From Ectothiorhodospiraceae bacterium (GTDB lineage Bacteria; Pseudomonadota; Gammaproteobacteria; XJ16; Halofilaceae): 41,283 bases of DNA. The notes below the pieces were generated by a model that saw only the letters and a program-made list of their open reading frames with translations, did no database searches and was not told the DNA's origin. Location: contig SLKC01000058.1 in assembly GCA_007134775.1 (NCBI GenBank), forward strand, positions 1 to 41,283, read 5' to 3'. The position numbers and the translations under genes are program-made. The first letter of the stretch is position 1; the number at the start of each line of letters is the position of its first letter. Shown here one piece after another: positions 1 to 41,283 of this stretch.

Positions 1-654
1 GACTTCGCCCAGTGCGAGCAGGTCGACGGCTGCATCCCCTCGGTCGACGAGGAGGAACTCGAGGGCATGCTCGCCGAACTCGATCAGCGCATCGCCGCCC
101 TCGAGGCGGAGATCGCTGCGATCGAGGATGCCGACCGTCGCGCCGAACTGGAGGACCTGCTCGCGCGCTACCGTGACGAGCGTGAGGAGTGGGCTGCCTA
201 TGGCGAGGACCTGCGAGCTTTCCTCGAGAGCCCACTCGACGACGACGGTCTCGCCGATGACTTTGACGAGGAGATGCCGGAGCCTGTCGACACGGACACG
301 CTCGACGCCATGATCGGTGTCATCGAGAACATGTACACGCGCGTGTCGTTCTTCGAGAGCCTGCTCGTCGATCCGGAGCGGCGCGAGCGGCTCGCCGAGC
401 GCACGGGCATCGATGTGAGCCGCGATCGGGTCCAGGACATCATGGATCACACCCTGGATGCGGTCACCTACATCGAGGACCTGCTCGAGCGCATGATCGA
501 CGGCGAGGATATCGGCACGCTCAAGGAGGTGAACGAACGCGTCGAAGAGCAGTTCGACCTCGACGCCCAGGGGTTGCCCGTAGGGGTCTCGCTGCCGCAA
601 ACCGGCGACGGGGAGGAAAGAACGGCGGATCCGGAAACGGGTGATTCGATTTGA
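1..654 (+). CDS. Acidic hypothetical protein, 5' end cut by window
   Basis: The reading frame is open to the left edge, so the true start lies outside; 217 residues are visible. An internal ATG at 67 exists, but the frame upstream of it reads well (two Cys and many Glu/Asp), so 67 is probably not the start. The protein is very acidic with long charged, Glu/Arg-rich helices in its first 60 residues, suggesting coiled coil. No signal peptide, membrane segment or catalytic motif is visible in this part. Its stop overlaps the TTG start of the next gene by 3 nt, and a third gene follows without a gap, so the three are probably one operon. I do not recognise the family. The acidity fits a cytoplasmic protein of a salt-adapted organism. 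Confidence 0.7.
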   Translation, partial: DFAQCEQVDGCIPSVDEEELEGMLAELDQRIAALEAEIAAIEDADRRAELEDLLARYRDEREEWAAYGEDLRAFLESPLDDDGLADDFDEEMPEPVDTDTLDAMIGVIENMYTRVSFFESLLVDPERRERLAERTGIDVSRDRVQDIMDHTLDAVTYIEDLLERMIDGEDIGTLKEVNERVEEQFDLDAQGLPVGVSLPQTGDGEERTADPETGDSI

Positions 655-1217
655 GCCGGACGTGCGCCTCGACTCGCGGCTGGCCGCTGGCGCTCGTCGC
701 CCTGCTCGGCGCCGCCCTGTTCCCGGCCGGGGGGGCCGCCGAGGCGCTGCTGCCTGAGCCCGAGCCGACCGAGTATGAGCCGGACGAGGTTGCCGGTGAA
801 CTCGATCGCTTCGAGGCGGTCGGCGACGGCATCGTGCTCACGCTGGCCGCCTGCGAACAGGAACCGCACTGCGTGACCGCGATGTCGGAGCACGAGCTCG
901 CACGCCTGATCGACCGTATCCACGAACGCGTAACGCACCTGCGCGAGGTCGACGAGGCCGAGGGCCTGGAGCCGCCCTACAATACCTTCCTGGAACGCTA
1001 CCTGGGGCTGCGCGAGCGCTACGCCGACTATTTGCAGGAGGTGCGCGTGGTGACCGTACAGATCGACGCAGATGCTCTGGACGAGGCATGGGAGGACCTG
1101 CTCGACTTCACGCCCGAGGCACTCGAAATCGACGAAGGTCCGACCGTACCCTCGCCCAATGACCAGATCACCCTGGATCGCTTCCAGGATATCGACGAGC
1201 CGATGCCGATCGACTGA
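651..1217 (+). CDS. Exported hypothetical protein
   Basis: A 188-residue protein. The N-terminus has a basic start, a hydrophobic stretch (LALVALLGAALF) and small residues (GGAAEA) typical of a signal peptide cleaved near residue 30, so a periplasmic location is likely. The start is a TTG whose last two bases begin the preceding TGA (TTGA overlap); no in-frame ATG lies early enough to keep the signal peptide. The mature part is acidic and helical with no motif I recognise. It directly abuts the next gene. Function unknown. The start is the main uncertainty, because no good Shine-Dalgarno sequence precedes it and translational coupling would be needed. Confidence 0.65.
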   Translation: MSRTCASTRGWPLALVALLGAALFPAGGAAEALLPEPEPTEYEPDEVAGELDRFEAVGDGIVLTLAACEQEPHCVTAMSEHELARLIDRIHERVTHLREVDEAEGLEPPYNTFLERYLGLRERYADYLQEVRVVTVQIDADALDEAWEDLLDFTPEALEIDEGPTVPSPNDQITLDRFQDIDEPMPID

Positions 1218-1904
1218 ATGGCCGCCGGAGTGAAAGATTCCCTCTTGCGGGGTGCGTCGGGCCGCGTTCGCGTCGTCGAGCTTTCAGCCCCGCCGGCGGC
1301 GGGCAAGACCACGGTGTTGCACGCACTGCTCGCTCGGGCGGCGGCACCTGCGGCGCCGGTCCATCTGCACCACCGCCGCCAGGGGCCGGGTTACCGTCGG
1401 TATCGTCGTTTTGTGGTGATGTGGCGCGAGCTGCCGATGTGGTTCGCGGCGTGGCGCGTGCTCGCCGCTGCGATTGGCCCGCGCGCTGCGGGCACGCGCA
1501 CGGCGAAGTACCTCACCCACCTGTGGCGGCGTGAAGAGCAGGCACGGCTGACGCCGACAGCGACGCTGGTCGAGGACGAGGGATTCATCAGCTGGGCGGC
1601 GACCGACATCAGTCAGGCACCGGCGTTCGCGGACTGGCTGCGTTGCTATGGCGCGCGGCTGTACCCGGCCGAACTCGGTGGGCGCCCGGCCGAGTACGTG
1701 ATCACGCCGATCGAGTGCAGTGAATGGCTGCGTGTGCAGCGTATTCTGCGGCGCCGCCTGCAACGGGGCTCGCCCGCACGCGCCGCGCGCAAGACCCGCG
1801 CCAACGGCCTGCGCTCAAGCGCCCGTGCCGCCGAGCGCCAGGCCCGGGCCATCGTCGAGGAACTGCCCACGGTCCGTCGCAGCGCCGGCGACGCGCCTCC
1901 GTAG
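1218..1904 (+). CDS. P-loop NTPase/kinase-like hypothetical protein
   Basis: A 228-residue protein beginning at the ATG immediately after the previous stop. Residues 24-31 (APPAAGKT) form a Walker A motif after a short beta strand (VRVVEL), and residues 116-122 (ATLVEDEG) resemble a Walker B strand ending in Asp-Glu-Gly. This arrangement recalls thymidylate-kinase-like P-loop proteins found in polysaccharide clusters, but that link is an inference. The C-terminal 60 residues are very Arg-rich and look disordered or nucleic-acid/membrane-surface binding. The substrate is unknown. It is the last gene of the three-gene plus-strand set and ends 55 bp before the convergent otsA stop. Confidence 0.65.
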   Translation: MAAGVKDSLLRGASGRVRVVELSAPPAAGKTTVLHALLARAAAPAAPVHLHHRRQGPGYRRYRRFVVMWRELPMWFAAWRVLAAAIGPRAAGTRTAKYLTHLWRREEQARLTPTATLVEDEGFISWAATDISQAPAFADWLRCYGARLYPAELGGRPAEYVITPIECSEWLRVQRILRRRLQRGSPARAARKTRANGLRSSARAAERQARAIVEELPTVRRSAGDAPP

Positions 1905-1910
1905 GACCGG

Positions 1911-1924
1911 GTTCGCCCGCGAAC
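1911..1924. terminator. Short palindrome between convergent genes
   Basis: GTTCGC and GCGAAC are separated by CC in the 55-bp gap between the ends of the P-loop gene and otsA. A hairpin here could serve both strands, but it has a tiny loop and no T-run on either side, so a terminator role is weakly supported. A run of ten G (1938-1947) lies just downstream. Confidence 0.25.
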
Positions 1925-1959
1925 GCTGCTCGCTGAAGGGGGGGGGGAGCGTGGATCGG

Positions 1960-3348
1960 TCATGGCGCCGGTCGCGTGACCTCGAGGTCGCGTAGGCAAC
2001 CGCGCCACCACTGGTCGAGGCTGTTCGCGCGCAGCACGGTGATCTGGCTGCGCCAGCGGTCGCGACGCTCGTTGAGCGGCATTGACAGGGCCTCCTCCAT
2101 CGCCTCGGCCATGCCCTCGATGTCGTTGGGATTCACCTGGATGGCCGCGTCGAGCTCGGCGGCGGCACCGGCGAGTTCGGAGAGGACGAGCACTCCCGGG
2201 TCTTCCGGGTCCTGGGCGGCGACAAACTCCTTGGCGACGAGGTTCATGCCGTCGCGCAGCGGCGTTACCAGGCCGACCCGCGCTGTGCGGTAGAAGCCGA
2301 GCAGTGAGCCCCGCGCGAAGGTCTTGTGGAGATAACGGACCGGCACCCAGTCGAAGTCGGCGTAGCGCCCGTTAATGTGGCCCGCCTTCGACTCCAGCGT
2401 CTCCTGCAAACGGGCGTAGGCGTCGATGTCCTCACGCGACGGGCTCGCGATCTGCATGAAAACGGTGCGCCCGTGGCGCTGGCGCCGGGTCTCGAGCAGG
2501 TGTTCGTACGCGTCGAAGCGGTTGGGCAGGCCCTTGGAGTAGTCGAGGCGCTCGACTCCGATCATCAGCTCGCGCTGGCCGAGGCTGCTGACCAGCCGTT
2601 GCACCCGGCGCGAGTGCGCGGTTTCCGCGGCCGTGGCGGCGAGCTGGTCGACCTCGACACCGACCGGGCGCGCGGCGGTGCGCACGGTGCGATCGTGGAG
2701 CCGGATGCCGTCGTCCACCACGCGCCCGCCGAGGCCGTAGACCAGTGCCGTCTCCAGTGCCCGGCGATCCTCCGGGGTCTGCAGCGTGATCAGGTCGAAG
2801 TGCGCGAGTGTCTCCAGCCACTGCCGCCAGTCCGGCATGGCGCGCAGCAGGCCGAAGCTGGGGAAGGGGATGTGGAGGAAAAAGCCGATCGGCTGCTGCA
2901 CGCCGAGCGCACGCAGCTCGGCCGCGAGCGGCGCGAGGTGGTAATCGTGCACCCAGATCAGTTCGTCCCCGCCAAGCAGCGGCGCGATCTGGCGTGCGAA
3001 GCGCTGATTCACGGCCGCGTAGCCGGCACGGTCCTCGCGCCGGTACTGCATGCGCCCGGGCATGAAGTGACATAGCGGCCACAGCACCGAGTTGGCAAAG
3101 CCGGCGTAGTAGCGCTCGTGCTCCATGGCCGTCAGCGGTGTGGTGGCGTAGCCGATGCCGTCGACCTCGGTGAACTCGGGGGATTCGGGCATCGCCTCCG
3201 CCTCGACGACCCGGCCGTTCCAGCCGAACCAGATCCCGCCACACTCCGCCAGCGCGCCGGCCAGCGCCACGGCCATGCCGCCGGCCTGCGGCTTCTGGCG
3301 CTTGCGCGGTACGTTGACCCGATTCGACACGACCAGCAATCGGCTCAA
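1960..3348 (-). CDS. otsA: Alpha,alpha-trehalose-6-phosphate synthase (UDP-forming)
   Basis: OtsA makes trehalose 6-phosphate from UDP-glucose and glucose 6-phosphate (GT20, GT-B fold, cytoplasm). Visible signatures are SNRV at the N-terminus, [30 protein letters not shown], and the C-terminal [14 protein letters not shown] that binds the nucleotide sugar. The frame extends further upstream, but the start chosen is the TTG at 3348: it gives the usual [11 protein letters not shown] beginning, is preceded by GGAGG with 7-nt spacing, and overlaps the stop of the GH15 gene (TTGA). The protein is then 462 residues, normal for the family. No otsB lies nearby, so dephosphorylation must come from elsewhere. 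Trehalose would serve as a compatible solute. Confidence 0.95.
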
Positions 3349-5126
3349 AACATTGCCTCCCAGGGCCGGCTCAGGATCAGCCCCGAGTGGATGACCCCGA
3401 CCATCGAGTAAGTCTGCGGGAAATTGCCCCAGAGTTCCCCGCTGACCGGGTCGATATCCTCGGAGAGCAGGCCCAGCGTCGTGCGCGACGCCAGCAGATT
3501 CTCGTAGATCGCGCGCGCGTCGTCGTGGCGCCCGATCGCCGCGAGGGCGTTGACGAACCAGAACGTGCAAATGGTGAAGGCGTTGTGCGGCTGGCCGAAG
3601 TCGTCGTCGCCGACATAGCGGAACAGATGGTGGCCGCGGCGGAGTTCGGCCTCGATCGCCTCCACGGTCGCGATGAACCGCGGATCGTTGGCGGCGAGGA
3701 AGCCGAGCTCGTGCAGCAGCAGCAGCGAGCCGTCGAGGCGGTCCCCGCCGAAGCTCTCGACGAAGCTGCCGCGTGCCGGGCTCCAGCCGCGCTCACAGAT
3801 GTGCGCGTGCATCGTATCCGCCTGCGTGCGCCAGTGCGCGGCATCGGAATCCAGCCCCAATCGCTGCGCGATGCGCGCGAGCCGGTCACAGGCCGCCCAG
3901 CACATCACGGCGGAGTAGGTGTGCGGTTTCTCATGGCCGCGGAACTCCCAGATCCCGGCATCGGGCTGGTCGTAGAGGCGGGCGGCGTGCTCGCCCAGTG
4001 GTTCCAGGCGGCGGAACAGTGATTCGTCACCGGGGCGGGCGAGGCGCTCGTCGAAAAAGGCCTGCGTGGCGGCCAGGATGATCGCCCCGTAACTGTCGTG
4101 CTGGACCTGGCGGTAGGCGTCGTTGCCCACGCGCACGGGCTGCATGCCGCGGTAGCCGGCCAACGCCGGCGCGGTGGTCTCGTCGAGCCGACGTTCGCCG
4201 CCGATGCCGTAGAGCGGTTGCAGCCCGTCACCGTCGCTGGCGGCAACGAGGTTGATGATGTAGCGCAGGTAGCGCTCCATGGTTGCCGTGGCGCCGAGGC
4301 GATTGAGCGCATGGACGACGAACCAGGCATCGCGCAGCCAGCAATAGCGGTAGTCCCAGTTGCGTCCGCTGTACGCCGCCTCCGGGATCGAGGTGGTCAT
4401 CGCGGCGACGACCGCGCCGGTGTCGTCGTAGCTGGAGAGCTTGAGCGTGATCGCGGCGCGGATCACCGCCGCCTGCCAGTCAAAGGGGATGGCCAGCGAG
4501 CGTACCCACTCGAGCCAGTAGCGGCGGGTGTCGTGGAAGAAGCGTAGCGCCATGTCGCCGATGCTCTCGGTCACGGGCTCGTCGGCGCCGAGCGCGAGCG
4601 TCACGGGGCCATCCAGGACCAGCGGCGCCTCCTGCAGCAGCGCGGTGATGGGCAGGTCCGTGGTCAGGCGCAGAACCTGGTCGTCGAGGACATAGCGGGC
4701 GTGGTTGCTGCCGCGCGTGACGCGGCATGAACCGTTGCCGTAATTGGAGTTCGGGCGCAGGCGCAGTGTGACCCGCGGACTGCCGGCAAGGACCTCGATG
4801 CGCCGGATGAGCATGCCCGGGCGGAAGCGGCGGCCGTAGAGCTGGAACCGGGGTGCGAAATCGGTCACGCTGATGGCGTTGCCCGTGCCGTCGTGCAGCT
4901 CCGTGTGCAGGATCGCCGTGTTGCGTTCGTAATACTGCTCGATCCGTTGGCAGTCTGCGAGTTCGATGGCGAAGAAGCCGCGCTCTGGCGCTTCGTCGTC
5001 GATCAAGGCGGAGAAGACGGGCTCGCTGTCGAGCCGCGGCAGACAGCCCCAGACGATGGTACCGGCGCGATCGATCAGCGCACTGATCTGACCGTTGCCG
5101 ATCAGACCCAGCTCCAGCGACGGCAT
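3345..5126 (-). CDS. GH15 family glycoside hydrolase (glucoamylase/trehalase-like)
   Basis: A 593-residue protein with the architecture of bacterial GH15 enzymes: an N-terminal beta-sandwich (MPSLELGLIGNGQISALID, then PRLDSEPVFSALID) followed by an (alpha/alpha)6 barrel. Signatures include YSGRNWDYRYCWLRDAW around the first catalytic region and a C-terminal segment with LLSEDIDP, GELWGNFPQTYS and HSGLI. GH15 members hydrolyse alpha-glucosidic bonds, and several bacterial and archaeal ones are trehalases. Next to otsA, trehalose turnover is a reasonable but unproven role. The ATG at 5126 overlaps the upstream small gene's stop by one base (TGATG), so translation is probably coupled. No signal peptide is seen, so it should be cytoplasmic. 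Confidence 0.88.
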   Translation of the reverse strand: MPSLELGLIGNGQISALIDRAGTIVWGCLPRLDSEPVFSALIDDEAPERGFFAIELADCQRIEQYYERNTAILHTELHDGTGNAISVTDFAPRFQLYGRRFRPGMLIRRIEVLAGSPRVTLRLRPNSNYGNGSCRVTRGSNHARYVLDDQVLRLTTDLPITALLQEAPLVLDGPVTLALGADEPVTESIGDMALRFFHDTRRYWLEWVRSLAIPFDWQAAVIRAAITLKLSSYDDTGAVVAAMTTSIPEAAYSGRNWDYRYCWLRDAWFVVHALNRLGATATMERYLRYIINLVAASDGDGLQPLYGIGGERRLDETTAPALAGYRGMQPVRVGNDAYRQVQHDSYGAIILAATQAFFDERLARPGDESLFRRLEPLGEHAARLYDQPDAGIWEFRGHEKPHTYSAVMCWAACDRLARIAQRLGLDSDAAHWRTQADTMHAHICERGWSPARGSFVESFGGDRLDGSLLLLHELGFLAANDPRFIATVEAIEAELRRGHHLFRYVGDDDFGQPHNAFTICTFWFVNALAAIGRHDDARAIYENLLASRTTLGLLSEDIDPVSGELWGNFPQTYSMVGVIHSGLILSRPWEAMF

Positions 5127-5290
5127 CAGCCCAGCGCGGCCATGAGCAGTGCGATGATGAAACCCGCGACTGCGATGCCGACGCCGACGAAAACGCGCCA
5201 GTCCACGCCACTCTCCGGCGGCCGCGCGGGGTCGCACTGCGGGGGGTCGGGCCCCGCCCCCTGCTCATCGTGCTCGGACGGACTCTGCAT
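5126..5290 (-). CDS. Small single-pass membrane protein (54 aa)
   Basis: The ATG at 5290 is preceded by AGGAGG with 5-nt spacing, one of the best ribosome-binding sites in the window. The product has a polar, Pro/Glu/Asp-rich N-terminal half (residues 1-29) and one hydrophobic helix (about 32-53, VFVGVGIAVAGFIIALLMAAL) ending at the C-terminus, so it is probably a tail-anchored or single-pass inner-membrane protein. It overlaps the GH15 start by one base and is the first gene of the set continuing into otsA. I do not recognise a family. Confidence 0.72.
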   Translation of the reverse strand: MQSPSEHDEQGAGPDPPQCDPARPPESGVDWRVFVGVGIAVAGFIIALLMAALG

Positions 5291-5340
5291 GCTGGCCTCC
5301 TGGAGGAAATACCCACGCGCCGGGGCGCGCCCGGCCACAC

Positions 5341-5346
5341 TGTATA
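5341..5346 (-). promoter_or_regulatory. Possible -10 box for the GH15-otsA operon
   Basis: Read on the minus strand this is TATACA, about 50 bp upstream of the small membrane protein gene. No convincing -35 is seen at 17 nt. It lies inside an imperfect dyad (CTGTA at 5340-5344, TACAG at 5350-5354), which could be an operator. Confidence 0.3.
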
Positions 5347-5503
5347 GCCTACAGCAGAATCCGGTCGGCACCGAATGGCACTCGCTGATCGCGGCGGGAT
5401 TCGCTTCGCGTGGTGACGCAGACCCCTTGTCGGGCCGCAGCCGGTGGCCACAGCGCGGTCCATTGACGCGGCAGCGCAGGCATCGCCTCATGGTAGCATC
5501 GGG

Positions 5504-5532
5504 TTGGATCGGGCGTGCGGTCGCCCTATATT
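5504..5532 (+). promoter_or_regulatory. Sigma-70-type promoter of nadA
   Basis: TTGGAT (5504-5509) and TATATT (5527-5532) are separated by exactly 17 bp, placing the transcription start near 5539 and giving a leader of about 50 nt before nadA. The rest of the 300-bp gap from 5291 to 5590 holds only this promoter and the putative minus-strand -10. Confidence 0.6.
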
Positions 5533-5590
5533 GGTGAGAGACGGCTGTGGCCACGCTTGCAGCCCGGTTTGAGTGCGAGTGGAGAGAGAG

Positions 5591-6673
5591 ATGAACACGA
5601 ATCTCGACGATCCAGTGGTGCGGGCACGGATGGTGCCGCGTACCGCGGACGTGCAGCGCCGGCACGGCGACGCCGGCGCCGATGCGGAGGCGTCCCGGGT
5701 CGCCCGCATCCGCGAGCTGCTGGTGCGCGAGGATGCCGTGCTGGTCGCCCACTACTACACCGATCCGGCGCTGCAAGTGCTCGCCGAGGAGACGGGCGGT
5801 TGCGTCTCCGACTCGCTGGAGATGGCGCGTTTCGGTAACGAGCACCCCGCCTCGACACTGGTGGTCGCCGGCGTGCGCTTCATGGGCGAGACCGCGAAGA
5901 TCCTCAACCCCGAGAAGCGCGTGCTGATGCCGGAGCTGGAAGCGACCTGTTCGCTCGACATCGGTTGTCCGGCCGACGAGTTCGCCCGTTTCTGCGATGA
6001 GCACCCCGAGCGCACGGTCGTCGTCTATGCGAACACCAGCGCTGCCGTGAAGGCGCGCGCGGACTGGGTGGTGACCTCGTCGATCGCACTCGAGGTGATC
6101 GAGCATCTCGACGCCCAGGGCGAGAAGATCCTCTGGGCGCCGGACCGCCACCTCGGCCGCTATATCGAGCGCGAGACCGGCGCGGACATGATCCATTGGC
6201 ACGGCTCCTGCATCGTCCACGACGAGTTCCGCGCCCAGGAACTGCGCCGCCTGCGTGCGGTGCACCCCGAGGCGGCCGTGCTCGCGCACCCCGAGTCGCC
6301 CGAAGAGGTCCTCGAGATGGCCGATGTCATCGGTTCGACCACCCAGCTCATCCGCGGGGCGCAGCGCCTCGACAACGAGGCGTTCATCGTGGCCACCGAC
6401 CGCGGCATCTTCCACAAAATGCGCCACGCCGCACCCGGCAAGCGCTTTATTGAGGCACCCACTGGCGGGGCGGGCGCGACCTGCCGCAGTTGTGCGCACT
6501 GCCCGTGGATGGCGATGAATACACTGGCCGGCCTCGAATACTGCCTGGAGACGGGGGCGAACGAGATCCACGTCGACGAGGATATCCGGGTCGATGCGAT
6601 GCAATCGCTCAATCGGATGCTCGAATTCGCCCGCGCCGGCGGCGTGCGCGTACACGGGACCGCCAACGCCTGA
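5591..6673 (+). CDS. nadA: Quinolinate synthase
   Basis: NadA condenses iminoaspartate (from NadB) with dihydroxyacetone phosphate to quinolinate in de novo NAD synthesis, using a [4Fe-4S] cluster. Typical segments are [11 protein letters not shown] near the N-terminus, [26 protein letters not shown] (first ligand region), [10 protein letters not shown] (second), and [14 protein letters not shown] near the C-terminus (third). The ATG at 5591 follows GGAGAGAGAG; a GTG at 5573 in the same frame is less likely. The 360-residue length is in the normal range. nadB and nadC are not in the window. The Fur-family gene starts 38 bp downstream but appears to have its own promoter. Confidence 0.96.
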
Positions 6674-6699
6674 CCCTGCTGAGAAGAGCGACCACGTGT

Positions 6700-6705
6700 T
6701 ATAGT
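6700..6705 (+). promoter_or_regulatory. -10 box of the Fur-family gene
   Basis: TATAGT lies 6 nt before the ATG at 6712, which would place the transcript start at or next to the start codon. No Shine-Dalgarno sequence is present and the -35 region (TGCTGA, 6677-6682) is weak, so a leaderless message is possible. Confidence 0.45.
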
Positions 6706-6711
6706 GCTGTT

Positions 6712-7158
6712 ATGGGACACGCGAAGCACGACTACCCACTCGATCGCGACCAGGTCAGCGATCTCCTTGAGGCTCACGGCATCCTGCCGACGCAGCAGCG
6801 CGTCGACATCGCCTACGTCCTCTTCCAGCGTGCCCAGCATCTTGCGGCGGAGCAGGTGCTGGCGAGCGTGAACGCCTACTACGGTCACGTCTCCAAGGCG
6901 ACCGTCTACAACACCCTCGGCCTCTTTGTACGCAAGGGGCTGCTACGCGAAGTGCTGATCGAACCCGGGCGCACCTTCTACGATTCGAATACCCGCGATC
7001 ACCACCACGTCTACGATGTCGAGACCGGCGAGCTCGAGGACATCCCGGCGAGCAGCGTCGCGATCCAGGCGGACTCGAGCATCGTCGATGGTGCCGAGGT
7101 CGAGGGCATGGATCTGGTGATCCGCATCCGCCGCCACGGCGAGGCCGCTGGCGGCTGA
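6712..7158 (+). CDS. Fur-family transcriptional regulator, Irr-like
   Basis: A 148-residue regulator with the Fur winged-helix fold: helix-turn-helix with recognition helix HVSKATVYNTLGLF (about 59-72), a GLLRE wing and a dimerisation domain. A three-histidine run (HHH, 97-99) is followed by YDVETGELEDI. The HHH run recalls the haem/metal-sensing region of Irr proteins. There is no cysteine in the whole protein, so the structural Cys4 zinc site of classical Fur is missing. The frame is open further upstream into nadA, but the ATG at 6712 matches the family. It lies directly upstream of an iron(III) transporter with a Fur-box-like site, so iron control is the likely role. Classical Fur or PerR is less likely. 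Confidence 0.85.
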   Translation: MGHAKHDYPLDRDQVSDLLEAHGILPTQQRVDIAYVLFQRAQHLAAEQVLASVNAYYGHVSKATVYNTLGLFVRKGLLREVLIEPGRTFYDSNTRDHHHVYDVETGELEDIPASSVAIQADSSIVDGAEVEGMDLVIRIRRHGEAAGG

Positions 7159-7268
7159 CCGGCGGCACCCCGCATCACCGCGCTGAATCCGAGTACCCGC
7201 TTCGATGTGGAGAGTGCGTTTGCGTTGCGCCCAGGCGTTGGCGGTGGGCTGCATGCGGCAGCAATGAA

Positions 7269-7283
7269 TGCGGATCATTCTCA
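7269..7283 (+). promoter_or_regulatory. Fur-box-like operator before the iron transporter
   Basis: The 15-mer TGCGGATCATTCTCA matches the 7-1-7 Fur consensus (TGATAAT-N-ATTATCA) at 10 of 14 positions. A wider dyad, CAATGA (7262-7267) with TCATTG (7281-7286), surrounds it. It abuts the -35 of the fbpA promoter, as expected for repression by an iron-loaded Fur-type protein. Confidence 0.55.
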
Positions 7284-7312
7284 TTGTCTTTAACGTCGCC
7301 ATTGGGTACCAT
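7284..7312 (+). promoter_or_regulatory. Promoter of the iron(III) transporter genes
   Basis: TTGTCT (7284-7289) and TACCAT (7307-7312) are 17 bp apart, each matching the sigma-70 consensus at four of six positions. Transcription would start near 7319, about 30 nt before fbpA. Confidence 0.45.
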
Positions 7313-7347
7313 TTCGGTCCGATTTGCGATTGAAACGGGGATTCGCC

Positions 7348-8367
7348 ATGGTGAACCGAACCGTCACCCTCGCAGCCGGCCTGTGGCTGCTCGGTCTGGG
7401 TCCGGTGGCTGCCGCCGACGTGGTGAATGTCTACTCGGCACGCCACTACGATGCCGATGACAAGCTCTACGCGGCCTTCACCGAGGAGACCGGCATCGAG
7501 GTCCGGCTGCTCGAAGGCGACTCCGATCAGCTCATCGAGCGCATCCGCCGTGAGGGCGCGGCCAGTCCGGCCGATGTGATGATTACGGTCGATGCGGGCC
7601 GGCTCTGGCGGGCTGAGGATGCCGGCATCTTTCAGCCGATCGAATCGGAGGTCCTGGCCGAGCGCATCCCGCAGAATCTGCGCCACCCCGAGGGGCTGTG
7701 GTACGGCTTCAGCCAGCGTTTGCGCCTGATCTATTACAACCGCGACGCGTTCGACCCGGATGGGTTGGCGCGCTATGAGGATCTGGCTGATCCGCGCTTC
7801 GAGGGCCAGATCTGTATTCGCTCGTCGACGAACATCTACAATCAGTCCCTACTCGCATCGCTGATCGGTGAGCACGGCGAAGAGAGCGCGACGGAGTGGG
7901 CGCGGGGGCTGGTCGAAAATCTCGCGCGTCCGCCGCAGGGTGGCGATACAGATCAAATCCGGGGTGCCGCCGCGGGCGAATGCGAGATCGCGGTCGCCAA
8001 TCACTACTACTACCTGCGTCTGCTCGCTTCCGATGATGCGGGTGATCGCGAGGTGGCGGAGCAGGTCGGCATCATCTTCCCGAACCAGGAGGATCGCGGT
8101 GTCCACGCCAATATCGGCGGTGCCGGTGTCGTCGATGACGCGCCCAATCGCGAGGCCGCCATCGAACTGCTTGAGTTCCTCGCCAGTGACCGGGCGCAGG
8201 ACGTCTTCGCGCGGGCGAACAACGAATACCCGGTCGTCGATGGCGTGCCGCGTGTCGACGCGATCGAGGAGTGGGGCGATATCAAGATCGATGATGTCAA
8301 TGTCAGCCTGTACGGTCGCTACAATCCGGAGGCCGTGCGCATCGCGGACCGCGTCGGCTGGCGCTGA
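7348..8367 (+). CDS. fbpA: Iron(III) ABC transporter, periplasmic substrate-binding protein
   Basis: A 339-residue ferric-binding protein of the FbpA/FutA type. A signal peptide (LAAGLWLLGLGPVAAA) is followed by VVNVYSARHYDADD, the usual start of the mature protein. Later segments SPADVMITVDAGRLWRAEDA, GFSQRLRLIYYNRD and ANHYYYLRLL contain the conserved tyrosines that coordinate Fe(III) in this family. The ATG at 7348 keeps a compact signal peptide and follows GGGG with about 7-nt spacing; an upstream TTG at 7324 in frame is less likely. It is followed 12 bp later by the permease gene. Regulation by the Fur-box-like site just upstream is likely. Confidence 0.92.
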   Translation: MVNRTVTLAAGLWLLGLGPVAAADVVNVYSARHYDADDKLYAAFTEETGIEVRLLEGDSDQLIERIRREGAASPADVMITVDAGRLWRAEDAGIFQPIESEVLAERIPQNLRHPEGLWYGFSQRLRLIYYNRDAFDPDGLARYEDLADPRFEGQICIRSSTNIYNQSLLASLIGEHGEESATEWARGLVENLARPPQGGDTDQIRGAAAGECEIAVANHYYYLRLLASDDAGDREVAEQVGIIFPNQEDRGVHANIGGAGVVDDAPNREAAIELLEFLASDRAQDVFARANNEYPVVDGVPRVDAIEEWGDIKIDDVNVSLYGRYNPEAVRIADRVGWR

Positions 8368-8379
8368 TCCCGTGCGGGC

Positions 8380-10092
8380 GTGGGCGCCGCGCGCGCGGGT
8401 CGGATCGTGAGCGCGGCGGTTCCCGGCCGTGTCGCCCGTAGCCTGCGGCGGTGGCTGCCGCAGGCGACCGCCTGGAGCGCGCTCACCTATGCCATCGCGC
8501 TGTTGGTGGCGTTCCCCATCATCGCGGTCATCGTTTACGCCATCATCCCCGCGCCCGAGGTCTGGGCGCATCTGGCGGCGACGGTTCTGCCGCGCTATGT
8601 GACCAATACCCTGGTGCTCGTGGTCGGCGTCGGCGTGCTGACGCTGATCATCGGCGTCGGCACGGCCTGGCTTGTGGTGATGTGCCGCTTCCCGGGCCGG
8701 CGCCTGTTCGAATGGGCGCTGCTGTTGCCGCTGGCGGTGCCGACCTACGTCATCGCCTACGCCTACACCGACTTCCTGCAATTCACCGGCCCGGTGCAGA
8801 CCGCACTGCGCGAATTCTTCGACTGGGGCCGCGATGACTACTGGTTCCCACCGATTCGCTCGCTCGGCGGCGCCGTCGTGCTGCTCGCGCTGGTGCTCTA
8901 TCCCTACGTCTATCTGCTGACCCGGGCAGCCTTCCTCGAACAGTCCGCCTGCGTGCTCGAGGTCGGGCGGACTCTTGGGCGCAGTCCGCGGCGGCTGCTG
9001 TTCGGCGTGGCCGTGCCGCTCGCCCGTCCGGCGATCGCCGGCGGCGTGGCCCTCGCGCTGATGGAGACCCTCAACGAGTTCGGCGCCGTCCAGTTCTTCG
9101 GCATCGACACCTTCACCACGGGGATCTACCGCACCTGGTTCGGCCTCGGCGAGCCAGTGGCCGCGGCCCAGCTCGCGACCTGCCTGCTGGTGTTCGTCAT
9201 TGTCCTGGTCCTGCTCGAGCGCTGGTCGCGCGGGCAGGCCCGCTACTTCCACACCTCCAGCCGCTATAGTGAGCTGCCTCGGTTCCCGCTGACCGGGCTG
9301 CGTGCCGGCCTGGCCATGCTCGCTTGCGCGCTACCGGTAACCATCGGTTTCGCCCTGCCCGCGGGCCTGCTCGCCGGCATGGCCGTGCGCGGTGGTGACC
9401 CGCTGTTCGGGGCGCGCTTCCTCGACCTGGCGGGCAACAGCCTGCTGCTGGCCACGACCGCTGCCGTGCTCGCGGTACTGCTGGCCCTGCTGCTCAGCTA
9501 CGGGGTCCGTCTCCACCGCACCCGTGGCACGAGCATCGCCGCACGCGTGGCCTCGATGGGCTACGCGATCCCCGGATCGGTGATTGCCGTGGGGATTCTC
9601 ATGCCATTGGGCTGGGTCGATCACACCATCAACGAGGTCATGCGCGAGCGTTTCGGCATCATGCCCGGCCTGATCCTGACCGGGACCATGGTGGCGTTGG
9701 TCTACGCTTACGTCGTGCGCTTCCTCGCCGTCGCCTACAACGCCGTCGAGGCCAGCCTGGAGAAGGTGACGCCGACCATGGATGCGGCCTCGCGCACGCT
9801 GGGCAAGACCGCGGGGCGCACCCTGCGTCTGGTGCACACACCGATGATGCGCGGTAGCCTGCTCGCCGCAGGCATCCTGGTCTTCGTCGACGTGATGAAG
9901 GAGCTGCCCGCGACGGTGATCCTGCGCCCCTTCGACTTCGACACCCTCGCCGTGCGCGCCCACGAACTCGCCTCCGACGAGCGTCTGACACAGGCATCGA
10001 CCTCCTCGCTGGCGATCGTGATCGTCGGGGTCATCCCCGTGATCGTGCTCAGCATGGCGATGAACCGCTCCCGGCCCGGTCACCGCGGCTGA
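8380..10092 (+). CDS. fbpB: Iron(III) ABC transporter permease (two fused permease halves)
   Basis: About 570 residues with roughly 12 hydrophobic helices, the FbpB/ThiP-type arrangement in which two ABC permease domains are joined. Each half carries an EAA-type coupling loop facing the ATPase: around VLEVGRTLGRSPRRLLFGVAVP and, near the C-terminus, TMDAASRTLGKTAGRTLRLVHTP (quoted as adjoining short pieces of one loop each). The start is uncertain: GTG at 8380 or GTG at 8407, which begins nearer the first helix. It would carry Fe(III) from FbpA across the inner membrane. Its stop lies 8 bp from the convergent end of the ATPase gene. Confidence 0.9.
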   Translation: MGAARAGRIVSAAVPGRVARSLRRWLPQATAWSALTYAIALLVAFPIIAVIVYAIIPAPEVWAHLAATVLPRYVTNTLVLVVGVGVLTLIIGVGTAWLVVMCRFPGRRLFEWALLLPLAVPTYVIAYAYTDFLQFTGPVQTALREFFDWGRDDYWFPPIRSLGGAVVLLALVLYPYVYLLTRAAFLEQSACVLEVGRTLGRSPRRLLFGVAVPLARPAIAGGVALALMETLNEFGAVQFFGIDTFTTGIYRTWFGLGEPVAAAQLATCLLVFVIVLVLLERWSRGQARYFHTSSRYSELPRFPLTGLRAGLAMLACALPVTIGFALPAGLLAGMAVRGGDPLFGARFLDLAGNSLLLATTAAVLAVLLALLLSYGVRLHRTRGTSIAARVASMGYAIPGSVIAVGILMPLGWVDHTINEVMRERFGIMPGLILTGTMVALVYAYVVRFLAVAYNAVEASLEKVTPTMDAASRTLGKTAGRTLRLVHTPMMRGSLLAAGILVFVDVMKELPATVILRPFDFDTLAVRAHELASDERLTQASTSSLAIVIVGVIPVIVLSMAMNRSRPGHRG

Positions 10093-10100
10093 GACCGCGC

Positions 10101-11258
10101 TCAGGCCTCGGGGCCCGCCTCTCTCCGGTCCGCGTCCTGGCTACGCGGGAAGACGAAGACCTGTGAGCGGTCGAGCTGGAGGACGACGGGCTGATCCGGG
10201 TCGGGCAGAAACACGCCGGGCATGCGCGAGTGCAGGTGACGCTCGCTGCCGTCCGCGCCGTGGGCGCAGACGTGGATGAGGCTGGTCCGCCCGAGCAGGC
10301 GCGAGACCATGACGTGGCTGCAGTTGTGCTCGCCGGGCGGGCCGAGCGGGACCAGGTGGATCGCCTCTGGACGCACGAGCACCTCTGCCTCGGTGCCGTC
10401 GGCGAGATCGGGTGCCTCCACCGGTCCGGCAATCGTGCTCACCTGGCCGCCCTCGACGACACCCTCGAGGCGGTTGACGTCACCGAAGAAGGTGACGACA
10501 AAGGGGTCGACCGGGTGGCAGTAGAGGTCGATCGGCCGTCCAACCTGGAGGATCCGCCCGTCACGCATCAGCGCGATGCGGTCGGCCATGAACATCGCCT
10601 CTTCCGGGTCGTGCGTCACCAGCAGCGTGCCGGCGCCAACATCCTTGAGCGCATGCAGGGTGTCGTCGCGGATCTGGTCACGCAGCCGCGCGTCGAGACT
10701 GGTGAAAGGCTCGTCGAGCAGCATCAGCGGCGGACCCGGAGCGAGGGCGCGGGCGAGGGCGACGCGCTGCTGTTGTCCGCCCGAGAGCATGTGGGGGTAG
10801 CTGTGGGCGAAGCCCTCGATGCGCAGCCGGCGCAGCAGCTCAAGGCCGCGCCGTTCGCGCTCGCGCGCACGCAGCCCATCGAGGCCGAAGACGACATTCT
10901 CGAGCACGGTGAGGTGTGGGAACAGCGCCGAGTCCTGGAACATCAGTCCGACATTGCGCTGCTCGGGCGGTACGGCGCGATCGAAGGCGCCGGTGTTCAT
11001 CGCCCGCCCGGCGACGGATACCCGGCCCGCTTGCAGGGGCTCCAACCCCGCCGCAAGGCGCAGCAGCGTGGTCTTGCCGCAGCCGGAGGGGCCGAGCAGA
11101 CAAACGACCTCGCCCGGGTGTACCTCAAGGTCCACGCCGTTGACAGCCACGAGCTCGCCGTAGGCGTGGTGGATCGCCTCCATCTGCAGCGCGGGTGCCG
11201 CCGCCGGTGCGCTGTTACCGGCCTCGTGTCGGGGGGCGTGGAGTCGCGAGATCGCCAT
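10101..11258 (-). CDS. fbpC: Iron(III) ABC transporter ATP-binding protein
   Basis: A 385-residue ATPase with Walker A GPSGCGKT, Q-loop region LMFQDSALFPHLT, signature LSGGQQQR, Walker B LMLLDEPF and switch His in LLVTHDPEEA. A C-terminal TOBE-like regulatory domain follows (EVLVRPEAIHLV). The start ATG at 11258 has AGGAGG upstream, though at a longish 11-12 nt; the frame extends further but the family begins here. Partnership with FbpA/FbpB is inferred from family and proximity. Unusually it is on the opposite strand, tail to tail with fbpB, so its transcription must be controlled separately. Confidence 0.9.
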   Translation of the reverse strand: MAISRLHAPRHEAGNSAPAAAPALQMEAIHHAYGELVAVNGVDLEVHPGEVVCLLGPSGCGKTTLLRLAAGLEPLQAGRVSVAGRAMNTGAFDRAVPPEQRNVGLMFQDSALFPHLTVLENVVFGLDGLRARERERRGLELLRRLRIEGFAHSYPHMLSGGQQQRVALARALAPGPPLMLLDEPFTSLDARLRDQIRDDTLHALKDVGAGTLLVTHDPEEAMFMADRIALMRDGRILQVGRPIDLYCHPVDPFVVTFFGDVNRLEGVVEGGQVSTIAGPVEAPDLADGTEAEVLVRPEAIHLVPLGPPGEHNCSHVMVSRLLGRTSLIHVCAHGADGSERHLHSRMPGVFLPDPDQPVVLQLDRSQVFVFPRSQDADRREAGPEA

Positions 11259-11350
11259 TGGGTCGTGCCACCTCCTCGTCCGGGGAAAGTGCCCGCAGTC
11301 CTCCACAATACCAGAATGCGTACCGGGCTAGTACGCTTTGAGGCGTAGGC

Positions 11351-12469
11351 TCAGGCCTCCGCCTCGGCGGCGCAGGCCGAGCGCAGGGCACGCGTGGAAT
11401 TCAGCAGCTTACGCGCGCGTTTCTTCAACGCCTTCTCACGGTACTGGCTGCGCAGCCCGTGGGCGAGGGAGACCGCCAGTAGGTAGGACAGCCGCCGTTC
11501 TGGGTGAAATTCGTCACCCACTGCCTCCCAGATCGGTGCGAGCGCATCGTCGAGTTCGCCGGCGAGGTAGCGGCGCCGGAGGTCGATGGCGGAGGGGTGC
11601 TGGCTGCGCAGCAGGTAGAGCGGGTCGAAAAAGAAGGGCATCCACTCCGCGCGTTCGAGGTCGATCAGGCCGGCACCGCCCTCGGGCAGGACCAACAGGT
11701 TGCCGGGGTGGCAATCGCCATGGCTGAAGAGCATCGGCGCCGGTTCGAGGATCCACTGGAGCAGGTCGCTGCGGCGGTTGAGCGCACTGGCAAGCCACTC
11801 GGGCAGGGGCCAGTCGAGCGCCTGCCGGATCTCATCGCCGCGACCGTAGCGCCCGTTCGCCTGGCTCGCGTGCTCGGCGCACTGGCGCAGGAAATCGCGG
11901 TAGGCGGCGACATTCGCCTCTGGGCTGCCCAATTTGAAAATGGTCCCCGGCATCAGCGTCTCGCTCACCCCGTAGAGGCCCGGGGTCGGCGCCGCCAACG
12001 GCTCCACCTGGGGGATTCGCAGCCACTGGCCGAGGTAGGCGGCGTGGTCGAGGATGCGCTGGGCGGGTGCCGGGTCGTCGAAAAGGCGCATCAGGCGTTG
12101 GCCATCACGTCCGAACAGGAGCGTGCACTCGCCGCGTGTGAGGAGGACATCCGCCGCTGCCTCGTCGTCGCCCGCACTCTCCCCTGCAGTGAGCGTCACC
12201 GTATGCGGTGGCACACTGTCCGCAAGGCGATAAGCGAGGTGGCGCTCGCGATTGTGGTCGAGAAAGGCCGCGCGGATGGCCGATGGGGTCTCATCCGGCG
12301 CGAGTTCGCGGTGGGCCAGGTTCCAGCGCAGACGGTACGTGCCCTCGGCCATCAGGGGAGCAAGCCGCCGCAGGCGCTGTCGCACCTCGCGCCGCGACGA
12401 CAGCGCGGGGCCCACGCGCAGCACTTCGTCGAACACGGGTTGCTTGCGCAGCTTCTTCTTCAGCGACAT
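11351..12469 (-). CDS. Aminoglycoside-phosphotransferase-fold kinase
   Basis: A 372-residue protein. The kinase catalytic loop HGDCHPGN (250-257) and the metal-binding segment LIDLERAEW (about 268-276) mark the APH/choline-kinase superfamily. Phe-Ser-His-Gly-Asp precedes the loop as usual. The N-terminus (MSLKKKLRK) and C-terminus (ALKKRARKLL) are basic and could touch membrane or anionic ligands. The substrate cannot be told; antibiotic resistance is not implied, as the superfamily also covers sugar, lipid-precursor and LPS-core kinases. The frame continues 74 codons upstream of ATG 12469, but that part overlaps the divergent glnE and looks non-coding. It ends 92 bp upstream of fbpC, so co-transcription is possible. 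Confidence 0.8.
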   Translation of the reverse strand: MSLKKKLRKQPVFDEVLRVGPALSSRREVRQRLRRLAPLMAEGTYRLRWNLAHRELAPDETPSAIRAAFLDHNRERHLAYRLADSVPPHTVTLTAGESAGDDEAAADVLLTRGECTLLFGRDGQRLMRLFDDPAPAQRILDHAAYLGQWLRIPQVEPLAAPTPGLYGVSETLMPGTIFKLGSPEANVAAYRDFLRQCAEHASQANGRYGRGDEIRQALDWPLPEWLASALNRRSDLLQWILEPAPMLFSHGDCHPGNLLVLPEGGAGLIDLERAEWMPFFFDPLYLLRSQHPSAIDLRRRYLAGELDDALAPIWEAVGDEFHPERRLSYLLAVSLAHGLRSQYREKALKKRARKLLNSTRALRSACAAEAEA

Positions 12470-12538
12470 CGCGGCTCGACCGGGGCGGCATGGCGCGAGA
12501 TGGTAGCACGCGACCGGCTGCCCGACGCCGCACAGGCC

Positions 12539-12547
12539 TGCGATAAT
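12539..12547 (+). promoter_or_regulatory. Extended -10 promoter of glnE
   Basis: TGCGATAAT is an extended -10 element (TG-N-GATAAT). The -10 ends 7 nt before the glnE ATG at 12555, and no Shine-Dalgarno sequence is present, suggesting a leaderless or nearly leaderless message. The 85-bp gap is shared with the divergent kinase gene. Confidence 0.45.
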
Positions 12548-12554
12548 CTTCGCC

Positions 12555-15488
12555 ATGATGACCACCGATACCGCAGCCACCGCATCCCCGCCCGCGCTCG
12601 ATCCGGGGCATTTGCCCGCCGCACGGTGCACGGCGGCCGAGCGCGCACTGGCAGAGCATGAACGCGCCTTGGCCGCGGCGGACGCCCCCACCCGCCCGAC
12701 CCCCGAGGCGCGCGAGCGGCTGCAGGCGGCCTTCGCGGCCAGCGACTTCCTGGTCGGTGTCGCGCGCGTGCAGCCCGGGCCGATCGCGGACCTCGCCGCT
12801 GCACCGCCCGAAGTCGCGCGTGACCGCGAGGGCTACGAGCAGCGCCTGGCCGCGCTGGTGGGCGAGGCCCCGGCCGACCACGCCCGATTCGCGCGCCAGC
12901 TGCGCCGCTTTCGCACCCTGGAGAGTGCGCGCATCGCCTGGCGCGATCTCTTCGGCCTCGCCCCGATCGAAGAACTGCTGGCGGAGCAGTCGGCGCTCGC
13001 CGATGCCTGTATCGCGGTCGCCCTGGCGCACCTGACCGCGGCCAGCCAGGCCCGCCACGGGGTCCCGCGCGACGACCAGGGCCGCGAGCAGTCGCTGGTC
13101 ACGCTCGGTATGGGCAAGCTCGGTGGCGAGGAGCTCAACTTCTCGTCCGACGTCGACCTGATCTTCGTCTACGGCGCCGCGGGCGAGACCGACGGCGAGC
13201 GCCCGCTCGACAACGCGACCTACTTCACGCGACTCGCCCAGCAGCTGATCCGCCTGCTCGACGAGCGTACCGCGGACGGCTTCGTCTACCGCGTCGACAT
13301 GCGCCTGCGCCCGTTCGGTGCCGCCGGCCCCCTGGTGATGCATCTCGGCCAGCTCGAGCAGTACCTGGTCACGCAGGCGCGTGAATGGGAGCGTTTTGCG
13401 CTGGTGAAGGCGCGCCCGCTCACGGGCGACGCGGCCACAGTGGCCGAACTCGACGATCTCCTGCGCCCCTTCGTCTTCCGCCGCTATCTCGATTTCGGGG
13501 CCTTCGAGGCGCTGCGCGATCTCAAGCAGCGCCTGGAGCGCGAGGTCGCGCGCAAGGGTCTCGACGGCAACGTCAAGTACGGCCGCGGCGGCATCCGCGA
13601 GGTGGAATTCATCGCCCAGGCCTTCCAGCTCATCCGCGGCGGCCGCGAGCCGGCGCTGCGCACGCGCCATCTGCACGCGGCGCTGACTGCGCTCGCGGAG
13701 ACGGGCGACCTCTCCACACGCGTTGTCGACGAACTGCTGCAGGCCTACCACTATCTGCGCCGCGTCGAGAACCATCTGCAGCTCTTCGGCGACGCACGCG
13801 TGCACGCCTTGCCCCAGGACGAGGCGGGTGTGGCCCAGCTCGCCTGGACGCTGGGTGAGGCCGATGGGGGTGCGTTCCGAGAGCGCCTGGACGGTCACAT
13901 GGCGCGGGTGCATAGTCGGTTCAAACAGGTGTTCAACGTGCCCAGCGAGGCGCAAGATGCACCGGACCCGCTCGTGGCGGTCTGGGAGGGCGAGCTCGAT
14001 GACGCCGTCGCGACCGAGCGGCTCGCCGCCGCCGGCTTCGGCGAGCCCGAGCGCGTCGCCGAGCGCCTGCGGAGTGTGCGCGAGAGTACGCGCTACCGCA
14101 CGCTGACGGCGACGGCACGCGCTCGCTTCGACCGCCTGCTGCCGCTGATCCTCGCCGATGCCGGTGATACCGCGATGGCTGAGCAGACGCTGAACCGGTT
14201 GCTCGATCTGCTCGAGGCGATCGCGCGGCGCAGCGTCTACCTCTCGCTGCTGATCGAGAACGCGGGGGCACGCCGTCGCTTGGTCGAACTCTGCGCCGCG
14301 AGCCCGTGGATCGCCGAGTTCGTCACCGGACACCCGATCCTGCTCGATGAGCTACTCGACCCGGAGTCGCTGTACGAGGCGCCCGACCGTGCCTCGATCG
14401 AGGCCGAGATCGAGGCGGCGCTCGCGAGCACCGATCCCGACGACCTCGAGGCGCAGATGGATGCGCTGCGCCAGGTCAAACAGGCCAATGTGCTGCGCGT
14501 CGCCGCGGTCGACGTCACCGGGCGGTTGCCGCTGATGCGGGTGTCCGACCATCTGACCTGGATCGCCGAGGCGTTGCTCGCGGCGGTGACTCGGTTGGTG
14601 CGTCGCGAGCTGGTCGGCCGCCATGGCACACCGCGGATCGAGTGCGAGGATGGCACGGTCGTCGAAGCCGGTTTCGGTGTCGTCGCCTACGGCAAGCTCG
14701 GCAGCTGGGAACTCGGCTACGGCTCCGATCTGGATCTGGTCTTCCTCTACGAGGGCGGTAGCGGCGAGCGCGGCACCGACGGCGAGCGCCCCCTCGACAA
14801 CGCCGCCTTCTTCGGCCGCCTCACGCAGCGGATCATCCACTTTCTGAACACGGCAACGCCGGCCGGCATCCTCTACGACATCGACACCCGGCTGCGTCCG
14901 AACGGTGCCGCCGGCGCCCTGGTCAGCTCGATCACCGCGTTCGAGCGCTACCAGCGCGAGAGCGCCTGGACCTGGGAGCACCAGGCGCTGGTGCGTGCGC
15001 GCATGGTCGTCGGCGACCCGGGCCTGCAGGGGCGCTTCGATGCCGCGCGCCGTGCGCTGCTGCAGACGCCGCGCGATCCCGCGGAGTTGCGCCAGCGCGT
15101 GGTCGAAATGCGCGAGCGCATGCGTCGGGAGCTCGACCGCGGCCGCGAAGGGCAGTTCGATCTCAAGCAGGCGCGCGGCGGTGTCGCGGATATCGAATTT
15201 GTGGTCCAATACGAAGTTCTGCGTCGGGCGCAGGAGACGCCCGCGCTGATTGCATACACTGACAATATCCGCCTGTTGGAGGCGCTGGCTGAGGCCGGCT
15301 ATCTCGCGGCCGACGACGCGCAGCTGCTCACCGACGCCTACCGCGCCTACCGCGCGCGGGTCCACCGCCTGGCCTTGCTGGGGCAGCCGGCGGTGGTAGA
15401 ACCGGACGCGGAGCTGGCGTCCTATCGCGAGGCTGTTGCAGCGCTTTGGGGCCGGCACATGGAAGCGGCAGGCGGTGACGGGGCATAA
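12555..15488 (+). CDS. glnE: Bifunctional glutamine synthetase adenylyltransferase/adenylyl-removing enzyme
   Basis: GlnE adds AMP to, or removes it from, glutamine synthetase in response to PII and glutamine. The 977-residue protein shows both nucleotidyltransferase halves: the N-terminal adenylyl-removing half with LGMGKLGGEELNFSSDVDL, and the C-terminal adenylylating half with VAYGKLGSWELGYGSDLDL. Each has the G-S/x-D-x-D metal-binding pair and is followed by a helical GlnD-PII-uridylyltransferase-like domain (KYGRGGIREVEF and KQARGGVADIEF). Two ATGs in a row open the gene (12555 and 12558). Length and order are normal. ilvE starts 19 bp after its stop. Confidence 0.97.
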   Translation: MMTTDTAATASPPALDPGHLPAARCTAAERALAEHERALAAADAPTRPTPEARERLQAAFAASDFLVGVARVQPGPIADLAAAPPEVARDREGYEQRLAALVGEAPADHARFARQLRRFRTLESARIAWRDLFGLAPIEELLAEQSALADACIAVALAHLTAASQARHGVPRDDQGREQSLVTLGMGKLGGEELNFSSDVDLIFVYGAAGETDGERPLDNATYFTRLAQQLIRLLDERTADGFVYRVDMRLRPFGAAGPLVMHLGQLEQYLVTQAREWERFALVKARPLTGDAATVAELDDLLRPFVFRRYLDFGAFEALRDLKQRLEREVARKGLDGNVKYGRGGIREVEFIAQAFQLIRGGREPALRTRHLHAALTALAETGDLSTRVVDELLQAYHYLRRVENHLQLFGDARVHALPQDEAGVAQLAWTLGEADGGAFRERLDGHMARVHSRFKQVFNVPSEAQDAPDPLVAVWEGELDDAVATERLAAAGFGEPERVAERLRSVRESTRYRTLTATARARFDRLLPLILADAGDTAMAEQTLNRLLDLLEAIARRSVYLSLLIENAGARRRLVELCAASPWIAEFVTGHPILLDELLDPESLYEAPDRASIEAEIEAALASTDPDDLEAQMDALRQVKQANVLRVAAVDVTGRLPLMRVSDHLTWIAEALLAAVTRLVRRELVGRHGTPRIECEDGTVVEAGFGVVAYGKLGSWELGYGSDLDLVFLYEGGSGERGTDGERPLDNAAFFGRLTQRIIHFLNTATPAGILYDIDTRLRPNGAAGALVSSITAFERYQRESAWTWEHQALVRARMVVGDPGLQGRFDAARRALLQTPRDPAELRQRVVEMRERMRRELDRGREGQFDLKQARGGVADIEFVVQYEVLRRAQETPALIAYTDNIRLLEALAEAGYLAADDAQLLTDAYRAYRARVHRLALLGQPAVVEPDAELASYREAVAALWGRHMEAAGGDGA

Positions 15489-15507
15489 GCACGAGGAGAA
15501 CAACGGC

Positions 15508-16431
15508 ATGTCGATGGCCGACCGCGATGGTGTCATCTGGCTCGACGGCGAGCTGGTCCCCTGGCGCGACGCGCGCGTTCACGTCCTCACCCACACGCTG
15601 CACTACGGCATGGGCGTATTCGAGGGTGTGCGCGCCTATAGCACCGACAACGGTGCGGCGATCTTTCGCCTCCATGCCCATACGCGCCGGTTGTTCGATT
15701 CGGCGCGCATCATGCGCATGACCATTCCCTGGGACATGGAGACGCTGAACGAAGCGCAGCGGACCGTGGTGCGCGAGAATGGCCTCGAGTCCGCCTACAT
15801 CCGGCCCATGTGCTTTCTCGGCTCCGAGGGCATGGGGCTGCGCGCGGACAATCTGCGTGTGCATACGATGGTCGCGGCCTGGCACTGGGGCGCCTACCTC
15901 GGCGACGAGAGCATCGAGCGCGGTATCCGCATCAAGACCTCGTCGTATACGCGCCACCACGTCAACATCTCGATGTGCAAGGCCAAGGCGAACGGCCACT
16001 ACATCAACTCGATGCTGGCGTTGCAGGAGGCCACGCAGGATGGCTACGACGAGGCGATGCTGCTCGACAACGAGGGCTATGTCGCCGAGGGCAGCGGCGA
16101 GAATATCTTCATCGTCCACGACGGTACGCTGTACACGCCGGAGTTGACGTCCGCGCTCAACGGCATCACGCGCGACACCCTCCTGCACTTCGCGCAGGAG
16201 GCCGGCATTCCCGTGGTCGAGAAGCGCATCACCCGCGATGAGGTCTATATCGCCGACGAGGCCTTCTTCACCGGCACCGCGGCCGAGGTCACGCCGATCC
16301 GCGAGGTCGACAACCGCCCCATCGGCAACGGCAGCCGCGGGCCGGTCACCGAGCGGTTGCAGAAGATGTACTTCGACCAGGTCGAGGGCCGCCGCAGCCA
16401 GTATCCGGACTGGCTGACGCCTGTGCGGTAG
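15508..16431 (+). CDS. ilvE: Branched-chain amino acid aminotransferase
   Basis: A 307-residue fold-type IV PLP aminotransferase that makes Leu, Ile and Val from their 2-oxo acids with glutamate as donor. Visible family marks are HTLHYGMGVFEGVRAY, RLHAHTRRLFDSA, CFLGSEGMGL, the PLP-lysine region MCKAKANGHYINSMLA, EGSGENIF, and FFTGTAAEVTPI at the C-terminus. The ATG at 15508 has AGGAG 9 nt upstream; the frame extends into the glnE end, where an earlier start is unlikely. In many gammaproteobacteria ilvE lies directly before LPS core genes, as here apart from the inserted cassette. Confidence 0.97.
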   Translation: MSMADRDGVIWLDGELVPWRDARVHVLTHTLHYGMGVFEGVRAYSTDNGAAIFRLHAHTRRLFDSARIMRMTIPWDMETLNEAQRTVVRENGLESAYIRPMCFLGSEGMGLRADNLRVHTMVAAWHWGAYLGDESIERGIRIKTSSYTRHHVNISMCKAKANGHYINSMLALQEATQDGYDEAMLLDNEGYVAEGSGENIFIVHDGTLYTPELTSALNGITRDTLLHFAQEAGIPVVEKRITRDEVYIADEAFFTGTAAEVTPIREVDNRPIGNGSRGPVTERLQKMYFDQVEGRRSQYPDWLTPVR

Positions 16432-16436
16432 GGTAG

Positions 16437-16466
16437 GAACCACGAAACCCACGAAAGGCACGAAAA
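16437..16466 (+). repeat. Left inverted repeat of the GxxExxY cassette
   Basis: After GAA, three consecutive 9-bp units read CCACGAAAC, CCACGAAAG and GCACGAAAA. The block is the reverse complement of 16911-16940 except at two positions (12 and 22). Confidence 0.9.
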
Positions 16467-16501
16467 GGAATCATTCAACAGAAAGCAGGAGCGACCATGC
16501 G

Positions 16502-16903
16502 ATGGAGCGCGAGAGCCGGGGATCAGGCGGGAAAATTCGGTCGAGGGATGAGGTCTACGAGATCCAGGGAGCGGTGTTCACGGTCTACCGCGAAATGGGC
16601 TGTGGATTTCTCGAAGCAGTGTACCAGGAGTGCATGGAACGAGAACTCGGACGTCGGGGAATGGGGTACCGGAGTCAGCCGGCGCTGCAACTCCATTATC
16701 GCGGCGAACCGCTCGAGCAGGTGTATCGACCGGATTTCATTTGCGAGGGCGATGTCATCTTGGAGCTGAAAGCTGTGAGGCAGATTGGCGAAGAGCACAA
16801 GGCCCAGGTGCTCAATTACATGAAGGCGGCGGGAATGCGAGTCGGCCTGCTCGCCAACTTCGGGGCCTACCCGAAGGCTACTGTCCAGCGGTTTGTCTTG
16901 TAA
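16502..16903 (+). CDS. GxxExxY protein (PDDEXK_3 nuclease-like)
   Basis: A 133-residue protein carrying the family motif GFLEAVY (GxxExxY, about residues 35-41) in an amphipathic helix. A nuclease-like core follows: RPDFICEGDVILELKAV, giving the Asp...Glu-x-Lys of the PD-(D/E)xK superfamily. The C-terminus GLLANFGAYP also fits. The biochemical function of the family is not established; DNA or RNA cleavage is an inference from the fold. The start ATG at 16502 follows AGGAG at 16487-16491; an ATG at 16497 is in another frame. It is the only gene of the inverted-repeat cassette, and its stop is 7 bp before the right repeat. Confidence 0.9.
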   Translation: MERESRGSGGKIRSRDEVYEIQGAVFTVYREMGCGFLEAVYQECMERELGRRGMGYRSQPALQLHYRGEPLEQVYRPDFICEGDVILELKAVRQIGEEHKAQVLNYMKAAGMRVGLLANFGAYPKATVQRFVL

Positions 16904-16910
16904 TACCGGA

Positions 16911-16940
16911 TTTTCGTGCTTTTCGTGGATTTCGTGGTTC
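16911..16940 (-). repeat. Right inverted repeat of the GxxExxY cassette
   Basis: On the minus strand it again reads as three 9-bp units: CCACGAAAT, CCACGAAAA and GCACGAAAA after GAA. It is the inverted partner of 16437-16466. Confidence 0.9.
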
Positions 16941-16959
16941 ATCAAACGGGAACAAAGCC

Positions 16960-17178
16960 ATGCCCAACCCGCAAACCGCACTGAAGAACGGCCTCCGCAC
17001 CCCCAACGACCAGAATCGTTACGAGGTCACGCGCGACGAGCTGCCGATCCACTGCCCGCTGCCGAACACGAGCCTGTGGAACTCCCACCCGCGCGTCTAC
17101 ATCCCGCTCGAGGAAACGGGGCACGGCAAGTGCATCTACTGCGGCGCCGAGTACGTGCTGGTCGACTCCCAGTCCTGA
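16960..17178 (+). CDS. Zinc-finger domain protein (zf-CHCC)
   Basis: A 72-residue protein with the zf-CHCC pattern: HC at residues 31-32, then HGKCIYCGAEYVL near the C-terminus supplying the last Cys ligands. The family is related to the small zinc subunit NDUFS6 of mitochondrial complex I. In gammaproteobacteria it is a small protein of unclear role, often located beside ilvE and LPS genes. The ATG at 16960 is used. The longer upstream frame runs through the right inverted repeat and is not coding. The next gene's GTG begins directly after its stop. Confidence 0.88.
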   Translation: MPNPQTALKNGLRTPNDQNRYEVTRDELPIHCPLPNTSLWNSHPRVYIPLEETGHGKCIYCGAEYVLVDSQS

Positions 17179-18030
17179 GTGATGGAGACCGCCGGCGTCC
17201 GCAGACGCGGGCCGCTGCGCAAGGCGGTCCAGTTCATCCGGCGCCGCTGGCGGCGTTGGCGCGCCGACGTACATATCGTCTCCTTCCCCAAGTGTGGGCG
17301 CACGTGGCTGGTCCTGCTGATTGCCACCGTCCTCCAGAAGCACTACGGCATCCGCACACGCAAGCCGCTGCGATTGCGCGGCTACGCCTGGCGCCGACGC
17401 GAGATTCCCTACATCCTCCAGCACCATGACGGTGGGCCCGAGTTCCAGCGCCCGGATGAGCTGCCCACGGACAAGGGGTTCTACGCCGGCAAGCGCGTCG
17501 TCTTTCTGGTTCGCGATCCGCGGGATGTCCTCGTCTCCACGTATTTCCAAAAGAGCCGGCGCAATTACAATTTTGAAGGCAGTCTGAGCGACTACGTCCA
17601 CCATCCGGTGGGCGGGATCGAGACCATTGTTCGTTTCTACAACATCTGGGCGACCCATCGTGACGTGCCGCGCGCCTTCCTGCTACTGACCTATGAGGAT
17701 CTGCATCGCGACACGGTCGGCGAGCTCCGTCGCGTCATCGAATTCCTCGGTCTGAGTGGCGTTGCGGATGCGACGCTGGAGCGAGCCGCGGAATACTGCC
17801 GGTTCGACAACATGCGCCGCCTTGAGGCGGGCAACGAGCTGGGCAGCTCGGCGCTTGCAGCGCGTGATGCGAACGATGAGGAGACCTTCAAGACCCGCAA
17901 GGGCCAGGTCGGCGGTTACACGGAGTACCTCTCGGCCGAGGACATCGCCTACATCGATGCGGTAATCGACGCGCAGCTCGATCCCCTCTACGCGATGTAT
18001 CGGCGTTCGGCTACAGGAGCGCGGACATGA
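17179..18030 (+). CDS. Sulfotransferase 1 (Sulfotransfer_1 type)
   Basis: A 283-residue sulfotransferase that should move sulfate from PAPS to an acceptor. The 5'-phosphosulfate loop is SFPKCGRTWL (about residues 35-44), the 3'-phosphate site is VFLVRDPRDVLVSTYF, and a C-terminal RKGQVGGY matches the RKGxxG PAPS-binding motif. The N-terminus is strongly basic with no membrane helix, so it is cytoplasmic or membrane-associated. The start is GTG 17179, immediately after the previous stop, or the adjacent ATG 17182; no clear ribosome-binding site is seen. It opens the nine-gene operon of sulfotransferases and glycosyltransferases. The acceptor is unknown. Confidence 0.88.
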   Translation: MMETAGVRRRGPLRKAVQFIRRRWRRWRADVHIVSFPKCGRTWLVLLIATVLQKHYGIRTRKPLRLRGYAWRRREIPYILQHHDGGPEFQRPDELPTDKGFYAGKRVVFLVRDPRDVLVSTYFQKSRRNYNFEGSLSDYVHHPVGGIETIVRFYNIWATHRDVPRAFLLLTYEDLHRDTVGELRRVIEFLGLSGVADATLERAAEYCRFDNMRRLEAGNELGSSALAARDANDEETFKTRKGQVGGYTEYLSAEDIAYIDAVIDAQLDPLYAMYRRSATGART

Positions 18031-18761
18031 TCATCGGTCACCGGCACCGCTTCATCTTCATCAAAACGCGCAAGACCGCGGGCAGCAGTGTCGAGATCGC
18101 CCTGTCGCGGATCTGCGGCGAGGGCGACGTGGTCACGCCGCTGATCGAGCGCCTCGGTGAGGAGGAGCAGCGCCGCGCGGAGGGCGGCTATGGCCCGGCC
18201 GGTTACGAGAAATCAGTGGGCGAGCACCGCGGCTTCAAGGAGTGGAAGCGGCTGCTCTTCTACGGTCGTCGCTCACCGCGCTTTGGCGAGCACGCGACCG
18301 CGGCCGAGATCCGCGATCGGGTCGGGCCGGAGGTCTGGGACCGATATTACAAGTTCAGTCTGGAGCGCAATCCCTGGGATCGGGCGGTCTCGCGCTACTA
18401 CTGGCAGAAGTACCGGTGGGAGCGCAAGCCGCGCAAAGAGCCCTTCCCCGGGATCGACGAGTATCTGCGCTGGCTCGAGCAGGAGAAGCCGCACTGGATC
18501 AGCAACTGGAGTCATTACGCGATCGGTGACGATCTCGCCGTCGATGGCATGCTGTTCTACGAGACGCTGAGCGCGGATCTGGCCACGCTCGCCGAGCGCC
18601 TGGGTGTCGCGGCGGAGCAGATCGCGTTGCCGCGCGCCCGCGCCAAGGGCGGTTACCGCAGCGATCGGCGTCACTACACCGAGGTGCTCGGCAGTGATGA
18701 GCGCGAACGCGTGGCCCGCCTGTGCGCGCGGGAGATCGAGGCCTTTGGCTACACCTTCTGA
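18027..18761 (+). CDS. Sulfotransferase 2 (Sulfotransfer_2 type)
   Basis: A 244-residue protein of the carbohydrate sulfotransferase type. The PAPS loop is FIKTRKTAGSSVEIAL near the N-terminus and the 3'-phosphate site is FSLERNPWDRAVSRYYW. It begins MIIGHRHRFIFI, close to the start of the sulfotransferases at 21056 and 24929, which points to common descent. It ends with REIEAFGYTF, nearly the same as the 21056 protein (REIEAFGYDF). The ATG overlaps the upstream stop (ATGA) and AGGAG lies about 7 nt upstream. The acceptor is probably a sugar made by the neighbouring glycosyltransferases. Confidence 0.88.
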   Translation: MIIGHRHRFIFIKTRKTAGSSVEIALSRICGEGDVVTPLIERLGEEEQRRAEGGYGPAGYEKSVGEHRGFKEWKRLLFYGRRSPRFGEHATAAEIRDRVGPEVWDRYYKFSLERNPWDRAVSRYYWQKYRWERKPRKEPFPGIDEYLRWLEQEKPHWISNWSHYAIGDDLAVDGMLFYETLSADLATLAERLGVAAEQIALPRARAKGGYRSDRRHYTEVLGSDERERVARLCAREIEAFGYTF

Positions 18762-19899
18762 GTGCGCGCACGGGGCCGCGGCCACGGACAGGGCGGGGCC
18801 GCGTCTGGCGATCGTCGGGCCGATCAAGTCCTGGGGTGGGATCGAGGGCAAGATTGTGACCCTCTGCCGGGAGTTCGCCGAGCGCGGCGTGCAGATCGAT
18901 CTCGTGCTGTTGCGTGGCGGCGAGGTGCCCTACCCGGACCGCCTCGATGCGCGCGTGCAGGTGCACCATCTGGCAACGCGGTCGAAGCGCGACGGCGTGC
19001 CGGCGCTGCGCGCCTGGCTCGCGCGCGAACGCCCCGATGCCGTGCTCACGCTGAAGGATCACGGTGCCCAGGTTGCGCTGCTCGCCTGTCTGCTGGGACG
19101 ACTCGACGTGCCGGTCTACGTGAAGGTGACGAACACGCTGAGCGTCGTCGCGCGCCGGCGCCTGCAGCGCTGGCTGATTCGCCGACTCTATCCGCGGGCC
19201 GCCGGTGTCATCGGCAACAGCGCGGGGGTGGTCGCGGATCTGCAGGCACAGTTCGCGCTGCCCCCGGCCCGGCTGCACTGTATCCACAATCCCACGGTCA
19301 CGGACGACTTCCCCGCGCGTGCGGCGGCACCCATCGATCATCCCTGGCTGGCGAGCGATGCGGATGTGCCGGTCGTGGTCGGTGTCGGGCGGTTCACCCC
19401 GCAGAAGGATTTCCCGCTGCTGCTGCGCGCCTTCGCGCGGCTGCGGAGGGAGCGGCACTGCCGCCTTGTGTTGCTCGGTGACGGGGCCGACCGCGCGGCC
19501 CTGGAGGCGGAGATCCGGGGGCTCGGCCTCAGCGACATTGTCGACTTGCCCGGTTTCGTGCCGGATGCGCTGCCCTGGATCGCGCGCGCGGCGCTGTTCG
19601 TCCTCTCTTCGCGCTACGAAGGGCTGAGCAATGTCCTGATCGAGGCGCTCGCCGTGGGTACGCCGGTCGTCGCGACCGACTGTCCCTCGGGCTCGGCGGA
19701 GATCCTTGAGCAGGGGCGGTGGGGGCGGCTCGTGCCGGTCGGCGATGAGCCGGCGCTCGCCGCGGCGATGCAGGCTCAGCTAGAGGACCCGATCGCGGGC
19801 AAACTCCCCGCGAACGCCGTCGACCGCTTCCGCGCCGGGCCCGTGGCGGAGCGCTATCTCCGGGTCATGGGCCTGGCGCCTCCGGGAGGGGAGGCATGA
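18745..19899 (+). CDS. Glycosyltransferase family 4, copy 1
   Basis: A GT-B enzyme of 384 residues when started at TTG 18745, which overlaps the end of sulfotransferase 2 by 17 nt. This start is chosen because GGAG lies 10 nt upstream, no ATG precedes LAIVGPIKSWGG at a sensible distance, and the length then equals its paralogues. GT4 marks are VGRFTPQKDFPLLLRAFA (donor domain), LPGFVPDALPWIARA, and EGLSNVLIE, the E-x7-E motif, followed by GTPVVATDCPSG. The segment LYPRAAGVIGNSAGV links the two domains. It transfers a sugar from a nucleotide donor with retention; the sugar cannot be predicted. Confidence 0.9.
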   Translation: MATPSECAHGAAATDRAGPRLAIVGPIKSWGGIEGKIVTLCREFAERGVQIDLVLLRGGEVPYPDRLDARVQVHHLATRSKRDGVPALRAWLARERPDAVLTLKDHGAQVALLACLLGRLDVPVYVKVTNTLSVVARRRLQRWLIRRLYPRAAGVIGNSAGVVADLQAQFALPPARLHCIHNPTVTDDFPARAAAPIDHPWLASDADVPVVVGVGRFTPQKDFPLLLRAFARLRRERHCRLVLLGDGADRAALEAEIRGLGLSDIVDLPGFVPDALPWIARAALFVLSSRYEGLSNVLIEALAVGTPVVATDCPSGSAEILEQGRWGRLVPVGDEPALAAAMQAQLEDPIAGKLPANAVDRFRAGPVAERYLRVMGLAPPGGEA

Positions 19900-21059
19900 A
19901 CGGGGAACGGCGTCCCGACATCGCGATCTTCGGCAGCTTCCGGGCCACCGGCGGCACCTATCGGCGCCTGACCAATCAGATCCACGTCTGGCACCGCCTC
20001 GGCTATCGGGTCGACCTGGTGGCGTTCCGCCGCGGCGTCATGTTCTACGCCGACGAGATGCCCGATTCGGTCCGCTTCGTCGATCTCGGCACCCGCGGCA
20101 AGCTGCCGACGCTGTTCGCCCTCTGGCGCTACCTGCGCCGGGTGCAGCCCGAGGTCGTGCTGTCGATCATGCACCTGGGCAACACGGTCCTGGCCCGCTG
20201 CATCGATCTGCCCGGTGTGACCAGCCGCTGCTTCTTGAGCGTGCCCAATACCTACGGCGAATCGGGGAAGGCGAACTCGCCGGGCCGGCGCCGGCGCAAG
20301 TTCCGCCAGATCCGCCGGCTCTATCCCCGCGCCGCCGGCGTGATCGCGGTCTCCGAGGGCGTGCGCGACGATCTCGAGCGCACCGTCGGCCTGCGCGGTG
20401 CACGGCTGCACACGATCTATAATGGATCGATCGGACACAACCTGGCCGAGCGCGCCCGTGAGCCCGTGAGCCATCCCTGGCTGGCGGCGCCTGATCGCCC
20501 GGTCTTTCTCTCGGCAGGCGGCCTGCGCCTGCAGAAGGACTTCGCGACCCTGCTTCGGGCCTTCGCCGGGGTGCGCGCCGAGCGGCCGGCACGCCTGATC
20601 ATCGTCGGCGAGGGCCCGGAGCGCGCGAACCTCGAGGTCCTGGTGAACGAGCTGGGCTTGGACGCCGATGTCGACCTGCCCGGTTTCGTCGACAACCCCT
20701 ACGCCTGGATGGCGCGGGCCGATGTCTTCGTGCTGTCGTCGCGGTGGGAGGGGTTGGTCAACGTCGTGGCCGAGGCGCTCGGCGTGGGGGTGCCGGTTGT
20801 CTCCACCGACTGCCCCAGTGGTCCGCGGGAGATCCTGGGACAGGGCCGTTACGGACGCCTGGTGCCGATGGCGGACCCCGAGGCGCTGGCCGCGGCGATG
20901 GCGGCAACGCTGGACGACGGCGGACCGGTGTTCGATCGCGACGAGGCGGTCCGCCCGTTCACGGCCGAGTACGCCGCGCGGGCCTATCTCGACGCCTTCG
21001 GGCTGGATCGGCACACTGCCGCGGGGCATTGCGCCCGCCCCGGACGGAGCCCGCGATGA
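19896..21059 (+). CDS. Glycosyltransferase family 4, copy 2
   Basis: A 387-residue GT-B protein. The N-terminal acceptor domain begins PDIAIFGSFRATGGTYRRL; the donor domain carries GLRLQKDFATLLRAFA, LPGFVDNPYAWMARADVF and EGLVNVVAE (E-x7-E), followed by GVPVVSTDCPSGPREIL. It shares LYPRAAGVIAVSEGV with copy 1, showing paralogy. The ATG overlaps the previous stop (ATGA). It probably extends the same glycan as its neighbours. Confidence 0.92.
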   Translation: MNGERRPDIAIFGSFRATGGTYRRLTNQIHVWHRLGYRVDLVAFRRGVMFYADEMPDSVRFVDLGTRGKLPTLFALWRYLRRVQPEVVLSIMHLGNTVLARCIDLPGVTSRCFLSVPNTYGESGKANSPGRRRRKFRQIRRLYPRAAGVIAVSEGVRDDLERTVGLRGARLHTIYNGSIGHNLAERAREPVSHPWLAAPDRPVFLSAGGLRLQKDFATLLRAFAGVRAERPARLIIVGEGPERANLEVLVNELGLDADVDLPGFVDNPYAWMARADVFVLSSRWEGLVNVVAEALGVGVPVVSTDCPSGPREILGQGRYGRLVPMADPEALAAAMAATLDDGGPVFDRDEAVRPFTAEYAARAYLDAFGLDRHTAAGHCARPGRSPR

Positions 21060-21802
21060 TCATCAGCCACCGCCATCGCTACATCTTCCTCCATTGCCGC
21101 AAATCGGCCGGTAGTGCGGTCAAGGTGTCGCTGGCGCGCGATCTCGGCCCGCTCGATCTCCAGGTGGGTGGCTGGTCGGATGTCATCAACAATGGGGGCC
21201 GGCCCAATCTGCGCGCCCTCGCCGGTTTCGGTCGCCCGCGCCATGCGTGGTTCTACGCCAAGTCGCGGCTATCGGGCGTGCCGCCGACGAAGTCGTTCAA
21301 CCGCATGACCAAGCGCGTCTGGCGCAAGCGCTACCGCATGGGCATGTTCCCGCCTGCGCGCAAGATGAAGGCGGCGTTCCCGCGCGAGTGGCAGAGCTAT
21401 CACAAGTTCTGCATCGTGCGGAATCCCTTCGATCGGGTGGTCTCCGACTACTTCTGGCGAACCAAGGGGGAGGAGGACCCTCCCACATTCGCCGAGTTCG
21501 TCGACGCGATGGTGGCCGGTGACACCCTCGACGGAACCCTGCGCGGCGACTATTCGAACTGGGACATGTACACCATTGATGACGAGATCGCCGTCGACGA
21601 TGTCATCCGCTTCGAGAACCTCGAGTCGGAGCTGCGCGCGGTCCTCGATCGCATCGGGCTGGCCTGGGACGGCTGGCTGCCGCGGGCGAAGGCGGGTGGG
21701 AAACGACCTCGGGACTACCGCGAGCTGTACGGGCCGCGGCAGATCGAGCAGGTCGGGGCGCTGTGTCGTCGCGAGATCGAGGCCTTCGGCTATGACTTCT
21801 GA
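21056..21802 (+). CDS. Sulfotransferase 3 (Sulfotransfer_2 type)
   Basis: A 248-residue sulfotransferase. It begins MIISHRHRYIFLHCRKSAGSAV, of which the part from HCRKSAGSAV is the PAPS loop. The 3'-phosphate site is FCIVRNPFDRVVSDYFW, and RFENLESEL with a late REIEAFGYDF completes the family pattern. The ATG overlaps the preceding stop (ATGA) with GGAG upstream; the longer frame to the left is a shadow of the glycosyltransferase. The 12-bp gap after its stop is the only gap of this size inside the operon. Confidence 0.88.
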   Translation: MIISHRHRYIFLHCRKSAGSAVKVSLARDLGPLDLQVGGWSDVINNGGRPNLRALAGFGRPRHAWFYAKSRLSGVPPTKSFNRMTKRVWRKRYRMGMFPPARKMKAAFPREWQSYHKFCIVRNPFDRVVSDYFWRTKGEEDPPTFAEFVDAMVAGDTLDGTLRGDYSNWDMYTIDDEIAVDDVIRFENLESELRAVLDRIGLAWDGWLPRAKAGGKRPRDYRELYGPRQIEQVGALCRREIEAFGYDF

Positions 21803-21814
21803 GGGGCCGGGTCG

Positions 21815-22939
21815 GTGGTGAACGCCCGCCGCATCGCCCTGCTGTTCGCGACCTCGGGCCACAGCGGCGTCGATCGCGTGCTCGCCAACCTGCTGCCCGA
21901 GCTCGGTGCCGCCCCGCACGCCTTCGACCTGCTCGGCATCCGCAATCACGGGCCCTACCTCGACGCCGTTCCGGGCAACGTGCGCCGGATCACGCTGCCG
22001 GCCGCGCATCGCAACACGGTCCTGCCGGGCCTGATACGCTATCTGCGCCGCGAGCGCCCGGCGGCCTTGTTGACCGCCAGCCACCGCCTCAATCGGGCGG
22101 CGGTGATCGCCCGCGTCGTGGCCGGTGTGCCGCTGCACCTGACCCTGCGCATGGGCATGTCGCTGTCCGGCCTGGCCGTCGAACAGGGTCCTCGCCGCAG
22201 TGCCCGGCTGTTTCGCTCCATGCGCCGCTGGTATCCGCGTGCGGACGCGGTCGTCGCCCCCTCGGCCGGTGTGGCCGACGATCTTGAGCGCCTGGCCGGT
22301 GTCGGCGCCGAGCGCCTGCACGTGATCCCGAATCCCATCGTCAACGCCCGCTTCGAGGCGCTGGCCGCGGAGGTGCTCGATGATCCGTGGCTGGCCCCCG
22401 GCGCGCCGCCGGTGCTCCTCGGCGCGGGGGCGCTCGAGCCGCGCAAGGATTTCGCCACGCTCGTGCGCGCCTTCGCCCGGCTGCGGCGCGAGCGCGCCTG
22501 CCGCCTGATCATCCTCGGCGAGGGACGGGAGCGGCCGCGGCTGGAGGCGCTGGCGGCGGAGCTCGGCATCGCCGAGGATCTGCGGCTGCCGGGCCACGTC
22601 GCCAATCCCTATCCCTGGATGGCGCGCGCCGCCGTCTTCGCCCTGACCTCGCGGCGCGAGGGCTCGGGCGCGGTACTCGTCGAGGCGCTGGCTTGCGGCA
22701 CGCCCGTGGTCGCCACGGACTGTCCCAGCGGCCCGGCCGAGACCCTGCAGCAGGGGCGCATCGGGCCGCTGGTACCGGTCGCCGATGACGCCGCCCTGGC
22801 CTCGGCGCTGAGTTGCCTGCTCGGCGACCCGCCCCCGGCGGCTGAGCTGCGTGCCGCGGCCGAGCCGTTCCGTGCAGACGTGGCCGCGCGCAGGTATCTT
22901 GCCGCGCTGGGCCTGGAGCCAACAGGGGAGAGTCCATGA
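21815..22939 (+). CDS. Glycosyltransferase family 4, copy 3
   Basis: A 374-residue GT4 enzyme starting at GTG 21815 (or GTG 21818). Visible marks are ALLFATSGHSGVDRVLANLL at the N-terminus, WYPRADAVVAPSAGVADDLE between the domains, ALEPRKDFATLVRAFARL, LPGHVANPYPWMARA, and EGSGAVLVE (E-x7-E) followed by GTPVVATDCPSGPAETL. It belongs to the same paralogous set as copies 1, 2 and 4. The donor sugar is unknown. Confidence 0.9.
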   Translation: MVNARRIALLFATSGHSGVDRVLANLLPELGAAPHAFDLLGIRNHGPYLDAVPGNVRRITLPAAHRNTVLPGLIRYLRRERPAALLTASHRLNRAAVIARVVAGVPLHLTLRMGMSLSGLAVEQGPRRSARLFRSMRRWYPRADAVVAPSAGVADDLERLAGVGAERLHVIPNPIVNARFEALAAEVLDDPWLAPGAPPVLLGAGALEPRKDFATLVRAFARLRRERACRLIILGEGRERPRLEALAAELGIAEDLRLPGHVANPYPWMARAAVFALTSRREGSGAVLVEALACGTPVVATDCPSGPAETLQQGRIGPLVPVADDAALASALSCLLGDPPPAAELRAAAEPFRADVAARRYLAALGLEPTGESP

Positions 22940-23805
22940 GTGCGGCGACGCCGCCCGTGATCATCATCGGCATGCACCGCTCGGGCACCAGCCTGCTCAC
23001 GCGCGTGCTGCAGCAGTCGGGCCTGTTCATGGGGCTGGGCGCGAGCCGCAACGAGGAGGCGGCGTTCACCAACGCCGTCAACGCCTGGATCTTCCGCCAG
23101 GCGTCGGCGACCTGGGATCGGCCGGCGTCGATGGACGAGCTGCTCGCCGATGACGCCGTGCGGCCCTGGCTCACCGACTACATCGAGGGCATCGTCAACG
23201 GCCCCGCCGCGTTGCGTTTCCTGGGCGCGCGGCGCTGGCTGCGCAGCCGCGGCTTTCACGGCCTCGCCGAGCCGTGGGGCTGGAAGGATCCGCGCAATAC
23301 CTGGACGCTGCCGCTGTGGCGCGAACTCTTCCCCGAGGCCCGGGTGCTGCACATCGTCCGCCACGGCGTCGATGTCGCCGCCAGCCTGCGCGCGCGGCGC
23401 GAGCGCGAAGTCGTCGACCGCGTCGCCCGCTATCGCCGGCACCGGCGCCTGCATCGGGCGAACCCGCTGGCGCCGAAGCGGCGCGGCTTCGGCCCGCAGG
23501 CGCCGGTCCGCACGCTCGCCGGCGGCTTCGAGCTCTGGGAGCGCTATGTCGAGCGCTCGCGGGCCCATCTCGCCACACTGGGCGAGAACGGCCTCGAGGT
23601 GGCCTACGAGGATCTGCTAGCCGCCCCCGTCCGTGAGCTTGAGCGCGCACTCGCGTTCTGCGGCTGCCATCCGGGCACGGCCGCCATCGCGCAGGCGGCG
23701 GCGCGTTTCGATGCGAGCCGTGCCCACGCCTGGCGCGGCGATGCGGAGCTCGTCGCATTCGCTGAGGAGATGACCGGGCGCCTCGCCGCGCAGGGCTATG
23801 CATGA
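22936..23805 (+). CDS. Sulfotransferase 4 (Sulfotransfer_3-like)
   Basis: A 289-residue protein with PAPS loop IIGMHRSGTSLLTRVLQ near the N-terminus and HIVRHGVDVAASLRAR as the 3'-phosphate site. GWKDPRN and VAYEDLL are typical of this bacterial sulfotransferase subgroup. It lacks the M-I-I-x-H-x-H start of sulfotransferases 2, 3 and 5, so it came from a different branch. The ATG overlaps the previous stop (ATGA). The acceptor is unknown. Confidence 0.85.
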   Translation: MSAATPPVIIIGMHRSGTSLLTRVLQQSGLFMGLGASRNEEAAFTNAVNAWIFRQASATWDRPASMDELLADDAVRPWLTDYIEGIVNGPAALRFLGARRWLRSRGFHGLAEPWGWKDPRNTWTLPLWRELFPEARVLHIVRHGVDVAASLRARREREVVDRVARYRRHRRLHRANPLAPKRRGFGPQAPVRTLAGGFELWERYVERSRAHLATLGENGLEVAYEDLLAAPVRELERALAFCGCHPGTAAIAQAAARFDASRAHAWRGDAELVAFAEEMTGRLAAQGYA

Positions 23806-24935
23806 GCCCGCACATCGCCATCCTGCTCTCCTACTCCGGTGACGGGGGCGTCGAGCGCATGGTGAACCAGTTGGTCGCGGGCCTGCTCGCGGCCGGTTGC
23901 CGCGTCGACCTGTTGGTATTGAAGGCGCGCGGTGGTCACTTCGCGGGCGTACCCGAAGGCGCCCGGGTGGTCCGCCTCGACTCGGGGCATGCGCGCCTCG
24001 CTGTCAGCGGGATCGCGCGCTATCTGCGCGCCGAGCGTCCGCCTGTGCTGTTGGCAGCGAAGGATCGAGCCGGGCGTGCCGCACTGCGGGCGCGGGCTCG
24101 CGCCGGCGTCGAGACGCGCGTGTTCATCCGCTTGGGCAATACGCTGTCGGCATCGCTGGCGGGGCGCAATCCGCTGCGGCGCTGGCTGCGCTATGCCGCG
24201 GTCCGCCGCGCCTGGCCGCGCGCCGACGGCATCATCGCGGTCTCCCGCGGTGTGGCCGAGGACGTGGTGGCTACCGCCGGCGTGGCGCGGGAACGCGTCC
24301 ACGTGCTGCCCAACCCCGTGGTCACGCCGGCGCTGTTCGAGCGCGCCGAGGAGCCGATCGCGCATCCGTGGCCGCAGGTCGGCGGTGAGCCGGTGATCCT
24401 CGGCGTCGGTCGCCTCGACCGGCAGAAGGATTTCGCCACACTGTTGCGCGCTTTTGCGCGCCTGCTCGAGCGGCGCCCGGCCGAGTTGGTCATCCTGGGC
24501 GAGGGCGAAGAGCGCCCGGCCCTGGAACGCCTGGCCTCATCGCTGGGTATCGCCGGGCATGTGCTCCTGCCCGGGTTCGTCACCAACCCCTATGCGGCGA
24601 TGGCGCGCGCCGACCTGTTTGTGCTCTCTTCGGCCTGGGAGGGATCGCCCAATGTGCTGACCGAGGCGCTGGCGCTGGGCGTGCCCGTCGTGGCCACGGA
24701 CTGTCGCAGCGGCCCCCGCGAGATCCTCGACGGGGGGCGCGTGGCACCGCTGGTGCCGGTCGGCGATGTCGCGGCGATGGCCGCGGCCATGCAGCGCACG
24801 CTGCAGGCGCCGCCCTCTTCGGCTACCCTGCGCGCCGCGGTCGCGGAGCACGACCGCGACCGGGCGACCGCGCGCTACCTCGAAGTGCTCGGCGGCGAGG
24901 ACCGGACGAGCGCTACCGGAGCGATGCCATGCTGA
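23802..24935 (+). CDS. Glycosyltransferase family 4, copy 4
   Basis: A 377-residue GT4 enzyme. It begins HIAILLSYSGDGGVERMVNQ; later come AWPRADGIIAVSRGVAEDV, GVGRLDRQKDFATLLRAFAR, LPGFVTNPYAAMARADLF and EGSPNVLTE (E-x7-E) with GVPVVATDCRSGPREIL. The start overlaps the previous stop (ATGA), and its own stop overlaps sulfotransferase 5 by 7 nt. It is closest in pattern to copies 1 and 2. Confidence 0.92.
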   Translation: MSPHIAILLSYSGDGGVERMVNQLVAGLLAAGCRVDLLVLKARGGHFAGVPEGARVVRLDSGHARLAVSGIARYLRAERPPVLLAAKDRAGRAALRARARAGVETRVFIRLGNTLSASLAGRNPLRRWLRYAAVRRAWPRADGIIAVSRGVAEDVVATAGVARERVHVLPNPVVTPALFERAEEPIAHPWPQVGGEPVILGVGRLDRQKDFATLLRAFARLLERRPAELVILGEGEERPALERLASSLGIAGHVLLPGFVTNPYAAMARADLFVLSSAWEGSPNVLTEALALGVPVVATDCRSGPREILDGGRVAPLVPVGDVAAMAAAMQRTLQAPPSSATLRAAVAEHDRDRATARYLEVLGGEDRTSATGAMPC

Positions 24936-25594
24936 TCTCGCATACGCACAACTTCCTCTTCGTCCACATCGCGAAGACCGGTGGCACCAGCGTACGCGCC
25001 GCGCTGCGCCGCTACCGCTGGTCGGGGCGCTACGCCCCGGCGCTGTTCGTCGCCAGCATGATCAGCCAGATGACGCGGCCGCGCCATCGCCTTGGTGTCA
25101 AGTTCCCGCGCCACGCCAAGGCGATCGCGGCGCAGGAGATGCTGCCGGCGGAGGTCTTCGACGCGCTGTTCAAGTTCGTCTTCGTGCGCAACCCCTGGGA
25201 CCTGCAGGTCAGCTCGTTCCACCATATCCGGCGGGAGAAGCCGGCCAGCCTCCACGGAGCCGAGACCTTTGCGGAGTTCCTGCGCCTGAAGTTCGACGAC
25301 CAGCGGCCCTACGACTTCATGCTCGACATCTCGCGCGAGCTGCAGTCCGACTACATCGTCGATCTGCACGGCAATACCATCGTCGACCGGGTCGGTCACT
25401 ACGAGACGCTGCAGGACGATTTCCACGCTATCTGCGACCGCATCGGCCTCCCGCGTCTCGACCTCCCCCACCGCCGTCGGGCCGTCGACCGCGACGATTA
25501 CCGCCGCTACTATGACGCCGAGACGGCTGAACTCGTCGCCCGCCACTACGCGCCCGATATTGAGCGCCTCGGCTACCGGTTCGATCCGGGCTGA
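24929..25594 (+). CDS. Sulfotransferase 5 (Sulfotransfer_2 type)
   Basis: A 221-residue sulfotransferase, last gene of the operon. It begins MLISHTHNFLFVHIAKTGGT, the end of which is the PAPS loop; FVFVRNPWDLQVSSFHHI is the 3'-phosphate site. GHYETLQDDFHAIC and the C-terminal RHYAPDIERLGYRF match the family. It shares the M-x-I-S-H-x-H start with sulfotransferases 2 and 3. A GC-rich hairpin follows the gene. Confidence 0.87.
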   Translation: MLISHTHNFLFVHIAKTGGTSVRAALRRYRWSGRYAPALFVASMISQMTRPRHRLGVKFPRHAKAIAAQEMLPAEVFDALFKFVFVRNPWDLQVSSFHHIRREKPASLHGAETFAEFLRLKFDDQRPYDFMLDISRELQSDYIVDLHGNTIVDRVGHYETLQDDFHAICDRIGLPRLDLPHRRRAVDRDDYRRYYDAETAELVARHYAPDIERLGYRFDPG

Positions 25595-25603
25595 GCAGCG
25601 GTC

Positions 25604-25626
25604 GTCGCCCCGGGGAAGGGGGCGAC
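25604..25626 (+). terminator. GC-rich hairpin after the sulfotransferase operon
   Basis: GTCGCCCC (25604-25611) and GGGGCGAC (25619-25626) form a perfect 8-bp stem with a 7-nt loop. No T-run follows, so it may be a weak terminator or leader structure rather than a strong intrinsic terminator. Confidence 0.35.
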
Positions 25627-25711
25627 CGGTGGGGGCTGTGACAACCATTCCTCGGGGGGCGTCGGGCGCCGCGCAGGGTGCCGCCGCCCACCCGTTCGCG
25701 GGAGCACACTG

Positions 25712-27151
25712 ATGCAACTGACTGCGGAGGCCTTCGCGGGCGCGCGCGTACTGCTCGTCGGCGATGTCATGCTCGACCGCTACTGGTCGGGTGGGACGAA
25801 CCGGATCTCGCCGGAGGCGCCCGTGCCCGTGGTCGGCCTGCGCGAGTTCCGCGATCTTCCCGGCGGTGCGGCGAACGTCGCGCTCAATGTCGCCGCGCTC
25901 GGCGCCCGGGCGACGCTGGTCGGGTTCACTGGGGCCGATGAATCGGCGCGGACGTTGCGTGACGCGCTCGATGCAACCATGGTGGACCACCACCTGATCG
26001 CGGTCGACGGCTCGCCGACGATCACCAAGCTGCGCGTGCTCAGCCGCAATCAGCACCTGATGCGCCTCGATATCGAGGACGGTTTCCAGGGTGCCGACCA
26101 CGAGCGCCTGGTGACCACGGTGGAGGCGTATCTGCCCAAGAGCGATATCCTCGTGCTCTCCGACTACGCCAAGGGCACCCTGGCGCCGGTGGCCCCGCGC
26201 CTGATCGCGGCCGCGCAGGCCGCGGGTGTGCGGGTGCTCGTGGACCCGAAGGGTATCGACTACGGGCGCTACCGCGGGGCCGACCTGGTGACACCGAACC
26301 GGCGCGAGTTCGAACTGGTCGTCGGTCGGGCGACCGACAACGCCGATCTTGAGCGCCGCGCCCACGCCCTGATCGAGGAGTTCGACCTGGGCGCCCTGCT
26401 CGTCACCCGCAGTGAGGAGGGCATGAGCCTGGTCCCGCGCGCGGGCGAGGCGCTGCATCTGCCCGCCCATCGCCGCGAGGTCTACGACGTCACGGGGGCG
26501 GGCGACACCGTCATCGGCGTCATGGCGGCCGCGCTCGGTGCGGGCATGGCCGCCGCCGATGGTGTGCATCTCGCTAACCACGCCGCCGCGATCGTAGTCA
26601 CCCGCCTGGGTGCGGCGCAGGTGAGTGCCGACGAACTCGTCGCCGCCCTCGCCGAAGCGGCGCGCGCCCACGCGCCCGGCGGCGTGCTCGGTGTCGATGA
26701 ACTCCAGCGCCGCGTGGCGGCGGCACACGAGCGGGGCGAAACCGTGGTGATGACCAACGGCTGCTTCGACCTGCTGCATATAGGCCACCTCGAGTCGCTG
26801 CGCGCGATGCGCGCGTTCGGCGACCGGCTCGTTGTCGCCGTCAACGATGACGCTTCGGTGCAGCGGCTCAAGGGCCCGGGACGTCCCCTCATCCCGATCG
26901 CCGAGCGCATGGCGCTGCTGGCGGCGCTCGACTGCGTCGACTGGGTGGTTGCCTTTGCCGAAGACACGCCGGCCGGCCTCATCAGTCGCGTACGCCCCGA
27001 TGTGCTCGCGAAGGGCGGCGATTACAGCCCGACCGAGATCGCCGGCCACGACATCGTCACCAGCTACGGTGGCCGCGTGGTGACGGTGGACTATCGTGAG
27101 GGTCTGTCGACCACGGCACTGCTCGAACGCATCCGCGAGAGTCGCTCCTGA
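25712..27151 (+). CDS. hldE: Bifunctional heptose-7-phosphate kinase / heptose-1-phosphate adenylyltransferase
   Basis: HldE carries out two steps toward ADP-heptose for the LPS inner core. The N-terminal PfkB-type kinase (about 1-320) shows VGDVMLDRYW, PGGAANVALN and the catalytic DVTGAGDTVIGV. The C-terminal nucleotidyltransferase (about 345-479) has VMTNGCFDLLHIGHL with the HxGH motif, and later KGGDYSPTEI and the STTALLERI end. The 479-residue length is normal and the fusion is the standard gammaproteobacterial form. The ATG at 25712 has GGAG about 9 nt upstream. It confirms that the cell makes heptose-containing LPS. Confidence 0.97.
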   Translation: MQLTAEAFAGARVLLVGDVMLDRYWSGGTNRISPEAPVPVVGLREFRDLPGGAANVALNVAALGARATLVGFTGADESARTLRDALDATMVDHHLIAVDGSPTITKLRVLSRNQHLMRLDIEDGFQGADHERLVTTVEAYLPKSDILVLSDYAKGTLAPVAPRLIAAAQAAGVRVLVDPKGIDYGRYRGADLVTPNRREFELVVGRATDNADLERRAHALIEEFDLGALLVTRSEEGMSLVPRAGEALHLPAHRREVYDVTGAGDTVIGVMAAALGAGMAAADGVHLANHAAAIVVTRLGAAQVSADELVAALAEAARAHAPGGVLGVDELQRRVAAAHERGETVVMTNGCFDLLHIGHLESLRAMRAFGDRLVVAVNDDASVQRLKGPGRPLIPIAERMALLAALDCVDWVVAFAEDTPAGLISRVRPDVLAKGGDYSPTEIAGHDIVTSYGGRVVTVDYREGLSTTALLERIRESRS

Positions 27152-27232
27152 CGCCGCTTGCGAACGACGTGCCGCTGCGCGCGGTGGATCCGTGAGAAAG
27201 CCGCGCGCCTCGGCCTTGAGGCGCTGGGGCGC

Positions 27233-27238
27233 TAGACT
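27233..27238 (+). promoter_or_regulatory. Possible -10 box before the Ldh2-type gene
   Basis: TAGACT, in the context GCTAGACTG, lies about 35 nt before the ATG. The same hexamer and context occur upstream of the tetR gene. No good -35 is found at the usual distance. Confidence 0.3.
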
Positions 27239-27273
27239 GGGAAGTGTTGATTCCATTCACGCCGGAGAGCCCG

Positions 27274-28296
27274 ATGAGCGAAACCGTCCGCATGTCCGTC
27301 GCCGAGATCCACGACTTGGCTGTGCAGGCCCTGCAGTCGCGGGGCTGCTCGACCGCGCAGGCCCAGGCGATCGCCGACACCGTCACCGCTGCCGAGCGTG
27401 ACGGCGCCCGTTCGCACGGCCTCTTCCGCATCCCCTTCTACGTCAAGGCGATCGACGGCGCGGGTGCGCAGCCCGCGGCCGATCCCGCGCTCAGCGATCT
27501 CGCCCCTGGCGTGGTCCGCGTCGATGGCGGCATGGGCTTCGCGCCGCTCGCACTGCAGCGCGGCGCCGAGCCGCTGATCGAGCGCGCACGCAGCCAGGGC
27601 ATCGCCGCGCTGGCGGTTACCGATGTCTTCCATATCGCCGCCCTCTGGCCCGAGGTCGAGCGCATGACCGAGGAGGGGCTGGTCGCCTTCGCCTTCACCG
27701 GCGCGATCAACTATGTCGCGCCCGCGGGCGGCACCCAGCCGCTCTACGGGACCAATCCAATGGCCTTCGGCTGGCCGCGGGAGGACGGCGCGCCGATCGT
27801 CTTCGACCAGGCGTCGAGCGCTGCGGCACGCGGCGAGATCCAGCTCCACAAGCGCGCCGGCAAGCCGATCCCCGAGGGCTGGGCCGTCGGCCCCGACGGC
27901 GAGCCCACGACCGACCCCGAGACGGCGCTCGCGGGTGCGCAGCTCCCCTTCGGCGGGCACAAGGGCGCGGCCATCGCGCTCATGGTCGAGCTGCTCGCGG
28001 GGGCGCTGATCGGGGACCTGTTCAGCTATGAGGCGGGGGAACACGATACCAACGGCGTCGGCGCACCCCGGGGCGGCGAGTTCATGATCGCCATCGATCC
28101 GGCGCGCTGTGCGGCCCACGGCGATGCCGCGCGCTCGCTCGCCCGCGCCGAGGAGCTGTTCGCCCGTGTACTCGGCCAGGAGGGCACGCGCCTGCCGGGT
28201 CAGCGGCGCCACGAGATCCGGGCCCGCAGCCGCGACCAGGGCGTCGAAGTCGCGCAGGCGACGGTGGACGAGATCCGGGACCTCGCCGGGATCTGA
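27274..28296 (+). CDS. Ldh2/MDH2-family NAD(P)-dependent oxidoreductase
   Basis: A 340-residue protein of the family that includes malate/L-lactate/ureidoglycolate dehydrogenases and delta1-piperideine-2-carboxylate reductase, a fold unrelated to Rossmann dehydrogenases. Marks are ERDGARSHGLFRIPFYV near the N-terminus (with the conserved Ser-His-Gly), ALAVTDVFHIAALWP, PLYGTNPMAFGWPR, and GGHKGAAIALMVELLAGAL. The ATG at 27274 with GGAG 6 nt upstream is preferred over GTG 27244. The substrate cannot be decided from sequence; the LPS neighbours do not point to an obvious one. Confidence 0.85.
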   Translation: MSETVRMSVAEIHDLAVQALQSRGCSTAQAQAIADTVTAAERDGARSHGLFRIPFYVKAIDGAGAQPAADPALSDLAPGVVRVDGGMGFAPLALQRGAEPLIERARSQGIAALAVTDVFHIAALWPEVERMTEEGLVAFAFTGAINYVAPAGGTQPLYGTNPMAFGWPREDGAPIVFDQASSAAARGEIQLHKRAGKPIPEGWAVGPDGEPTTDPETALAGAQLPFGGHKGAAIALMVELLAGALIGDLFSYEAGEHDTNGVGAPRGGEFMIAIDPARCAAHGDAARSLARAEELFARVLGQEGTRLPGQRRHEIRARSRDQGVEVAQATVDEIRDLAGI

Positions 28297-28319
28297 CGGC
28301 GACCTGCGCTGGATCTGCC

Positions 28320-29390
28320 TTAGTGCGCGCTTCGGGCGAACCACTGGTCGAGGCGGTCGGTGACATCCTCGACGGTGATGCGCGCCATCGCCTGCGGGTT
28401 GCGCACTCGCTGGCCCCAGCGGGCCTGGTCGACGGTGAGCCCGGTCTCCGCTGCAAGCGCGTCGGGGTAGCGGTCGACGCACCAGTCGCGCCAGCCGTAG
28501 GGGCCCGTGCGCGCCGGGTTCGAGGTGGCGTAGAGGCCGATGACGGGGGTACCGACGGCATTGGCGATGTGGGCGGGGCCGGTGTCGGGGGCGATGGTCA
28601 CGGCGGCGCGGGCGAGCACCGCGGCGAGCTGCTGCGGTGTCGTCGCGCCGACGAGATTGGTCACCGGCGCGTCGGCCTGATCGTGGATGGCCGCTGCCAT
28701 GGCGCGTTCCGCCTCCGCCGGCCCCCCGGTCAGCACGGTCGCCAGGCCGTGGACGCGCCAGGCATGCGTGGCTACCGCGGCGTAGCGTTGCGCCGACCAG
28801 TTGCGCCAGTTCTGCGGCCGCGCGCTCGTGCAGGCGTTGATCGCGAGGAAGCGGCCCGCGGGCGGTGTGTGCTCGGCGGCGAAGGCCTGCGCAGTGTCGC
28901 TGAGGGGCAGATCCCAGCGCCACACGCGCTCGTCCACGCCGAGTACGTCGAGGAAGTCGAGGAAGCCGTCAAGGACATGGGCGCGCGGGTTGGGGGCGAT
29001 GCGATGATCGATGAACAGGCCGTGGCCATCGCGACTGCGGGCACGGTCGAAGCCCACACGGTGGCGTGCCCGCACAAGGCGGCCGGCGACGTTGGCCCGC
29101 AGCGCGACCTGCATCTGCAGCAGCGCGTCGAAGCGCCTGCCGCGCAGGGCGCGCGCGAGCTCGGTGTAACCCCGGGCGCCGGCGCCCTTGTCGAAGACGA
29201 TGAACTCGACACCGGGGAGGTCGCCGACCAGGGCGTGTTCGAGGCGCCCGATGATCCAGGTCAGGCGCCACTGCGGCCGTGCGTGCTGCAGGGTGCGCAC
29301 GAAGGGCAGCATGTGGGTGACATCGCCGAGCGCGGAGAGGCGCACGATGCAGAGGTCGGCCCGGGCGGGCAGGTGCACGGGGTGGCTCAT
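28320..29390 (-). CDS. ADP-heptose:LPS heptosyltransferase (GT9)
   Basis: A 356-residue GT9 enzyme which adds L-glycero-D-manno-heptose to the Kdo-lipid A core from the cytoplasmic side. Marks are IVRLSALGDVTHMLPFVRTL at the N-terminus, the acceptor-domain RHRVGFDRARSRDG, and the donor-domain APDTGPAHIANAVGTPVIGL (ADP-heptose binding) with YATSNPARTGPYG. The sequence pattern fits heptosyltransferase I (WaaC/RfaC) or a close relative; WaaF cannot be ruled out, so no symbol is given. It is divergent from kdkA and convergent with the Ldh2-type gene. Confidence 0.9.
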   Translation of the reverse strand: MSHPVHLPARADLCIVRLSALGDVTHMLPFVRTLQHARPQWRLTWIIGRLEHALVGDLPGVEFIVFDKGAGARGYTELARALRGRRFDALLQMQVALRANVAGRLVRARHRVGFDRARSRDGHGLFIDHRIAPNPRAHVLDGFLDFLDVLGVDERVWRWDLPLSDTAQAFAAEHTPPAGRFLAINACTSARPQNWRNWSAQRYAAVATHAWRVHGLATVLTGGPAEAERAMAAAIHDQADAPVTNLVGATTPQQLAAVLARAAVTIAPDTGPAHIANAVGTPVIGLYATSNPARTGPYGWRDWCVDRYPDALAAETGLTVDQARWGQRVRNPQAMARITVEDVTDRLDQWFARSAH

Positions 29391-29400
29391 GGCGCGCGAT

Positions 29401-29436
29401 TGTACGTCAGCGTGGGCGCTGATGCGCCCCGGTACA
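29401..29436. promoter_or_regulatory. Nested inverted repeat between heptosyltransferase and kdkA
   Basis: TCAGCG (29407-29412) and CGCTGA (29417-29422) form a 6-bp stem with a 4-nt loop, and TGTAC (29401-29405) pairs with GTACA (29432-29436) outside it. The position between divergent genes suggests an operator or leader structure, but no known regulator site is matched. Confidence 0.3.
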
Positions 29437-29458
29437 GCGGCGCCGCAGCGCGCGCGGC

Positions 29459-30241
29459 GTGGCTCCCCTCTGCGCGCGGTGTCGTGTGGTGACGGCCGCG
29501 CTGCAGCAGCGAGCGCTCCCGGACGGGTTGCTGCTCTGGCCCGCGCAGCGTGGCGAGCCGCCAGCGCCCGAGTGGTTCGATCCGGATTGGCTCGCGCGCG
29601 CGGACTGCCTGCGCGGGCAGGCGACCGGGCGCGGCACCACGTACTTTGCCGTGGTCGGCGACCGCGATGTCGTCCTGCGCCACTATCGTCGTGGTGGTGC
29701 TATCCGCCATCTGCTCGCCGATCGCTATCTCTGGACCGGGCTGACGCGCTGCCGGCCGTGGCGCGAACTCGCCGTTCAGGCCGCGCTCCACGAGCGCGGG
29801 CTGCCCGTGCCGCGGCCCATCGGCGCGCGGGTGCGCCGCCCGCGCCGCTGGGACCCCTTCTACCGCGCCGATCTGCTCAGTGAACGCCTCGGCGGTACGC
29901 GCACCCTGGCGCAATGCCTGGCGAGCGAAGGGCTTGCGCCCAACGCCTGGGCAGAGATCGGCCGGGTGCTCGCCGCATTCCACGATGCCGGCCTTGAGCA
30001 CGCCGACCTCAATGCCCACAACATCCTGCTCGATGACGCGGGTTCGGTGTCGCTAATCGATTTCGATCGTGGCCGCCTGCACACCGGCCCGGGTCGCTGG
30101 GCGCCGGCGAATCTGGTGCGCCTGCGCCGCTCGCTGGACAAGCTCGCGGGTGAAGGCGGACCGTTCGCCTTCGATGACGGCGACTGGGACCGGCTGACGG
30201 CTGGATACGAGCGGGGAAGGCGCTGGGCCGAGCGGCGCTGA
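29459..30241 (+). CDS. kdkA: 3-deoxy-D-manno-octulosonic acid (Kdo) kinase
   Basis: KdkA phosphorylates O-4 of Kdo on Kdo-lipid IVA in organisms whose core has a single Kdo. The 260-residue protein matches the family closely: GRGTTYF, VVLRHYRRGG, GLPVPRPIGARV, the catalytic loop HADLNAHNILLD, and the metal-binding LIDFDRGR, then NLVRLRRSLDK. It belongs to the WaaP/eukaryotic-kinase-like superfamily. The start is uncertain: GTG 29459, or GTG 29486/29489 nearer to the conserved region; no clear ribosome-binding site decides. It ends 31 bp from the convergent lpxL-waaA fusion. Confidence 0.92.
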   Translation: MAPLCARCRVVTAALQQRALPDGLLLWPAQRGEPPAPEWFDPDWLARADCLRGQATGRGTTYFAVVGDRDVVLRHYRRGGAIRHLLADRYLWTGLTRCRPWRELAVQAALHERGLPVPRPIGARVRRPRRWDPFYRADLLSERLGGTRTLAQCLASEGLAPNAWAEIGRVLAAFHDAGLEHADLNAHNILLDDAGSVSLIDFDRGRLHTGPGRWAPANLVRLRRSLDKLAGEGGPFAFDDGDWDRLTAGYERGRRWAERR

Positions 30242-30272
30242 GGGGGCGCCATCGGCGGTCGCGGCTTTGGGT

Positions 30273-32483
30273 TCAGAGCTCCATGGCGCGCAATTGCTCA
30301 AGATAGCGTTCGACCACGTCGTCGTCGCCGGCGACGGCCTGGCGGGCGCGCGCCGCGATGGCGTCCCGCTCCGCAGGGTGGTCGAGCCAGTGGATGGCGG
30401 TGGCGATCGCGGTGGGGGCATCTTCCGCGCGGACGACGCCGCCGGCTGCCTCAAGGTGCTCGGTCTCGTCGCGGAAGTTGTCCATGTGCGGGCCGACCAC
30501 GAGGGCACGCCCGAGGCGGGCGGGCTCGAGCAGGTTCTGGCCGCCGTGCGGGATGAATGACCCGCCCATGATCACGACATCGGCGCCCGCCATCAGGGCG
30601 GTGAGTTCACCCATGGTATCGGCGAGGTAGACATTGGTGGTTGCGGTCACGGGCTCGCCGCGGCTGCGGCGGGCGACGACCAGGCCCTCCTCGGCCAGCG
30701 TGTGCGCGATGGGGTCGCCGCGTTCGGGGTGGCGCGGGGCGATGGCGAGCACATGGCTGTCGCGTTGCGCGGCGCGCCAGGCGCGCGCGAGCTGCAGTTC
30801 CTCGTCGTGGTGGGTGGATGCGGCCAGGACGAAGGGGCGCCCCGGATCGATGGCTGCAACGGCATCGCCGGTGTCGGCGTACTTGAGGTTGCCGATTGCG
30901 AGCGTGCGCTTGCGCGAGCCGCCGAGGTGGCGGAAGGCGTCGGCGTCGTCCTCCGAGCGGGCCAGGATCAGGCGGCAGCGTTTAAGGCAGTCGCGCAGTG
31001 TCGGGCGCAGCCAGCGCGGTGCCCGACGCGTGCGCGCCGACAGGCGGCCATTGACGATCACGATGGGCACGGCGGCGTGGTCGAGTTCGGCGTAGAGCCA
31101 GGGCCAGAGCTCGGTCTCCATGACCAGCGCCACGCGTGGCGCCAGCCCGCGCACGAAACGGCGGACCGGGCGGGGGCGGTCGACGGGCAGGTAGCAGATC
31201 GCCGTACCCGCGGGGGCGCGCTGTTCGGCGACGGCGTGGCCCGTGGGCGTGTTCGTCGATAGCAGCAGTGGCTCGCTGTGCTCGCCCGCGAGGCGTTGCA
31301 GCAGCGGCATGACGGCGGCGACCTCGCCCACCGAGGCGGCGTGGATCCAGATCGCGCCCCGCGGCAGAGCCTCGAGCGCCCGGCCGCGGCGCTGCTGACG
31401 GTAGCCCGGGCCGCCATCGCGCGCCGCGCGGCGCAGGGTGTGGAGTGCAAATAGCGGCGCGAGCGCCAGGCTGGCGACGCGGTAGGCCCACGGCGGCGGC
31501 TTCAGCGGTGTCGCGAAGGGGATGCGGTCGAACTTGCTGCGACCGCGCTTGAAGCGTTGATGCAACCAGAAGTACTGCGCCGGCTCATATTCGCGGATGT
31601 GCTCGGCCATGTGCTCGTTGACGCGTGCGGTATCGGCGGCGACATCGCCGCTGGGGAAATCCTCCAGGGGCGGGCGGAAGATGAGACGGTAACCGCGCCC
31701 GTCGCGGCGGCGCAGCGGCAGCAGCAGCAACACGCGGGCCCCCGTCATCGCGGCCAGCCGGCTCGTGCCCGCGGAGGTGACCACGTCCATGCCGAAGAAG
31801 GGGGCCACGACCGTACCGCGCGCCCGGCGCAGGGTCTGATCCGGGGCGAAGAAGAGGATCCGGCCCGCGCGCAGCGCACGGATCATGCCGCGCAGGTCGC
31901 TGCTGTCGACGATGATGTCGGAGTGGCGGCGGCGCCCGCGCAACAGCAGCTTGTGGATCAGGGGATGGGCCGGCGGTTCAAAGCTCGCGCAGAGGTTGTA
32001 GCGATCCGCGATGCCGGTGCAGCCGATCTCAAGGGCAGTATAGTGCGGTGTCACCATGAGCACGCCGCGCCCTCCTTCCTGTGCGCGCCGAACGTGCTCC
32101 TCCCCTTCGACCGTGCACAACCCCCGGAACCAGGCTGGACTGCGCCACCAGGTGATCGCCGTCTCGAACACGGAGCGCCCGACATGCTCGAACTGCTCGC
32201 GCACCATGGCGTCGCGCCGATCGCGGTCGAGTTCGGGAAAGCAGAGCTGGAGATTGAGTTCCGCGGCGCGGCTCCGACCCGGTAGCAGGTAGTAGAGGCC
32301 ACGACCCAGGGCGCGGCCCAGGCCCATCTGCAATCGCCACGGCAGCAGCACGAGCAGGCGTAGCACGCCCAGGGCGAGCCAGACCGGCCAGTGGCGCGGA
32401 TCGAGCCAGTCGCGACGGGTCAGGCGGGCGGAGCCGGCGGAGTCGCTGGGCAGTTTGGCCGGGTTGCCGGCGTCGGTGGTCAC
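30273..32483 (-). CDS. Fusion: LpxL-type lipid A acyltransferase + Kdo transferase WaaA
   Basis: A single 736-residue frame holds two LPS enzymes. Residues 1 to about 325 are a lipid A late acyltransferase: a membrane-anchor segment LGVLRLLVLLPWRL, the HX4E catalytic motif in TPHYTALEIG (His147, Glu152) and FFAPDQTLRR. From about 330 it is WaaA (KdtA): a second hydrophobic anchor ending in PGYRQQRRG, HAASVGE with the catalytic Glu (about 387), METELWPWLY, GNLKYAD, APRHPERGDPI and GGSFIPHGGQNLLEPA. All WaaA hallmarks are present and there is no stop or frameshift between the halves. The GTG start overlaps the upstream stop (GTGA). WaaA adds Kdo and the acyltransferase then acts on the Kdo-bearing product, so consecutive steps are joined. 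Confidence 0.93.
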   Translation of the reverse strand: MTTDAGNPAKLPSDSAGSARLTRRDWLDPRHWPVWLALGVLRLLVLLPWRLQMGLGRALGRGLYYLLPGRSRAAELNLQLCFPELDRDRRDAMVREQFEHVGRSVFETAITWWRSPAWFRGLCTVEGEEHVRRAQEGGRGVLMVTPHYTALEIGCTGIADRYNLCASFEPPAHPLIHKLLLRGRRRHSDIIVDSSDLRGMIRALRAGRILFFAPDQTLRRARGTVVAPFFGMDVVTSAGTSRLAAMTGARVLLLLPLRRRDGRGYRLIFRPPLEDFPSGDVAADTARVNEHMAEHIREYEPAQYFWLHQRFKRGRSKFDRIPFATPLKPPPWAYRVASLALAPLFALHTLRRAARDGGPGYRQQRRGRALEALPRGAIWIHAASVGEVAAVMPLLQRLAGEHSEPLLLSTNTPTGHAVAEQRAPAGTAICYLPVDRPRPVRRFVRGLAPRVALVMETELWPWLYAELDHAAVPIVIVNGRLSARTRRAPRWLRPTLRDCLKRCRLILARSEDDADAFRHLGGSRKRTLAIGNLKYADTGDAVAAIDPGRPFVLAASTHHDEELQLARAWRAAQRDSHVLAIAPRHPERGDPIAHTLAEEGLVVARRSRGEPVTATTNVYLADTMGELTALMAGADVVIMGGSFIPHGGQNLLEPARLGRALVVGPHMDNFRDETEHLEAAGGVVRAEDAPTAIATAIHWLDHPAERDAIAARARQAVAGDDDVVERYLEQLRAMEL

Positions 32484-33043
32484 TTGAGCAGGCCGGAAAC
32501 CGTGCGGAAGCTGGGATGCGCGGCATCGCGCAGCCACTCGAAGAGTACCGATTCGCGGTTGGTCACGGTCACGCCGGCACTACGCAGGCGCGCGCAGGCG
32601 CCGGCGGCGTGGTCGGGGTTGCGCGAGCAGATGCCGTCGGCGATGACGAATACGGTGTAGGCGGCGGCGACGAGTTCGAGCGCCGTCTGCAGCACACAGA
32701 CGTGCGCCTCCATGCCGCAGAGTACGACTTGGCGCCGCCCGGTCATGCGCAGGGCGTCGGCGATCCCGGGATCGCCGGCGGCGGAGAAGCGGGTCTTGTC
32801 GAGGGTCACGGCCCAGTCGGGTAGGGCCTCGGCCACGGCTGGATCGGTGTCGCCCAGGCCTTGCGGATACTGGCGCGTGACGATCACGGGGATGTCGAGC
32901 TCCCCGCCGCCGCGGGCGAGCATCGCGGTCGAGGCATTGACACGCTCGCGCTCGCCCGCGTCCATCGCGGCGGTCAGCCGCGTCTGCAGATCGACGATCA
33001 GGAGCACGCTGTCGTCCGCGTCGGCCAGCATTGGTCCGCTCAT
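32480..33043 (-). CDS. Isochorismatase-family cysteine hydrolase
   Basis: A 187-residue hydrolase with the family triad visible: Asp in VLLIVDLQTRL (about 18), Lys in LDKTRFSA (about 82) and the nucleophile Cys in CGMEAHVCVLQTAL (about 116). It is closest in pattern to YcaC-like or nicotinamidase-related members of unknown substrate; no isochorismate pathway genes are nearby. It overlaps the start of the lpxL-waaA fusion by 4 nt and lies 56 bp after tolC, so it may be cotranscribed with both. No signal peptide is seen, so it is cytoplasmic. Confidence 0.88.
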   Translation of the reverse strand: MSGPMLADADDSVLLIVDLQTRLTAAMDAGERERVNASTAMLARGGGELDIPVIVTRQYPQGLGDTDPAVAEALPDWAVTLDKTRFSAAGDPGIADALRMTGRRQVVLCGMEAHVCVLQTALELVAAAYTVFVIADGICSRNPDHAAGACARLRSAGVTVTNRESVLFEWLRDAAHPSFRTVSGLLK

Positions 33044-33099
33044 CGCTTACCACCCATGGGTCTGCCTCGAGTTGCGACGCCGCTGCGGTCGCCGCCCGT

Positions 33100-34449
33100 T
33101 CAACCTTCGACCGACTCCAGCCAGTCGTTGACCCGCCGGACTTCCTCCACGTCGAGCGTGCCCGCGGCCTCCTGTAGGCGCAGGCGGTTGAGGATGTATT
33201 CGAAGCGGGCATTGGCGAAATCCCGCTCCGCCTCGAATAGGTCGCGCAGGGCGTCGAGGACATCCACCGTGGTACGGGTGCCGACCTCGAAGCCGGCCTC
33301 TTCGGCGGCGACCGAGGCCTCATTCGAGTCGACGGCCTGCCCCAATGCACGCACCTGGCTGATGCGCGCCTCCATGCCGCGAAAGGCGTCGCGCGTGCGC
33401 TGCTCGACCGCACGCCGTGCCTCGACCATCGTCGACTGGGCCGATTCGAACCGGGCGCGGGCCTCGCGTGTACCGGAGACGGTCGCACCCCCGGTGAACA
33501 GCGGCAGCGTGACCTCGATACCGATCGAGTCGGTCTCCGTATCGCCCCCGCCGCCCTGCAGCGGGTCGCCGGTGGCGAAATCGGTATCGGTCTCCTGGCG
33601 GGTGCGGCTCGCGGTCAGATCGACCTCGGGGTAGTGGCCGGCGCGGGCTTGGCGAACCCCCTGGCGCGAGGCCTCGGAAGCGGCGCGGGCGGCGAGGTAC
33701 TGGGGATTCTGTTCGATGGCGCGCTCCACCCAGGCGCCGGCATCGTCCGGCTCGGGCGCTTCCAGCGGGAGCTCCTCACCCACCCGGGCGAGCCGACCGA
33801 CGCGTCGCTCGACGATGGCGCGCAGGGCTTCGCGGGCGTTGTCGACCTCGTTGCGGGCCTCGATCTGTCGGGAGACGGCGAGGTCGTAGCTCGCCTGTGC
33901 GGCCTTGACGTCGGTGATCGGGATCATGCCCACATCGAAGCGCTCCCGCGCCTGCTCGAGCTGGCGCTCGATCGCCTCTGCCTCGGCGCGGGCGAAGCGC
34001 TCCTCCTCTTCGGCGGCGAGGACGCCGAAATAGGCCTCGGCGACGCGCAGGATCAGGTTCTGATCGGCATCGGCGAGTTCCGCCTCGGCCTGGGCGATCT
34101 CCGCGTCGGCCCGGTTGAGACCGACGAACTGCTCCCAGTTGAACAGTGTCTGGCGCAGGTTGAGGCTGTACTGCTCGCGGGTGAAGCTGTCGCTCTGGTT
34201 GGTGTCCAGGTCACGCCGGTCATCCTCGCTGCGGCTGGCCGAGAAGCTCGCCTGCGGCAACAGGGCGGCGCGCGCCTGCGGGCGGCGTTCCAGCGCCGCC
34301 TCGTAGTCGTGCCGGGCGGCGGCGTAGCTCGGGTCATTTTGTTGCGCGAGGCGATACATCTCGAGCAGGTCCGCGCCCTTCGCGGTGCCCATGGTGAGCA
34401 TTAGCGTTGCGCCGGCGATCAGACCGGCTAGTGGTGTGCGTACCCGCAT
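33100..34449 (-). CDS. tolC: TolC-family outer-membrane channel protein
   Basis: A 449-residue outer-membrane efflux protein. The signal peptide is MRVRTPLAGLIAGATLMLTM followed by GTAKGA-DLLEMYRLAQQNDPSYAAA, the usual beginning of mature TolC. Two internal repeats of long helices follow (LRQTLFNWEQF in the first, VTLPLFTGGATV in the second), with coiled-coil Glu/Ala-rich stretches. The frame begins earlier, but ATG 34449 with CTGGAG 7 nt upstream is the right start. It would form the trans-periplasmic duct for the RND pump encoded at 36099-40324 and probably other pumps. The pcm-like gene lies upstream on the same strand. Confidence 0.95.
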   Translation of the reverse strand: MRVRTPLAGLIAGATLMLTMGTAKGADLLEMYRLAQQNDPSYAAARHDYEAALERRPQARAALLPQASFSASRSEDDRRDLDTNQSDSFTREQYSLNLRQTLFNWEQFVGLNRADAEIAQAEAELADADQNLILRVAEAYFGVLAAEEEERFARAEAEAIERQLEQARERFDVGMIPITDVKAAQASYDLAVSRQIEARNEVDNAREALRAIVERRVGRLARVGEELPLEAPEPDDAGAWVERAIEQNPQYLAARAASEASRQGVRQARAGHYPEVDLTASRTRQETDTDFATGDPLQGGGGDTETDSIGIEVTLPLFTGGATVSGTREARARFESAQSTMVEARRAVEQRTRDAFRGMEARISQVRALGQAVDSNEASVAAEEAGFEVGTRTTVDVLDALRDLFEAERDFANARFEYILNRLRLQEAAGTLDVEEVRRVNDWLESVEG

Positions 34450-34563
34450 CGGTTGGCTCCAGTGCGTCGTTGGTGACGGCGCGGCTACTGCCCGGCCGTT
34501 TGCTTTCCCTCGCTGGGTATCGGGGCGCCATCGGTCGGCATCCCGCGCTCGCCCCAATGGCGG

Positions 34564-35232
34564 TCAGAATTCGAAACGGGCAGGGCGCTCGGCATTCTTG
34601 AGAACGGCGATCCAGGTCTCGAACAGGCTCTCTGTTGCCCACTCATCGGTGTCGATTCGCGAGATACGCAGCGCCTCCATGATCGGGCGATTCTCTTCGC
34701 CGACGATGGCGAAAAGCCGCCCACCTGGTGCGAGCGCGTGGAGGTAGGCCTCAGGGACCTGCGGAACGGCACCGGTCAGCACGATGATGTCCCAGGGACG
34801 GTCGCCGTCCCAGCCACGCGCCGCGTCGCCCGTCGCCAGCGAGGTGTTGTCGAAGCCGAGTGCGTCGATGCGTTCACGCGCGCTGGCGATGAAATCCCCG
34901 TGGATGTCCACGGAGTCGACATGTGAGCCCAATCGGGCGAGGCAGGCCGTGAGATAGCCGCTGCCGGTGCCGATCTCCAGGATCCGGTCCTCGGGCAGAA
35001 TCTCCAGCGACTGCAGCAGGCGCCCCTCGACCACGGGGGCCATCATGCTCTGGCCATGGGCGAGCGGGATGCGCGTGTCGGCATAGGCGAGGCGGCGGTA
35101 GGCCGGCGGCACGAAGTCCTCGCGTGGCAGGCTGCCCAGTGTCTCCAGTACGTCGGGGTCGAGCACGGTCCAGGGGCGGACCTGCTGCTCGATCATGTTG
35201 TAACGGGCGCGTTCGAAATTCATCTCATCCAT
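34564..35232 (-). CDS. Protein-L-isoaspartate O-methyltransferase-like protein
   Basis: A 222-residue SAM-dependent methyltransferase of the PCMT family. The N-terminus has ARYNMIEQQVRPW, then LPREDFVPPAYRRLAYAD, then the SAM-binding ILEIGTGSGYLTACLARLG. The ending is shortened compared with canonical Pcm, and repair of isoaspartyl residues is unproven for this subgroup, which is commonly found directly upstream of tolC in gammaproteobacteria. The start is ATG 35232 (GGGGAG 9 nt upstream) rather than TTG 35235 or ATG 35223. tolC begins 114 bp downstream. Confidence 0.87.
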   Translation of the reverse strand: MDEMNFERARYNMIEQQVRPWTVLDPDVLETLGSLPREDFVPPAYRRLAYADTRIPLAHGQSMMAPVVEGRLLQSLEILPEDRILEIGTGSGYLTACLARLGSHVDSVDIHGDFIASARERIDALGFDNTSLATGDAARGWDGDRPWDIIVLTGAVPQVPEAYLHALAPGGRLFAIVGEENRPIMEALRISRIDTDEWATESLFETWIAVLKNAERPARFEF

Positions 35233-35354
35233 CAAGCCAATCTCCCCGACCGTCGCGTTGCGATGGCCGCGTGGGCATACGGAAACGCTGGTCAGCGAGC
35301 GTAATGCCTTCGCCCGGGGCGGGCAACAGTGTCGCCATCGGGAGTGGGCCCGGT

Positions 35355-35383
35355 TTCAGGGCCGCGTCGAATCGCGCTAGACT
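35355..35383 (+). promoter_or_regulatory. Possible promoter of the tetR-efflux operon
   Basis: TTCAGG (35355-35360) and TAGACT (35378-35383) are 17 bp apart. The -35 is weak (three of six). Transcription would start near 35390, at the edge of the palindromic operator. Confidence 0.4.
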
Positions 35384-35390
35384 GCGCCTT

Positions 35391-35406
35391 GACCGGACGG
35401 TCGGTC
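35391..35406. promoter_or_regulatory. Putative TetR operator
   Basis: GACCGGACGGTCGGTC contains GACCG-GA-CGGTC as an inverted repeat and a further GGTC copy. It lies at the predicted transcription start of the repressor gene, a classic position for autoregulation by a TetR protein. Confidence 0.5.
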
Positions 35407-35422
35407 GGGGGAGTATAGGGGC

Positions 35423-36070
35423 ATGCCACAGCCTGGGCAAAGGTCGACGGCCGGTCGGGACGAGATACTTGCTGCCGCTACGGATCTGTTCGCCGAGTCC
35501 GGCTATGACGCGGTGTCGATCCAGGCCATTGCGTGCCGTGCCGGGACCAGCAAGGCCAACGTCTTCCACCATTTTCGCTCCAAGGAGGCCCTCTATCTTG
35601 AGGTCATGCGGGCCGCCTGCAGCCGCTTCGCTGCGGCTTCGGAACTGGCCGATCGGGGCGCGGAACATCGTTACACCGAGGGCATCGTGGACTTCCTGCG
35701 GGCTGATTTTGTGCAGTTGCGTGCCGACCCGGTGCATGCCCACCTGATCCTGCGCGAGGTGCTCGAGAGTGGGCCGGGCCGGGGCCAGGCGCTCGCGCGC
35801 GATGTCTTCGATGACCATTTCCGGCTCGTGGTGGATCTGTTCCGTGAAGGCCAGGCGGCCGGCGTGCTCGCCGACGATGTCGTGCCGGAGGCGGCAGCGG
35901 TGATGATGATCGCCGCCGGGGTATTCAGCTTCCAGTCGCGGCATGTGCTGCGACACCTGCCCGGGGTCGATTTCATCGACGACGTCGACCGCTACGGCGA
36001 CACCATGGGACGCATTCTTCTGAATGGCATGCGCGCGCGGACCCGGCAGCCCGGACAAGACGAGTCCTAG
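35423..36070 (+). CDS. TetR-family transcriptional repressor
   Basis: A 215-residue regulator. The N-terminal helix-turn-helix is RDEILAAATDLFAESGYDAVSIQAIACRAGTSKANVFHHF read over residues 12-51, with the typical Tyr/His-His-Phe-x-Ser-Lys ending (FHHFRSKEALY). The C-terminal ligand domain is variable and resembles pump-associated TetR proteins with a helical pocket. The ATG at 35423 follows AGGGG. It is the first gene of an operon with the adaptor and RND pump, 28 bp upstream of the adaptor, so it probably represses its own operon until a pump substrate binds. Confidence 0.92.
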   Translation: MPQPGQRSTAGRDEILAAATDLFAESGYDAVSIQAIACRAGTSKANVFHHFRSKEALYLEVMRAACSRFAAASELADRGAEHRYTEGIVDFLRADFVQLRADPVHAHLILREVLESGPGRGQALARDVFDDHFRLVVDLFREGQAAGVLADDVVPEAAAVMMIAAGVFSFQSRHVLRHLPGVDFIDDVDRYGDTMGRILLNGMRARTRQPGQDES

Positions 36071-36098
36071 GGCGAGGGCTGCGCGCGGAGGTGTAGAC

Positions 36099-37226
36099 AT
36101 GAAGATCCGAATGTTTCTGACCATCCTTGGCCTTGCCGCCGCATTCGGTGCGATTTTCGGCTGGAAGTTCTGGCAGGACTACCAGGCCGCGCAGGTGGCG
36201 ATGGCCCAGGGCCCGCCGGTGGAGACGGTATCGGCCACCGCGGCCACCGCCGAGGTCTGGCAGCCACGCATCGAGGCGGTCGGCAGCCTGCGCGCCGTGC
36301 AGGGCGTGGACATCGCGCCGGAGATCGCCGGCAAGGTCGAGGAGATCGAGTTCGACTCGGGGGCCGCGGTCGAGGCCGGCGACGTGCTCTTTCGCCTCGA
36401 GGATGCCGCCGACCGCGCTGAGGTGCGCGAGCTCGAGGCGGATGCCCGTCTCGCCGAGATCGAGCTCGATCGCCAGCGCCGCCTGCGTGAGCAGGGGGTG
36501 AACTCGCAGGCCGATGTCGATACCGCCGCGAGCAAACTGGAGCAGACTGAGGCCCGGGCGGATGCGGCGCGCGCCAGGGTCGAGAAGAAGACGCTGCGGG
36601 CGCCTTTCGACGGTCGCACCGGCATTATCGCCCCGGACATCGGGGAGTTCGTCGAAGCGGGTAGCCGCCTGGTTACGCTGCAGGCGCTGGACCCGGTCTT
36701 CATGGATTTCTCCGTGCCCCAGCAGCGCCTGCGCGATCTGCGTGTGGGGCAGACGCTGGATATCCGCGTTGATGCGGTCGCCGGGCGCGAATTCCCCGGT
36801 GAGGTCCGCGCGATCAGTCCGCGCATCGAGGAGCGCACGCGCAATATCAACGTCCGTGCCGAGGTGGACAATATCGACGAACTCCTGCGTCCCGGCATGT
36901 TCGTCAACGCCCGCCTCGCCCTGGACGAGGAGGTCGACGTCATCACCGTGCCGCAGACTGCGATCAGCTTCAGCCCCTACGGCGAGACCGTGTTCGTGGT
37001 CGTCGAAGCGGAGGGCGGTCCCGGTGAGGCCACGCAGGTCGTCGAGCAGCGATTCGTCGAGACTGGCGCGCGCCGCGGTGATCAGATCGCGGTCGACGAG
37101 GGCGTGGAGGCCGGCGAGACGGTCGTGACCAGTGGCCAGATCAAATTGCGTGACGGTATCCGGGTGGAGATCAACAACGAGATCGAGCCCGACAACGATC
37201 CCGATCCGCAGGTCGGCAACATCTGA
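36099..37226 (+). CDS. RND efflux periplasmic adaptor (membrane fusion protein)
   Basis: A 375-residue HlyD/AcrA-type adaptor. A single hydrophobic N-terminal helix (FLTILGLAAAFGAIFGWKFW) anchors it, with no lipobox Cys. The lipoyl-like halves are VEAVGSLRAVQGVDIAPEIA and LRAPFDGRTGIIAPDIGEFV, flanking a coiled-coil hairpin (about 120-155). A beta-barrel domain with VPQTAISFSPYGETVFVV follows. The ATG at 36099 has GGAGG 7 nt upstream; the longer frame is a shadow over the tetR end. It links the RND pump to TolC. Confidence 0.94.
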   Translation: MKIRMFLTILGLAAAFGAIFGWKFWQDYQAAQVAMAQGPPVETVSATAATAEVWQPRIEAVGSLRAVQGVDIAPEIAGKVEEIEFDSGAAVEAGDVLFRLEDAADRAEVRELEADARLAEIELDRQRRLREQGVNSQADVDTAASKLEQTEARADAARARVEKKTLRAPFDGRTGIIAPDIGEFVEAGSRLVTLQALDPVFMDFSVPQQRLRDLRVGQTLDIRVDAVAGREFPGEVRAISPRIEERTRNINVRAEVDNIDELLRPGMFVNARLALDEEVDVITVPQTAISFSPYGETVFVVVEAEGGPGEATQVVEQRFVETGARRGDQIAVDEGVEAGETVVTSGQIKLRDGIRVEINNEIEPDNDPDPQVGNI

Positions 37227-37237
37227 TCGGGGGCTCG

Positions 37238-40200
37238 ATGAAGTTCACCGACATTTTCGTTCAGCGTCCGGTGCTGGCCACCGTCGTCAGCCTGCTGATT
37301 CTGCTGATCGGCCTGCGCGCGGCGTTTGATCTCACCGTGCGGGAGTTTCCCGACACCCAGGACGCCGTAATCACGGTCGAGACCGCCTATATCGGCGCCG
37401 ATGCCGACCTGATCCGCGGTTTTATCACTACGCCGCTGGAGCAAGAGGTCGCGCAGGCCGAAGGCATCGACTTCGTCGAGTCAACCAGTGTGCAGGGCCT
37501 GTCCGTGATCGAGGCCAATCTCGAACTCGATTACGATCCCTATCGCGCACTCACCGAGATTACCGCGCTGGTCGATCAGGTCCGCAACGACCTGCCCGGC
37601 GACGCCCAGGACCCGACCATCGACCTCTCGGTCGGGGATGCCACGGCGGCGATGTACATGAGCTTCTTCAGCGACCGCATGAATGCGGCGCAGATCACCG
37701 ACTATCTTGAGCGCGAGGTGCGTCCGGTGCTCGACACCGTCCCCGGTGTACAGGAGGTCCCCATCTGGGGGCAGGGCACGTTCGCCATGCGGGTCTGGCT
37801 CAAGCCCGATCGACTCGCCGCCTTCGAGCTTGAGGCGCGCGATATCCAGCAAGTGCTGCGCGAGAACAATTTCCAGGCGGCGATTGGCTCGACGCGCGGC
37901 AACATGGTGGAGGTCGAACTCACCGCGGAGACCGATATCACCAGCGAGGAGGCGTTCCGCCAGCTTGTTATCGACCGCATCGAGGGGTCGACGATCCGTT
38001 TGCAGGACGTCGCTGACATCGATCTCGGCTCGGAGAGCTACAACACTTCGGTATACGACACCGGGCAGGCGGCGACCTTTGTCGGCATCCGGCCGGGGCC
38101 GGATGCGAATGTGCTCGATGTCACGCGCGAGGTGCGCGAGCGCTTCGAGGAGATCGAGGCCGGCCTGCCGCCCGGGCTTGAGGCGCGCATCCCGTACGAC
38201 GCCTCCGACTACATCCAGGCCTCGATCGACGAGGTGGTCAAGAGCCTGTTGCTGGCGATGCTCAAGGTCATCGTCGTCATCTACCTCTTCCTCGGGTCGG
38301 TGCGTTCGGTACTTATCCCCGCCGTGACGGTGCCGCTGTCGCTGATCGGCGCCGCCTTCGTCATGCTGGTGCTCGGCTACTCGATCAATCTGCTGACGCT
38401 GCTGGCGATGGTCCTGGCCATCGGCCTCGTGGTCGATGACGCGATCATCGTGGTGGAGAACGTCCACCGCAATATCGAGGAGGGGATGACGCCGTTTGAC
38501 GCATCCATCCAGGGTGCCCGCGAGCTGTTCACTGCAATTATCGCGATGACAATTACGCTGCTGGCGGTCTTCGCCCCGATCGGCTTCGTCGGTGGCCTCA
38601 CCGGGACCCTGTTCGCCGAGTTCGCCTTCACCCTGGCGGGTGCGGTGATCATCTCGGGCATTGTCGCACTCACGCTCTCGCCGATGATGTGCTCGAAGAT
38701 CCTCAAGCCGCACGGCAGCGGCAACGGCCAGGGCCGTTTCGAGGCTTTCCTCGACCGCACCTTCGAGCGCCTGCAACAGCGCTATGAACGGCGGTTGCAC
38801 GGCGCGCTCAACTACCTGCCCGTGATGGCGGTGTTCGGCCTCGGCATCCTGGTGAGCTGCTACTTCCTCTATGTGACTTCTGAGTTCGAGCTGGCGCCGG
38901 TCGAGGACCAGGGTTTGGTCATGGTCCAGTCCACGGCCGCGCCGAGCGCCTCGCTTGACCATACGGAGCGCTTCACGGCACGCCTCGCGGAGGTGGGCGA
39001 TGAACTGCCCGAGGTTGACCGGGTCTGGCAGTTCAACGGTGTCGCTTTCGGCGGTGCGCCCGCTCCCAATGTCGGGATTACGGGCTTCACCCATGTGCCC
39101 TGGGACGAGCGCGAGCGCTCACAGGGCGAGATCCGCGACATCATCGAAGCCGAGAGTGACCGTATTGCCGGCCTGCAGTCGGCCGTGTTCACGCGCCCAC
39201 CCCTGCCGGGCGCCGCCACCGGCCTGCCGGTGCAGTTCGTCATCGGTTCGAACGAGGAGGCGGAGCAGCTCTACGAGGCGACCCAGCGCATGCTGGAAGA
39301 GGCCCAGGAGAGCGGGCTGTTTGTCTTTACCACCAGCGACATGAACTTCGACCGTCCCTCCTATCGCATCGAGATCGATCGCGAGAAGGCCTCGGATCTC
39401 GGTCTGACCATGGAGGATGTCGGGGCCAATCTCGGCGGGCTGCTCGGCGGGGCGGATGTCAACCAGTTCAATATCCAGGGGCGCAGCTACGACGTCATCC
39501 CGCAGGTCGGGCGCATGGACCGGCTCAATCCGGAGCAGCTTGCGACCTACCACATCCGCACCGCCTCGGGCCTGATGGTGCCGGTGTCCACCGTTGCCTC
39601 ATTCGAGACCGTCGTGCAGCCGCGCGAACTCAATCGCTTCCAGCAGCTCAACGCGGCCACGATCCAGGCGCAGCCGCGGGGGGATGTCGCGCTCGGGGAG
39701 GCGCTGGCCTTCCTCGAGGGCGCGGCCGAGCGGGTGCTGCCCGACGGCTACAGCATCGACTACGCCGGCCAGTCGCGCCAGTTCGTTGAAGAGACCGGGG
39801 CGCTGCTGGTGACCTTTTTCCTGGCCCTGGTCGTGATCTATCTGGTGCTCGCGGCGCTGTTCGAGAGCTTCCGGGATCCGCTGATCATCCTGGTGAGTGT
39901 GCCGATGTCGATCTGCGGGGCGATGATCTTCGTCAGTCTCGGCGTCGGCGGTGTGTCGATCAATATCTACACGCAGGTAGGGTTGGTGACGTTGATCGGG
40001 GTGATCAGCAAGCACGGCATCCTCATCGTGCAGTTCGCCAACCAGCTCCAGCGCCGTGGCTACGACAGGCGTGCGGCGATCGAGCGCGCCGCCGCCATCC
40101 GGCTACGGCCGGTGCTGATGACCACCGCGGCACTCGTCCTCGCGGTCGCCCCGCTGATGCTCGCCGCCGGTGCGGGCGCGGAGTCGCGTTTTGCGATGGG

Positions 40201-40324
40201 GCTGGTGGTCTCGACCGGCCTGCTGATCGGCACGTTGTTCACGCTGTTCATGGTGCCGGCGGTCTATCTCATGCTCGCCCGCGACCGCAGCAGCGAAGCG
40301 CCGCAGGCCGAGCCCGCGCAGTAA
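37238..40324 (+). CDS. RND-family inner-membrane efflux transporter (HAE1-type)
   Basis: A 1028-residue proton-driven pump with the usual duplicated layout: TM1 at the start (VLATVVSLLILLIGLRAAF), a large periplasmic loop, TM2-TM6, TM7, a second loop and TM8-TM12. The proton-relay Asp pair in TM4 is present in GLVVDDAIIVVENVHRN, and the matching Lys of TM10 in GVISKHGILIVQFANQL. FQRPVLATV at the N-terminus is also typical. It should export hydrophobic or amphipathic compounds with the adaptor and TolC. Substrates cannot be predicted. The start is ATG 37238, 11 bp after the adaptor. Confidence 0.96.
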   Translation: MKFTDIFVQRPVLATVVSLLILLIGLRAAFDLTVREFPDTQDAVITVETAYIGADADLIRGFITTPLEQEVAQAEGIDFVESTSVQGLSVIEANLELDYDPYRALTEITALVDQVRNDLPGDAQDPTIDLSVGDATAAMYMSFFSDRMNAAQITDYLEREVRPVLDTVPGVQEVPIWGQGTFAMRVWLKPDRLAAFELEARDIQQVLRENNFQAAIGSTRGNMVEVELTAETDITSEEAFRQLVIDRIEGSTIRLQDVADIDLGSESYNTSVYDTGQAATFVGIRPGPDANVLDVTREVRERFEEIEAGLPPGLEARIPYDASDYIQASIDEVVKSLLLAMLKVIVVIYLFLGSVRSVLIPAVTVPLSLIGAAFVMLVLGYSINLLTLLAMVLAIGLVVDDAIIVVENVHRNIEEGMTPFDASIQGARELFTAIIAMTITLLAVFAPIGFVGGLTGTLFAEFAFTLAGAVIISGIVALTLSPMMCSKILKPHGSGNGQGRFEAFLDRTFERLQQRYERRLHGALNYLPVMAVFGLGILVSCYFLYVTSEFELAPVEDQGLVMVQSTAAPSASLDHTERFTARLAEVGDELPEVDRVWQFNGVAFGGAPAPNVGITGFTHVPWDERERSQGEIRDIIEAESDRIAGLQSAVFTRPPLPGAATGLPVQFVIGSNEEAEQLYEATQRMLEEAQESGLFVFTTSDMNFDRPSYRIEIDREKASDLGLTMEDVGANLGGLLGGADVNQFNIQGRSYDVIPQVGRMDRLNPEQLATYHIRTASGLMVPVSTVASFETVVQPRELNRFQQLNAATIQAQPRGDVALGEALAFLEGAAERVLPDGYSIDYAGQSRQFVEETGALLVTFFLALVVIYLVLAALFESFRDPLIILVSVPMSICGAMIFVSLGVGGVSINIYTQVGLVTLIGVISKHGILIVQFANQLQRRGYDRRAAIERAAAIRLRPVLMTTAALVLAVAPLMLAAGAGAESRFAMGLVVSTGLLIGTLFTLFMVPAVYLMLARDRSSEAPQAEPAQ

Positions 40325-40352
40325 CAGGGCAGGCGGGCTCGGCCGGCCCGCA

Positions 40353-40374
40353 GGGGCCCGCGCTCGCGGGACCC
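40353..40374. terminator. Bidirectional hairpin between the RND pump and crp
   Basis: GGGGCCCGCG (40353-40362) pairs with CGCGGGACCC (40365-40374) with one mismatch. It lies between the convergent ends of the pump and crp genes (40325-40409). No T-run follows on either strand, so it is only a probable terminator. Confidence 0.45.
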
Positions 40375-40409
40375 GCGTGCTGGCAACGGTGTGGGGGCCG
40401 GGAAGGGTG

Positions 40410-41048
40410 TCAGCGGCAGCCGAGGACGACGATGGTCTTGCCGCGGGCCCGGATGAGGCTCTCCTCCTCCAGGTCCCGCAGGACTCGGCCCACCATCTCC
40501 CGCGAGCATCCGACGATGCGCGCGATCTCCTGGCGTGTGATATGCACCTGCATGCCTTCCGGATGCGTCATCGCGTCGGGCTGTAGGGCCAGATCGAGCA
40601 GGCAGCGGGCGACCCGCCCGGTCACGTCGAGGAAGGCCAGGTCGCGGACCTTGGCGCTGGTCCGGCGCAGGCGCTGCGACATCTGGCGCGCGACCTCGAA
40701 CAGGATGCCCGGGACGTGATCCGACATCTGCAGGAAATCGCTGTAGGTGGCCTCGGCGATCGTACACTCGGTGCGGGCGATCACGCGCGCGCTGCGCACG
40801 CTCCGATCCTCGAACAGGCCCATCTCACCGAAGAATTCGCCGTCGTTGAGATAGGCCAGGATCAGTTCGTGGCCTTGATCGTCCTCGATGAGCACGGAGA
40901 CAGTGCCCTTGATCAGGTAGAACAGGGAATCGGGGCGCGCCCCATCCTGAATGATGCATGTGCCGGCCGGCATCGTGCGGCGCCGGCTGTGCTCGAGGAA
41001 GGCCTCGAGCCATTCGGGGGGATTCCGGGTTGGCGGACTACGCTCCAT
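40410..41048 (-). CDS. crp: cAMP-receptor-type global regulator (Crp/Vfr)
   Basis: A 212-residue regulator very close to E. coli CRP and Pseudomonas Vfr. The cyclic-nucleotide domain shows LFYLIKGTVSVLIEDDQG, FFGEMGLFE, RSARV (Arg and Ser contacting the cAMP phosphate) and the RRTSAKVRDLAFLDVTGR hinge with the Thr-Ser pair. The DNA-reading helix is GCSREMVGRVL, keeping the Arg, Glu and Arg that contact TGTGA half-sites. The ATG at 41048 has no Shine-Dalgarno sequence. It is divergent from speD, an arrangement seen in other gammaproteobacteria. Confidence 0.94.
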   Translation of the reverse strand: MERSPPTRNPPEWLEAFLEHSRRRTMPAGTCIIQDGARPDSLFYLIKGTVSVLIEDDQGHELILAYLNDGEFFGEMGLFEDRSVRSARVIARTECTIAEATYSDFLQMSDHVPGILFEVARQMSQRLRRTSAKVRDLAFLDVTGRVARCLLDLALQPDAMTHPEGMQVHITRQEIARIVGCSREMVGRVLRDLEEESLIRARGKTIVVLGCR

Positions 41049-41055
41049 CGTCGCT

Positions 41056-41084
41056 ATTCTTGCCGGTTCTGTTTACAACGTCAA
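41056..41084 (-). promoter_or_regulatory. Promoter of crp
   Basis: On the minus strand TTGACG (41084-41079) and AAGAAT (41061-41056) are 17 bp apart. The -10 ends 7 nt before the crp ATG, so transcription would begin at or next to the start codon. Confidence 0.5.
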
Positions 41085-41141
41085 AGGGCTGGGTGAACGT
41101 CGTCGCCAGCGCTCGCTCTGCGCACCGTCGGCGCGGTCTGC

Positions 41142-41147
41142 TACACT
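41142..41147 (+). promoter_or_regulatory. Possible -10 box of speD
   Basis: TACACT in a TGCTACACT context (extended -10 like) lies 60 nt before the speD ATG. The -35 region is not convincing. Confidence 0.4.
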
Positions 41148-41207
41148 CGCGCGCCCGCCGCGAGGCGGGCATTGGGCGTGGTCTGGAGCTCGACGCGGAG
41201 GGCCGTC

Positions 41208-41283
41208 ATGGCGAAGAAATCGTTCCAGCGCAAGATCAAGCTGCACGGGTTCAACAACCTGACGAAGACGCTGAGCTTCAATA
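41208..41283 (+). CDS. speD: S-adenosylmethionine decarboxylase proenzyme, 3' end cut by window
   Basis: Only the first 25 codons are in the window. The segment KIKLHGFNNLTKTLSFN matches the start of E. coli-type (class 1, large form) SpeD, which decarboxylates SAM to supply aminopropyl groups for spermidine. GGAGG lies 6 nt before the ATG. The self-cleavage site and the pyruvoyl serine lie beyond the edge. Confidence 0.88.
   Translation, partial: MAKKSFQRKIKLHGFNNLTKTLSFN

Follow-up and report, generated by a model that had tools for sequence, protein, structure and literature searches.

Five predicted sulfotransferases (ST) and four predicted glycosyltransferases (GT) lie together in one operon of a salt-associated bacterium, in an LPS-core neighbourhood, and the question arises which product such a set of enzymes could make, and where it would be attached. 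The genes are contained in a window of 41,283 nucleotides, i.e., the whole stretch of DNA that was analysed.

Gene content and neighbourhood

Nine open reading frames on the forward strand occupy positions 17182–25594 in the order ST-ST-GT-GT-ST-GT-ST-GT-ST, as judged from the ORFs and their translations. All five sulfotransferases scored above the curated Pfam cut-off, and they belong to three Pfam families. ST1 (17182..18030, 282 aa; motifs PKCGRTW and RDPRDVLVS) matched Sulfotransfer_1 with E 2.5e-25; Sulfotransfer_2 was matched by ST2 (18027..18761, 244 aa; E 1.2e-6; KTAGSSV and RNPWDRAVS), by its paralogue ST3 (21056..21802, 248 aa; E 1.3e-7; KSAGSAV and RNPFDRVVS) and by ST5 (24929..25594, 221 aa; E 2.4e-11); and Sulfotransfer_3 by ST4 (22936..23805, 289 aa; E 4.9e-22; loop HRSGTS, read by eye). 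On reading of the sequences, a 5'-phosphosulfate-binding loop and a 3'-phosphate-binding Arg/Ser motif were present in 5 of 5 proteins, and among the relatives of ST5 these PAPS-site motifs are invariant. The four glycosyltransferases are all of the GT4 family, with matches to Glyco_trans_1_4 (E 2e-33 to 5e-35) and an EX7E motif in each: GT1 (about 18745, an inferred TTG start, to 19899; E 5e-35), GT2 (19896..21059; E 1.9e-33), GT3 (21815..22939; E 8.3e-34) and the gene named GT4 here (23802..24935; E 1.8e-34). Neither an initiating transferase, a flippase or an exporter nor nucleotide-sugar genes were found among the nine genes in the ORF list and with Pfam, and no other biosynthetic enzymes were detected within the operon with Pfam.

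Comparison with PDB sequences yielded cytosolic sulfotransferases for ST1 (E to 2.5e-14). With ST2, the sole phmmer match in PDB was troponin, which was judged to be due to chance. The AF2 models of ST2 and ST5 had pLDDT values of 85 and 89, respectively; Foldseek gave no match at E <= 0.001 for either model, though the top rows were sulfotransferases. For ST5, VIA returned Z scores of 10–10.7 against NDST1, HS2ST and HS6ST (best match: Z 10.7, 191 residues, rmsd 4.5), and every row displayed was a sulfotransferase. The models thus point to a sulfotransferase fold for ST5 (VIA) and for ST2 (Foldseek only), and that of ST5 appears nearest to the heparan-sulfate sulfotransferases, its best matches, although the acceptor is not predictable from the fold. 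The common feature is the PAPS-dependent sulfotransferase fold; the three proteins are eukaryotic Golgi enzymes with about 13–16% identity to ST5, and their substrates are not comparable.

Five junctions (ST1/ST2, GT1/GT2, GT2/ST3, GT3/ST4 and ST4/GT4) are ATGA overlaps; GT4 and ST5 overlap by 7 bp, ST2 and GT1 by about 17 bp with the inferred TTG start of GT1, and a gap of 12 bp separates ST3 from GT3. The gene order given in the first-pass annotation could be retained, while its description of almost all junctions as ATGA overlaps was slightly generous. The ORFs are not chance readings, since orthologues were found in other genera. The GC3 values of the operon (0.79–0.90) resemble those of neighbouring genes, and a recent foreign origin is therefore unsupported by composition.

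Upstream, the slot is bounded by ilvE (15508..16431, forward strand; Aminotran_4, E 1e-53). Downstream follow hldE for ADP-heptose synthesis of the LPS core (25712..27151, forward; HldE equivalog, 656 bits, cut-off 521), a gene of the GT9 heptosyltransferase type (28320..29390, reverse; Glyco_transf_9, E 6.4e-40), the Kdo kinase gene kdkA (29459..30241, forward; equivalog, 248 bits, cut-off 142) and a fusion of lpxL and waaA (30273..32537, reverse), in which lipid A acyltransferase and Kdo transferase are encoded by one ORF (Lip_A_acyltrans, E 1.1e-59; Glycos_transf_N, E 1.1e-49). The profile matches agree with the flanking genes named from the sequence at first pass, to which an Ldh_2 dehydrogenase gene between hldE and the GT9 gene, and the fusion of lpxL to waaA, can be added. 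The operon adjoins Kdo/heptose core genes, as in a waa-type LPS-core locus, and the same is true in relatives.

Conservation in relatives

A search for the same operon in related genomes, as proposed in the first-pass annotation, was successful: the GT4-ST5 pair and parts of the module were found from congeners to Desulfobacterota, and the link to the LPS core was borne out well outside the window by congeners, ST5 loci and Desulfurivibrio. Many Gammaproteobacteria carry the pair, as do some Betaproteobacteria and Desulfobacterota; at least 370 relatives of ST5 were counted in genome contigs. Within about 10 kb of ST5, 49 of 78 loci contained glnE/ilvE or LPS-core-type genes (glnE/ilvE in 25/78), and 29 contained no glnE/ilvE or LPS marker; a GT4-type glycosyltransferase gene directly adjoins ST5 in 35/78. 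For one of these adjoining genes, which encodes a GT in Neiella (L100), a reading by eye as WaaE was dropped, as NCBIfam gave no support.

The slot recurs in two congeners, where it likewise ends in GT4-ST5. GT3 is 66% identical to a gene of this slot in the congener G002; for ST4, the values are 66% in G002 and 65% in Desulfurivibrio. For seven of the nine genes (ST1, ST2, ST4, ST5, GT1, GT2 and GT4; 54–67%), orthologues lie directly after hldE-hepT-kdkA in the uncharacterised locus L089 of Desulfurivibrio sp. AMeS2, although in another gene order, with an extra Wzy_C gene and in a member of the Desulfobacterota. The density of sulfotransferases had been called unusual, and rightly so: most of 79 ST5 loci (each <= 20.7 kb) hold a single ST, and four or five are present in only a handful.

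Assembly route and donor supply

These data would be explained best, with a probability of about 0.6, if the nine genes were one transcription unit for building and sulfating a variable LPS oligosaccharide, either part of the outer core or attached to the core. The four GT4-family enzymes would add sugars one after another, in the cytoplasm, onto the growing Kdo/heptose core, with housekeeping sugar nucleotides as probable donors; the five PAPS-dependent sulfotransferases would each esterify a specific position on the added sugars, and the sulfated product would then be flipped together with lipid A-core. GT4-ST5 may represent the conserved base step, and the genes upstream of it could be lineage-specific additions, which arose by paralogy and were exchanged between species.

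The original argument for direct building on the core, namely that no polymerase is present, turned out to be weak, because a ligase-type Wzy_C gene lies inside the module in G001, G002 and Desulfurivibrio, and six Wzy_C matches exist elsewhere in the organism's own genome (G000). This leaves room for a lipid-linked route, and the second explanation, clearly less probable but still to be taken seriously, is a sulfated O-antigen- or capsule-like glycan, made on undecaprenyl-PP, flipped, and then polymerised or ligated by Wzx/Wzy/WaaL encoded elsewhere, the location near core genes being incidental or due to ligation to the core. The Wzy_C gene of the relatives fits equally well with WaaL, which is normal in a core locus, and with the Und-PP route; the absence of initiating transferase, flippase, exporter and nucleotide-sugar genes from the operon, and the position of the conserved GT4-ST5 pair after core genes, argue against the latter. 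Sulfated capsules and ST-rich O-antigen islands are known (PMC11641403, PMC11766843, PMC6060240). In the halophile Salinibacter ruber, STs and GTs are jointly enriched in hypervariable O-antigen islands (PMC6060240, PMC3669384), a variable surface-glycan region; however, this is an O-antigen cluster of a Bacteroidota-type bacterium, and here a compact nine-gene operon occupies an LPS-core slot and has a conserved GT4-ST5 end. Vibrio sp. KMM 8419 and Cobetia marina KMM 1449 likewise combine ST and GT genes for a sulfated surface glycan, in capsule clusters of 70–80 genes (PMC11641403, PMC11766843), but these clusters also contain genes for PAPS synthesis, for nucleotide sugars and for ABC export; no such genes were found among the nine or in the flanks examined.

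For PAPS, the suggested check for supply genes (cysDNC) was negative: no APS kinase, ATP sulfurylase (Sat) or CysD was found in the G000 assembly (99.6% complete, 201 contigs), nor in G001. PF01507 gave one full match each in G000 and G002, and this was CysH, not CysD; in G001, too, the sole strong match was CysH. Could the organism truly lack PAPS synthesis, its sulfotransferases being idle relics or using imported PAPS or another donor? This appears unlikely in view of five intact STs with PAPS motifs, and an assembly gap is likelier, since a PAPS-reductase-type CysH and sulfite reductase are kept in G000 and the congener G002 carries a Sat-CysC fusion. At the syntenic place, G000 (contig C133) has other genes beyond ssb; in G001 the contig ends there, and ssb was not found. 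A co-occurrence of APS kinase and ST5-like genes was found (29/36 vs 104/193, p 0.002), but for strict ST5 alone it is no more than suggestive (p 0.06); of the five strict ST5 genomes without APS kinase, four have a sister in the genus or family that possesses it, and in five loci an APS kinase gene is located no more than about 10 kb from ST5.

Sulfation of small molecules, exported metabolites or peptides instead of an envelope glycan, for which the PDB matches of ST1 to cytosolic small-molecule enzymes and the ST/GT regions of Salinibacter linked to sulfonated and glycosylated metabolites (PMC3669384) might speak, is very improbable given the tight interleaving of STs with four GTs, the LPS-core synteny across several classes, the lack of other biosynthetic enzymes in the operon and the best fit of ST5 to glycan sulfotransferases.

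Relation to known sulfated LPS

A literature search pairing 'sulfotransferase' and 'heptosyltransferase' yielded no such locus in titles or abstracts. To our knowledge, sulfated LPS has been described from few organisms and was credited to single enzymes. LpsS of Sinorhizobium meliloti is PAPS-dependent. It is a sulfotransferase acting on LPS (Cronan & Keating 2004, cited in PMC5498481), and a functional analogy only can be drawn. LpsS is encoded by a single gene outside an LPS-core operon; the present operon interleaves five STs, drawn from three Pfam families, with four GT4-family genes.

Sulfation of the LPS core may be widespread and yet have received little study, since one operon pair, GT4-ST5, recurs in dozens of other bacteria. 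If so, core sulfation would be a common and testable envelope trait across several proteobacterial groups. It would matter for phage receptors and for the charge of the cell surface at high salt, and the operon would be a source of putative new carbohydrate sulfotransferases. A bolder proposal, to be held tentatively and at somewhat less than even odds, is that ST5 and GT4 carry out an undescribed, widespread step of LPS-core sulfation in hundreds of genomes (Gammaproteobacteria, some Betaproteobacteria and Desulfobacterota), and that multi-ST operons, passed between phyla as a module, make the core highly sulfated and heparan-like in haloalkaliphilic lineages. Loci with three to five STs are a minority and were found mostly in saline or soda-lake lineages.

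Organization of the operon and its flanks

Positions 17182-25594 are filled by nine same-strand ORFs in the order ST1-ST2-GT1-GT2-ST3-GT3-ST4-GT4-ST5 (ST, sulfotransferase; GT, glycosyltransferase). Matches above the curated Pfam cut-offs assigned ST1 to Sulfotransfer_1, ST2, ST3 and ST5 to Sulfotransfer_2, and ST4 to Sulfotransfer_3; GT1 to GT4 matched GT4-type families of Pfam. Both PAPS-binding motifs are kept in the sulfotransferase sequences and the EX7E motif in the glycosyltransferases. GT1 to GT4 are mutually paralogous (43–48%), as are ST2, ST3 and ST5 (28–36%), and the GC3 of the operon resembles that of the adjoining genes. The junctions comprise five ATGA overlaps, one 7-bp overlap, one of about 17 bp, which rests on an inferred TTG start, and one 12-bp gap. 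Since the ORFs overlap, the nine genes would be expected to be co-transcribed. The sole promoter-like match, within ST1, was not above chance level.

Upstream of the operon lie glnE, ilvE, a PDDEXK_3 gene and a small zinc-finger-like protein with no match in Pfam or NCBIfam; downstream follow hldE, an Ldh_2 dehydrogenase, a GT9 heptosyltransferase-type gene, kdkA and an lpxL-waaA fusion. Both flanks agree with the gene map of the first-pass annotation, which was correct. In the fusion (30273-32537), an LpxL-type lipid A acyltransferase and the Kdo transferase WaaA form a single 754-aa ORF; the genes are separate and adjacent in the congener genomes G001 and G002. The PDDEXK_3 gene (16502-16903, 133 aa), between ilvE and the operon, is flanked by 30-nt inverted repeats (16437-16940, 93% complementary, CCACGAAA-type). 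The repeat occurs twice more in the window's genome but not in G001 or G002, which are both without the insert. The insert resembles a small mobile unit.

A variable glycan locus with a conserved end

The slot between ilvE-znf and hldE is common to G001 and G002. In G002 it holds orthologues in the order GT2-GT1-GT3-ST4-GT4-ST5 (50–82% identity), preceded by other sulfotransferases and a Wzy_C (ligase-type) protein. In G001 it holds five sulfotransferases, alongside which the glycosyltransferases are mostly different from those of the window, but the GT4-ST5 end is kept (65% and 80%). The slot thus amounts to a variable glycan locus whose GT4-ST5 end is fixed. G001, an uncultured Ectothiorhodospiraceae MAG (contig CAJXKK01), probably consists of two strains binned together, since its two ST5-hldE copies (L032 14314-16073; L036 1-2065) are about 85–87% identical and about equally distant from G002 as from each other.

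A genome-contig scan confirmed at least 370 relatives of ST5; the loci of the best 79 were read, a sample skewed to close relatives. Among 78 of these best-matching loci, LPS-core-type genes occurred at 40, glnE/ilvE at 25 and either marker at 49; by rough estimate, only a few per cent of random 20-kb stretches would contain such markers. A GT4-type gene stood directly beside ST5 on the same strand in 35/78. No LPS marker was present at 29/78, and ST5 is therefore not always core-linked on the map. Most loci read contained a single sulfotransferase. Three or more were present in about ten, mostly from Thioalkalivibrio, Ectothiorhodospira, Alkalilimnicola, Aquisalimonas and Desulfurivibrio, which are haloalkaliphilic or saline lineages; Thauera and a Zoogloeaceae MAG were exceptions, and saline habitat is confounded with phylogeny in this pattern.

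In Desulfurivibrio sp. AMeS2 (284-kb contig), seven of the nine genes have an orthologue (54–67%); these orthologues directly follow hldE, SIS and HAD genes that are placed like gmhA/gmhB, hepT and kdkA, and are accompanied by a Wzy_C gene. Horizontal movement of the module between classes would be the simplest explanation. A Desulfohalobiaceae MAG (L087, CAJXKR01), binned from the metagenome that also yielded G001, contains an LPS-type fragment carrying hepT, GT4, ST5 and ST4; either transfer or a binning error would account for it.

LPS sulfation (LpsS of S. meliloti; PMC5498481), O-antigen islands rich in sulfotransferases and glycosyltransferases (Salinibacter; PMC6060240, PMC3669384) and sulfated capsules (Vibrio and Cobetia; PMC11641403, PMC11766843) are already known, and the present operon is a variant. 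Neither a conserved GT4-ST5 pair at LPS-core loci nor a five-sulfotransferase core operon was found described in the open-access library searched.

Acceptor, assembly and PAPS supply

The AlphaFold2 model of ST5 (pLDDT 89) matched sulfotransferases in all structural matches listed, with NDST1 and heparan 2-O- and 6-O-sulfotransferases on top (Z 10–10.7; 172–191 residues, rmsd 3.7–5.3 Å). This suggests a glycan acceptor without fixing it, since small-molecule SULTs still reach 8–9. Most likely, the substrate would be the Kdo/heptose core, acted on in the cytoplasm by GT4-family enzymes and sulfotransferases in turn. The main rival is a sulfated O-antigen or capsule. The earlier argument that absence of a polymerase favours direct building on the core is weak, because modules of relatives hold Wzy_C and six Wzy_C matches lie outside the operon in the window's genome.

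The first-pass annotation had called for a check of PAPS supply genes; no APS kinase, Sat-type ATP sulfurylase or CysD was found in this assembly. Its CysH exceeds the PAPS-reductase equivalog cut-off and is without Fe-S cysteine pairs, and sulfite reductase is kept; keeping both makes sense only if PAPS is made. Among 229 genomes of the class, APS kinase occurred in 29/36 with ST5-like genes versus 104/193 (p 0.002), and in 16/21 with strict ST5 orthologues (p 0.06); for four of the five strict ST5 genomes without it, a sister genome of that genus or family is positive. An APS kinase gene lay no more than about 10 kb from ST5 at 5/78 loci, one of them checked by NCBIfam. We infer that the assembly, rather than the organism, probably lacks the gene.

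In G002, a Sat-CysC fusion (ATP sulfurylase-APS kinase; PAPS synthase) adjoins a UDP-sugar dehydrogenase-like gene, a Wzx flippase and two sulfotransferases (L045 1837-10054, contig C20), a separate sulfated-polysaccharide locus; the G001 assembly is interrupted at the place of this fusion. Short intergenic stretches near the G002 fusion match about 100 places on many G001 contigs and represent a dispersed repeat family (50–150 nt) that is absent or rare in the window's genome. The window's genome contains a second surface-glycan locus (L080, contig C43) with two or three Wzy_C proteins, another Sulfotransfer_3 gene and an ABC flippase-like protein identified by eye, and, also beyond the operon, a further sulfotransferase, which joins TPR repeats to a Sulfotransfer_3 domain (L047 161-2335, contig C69).
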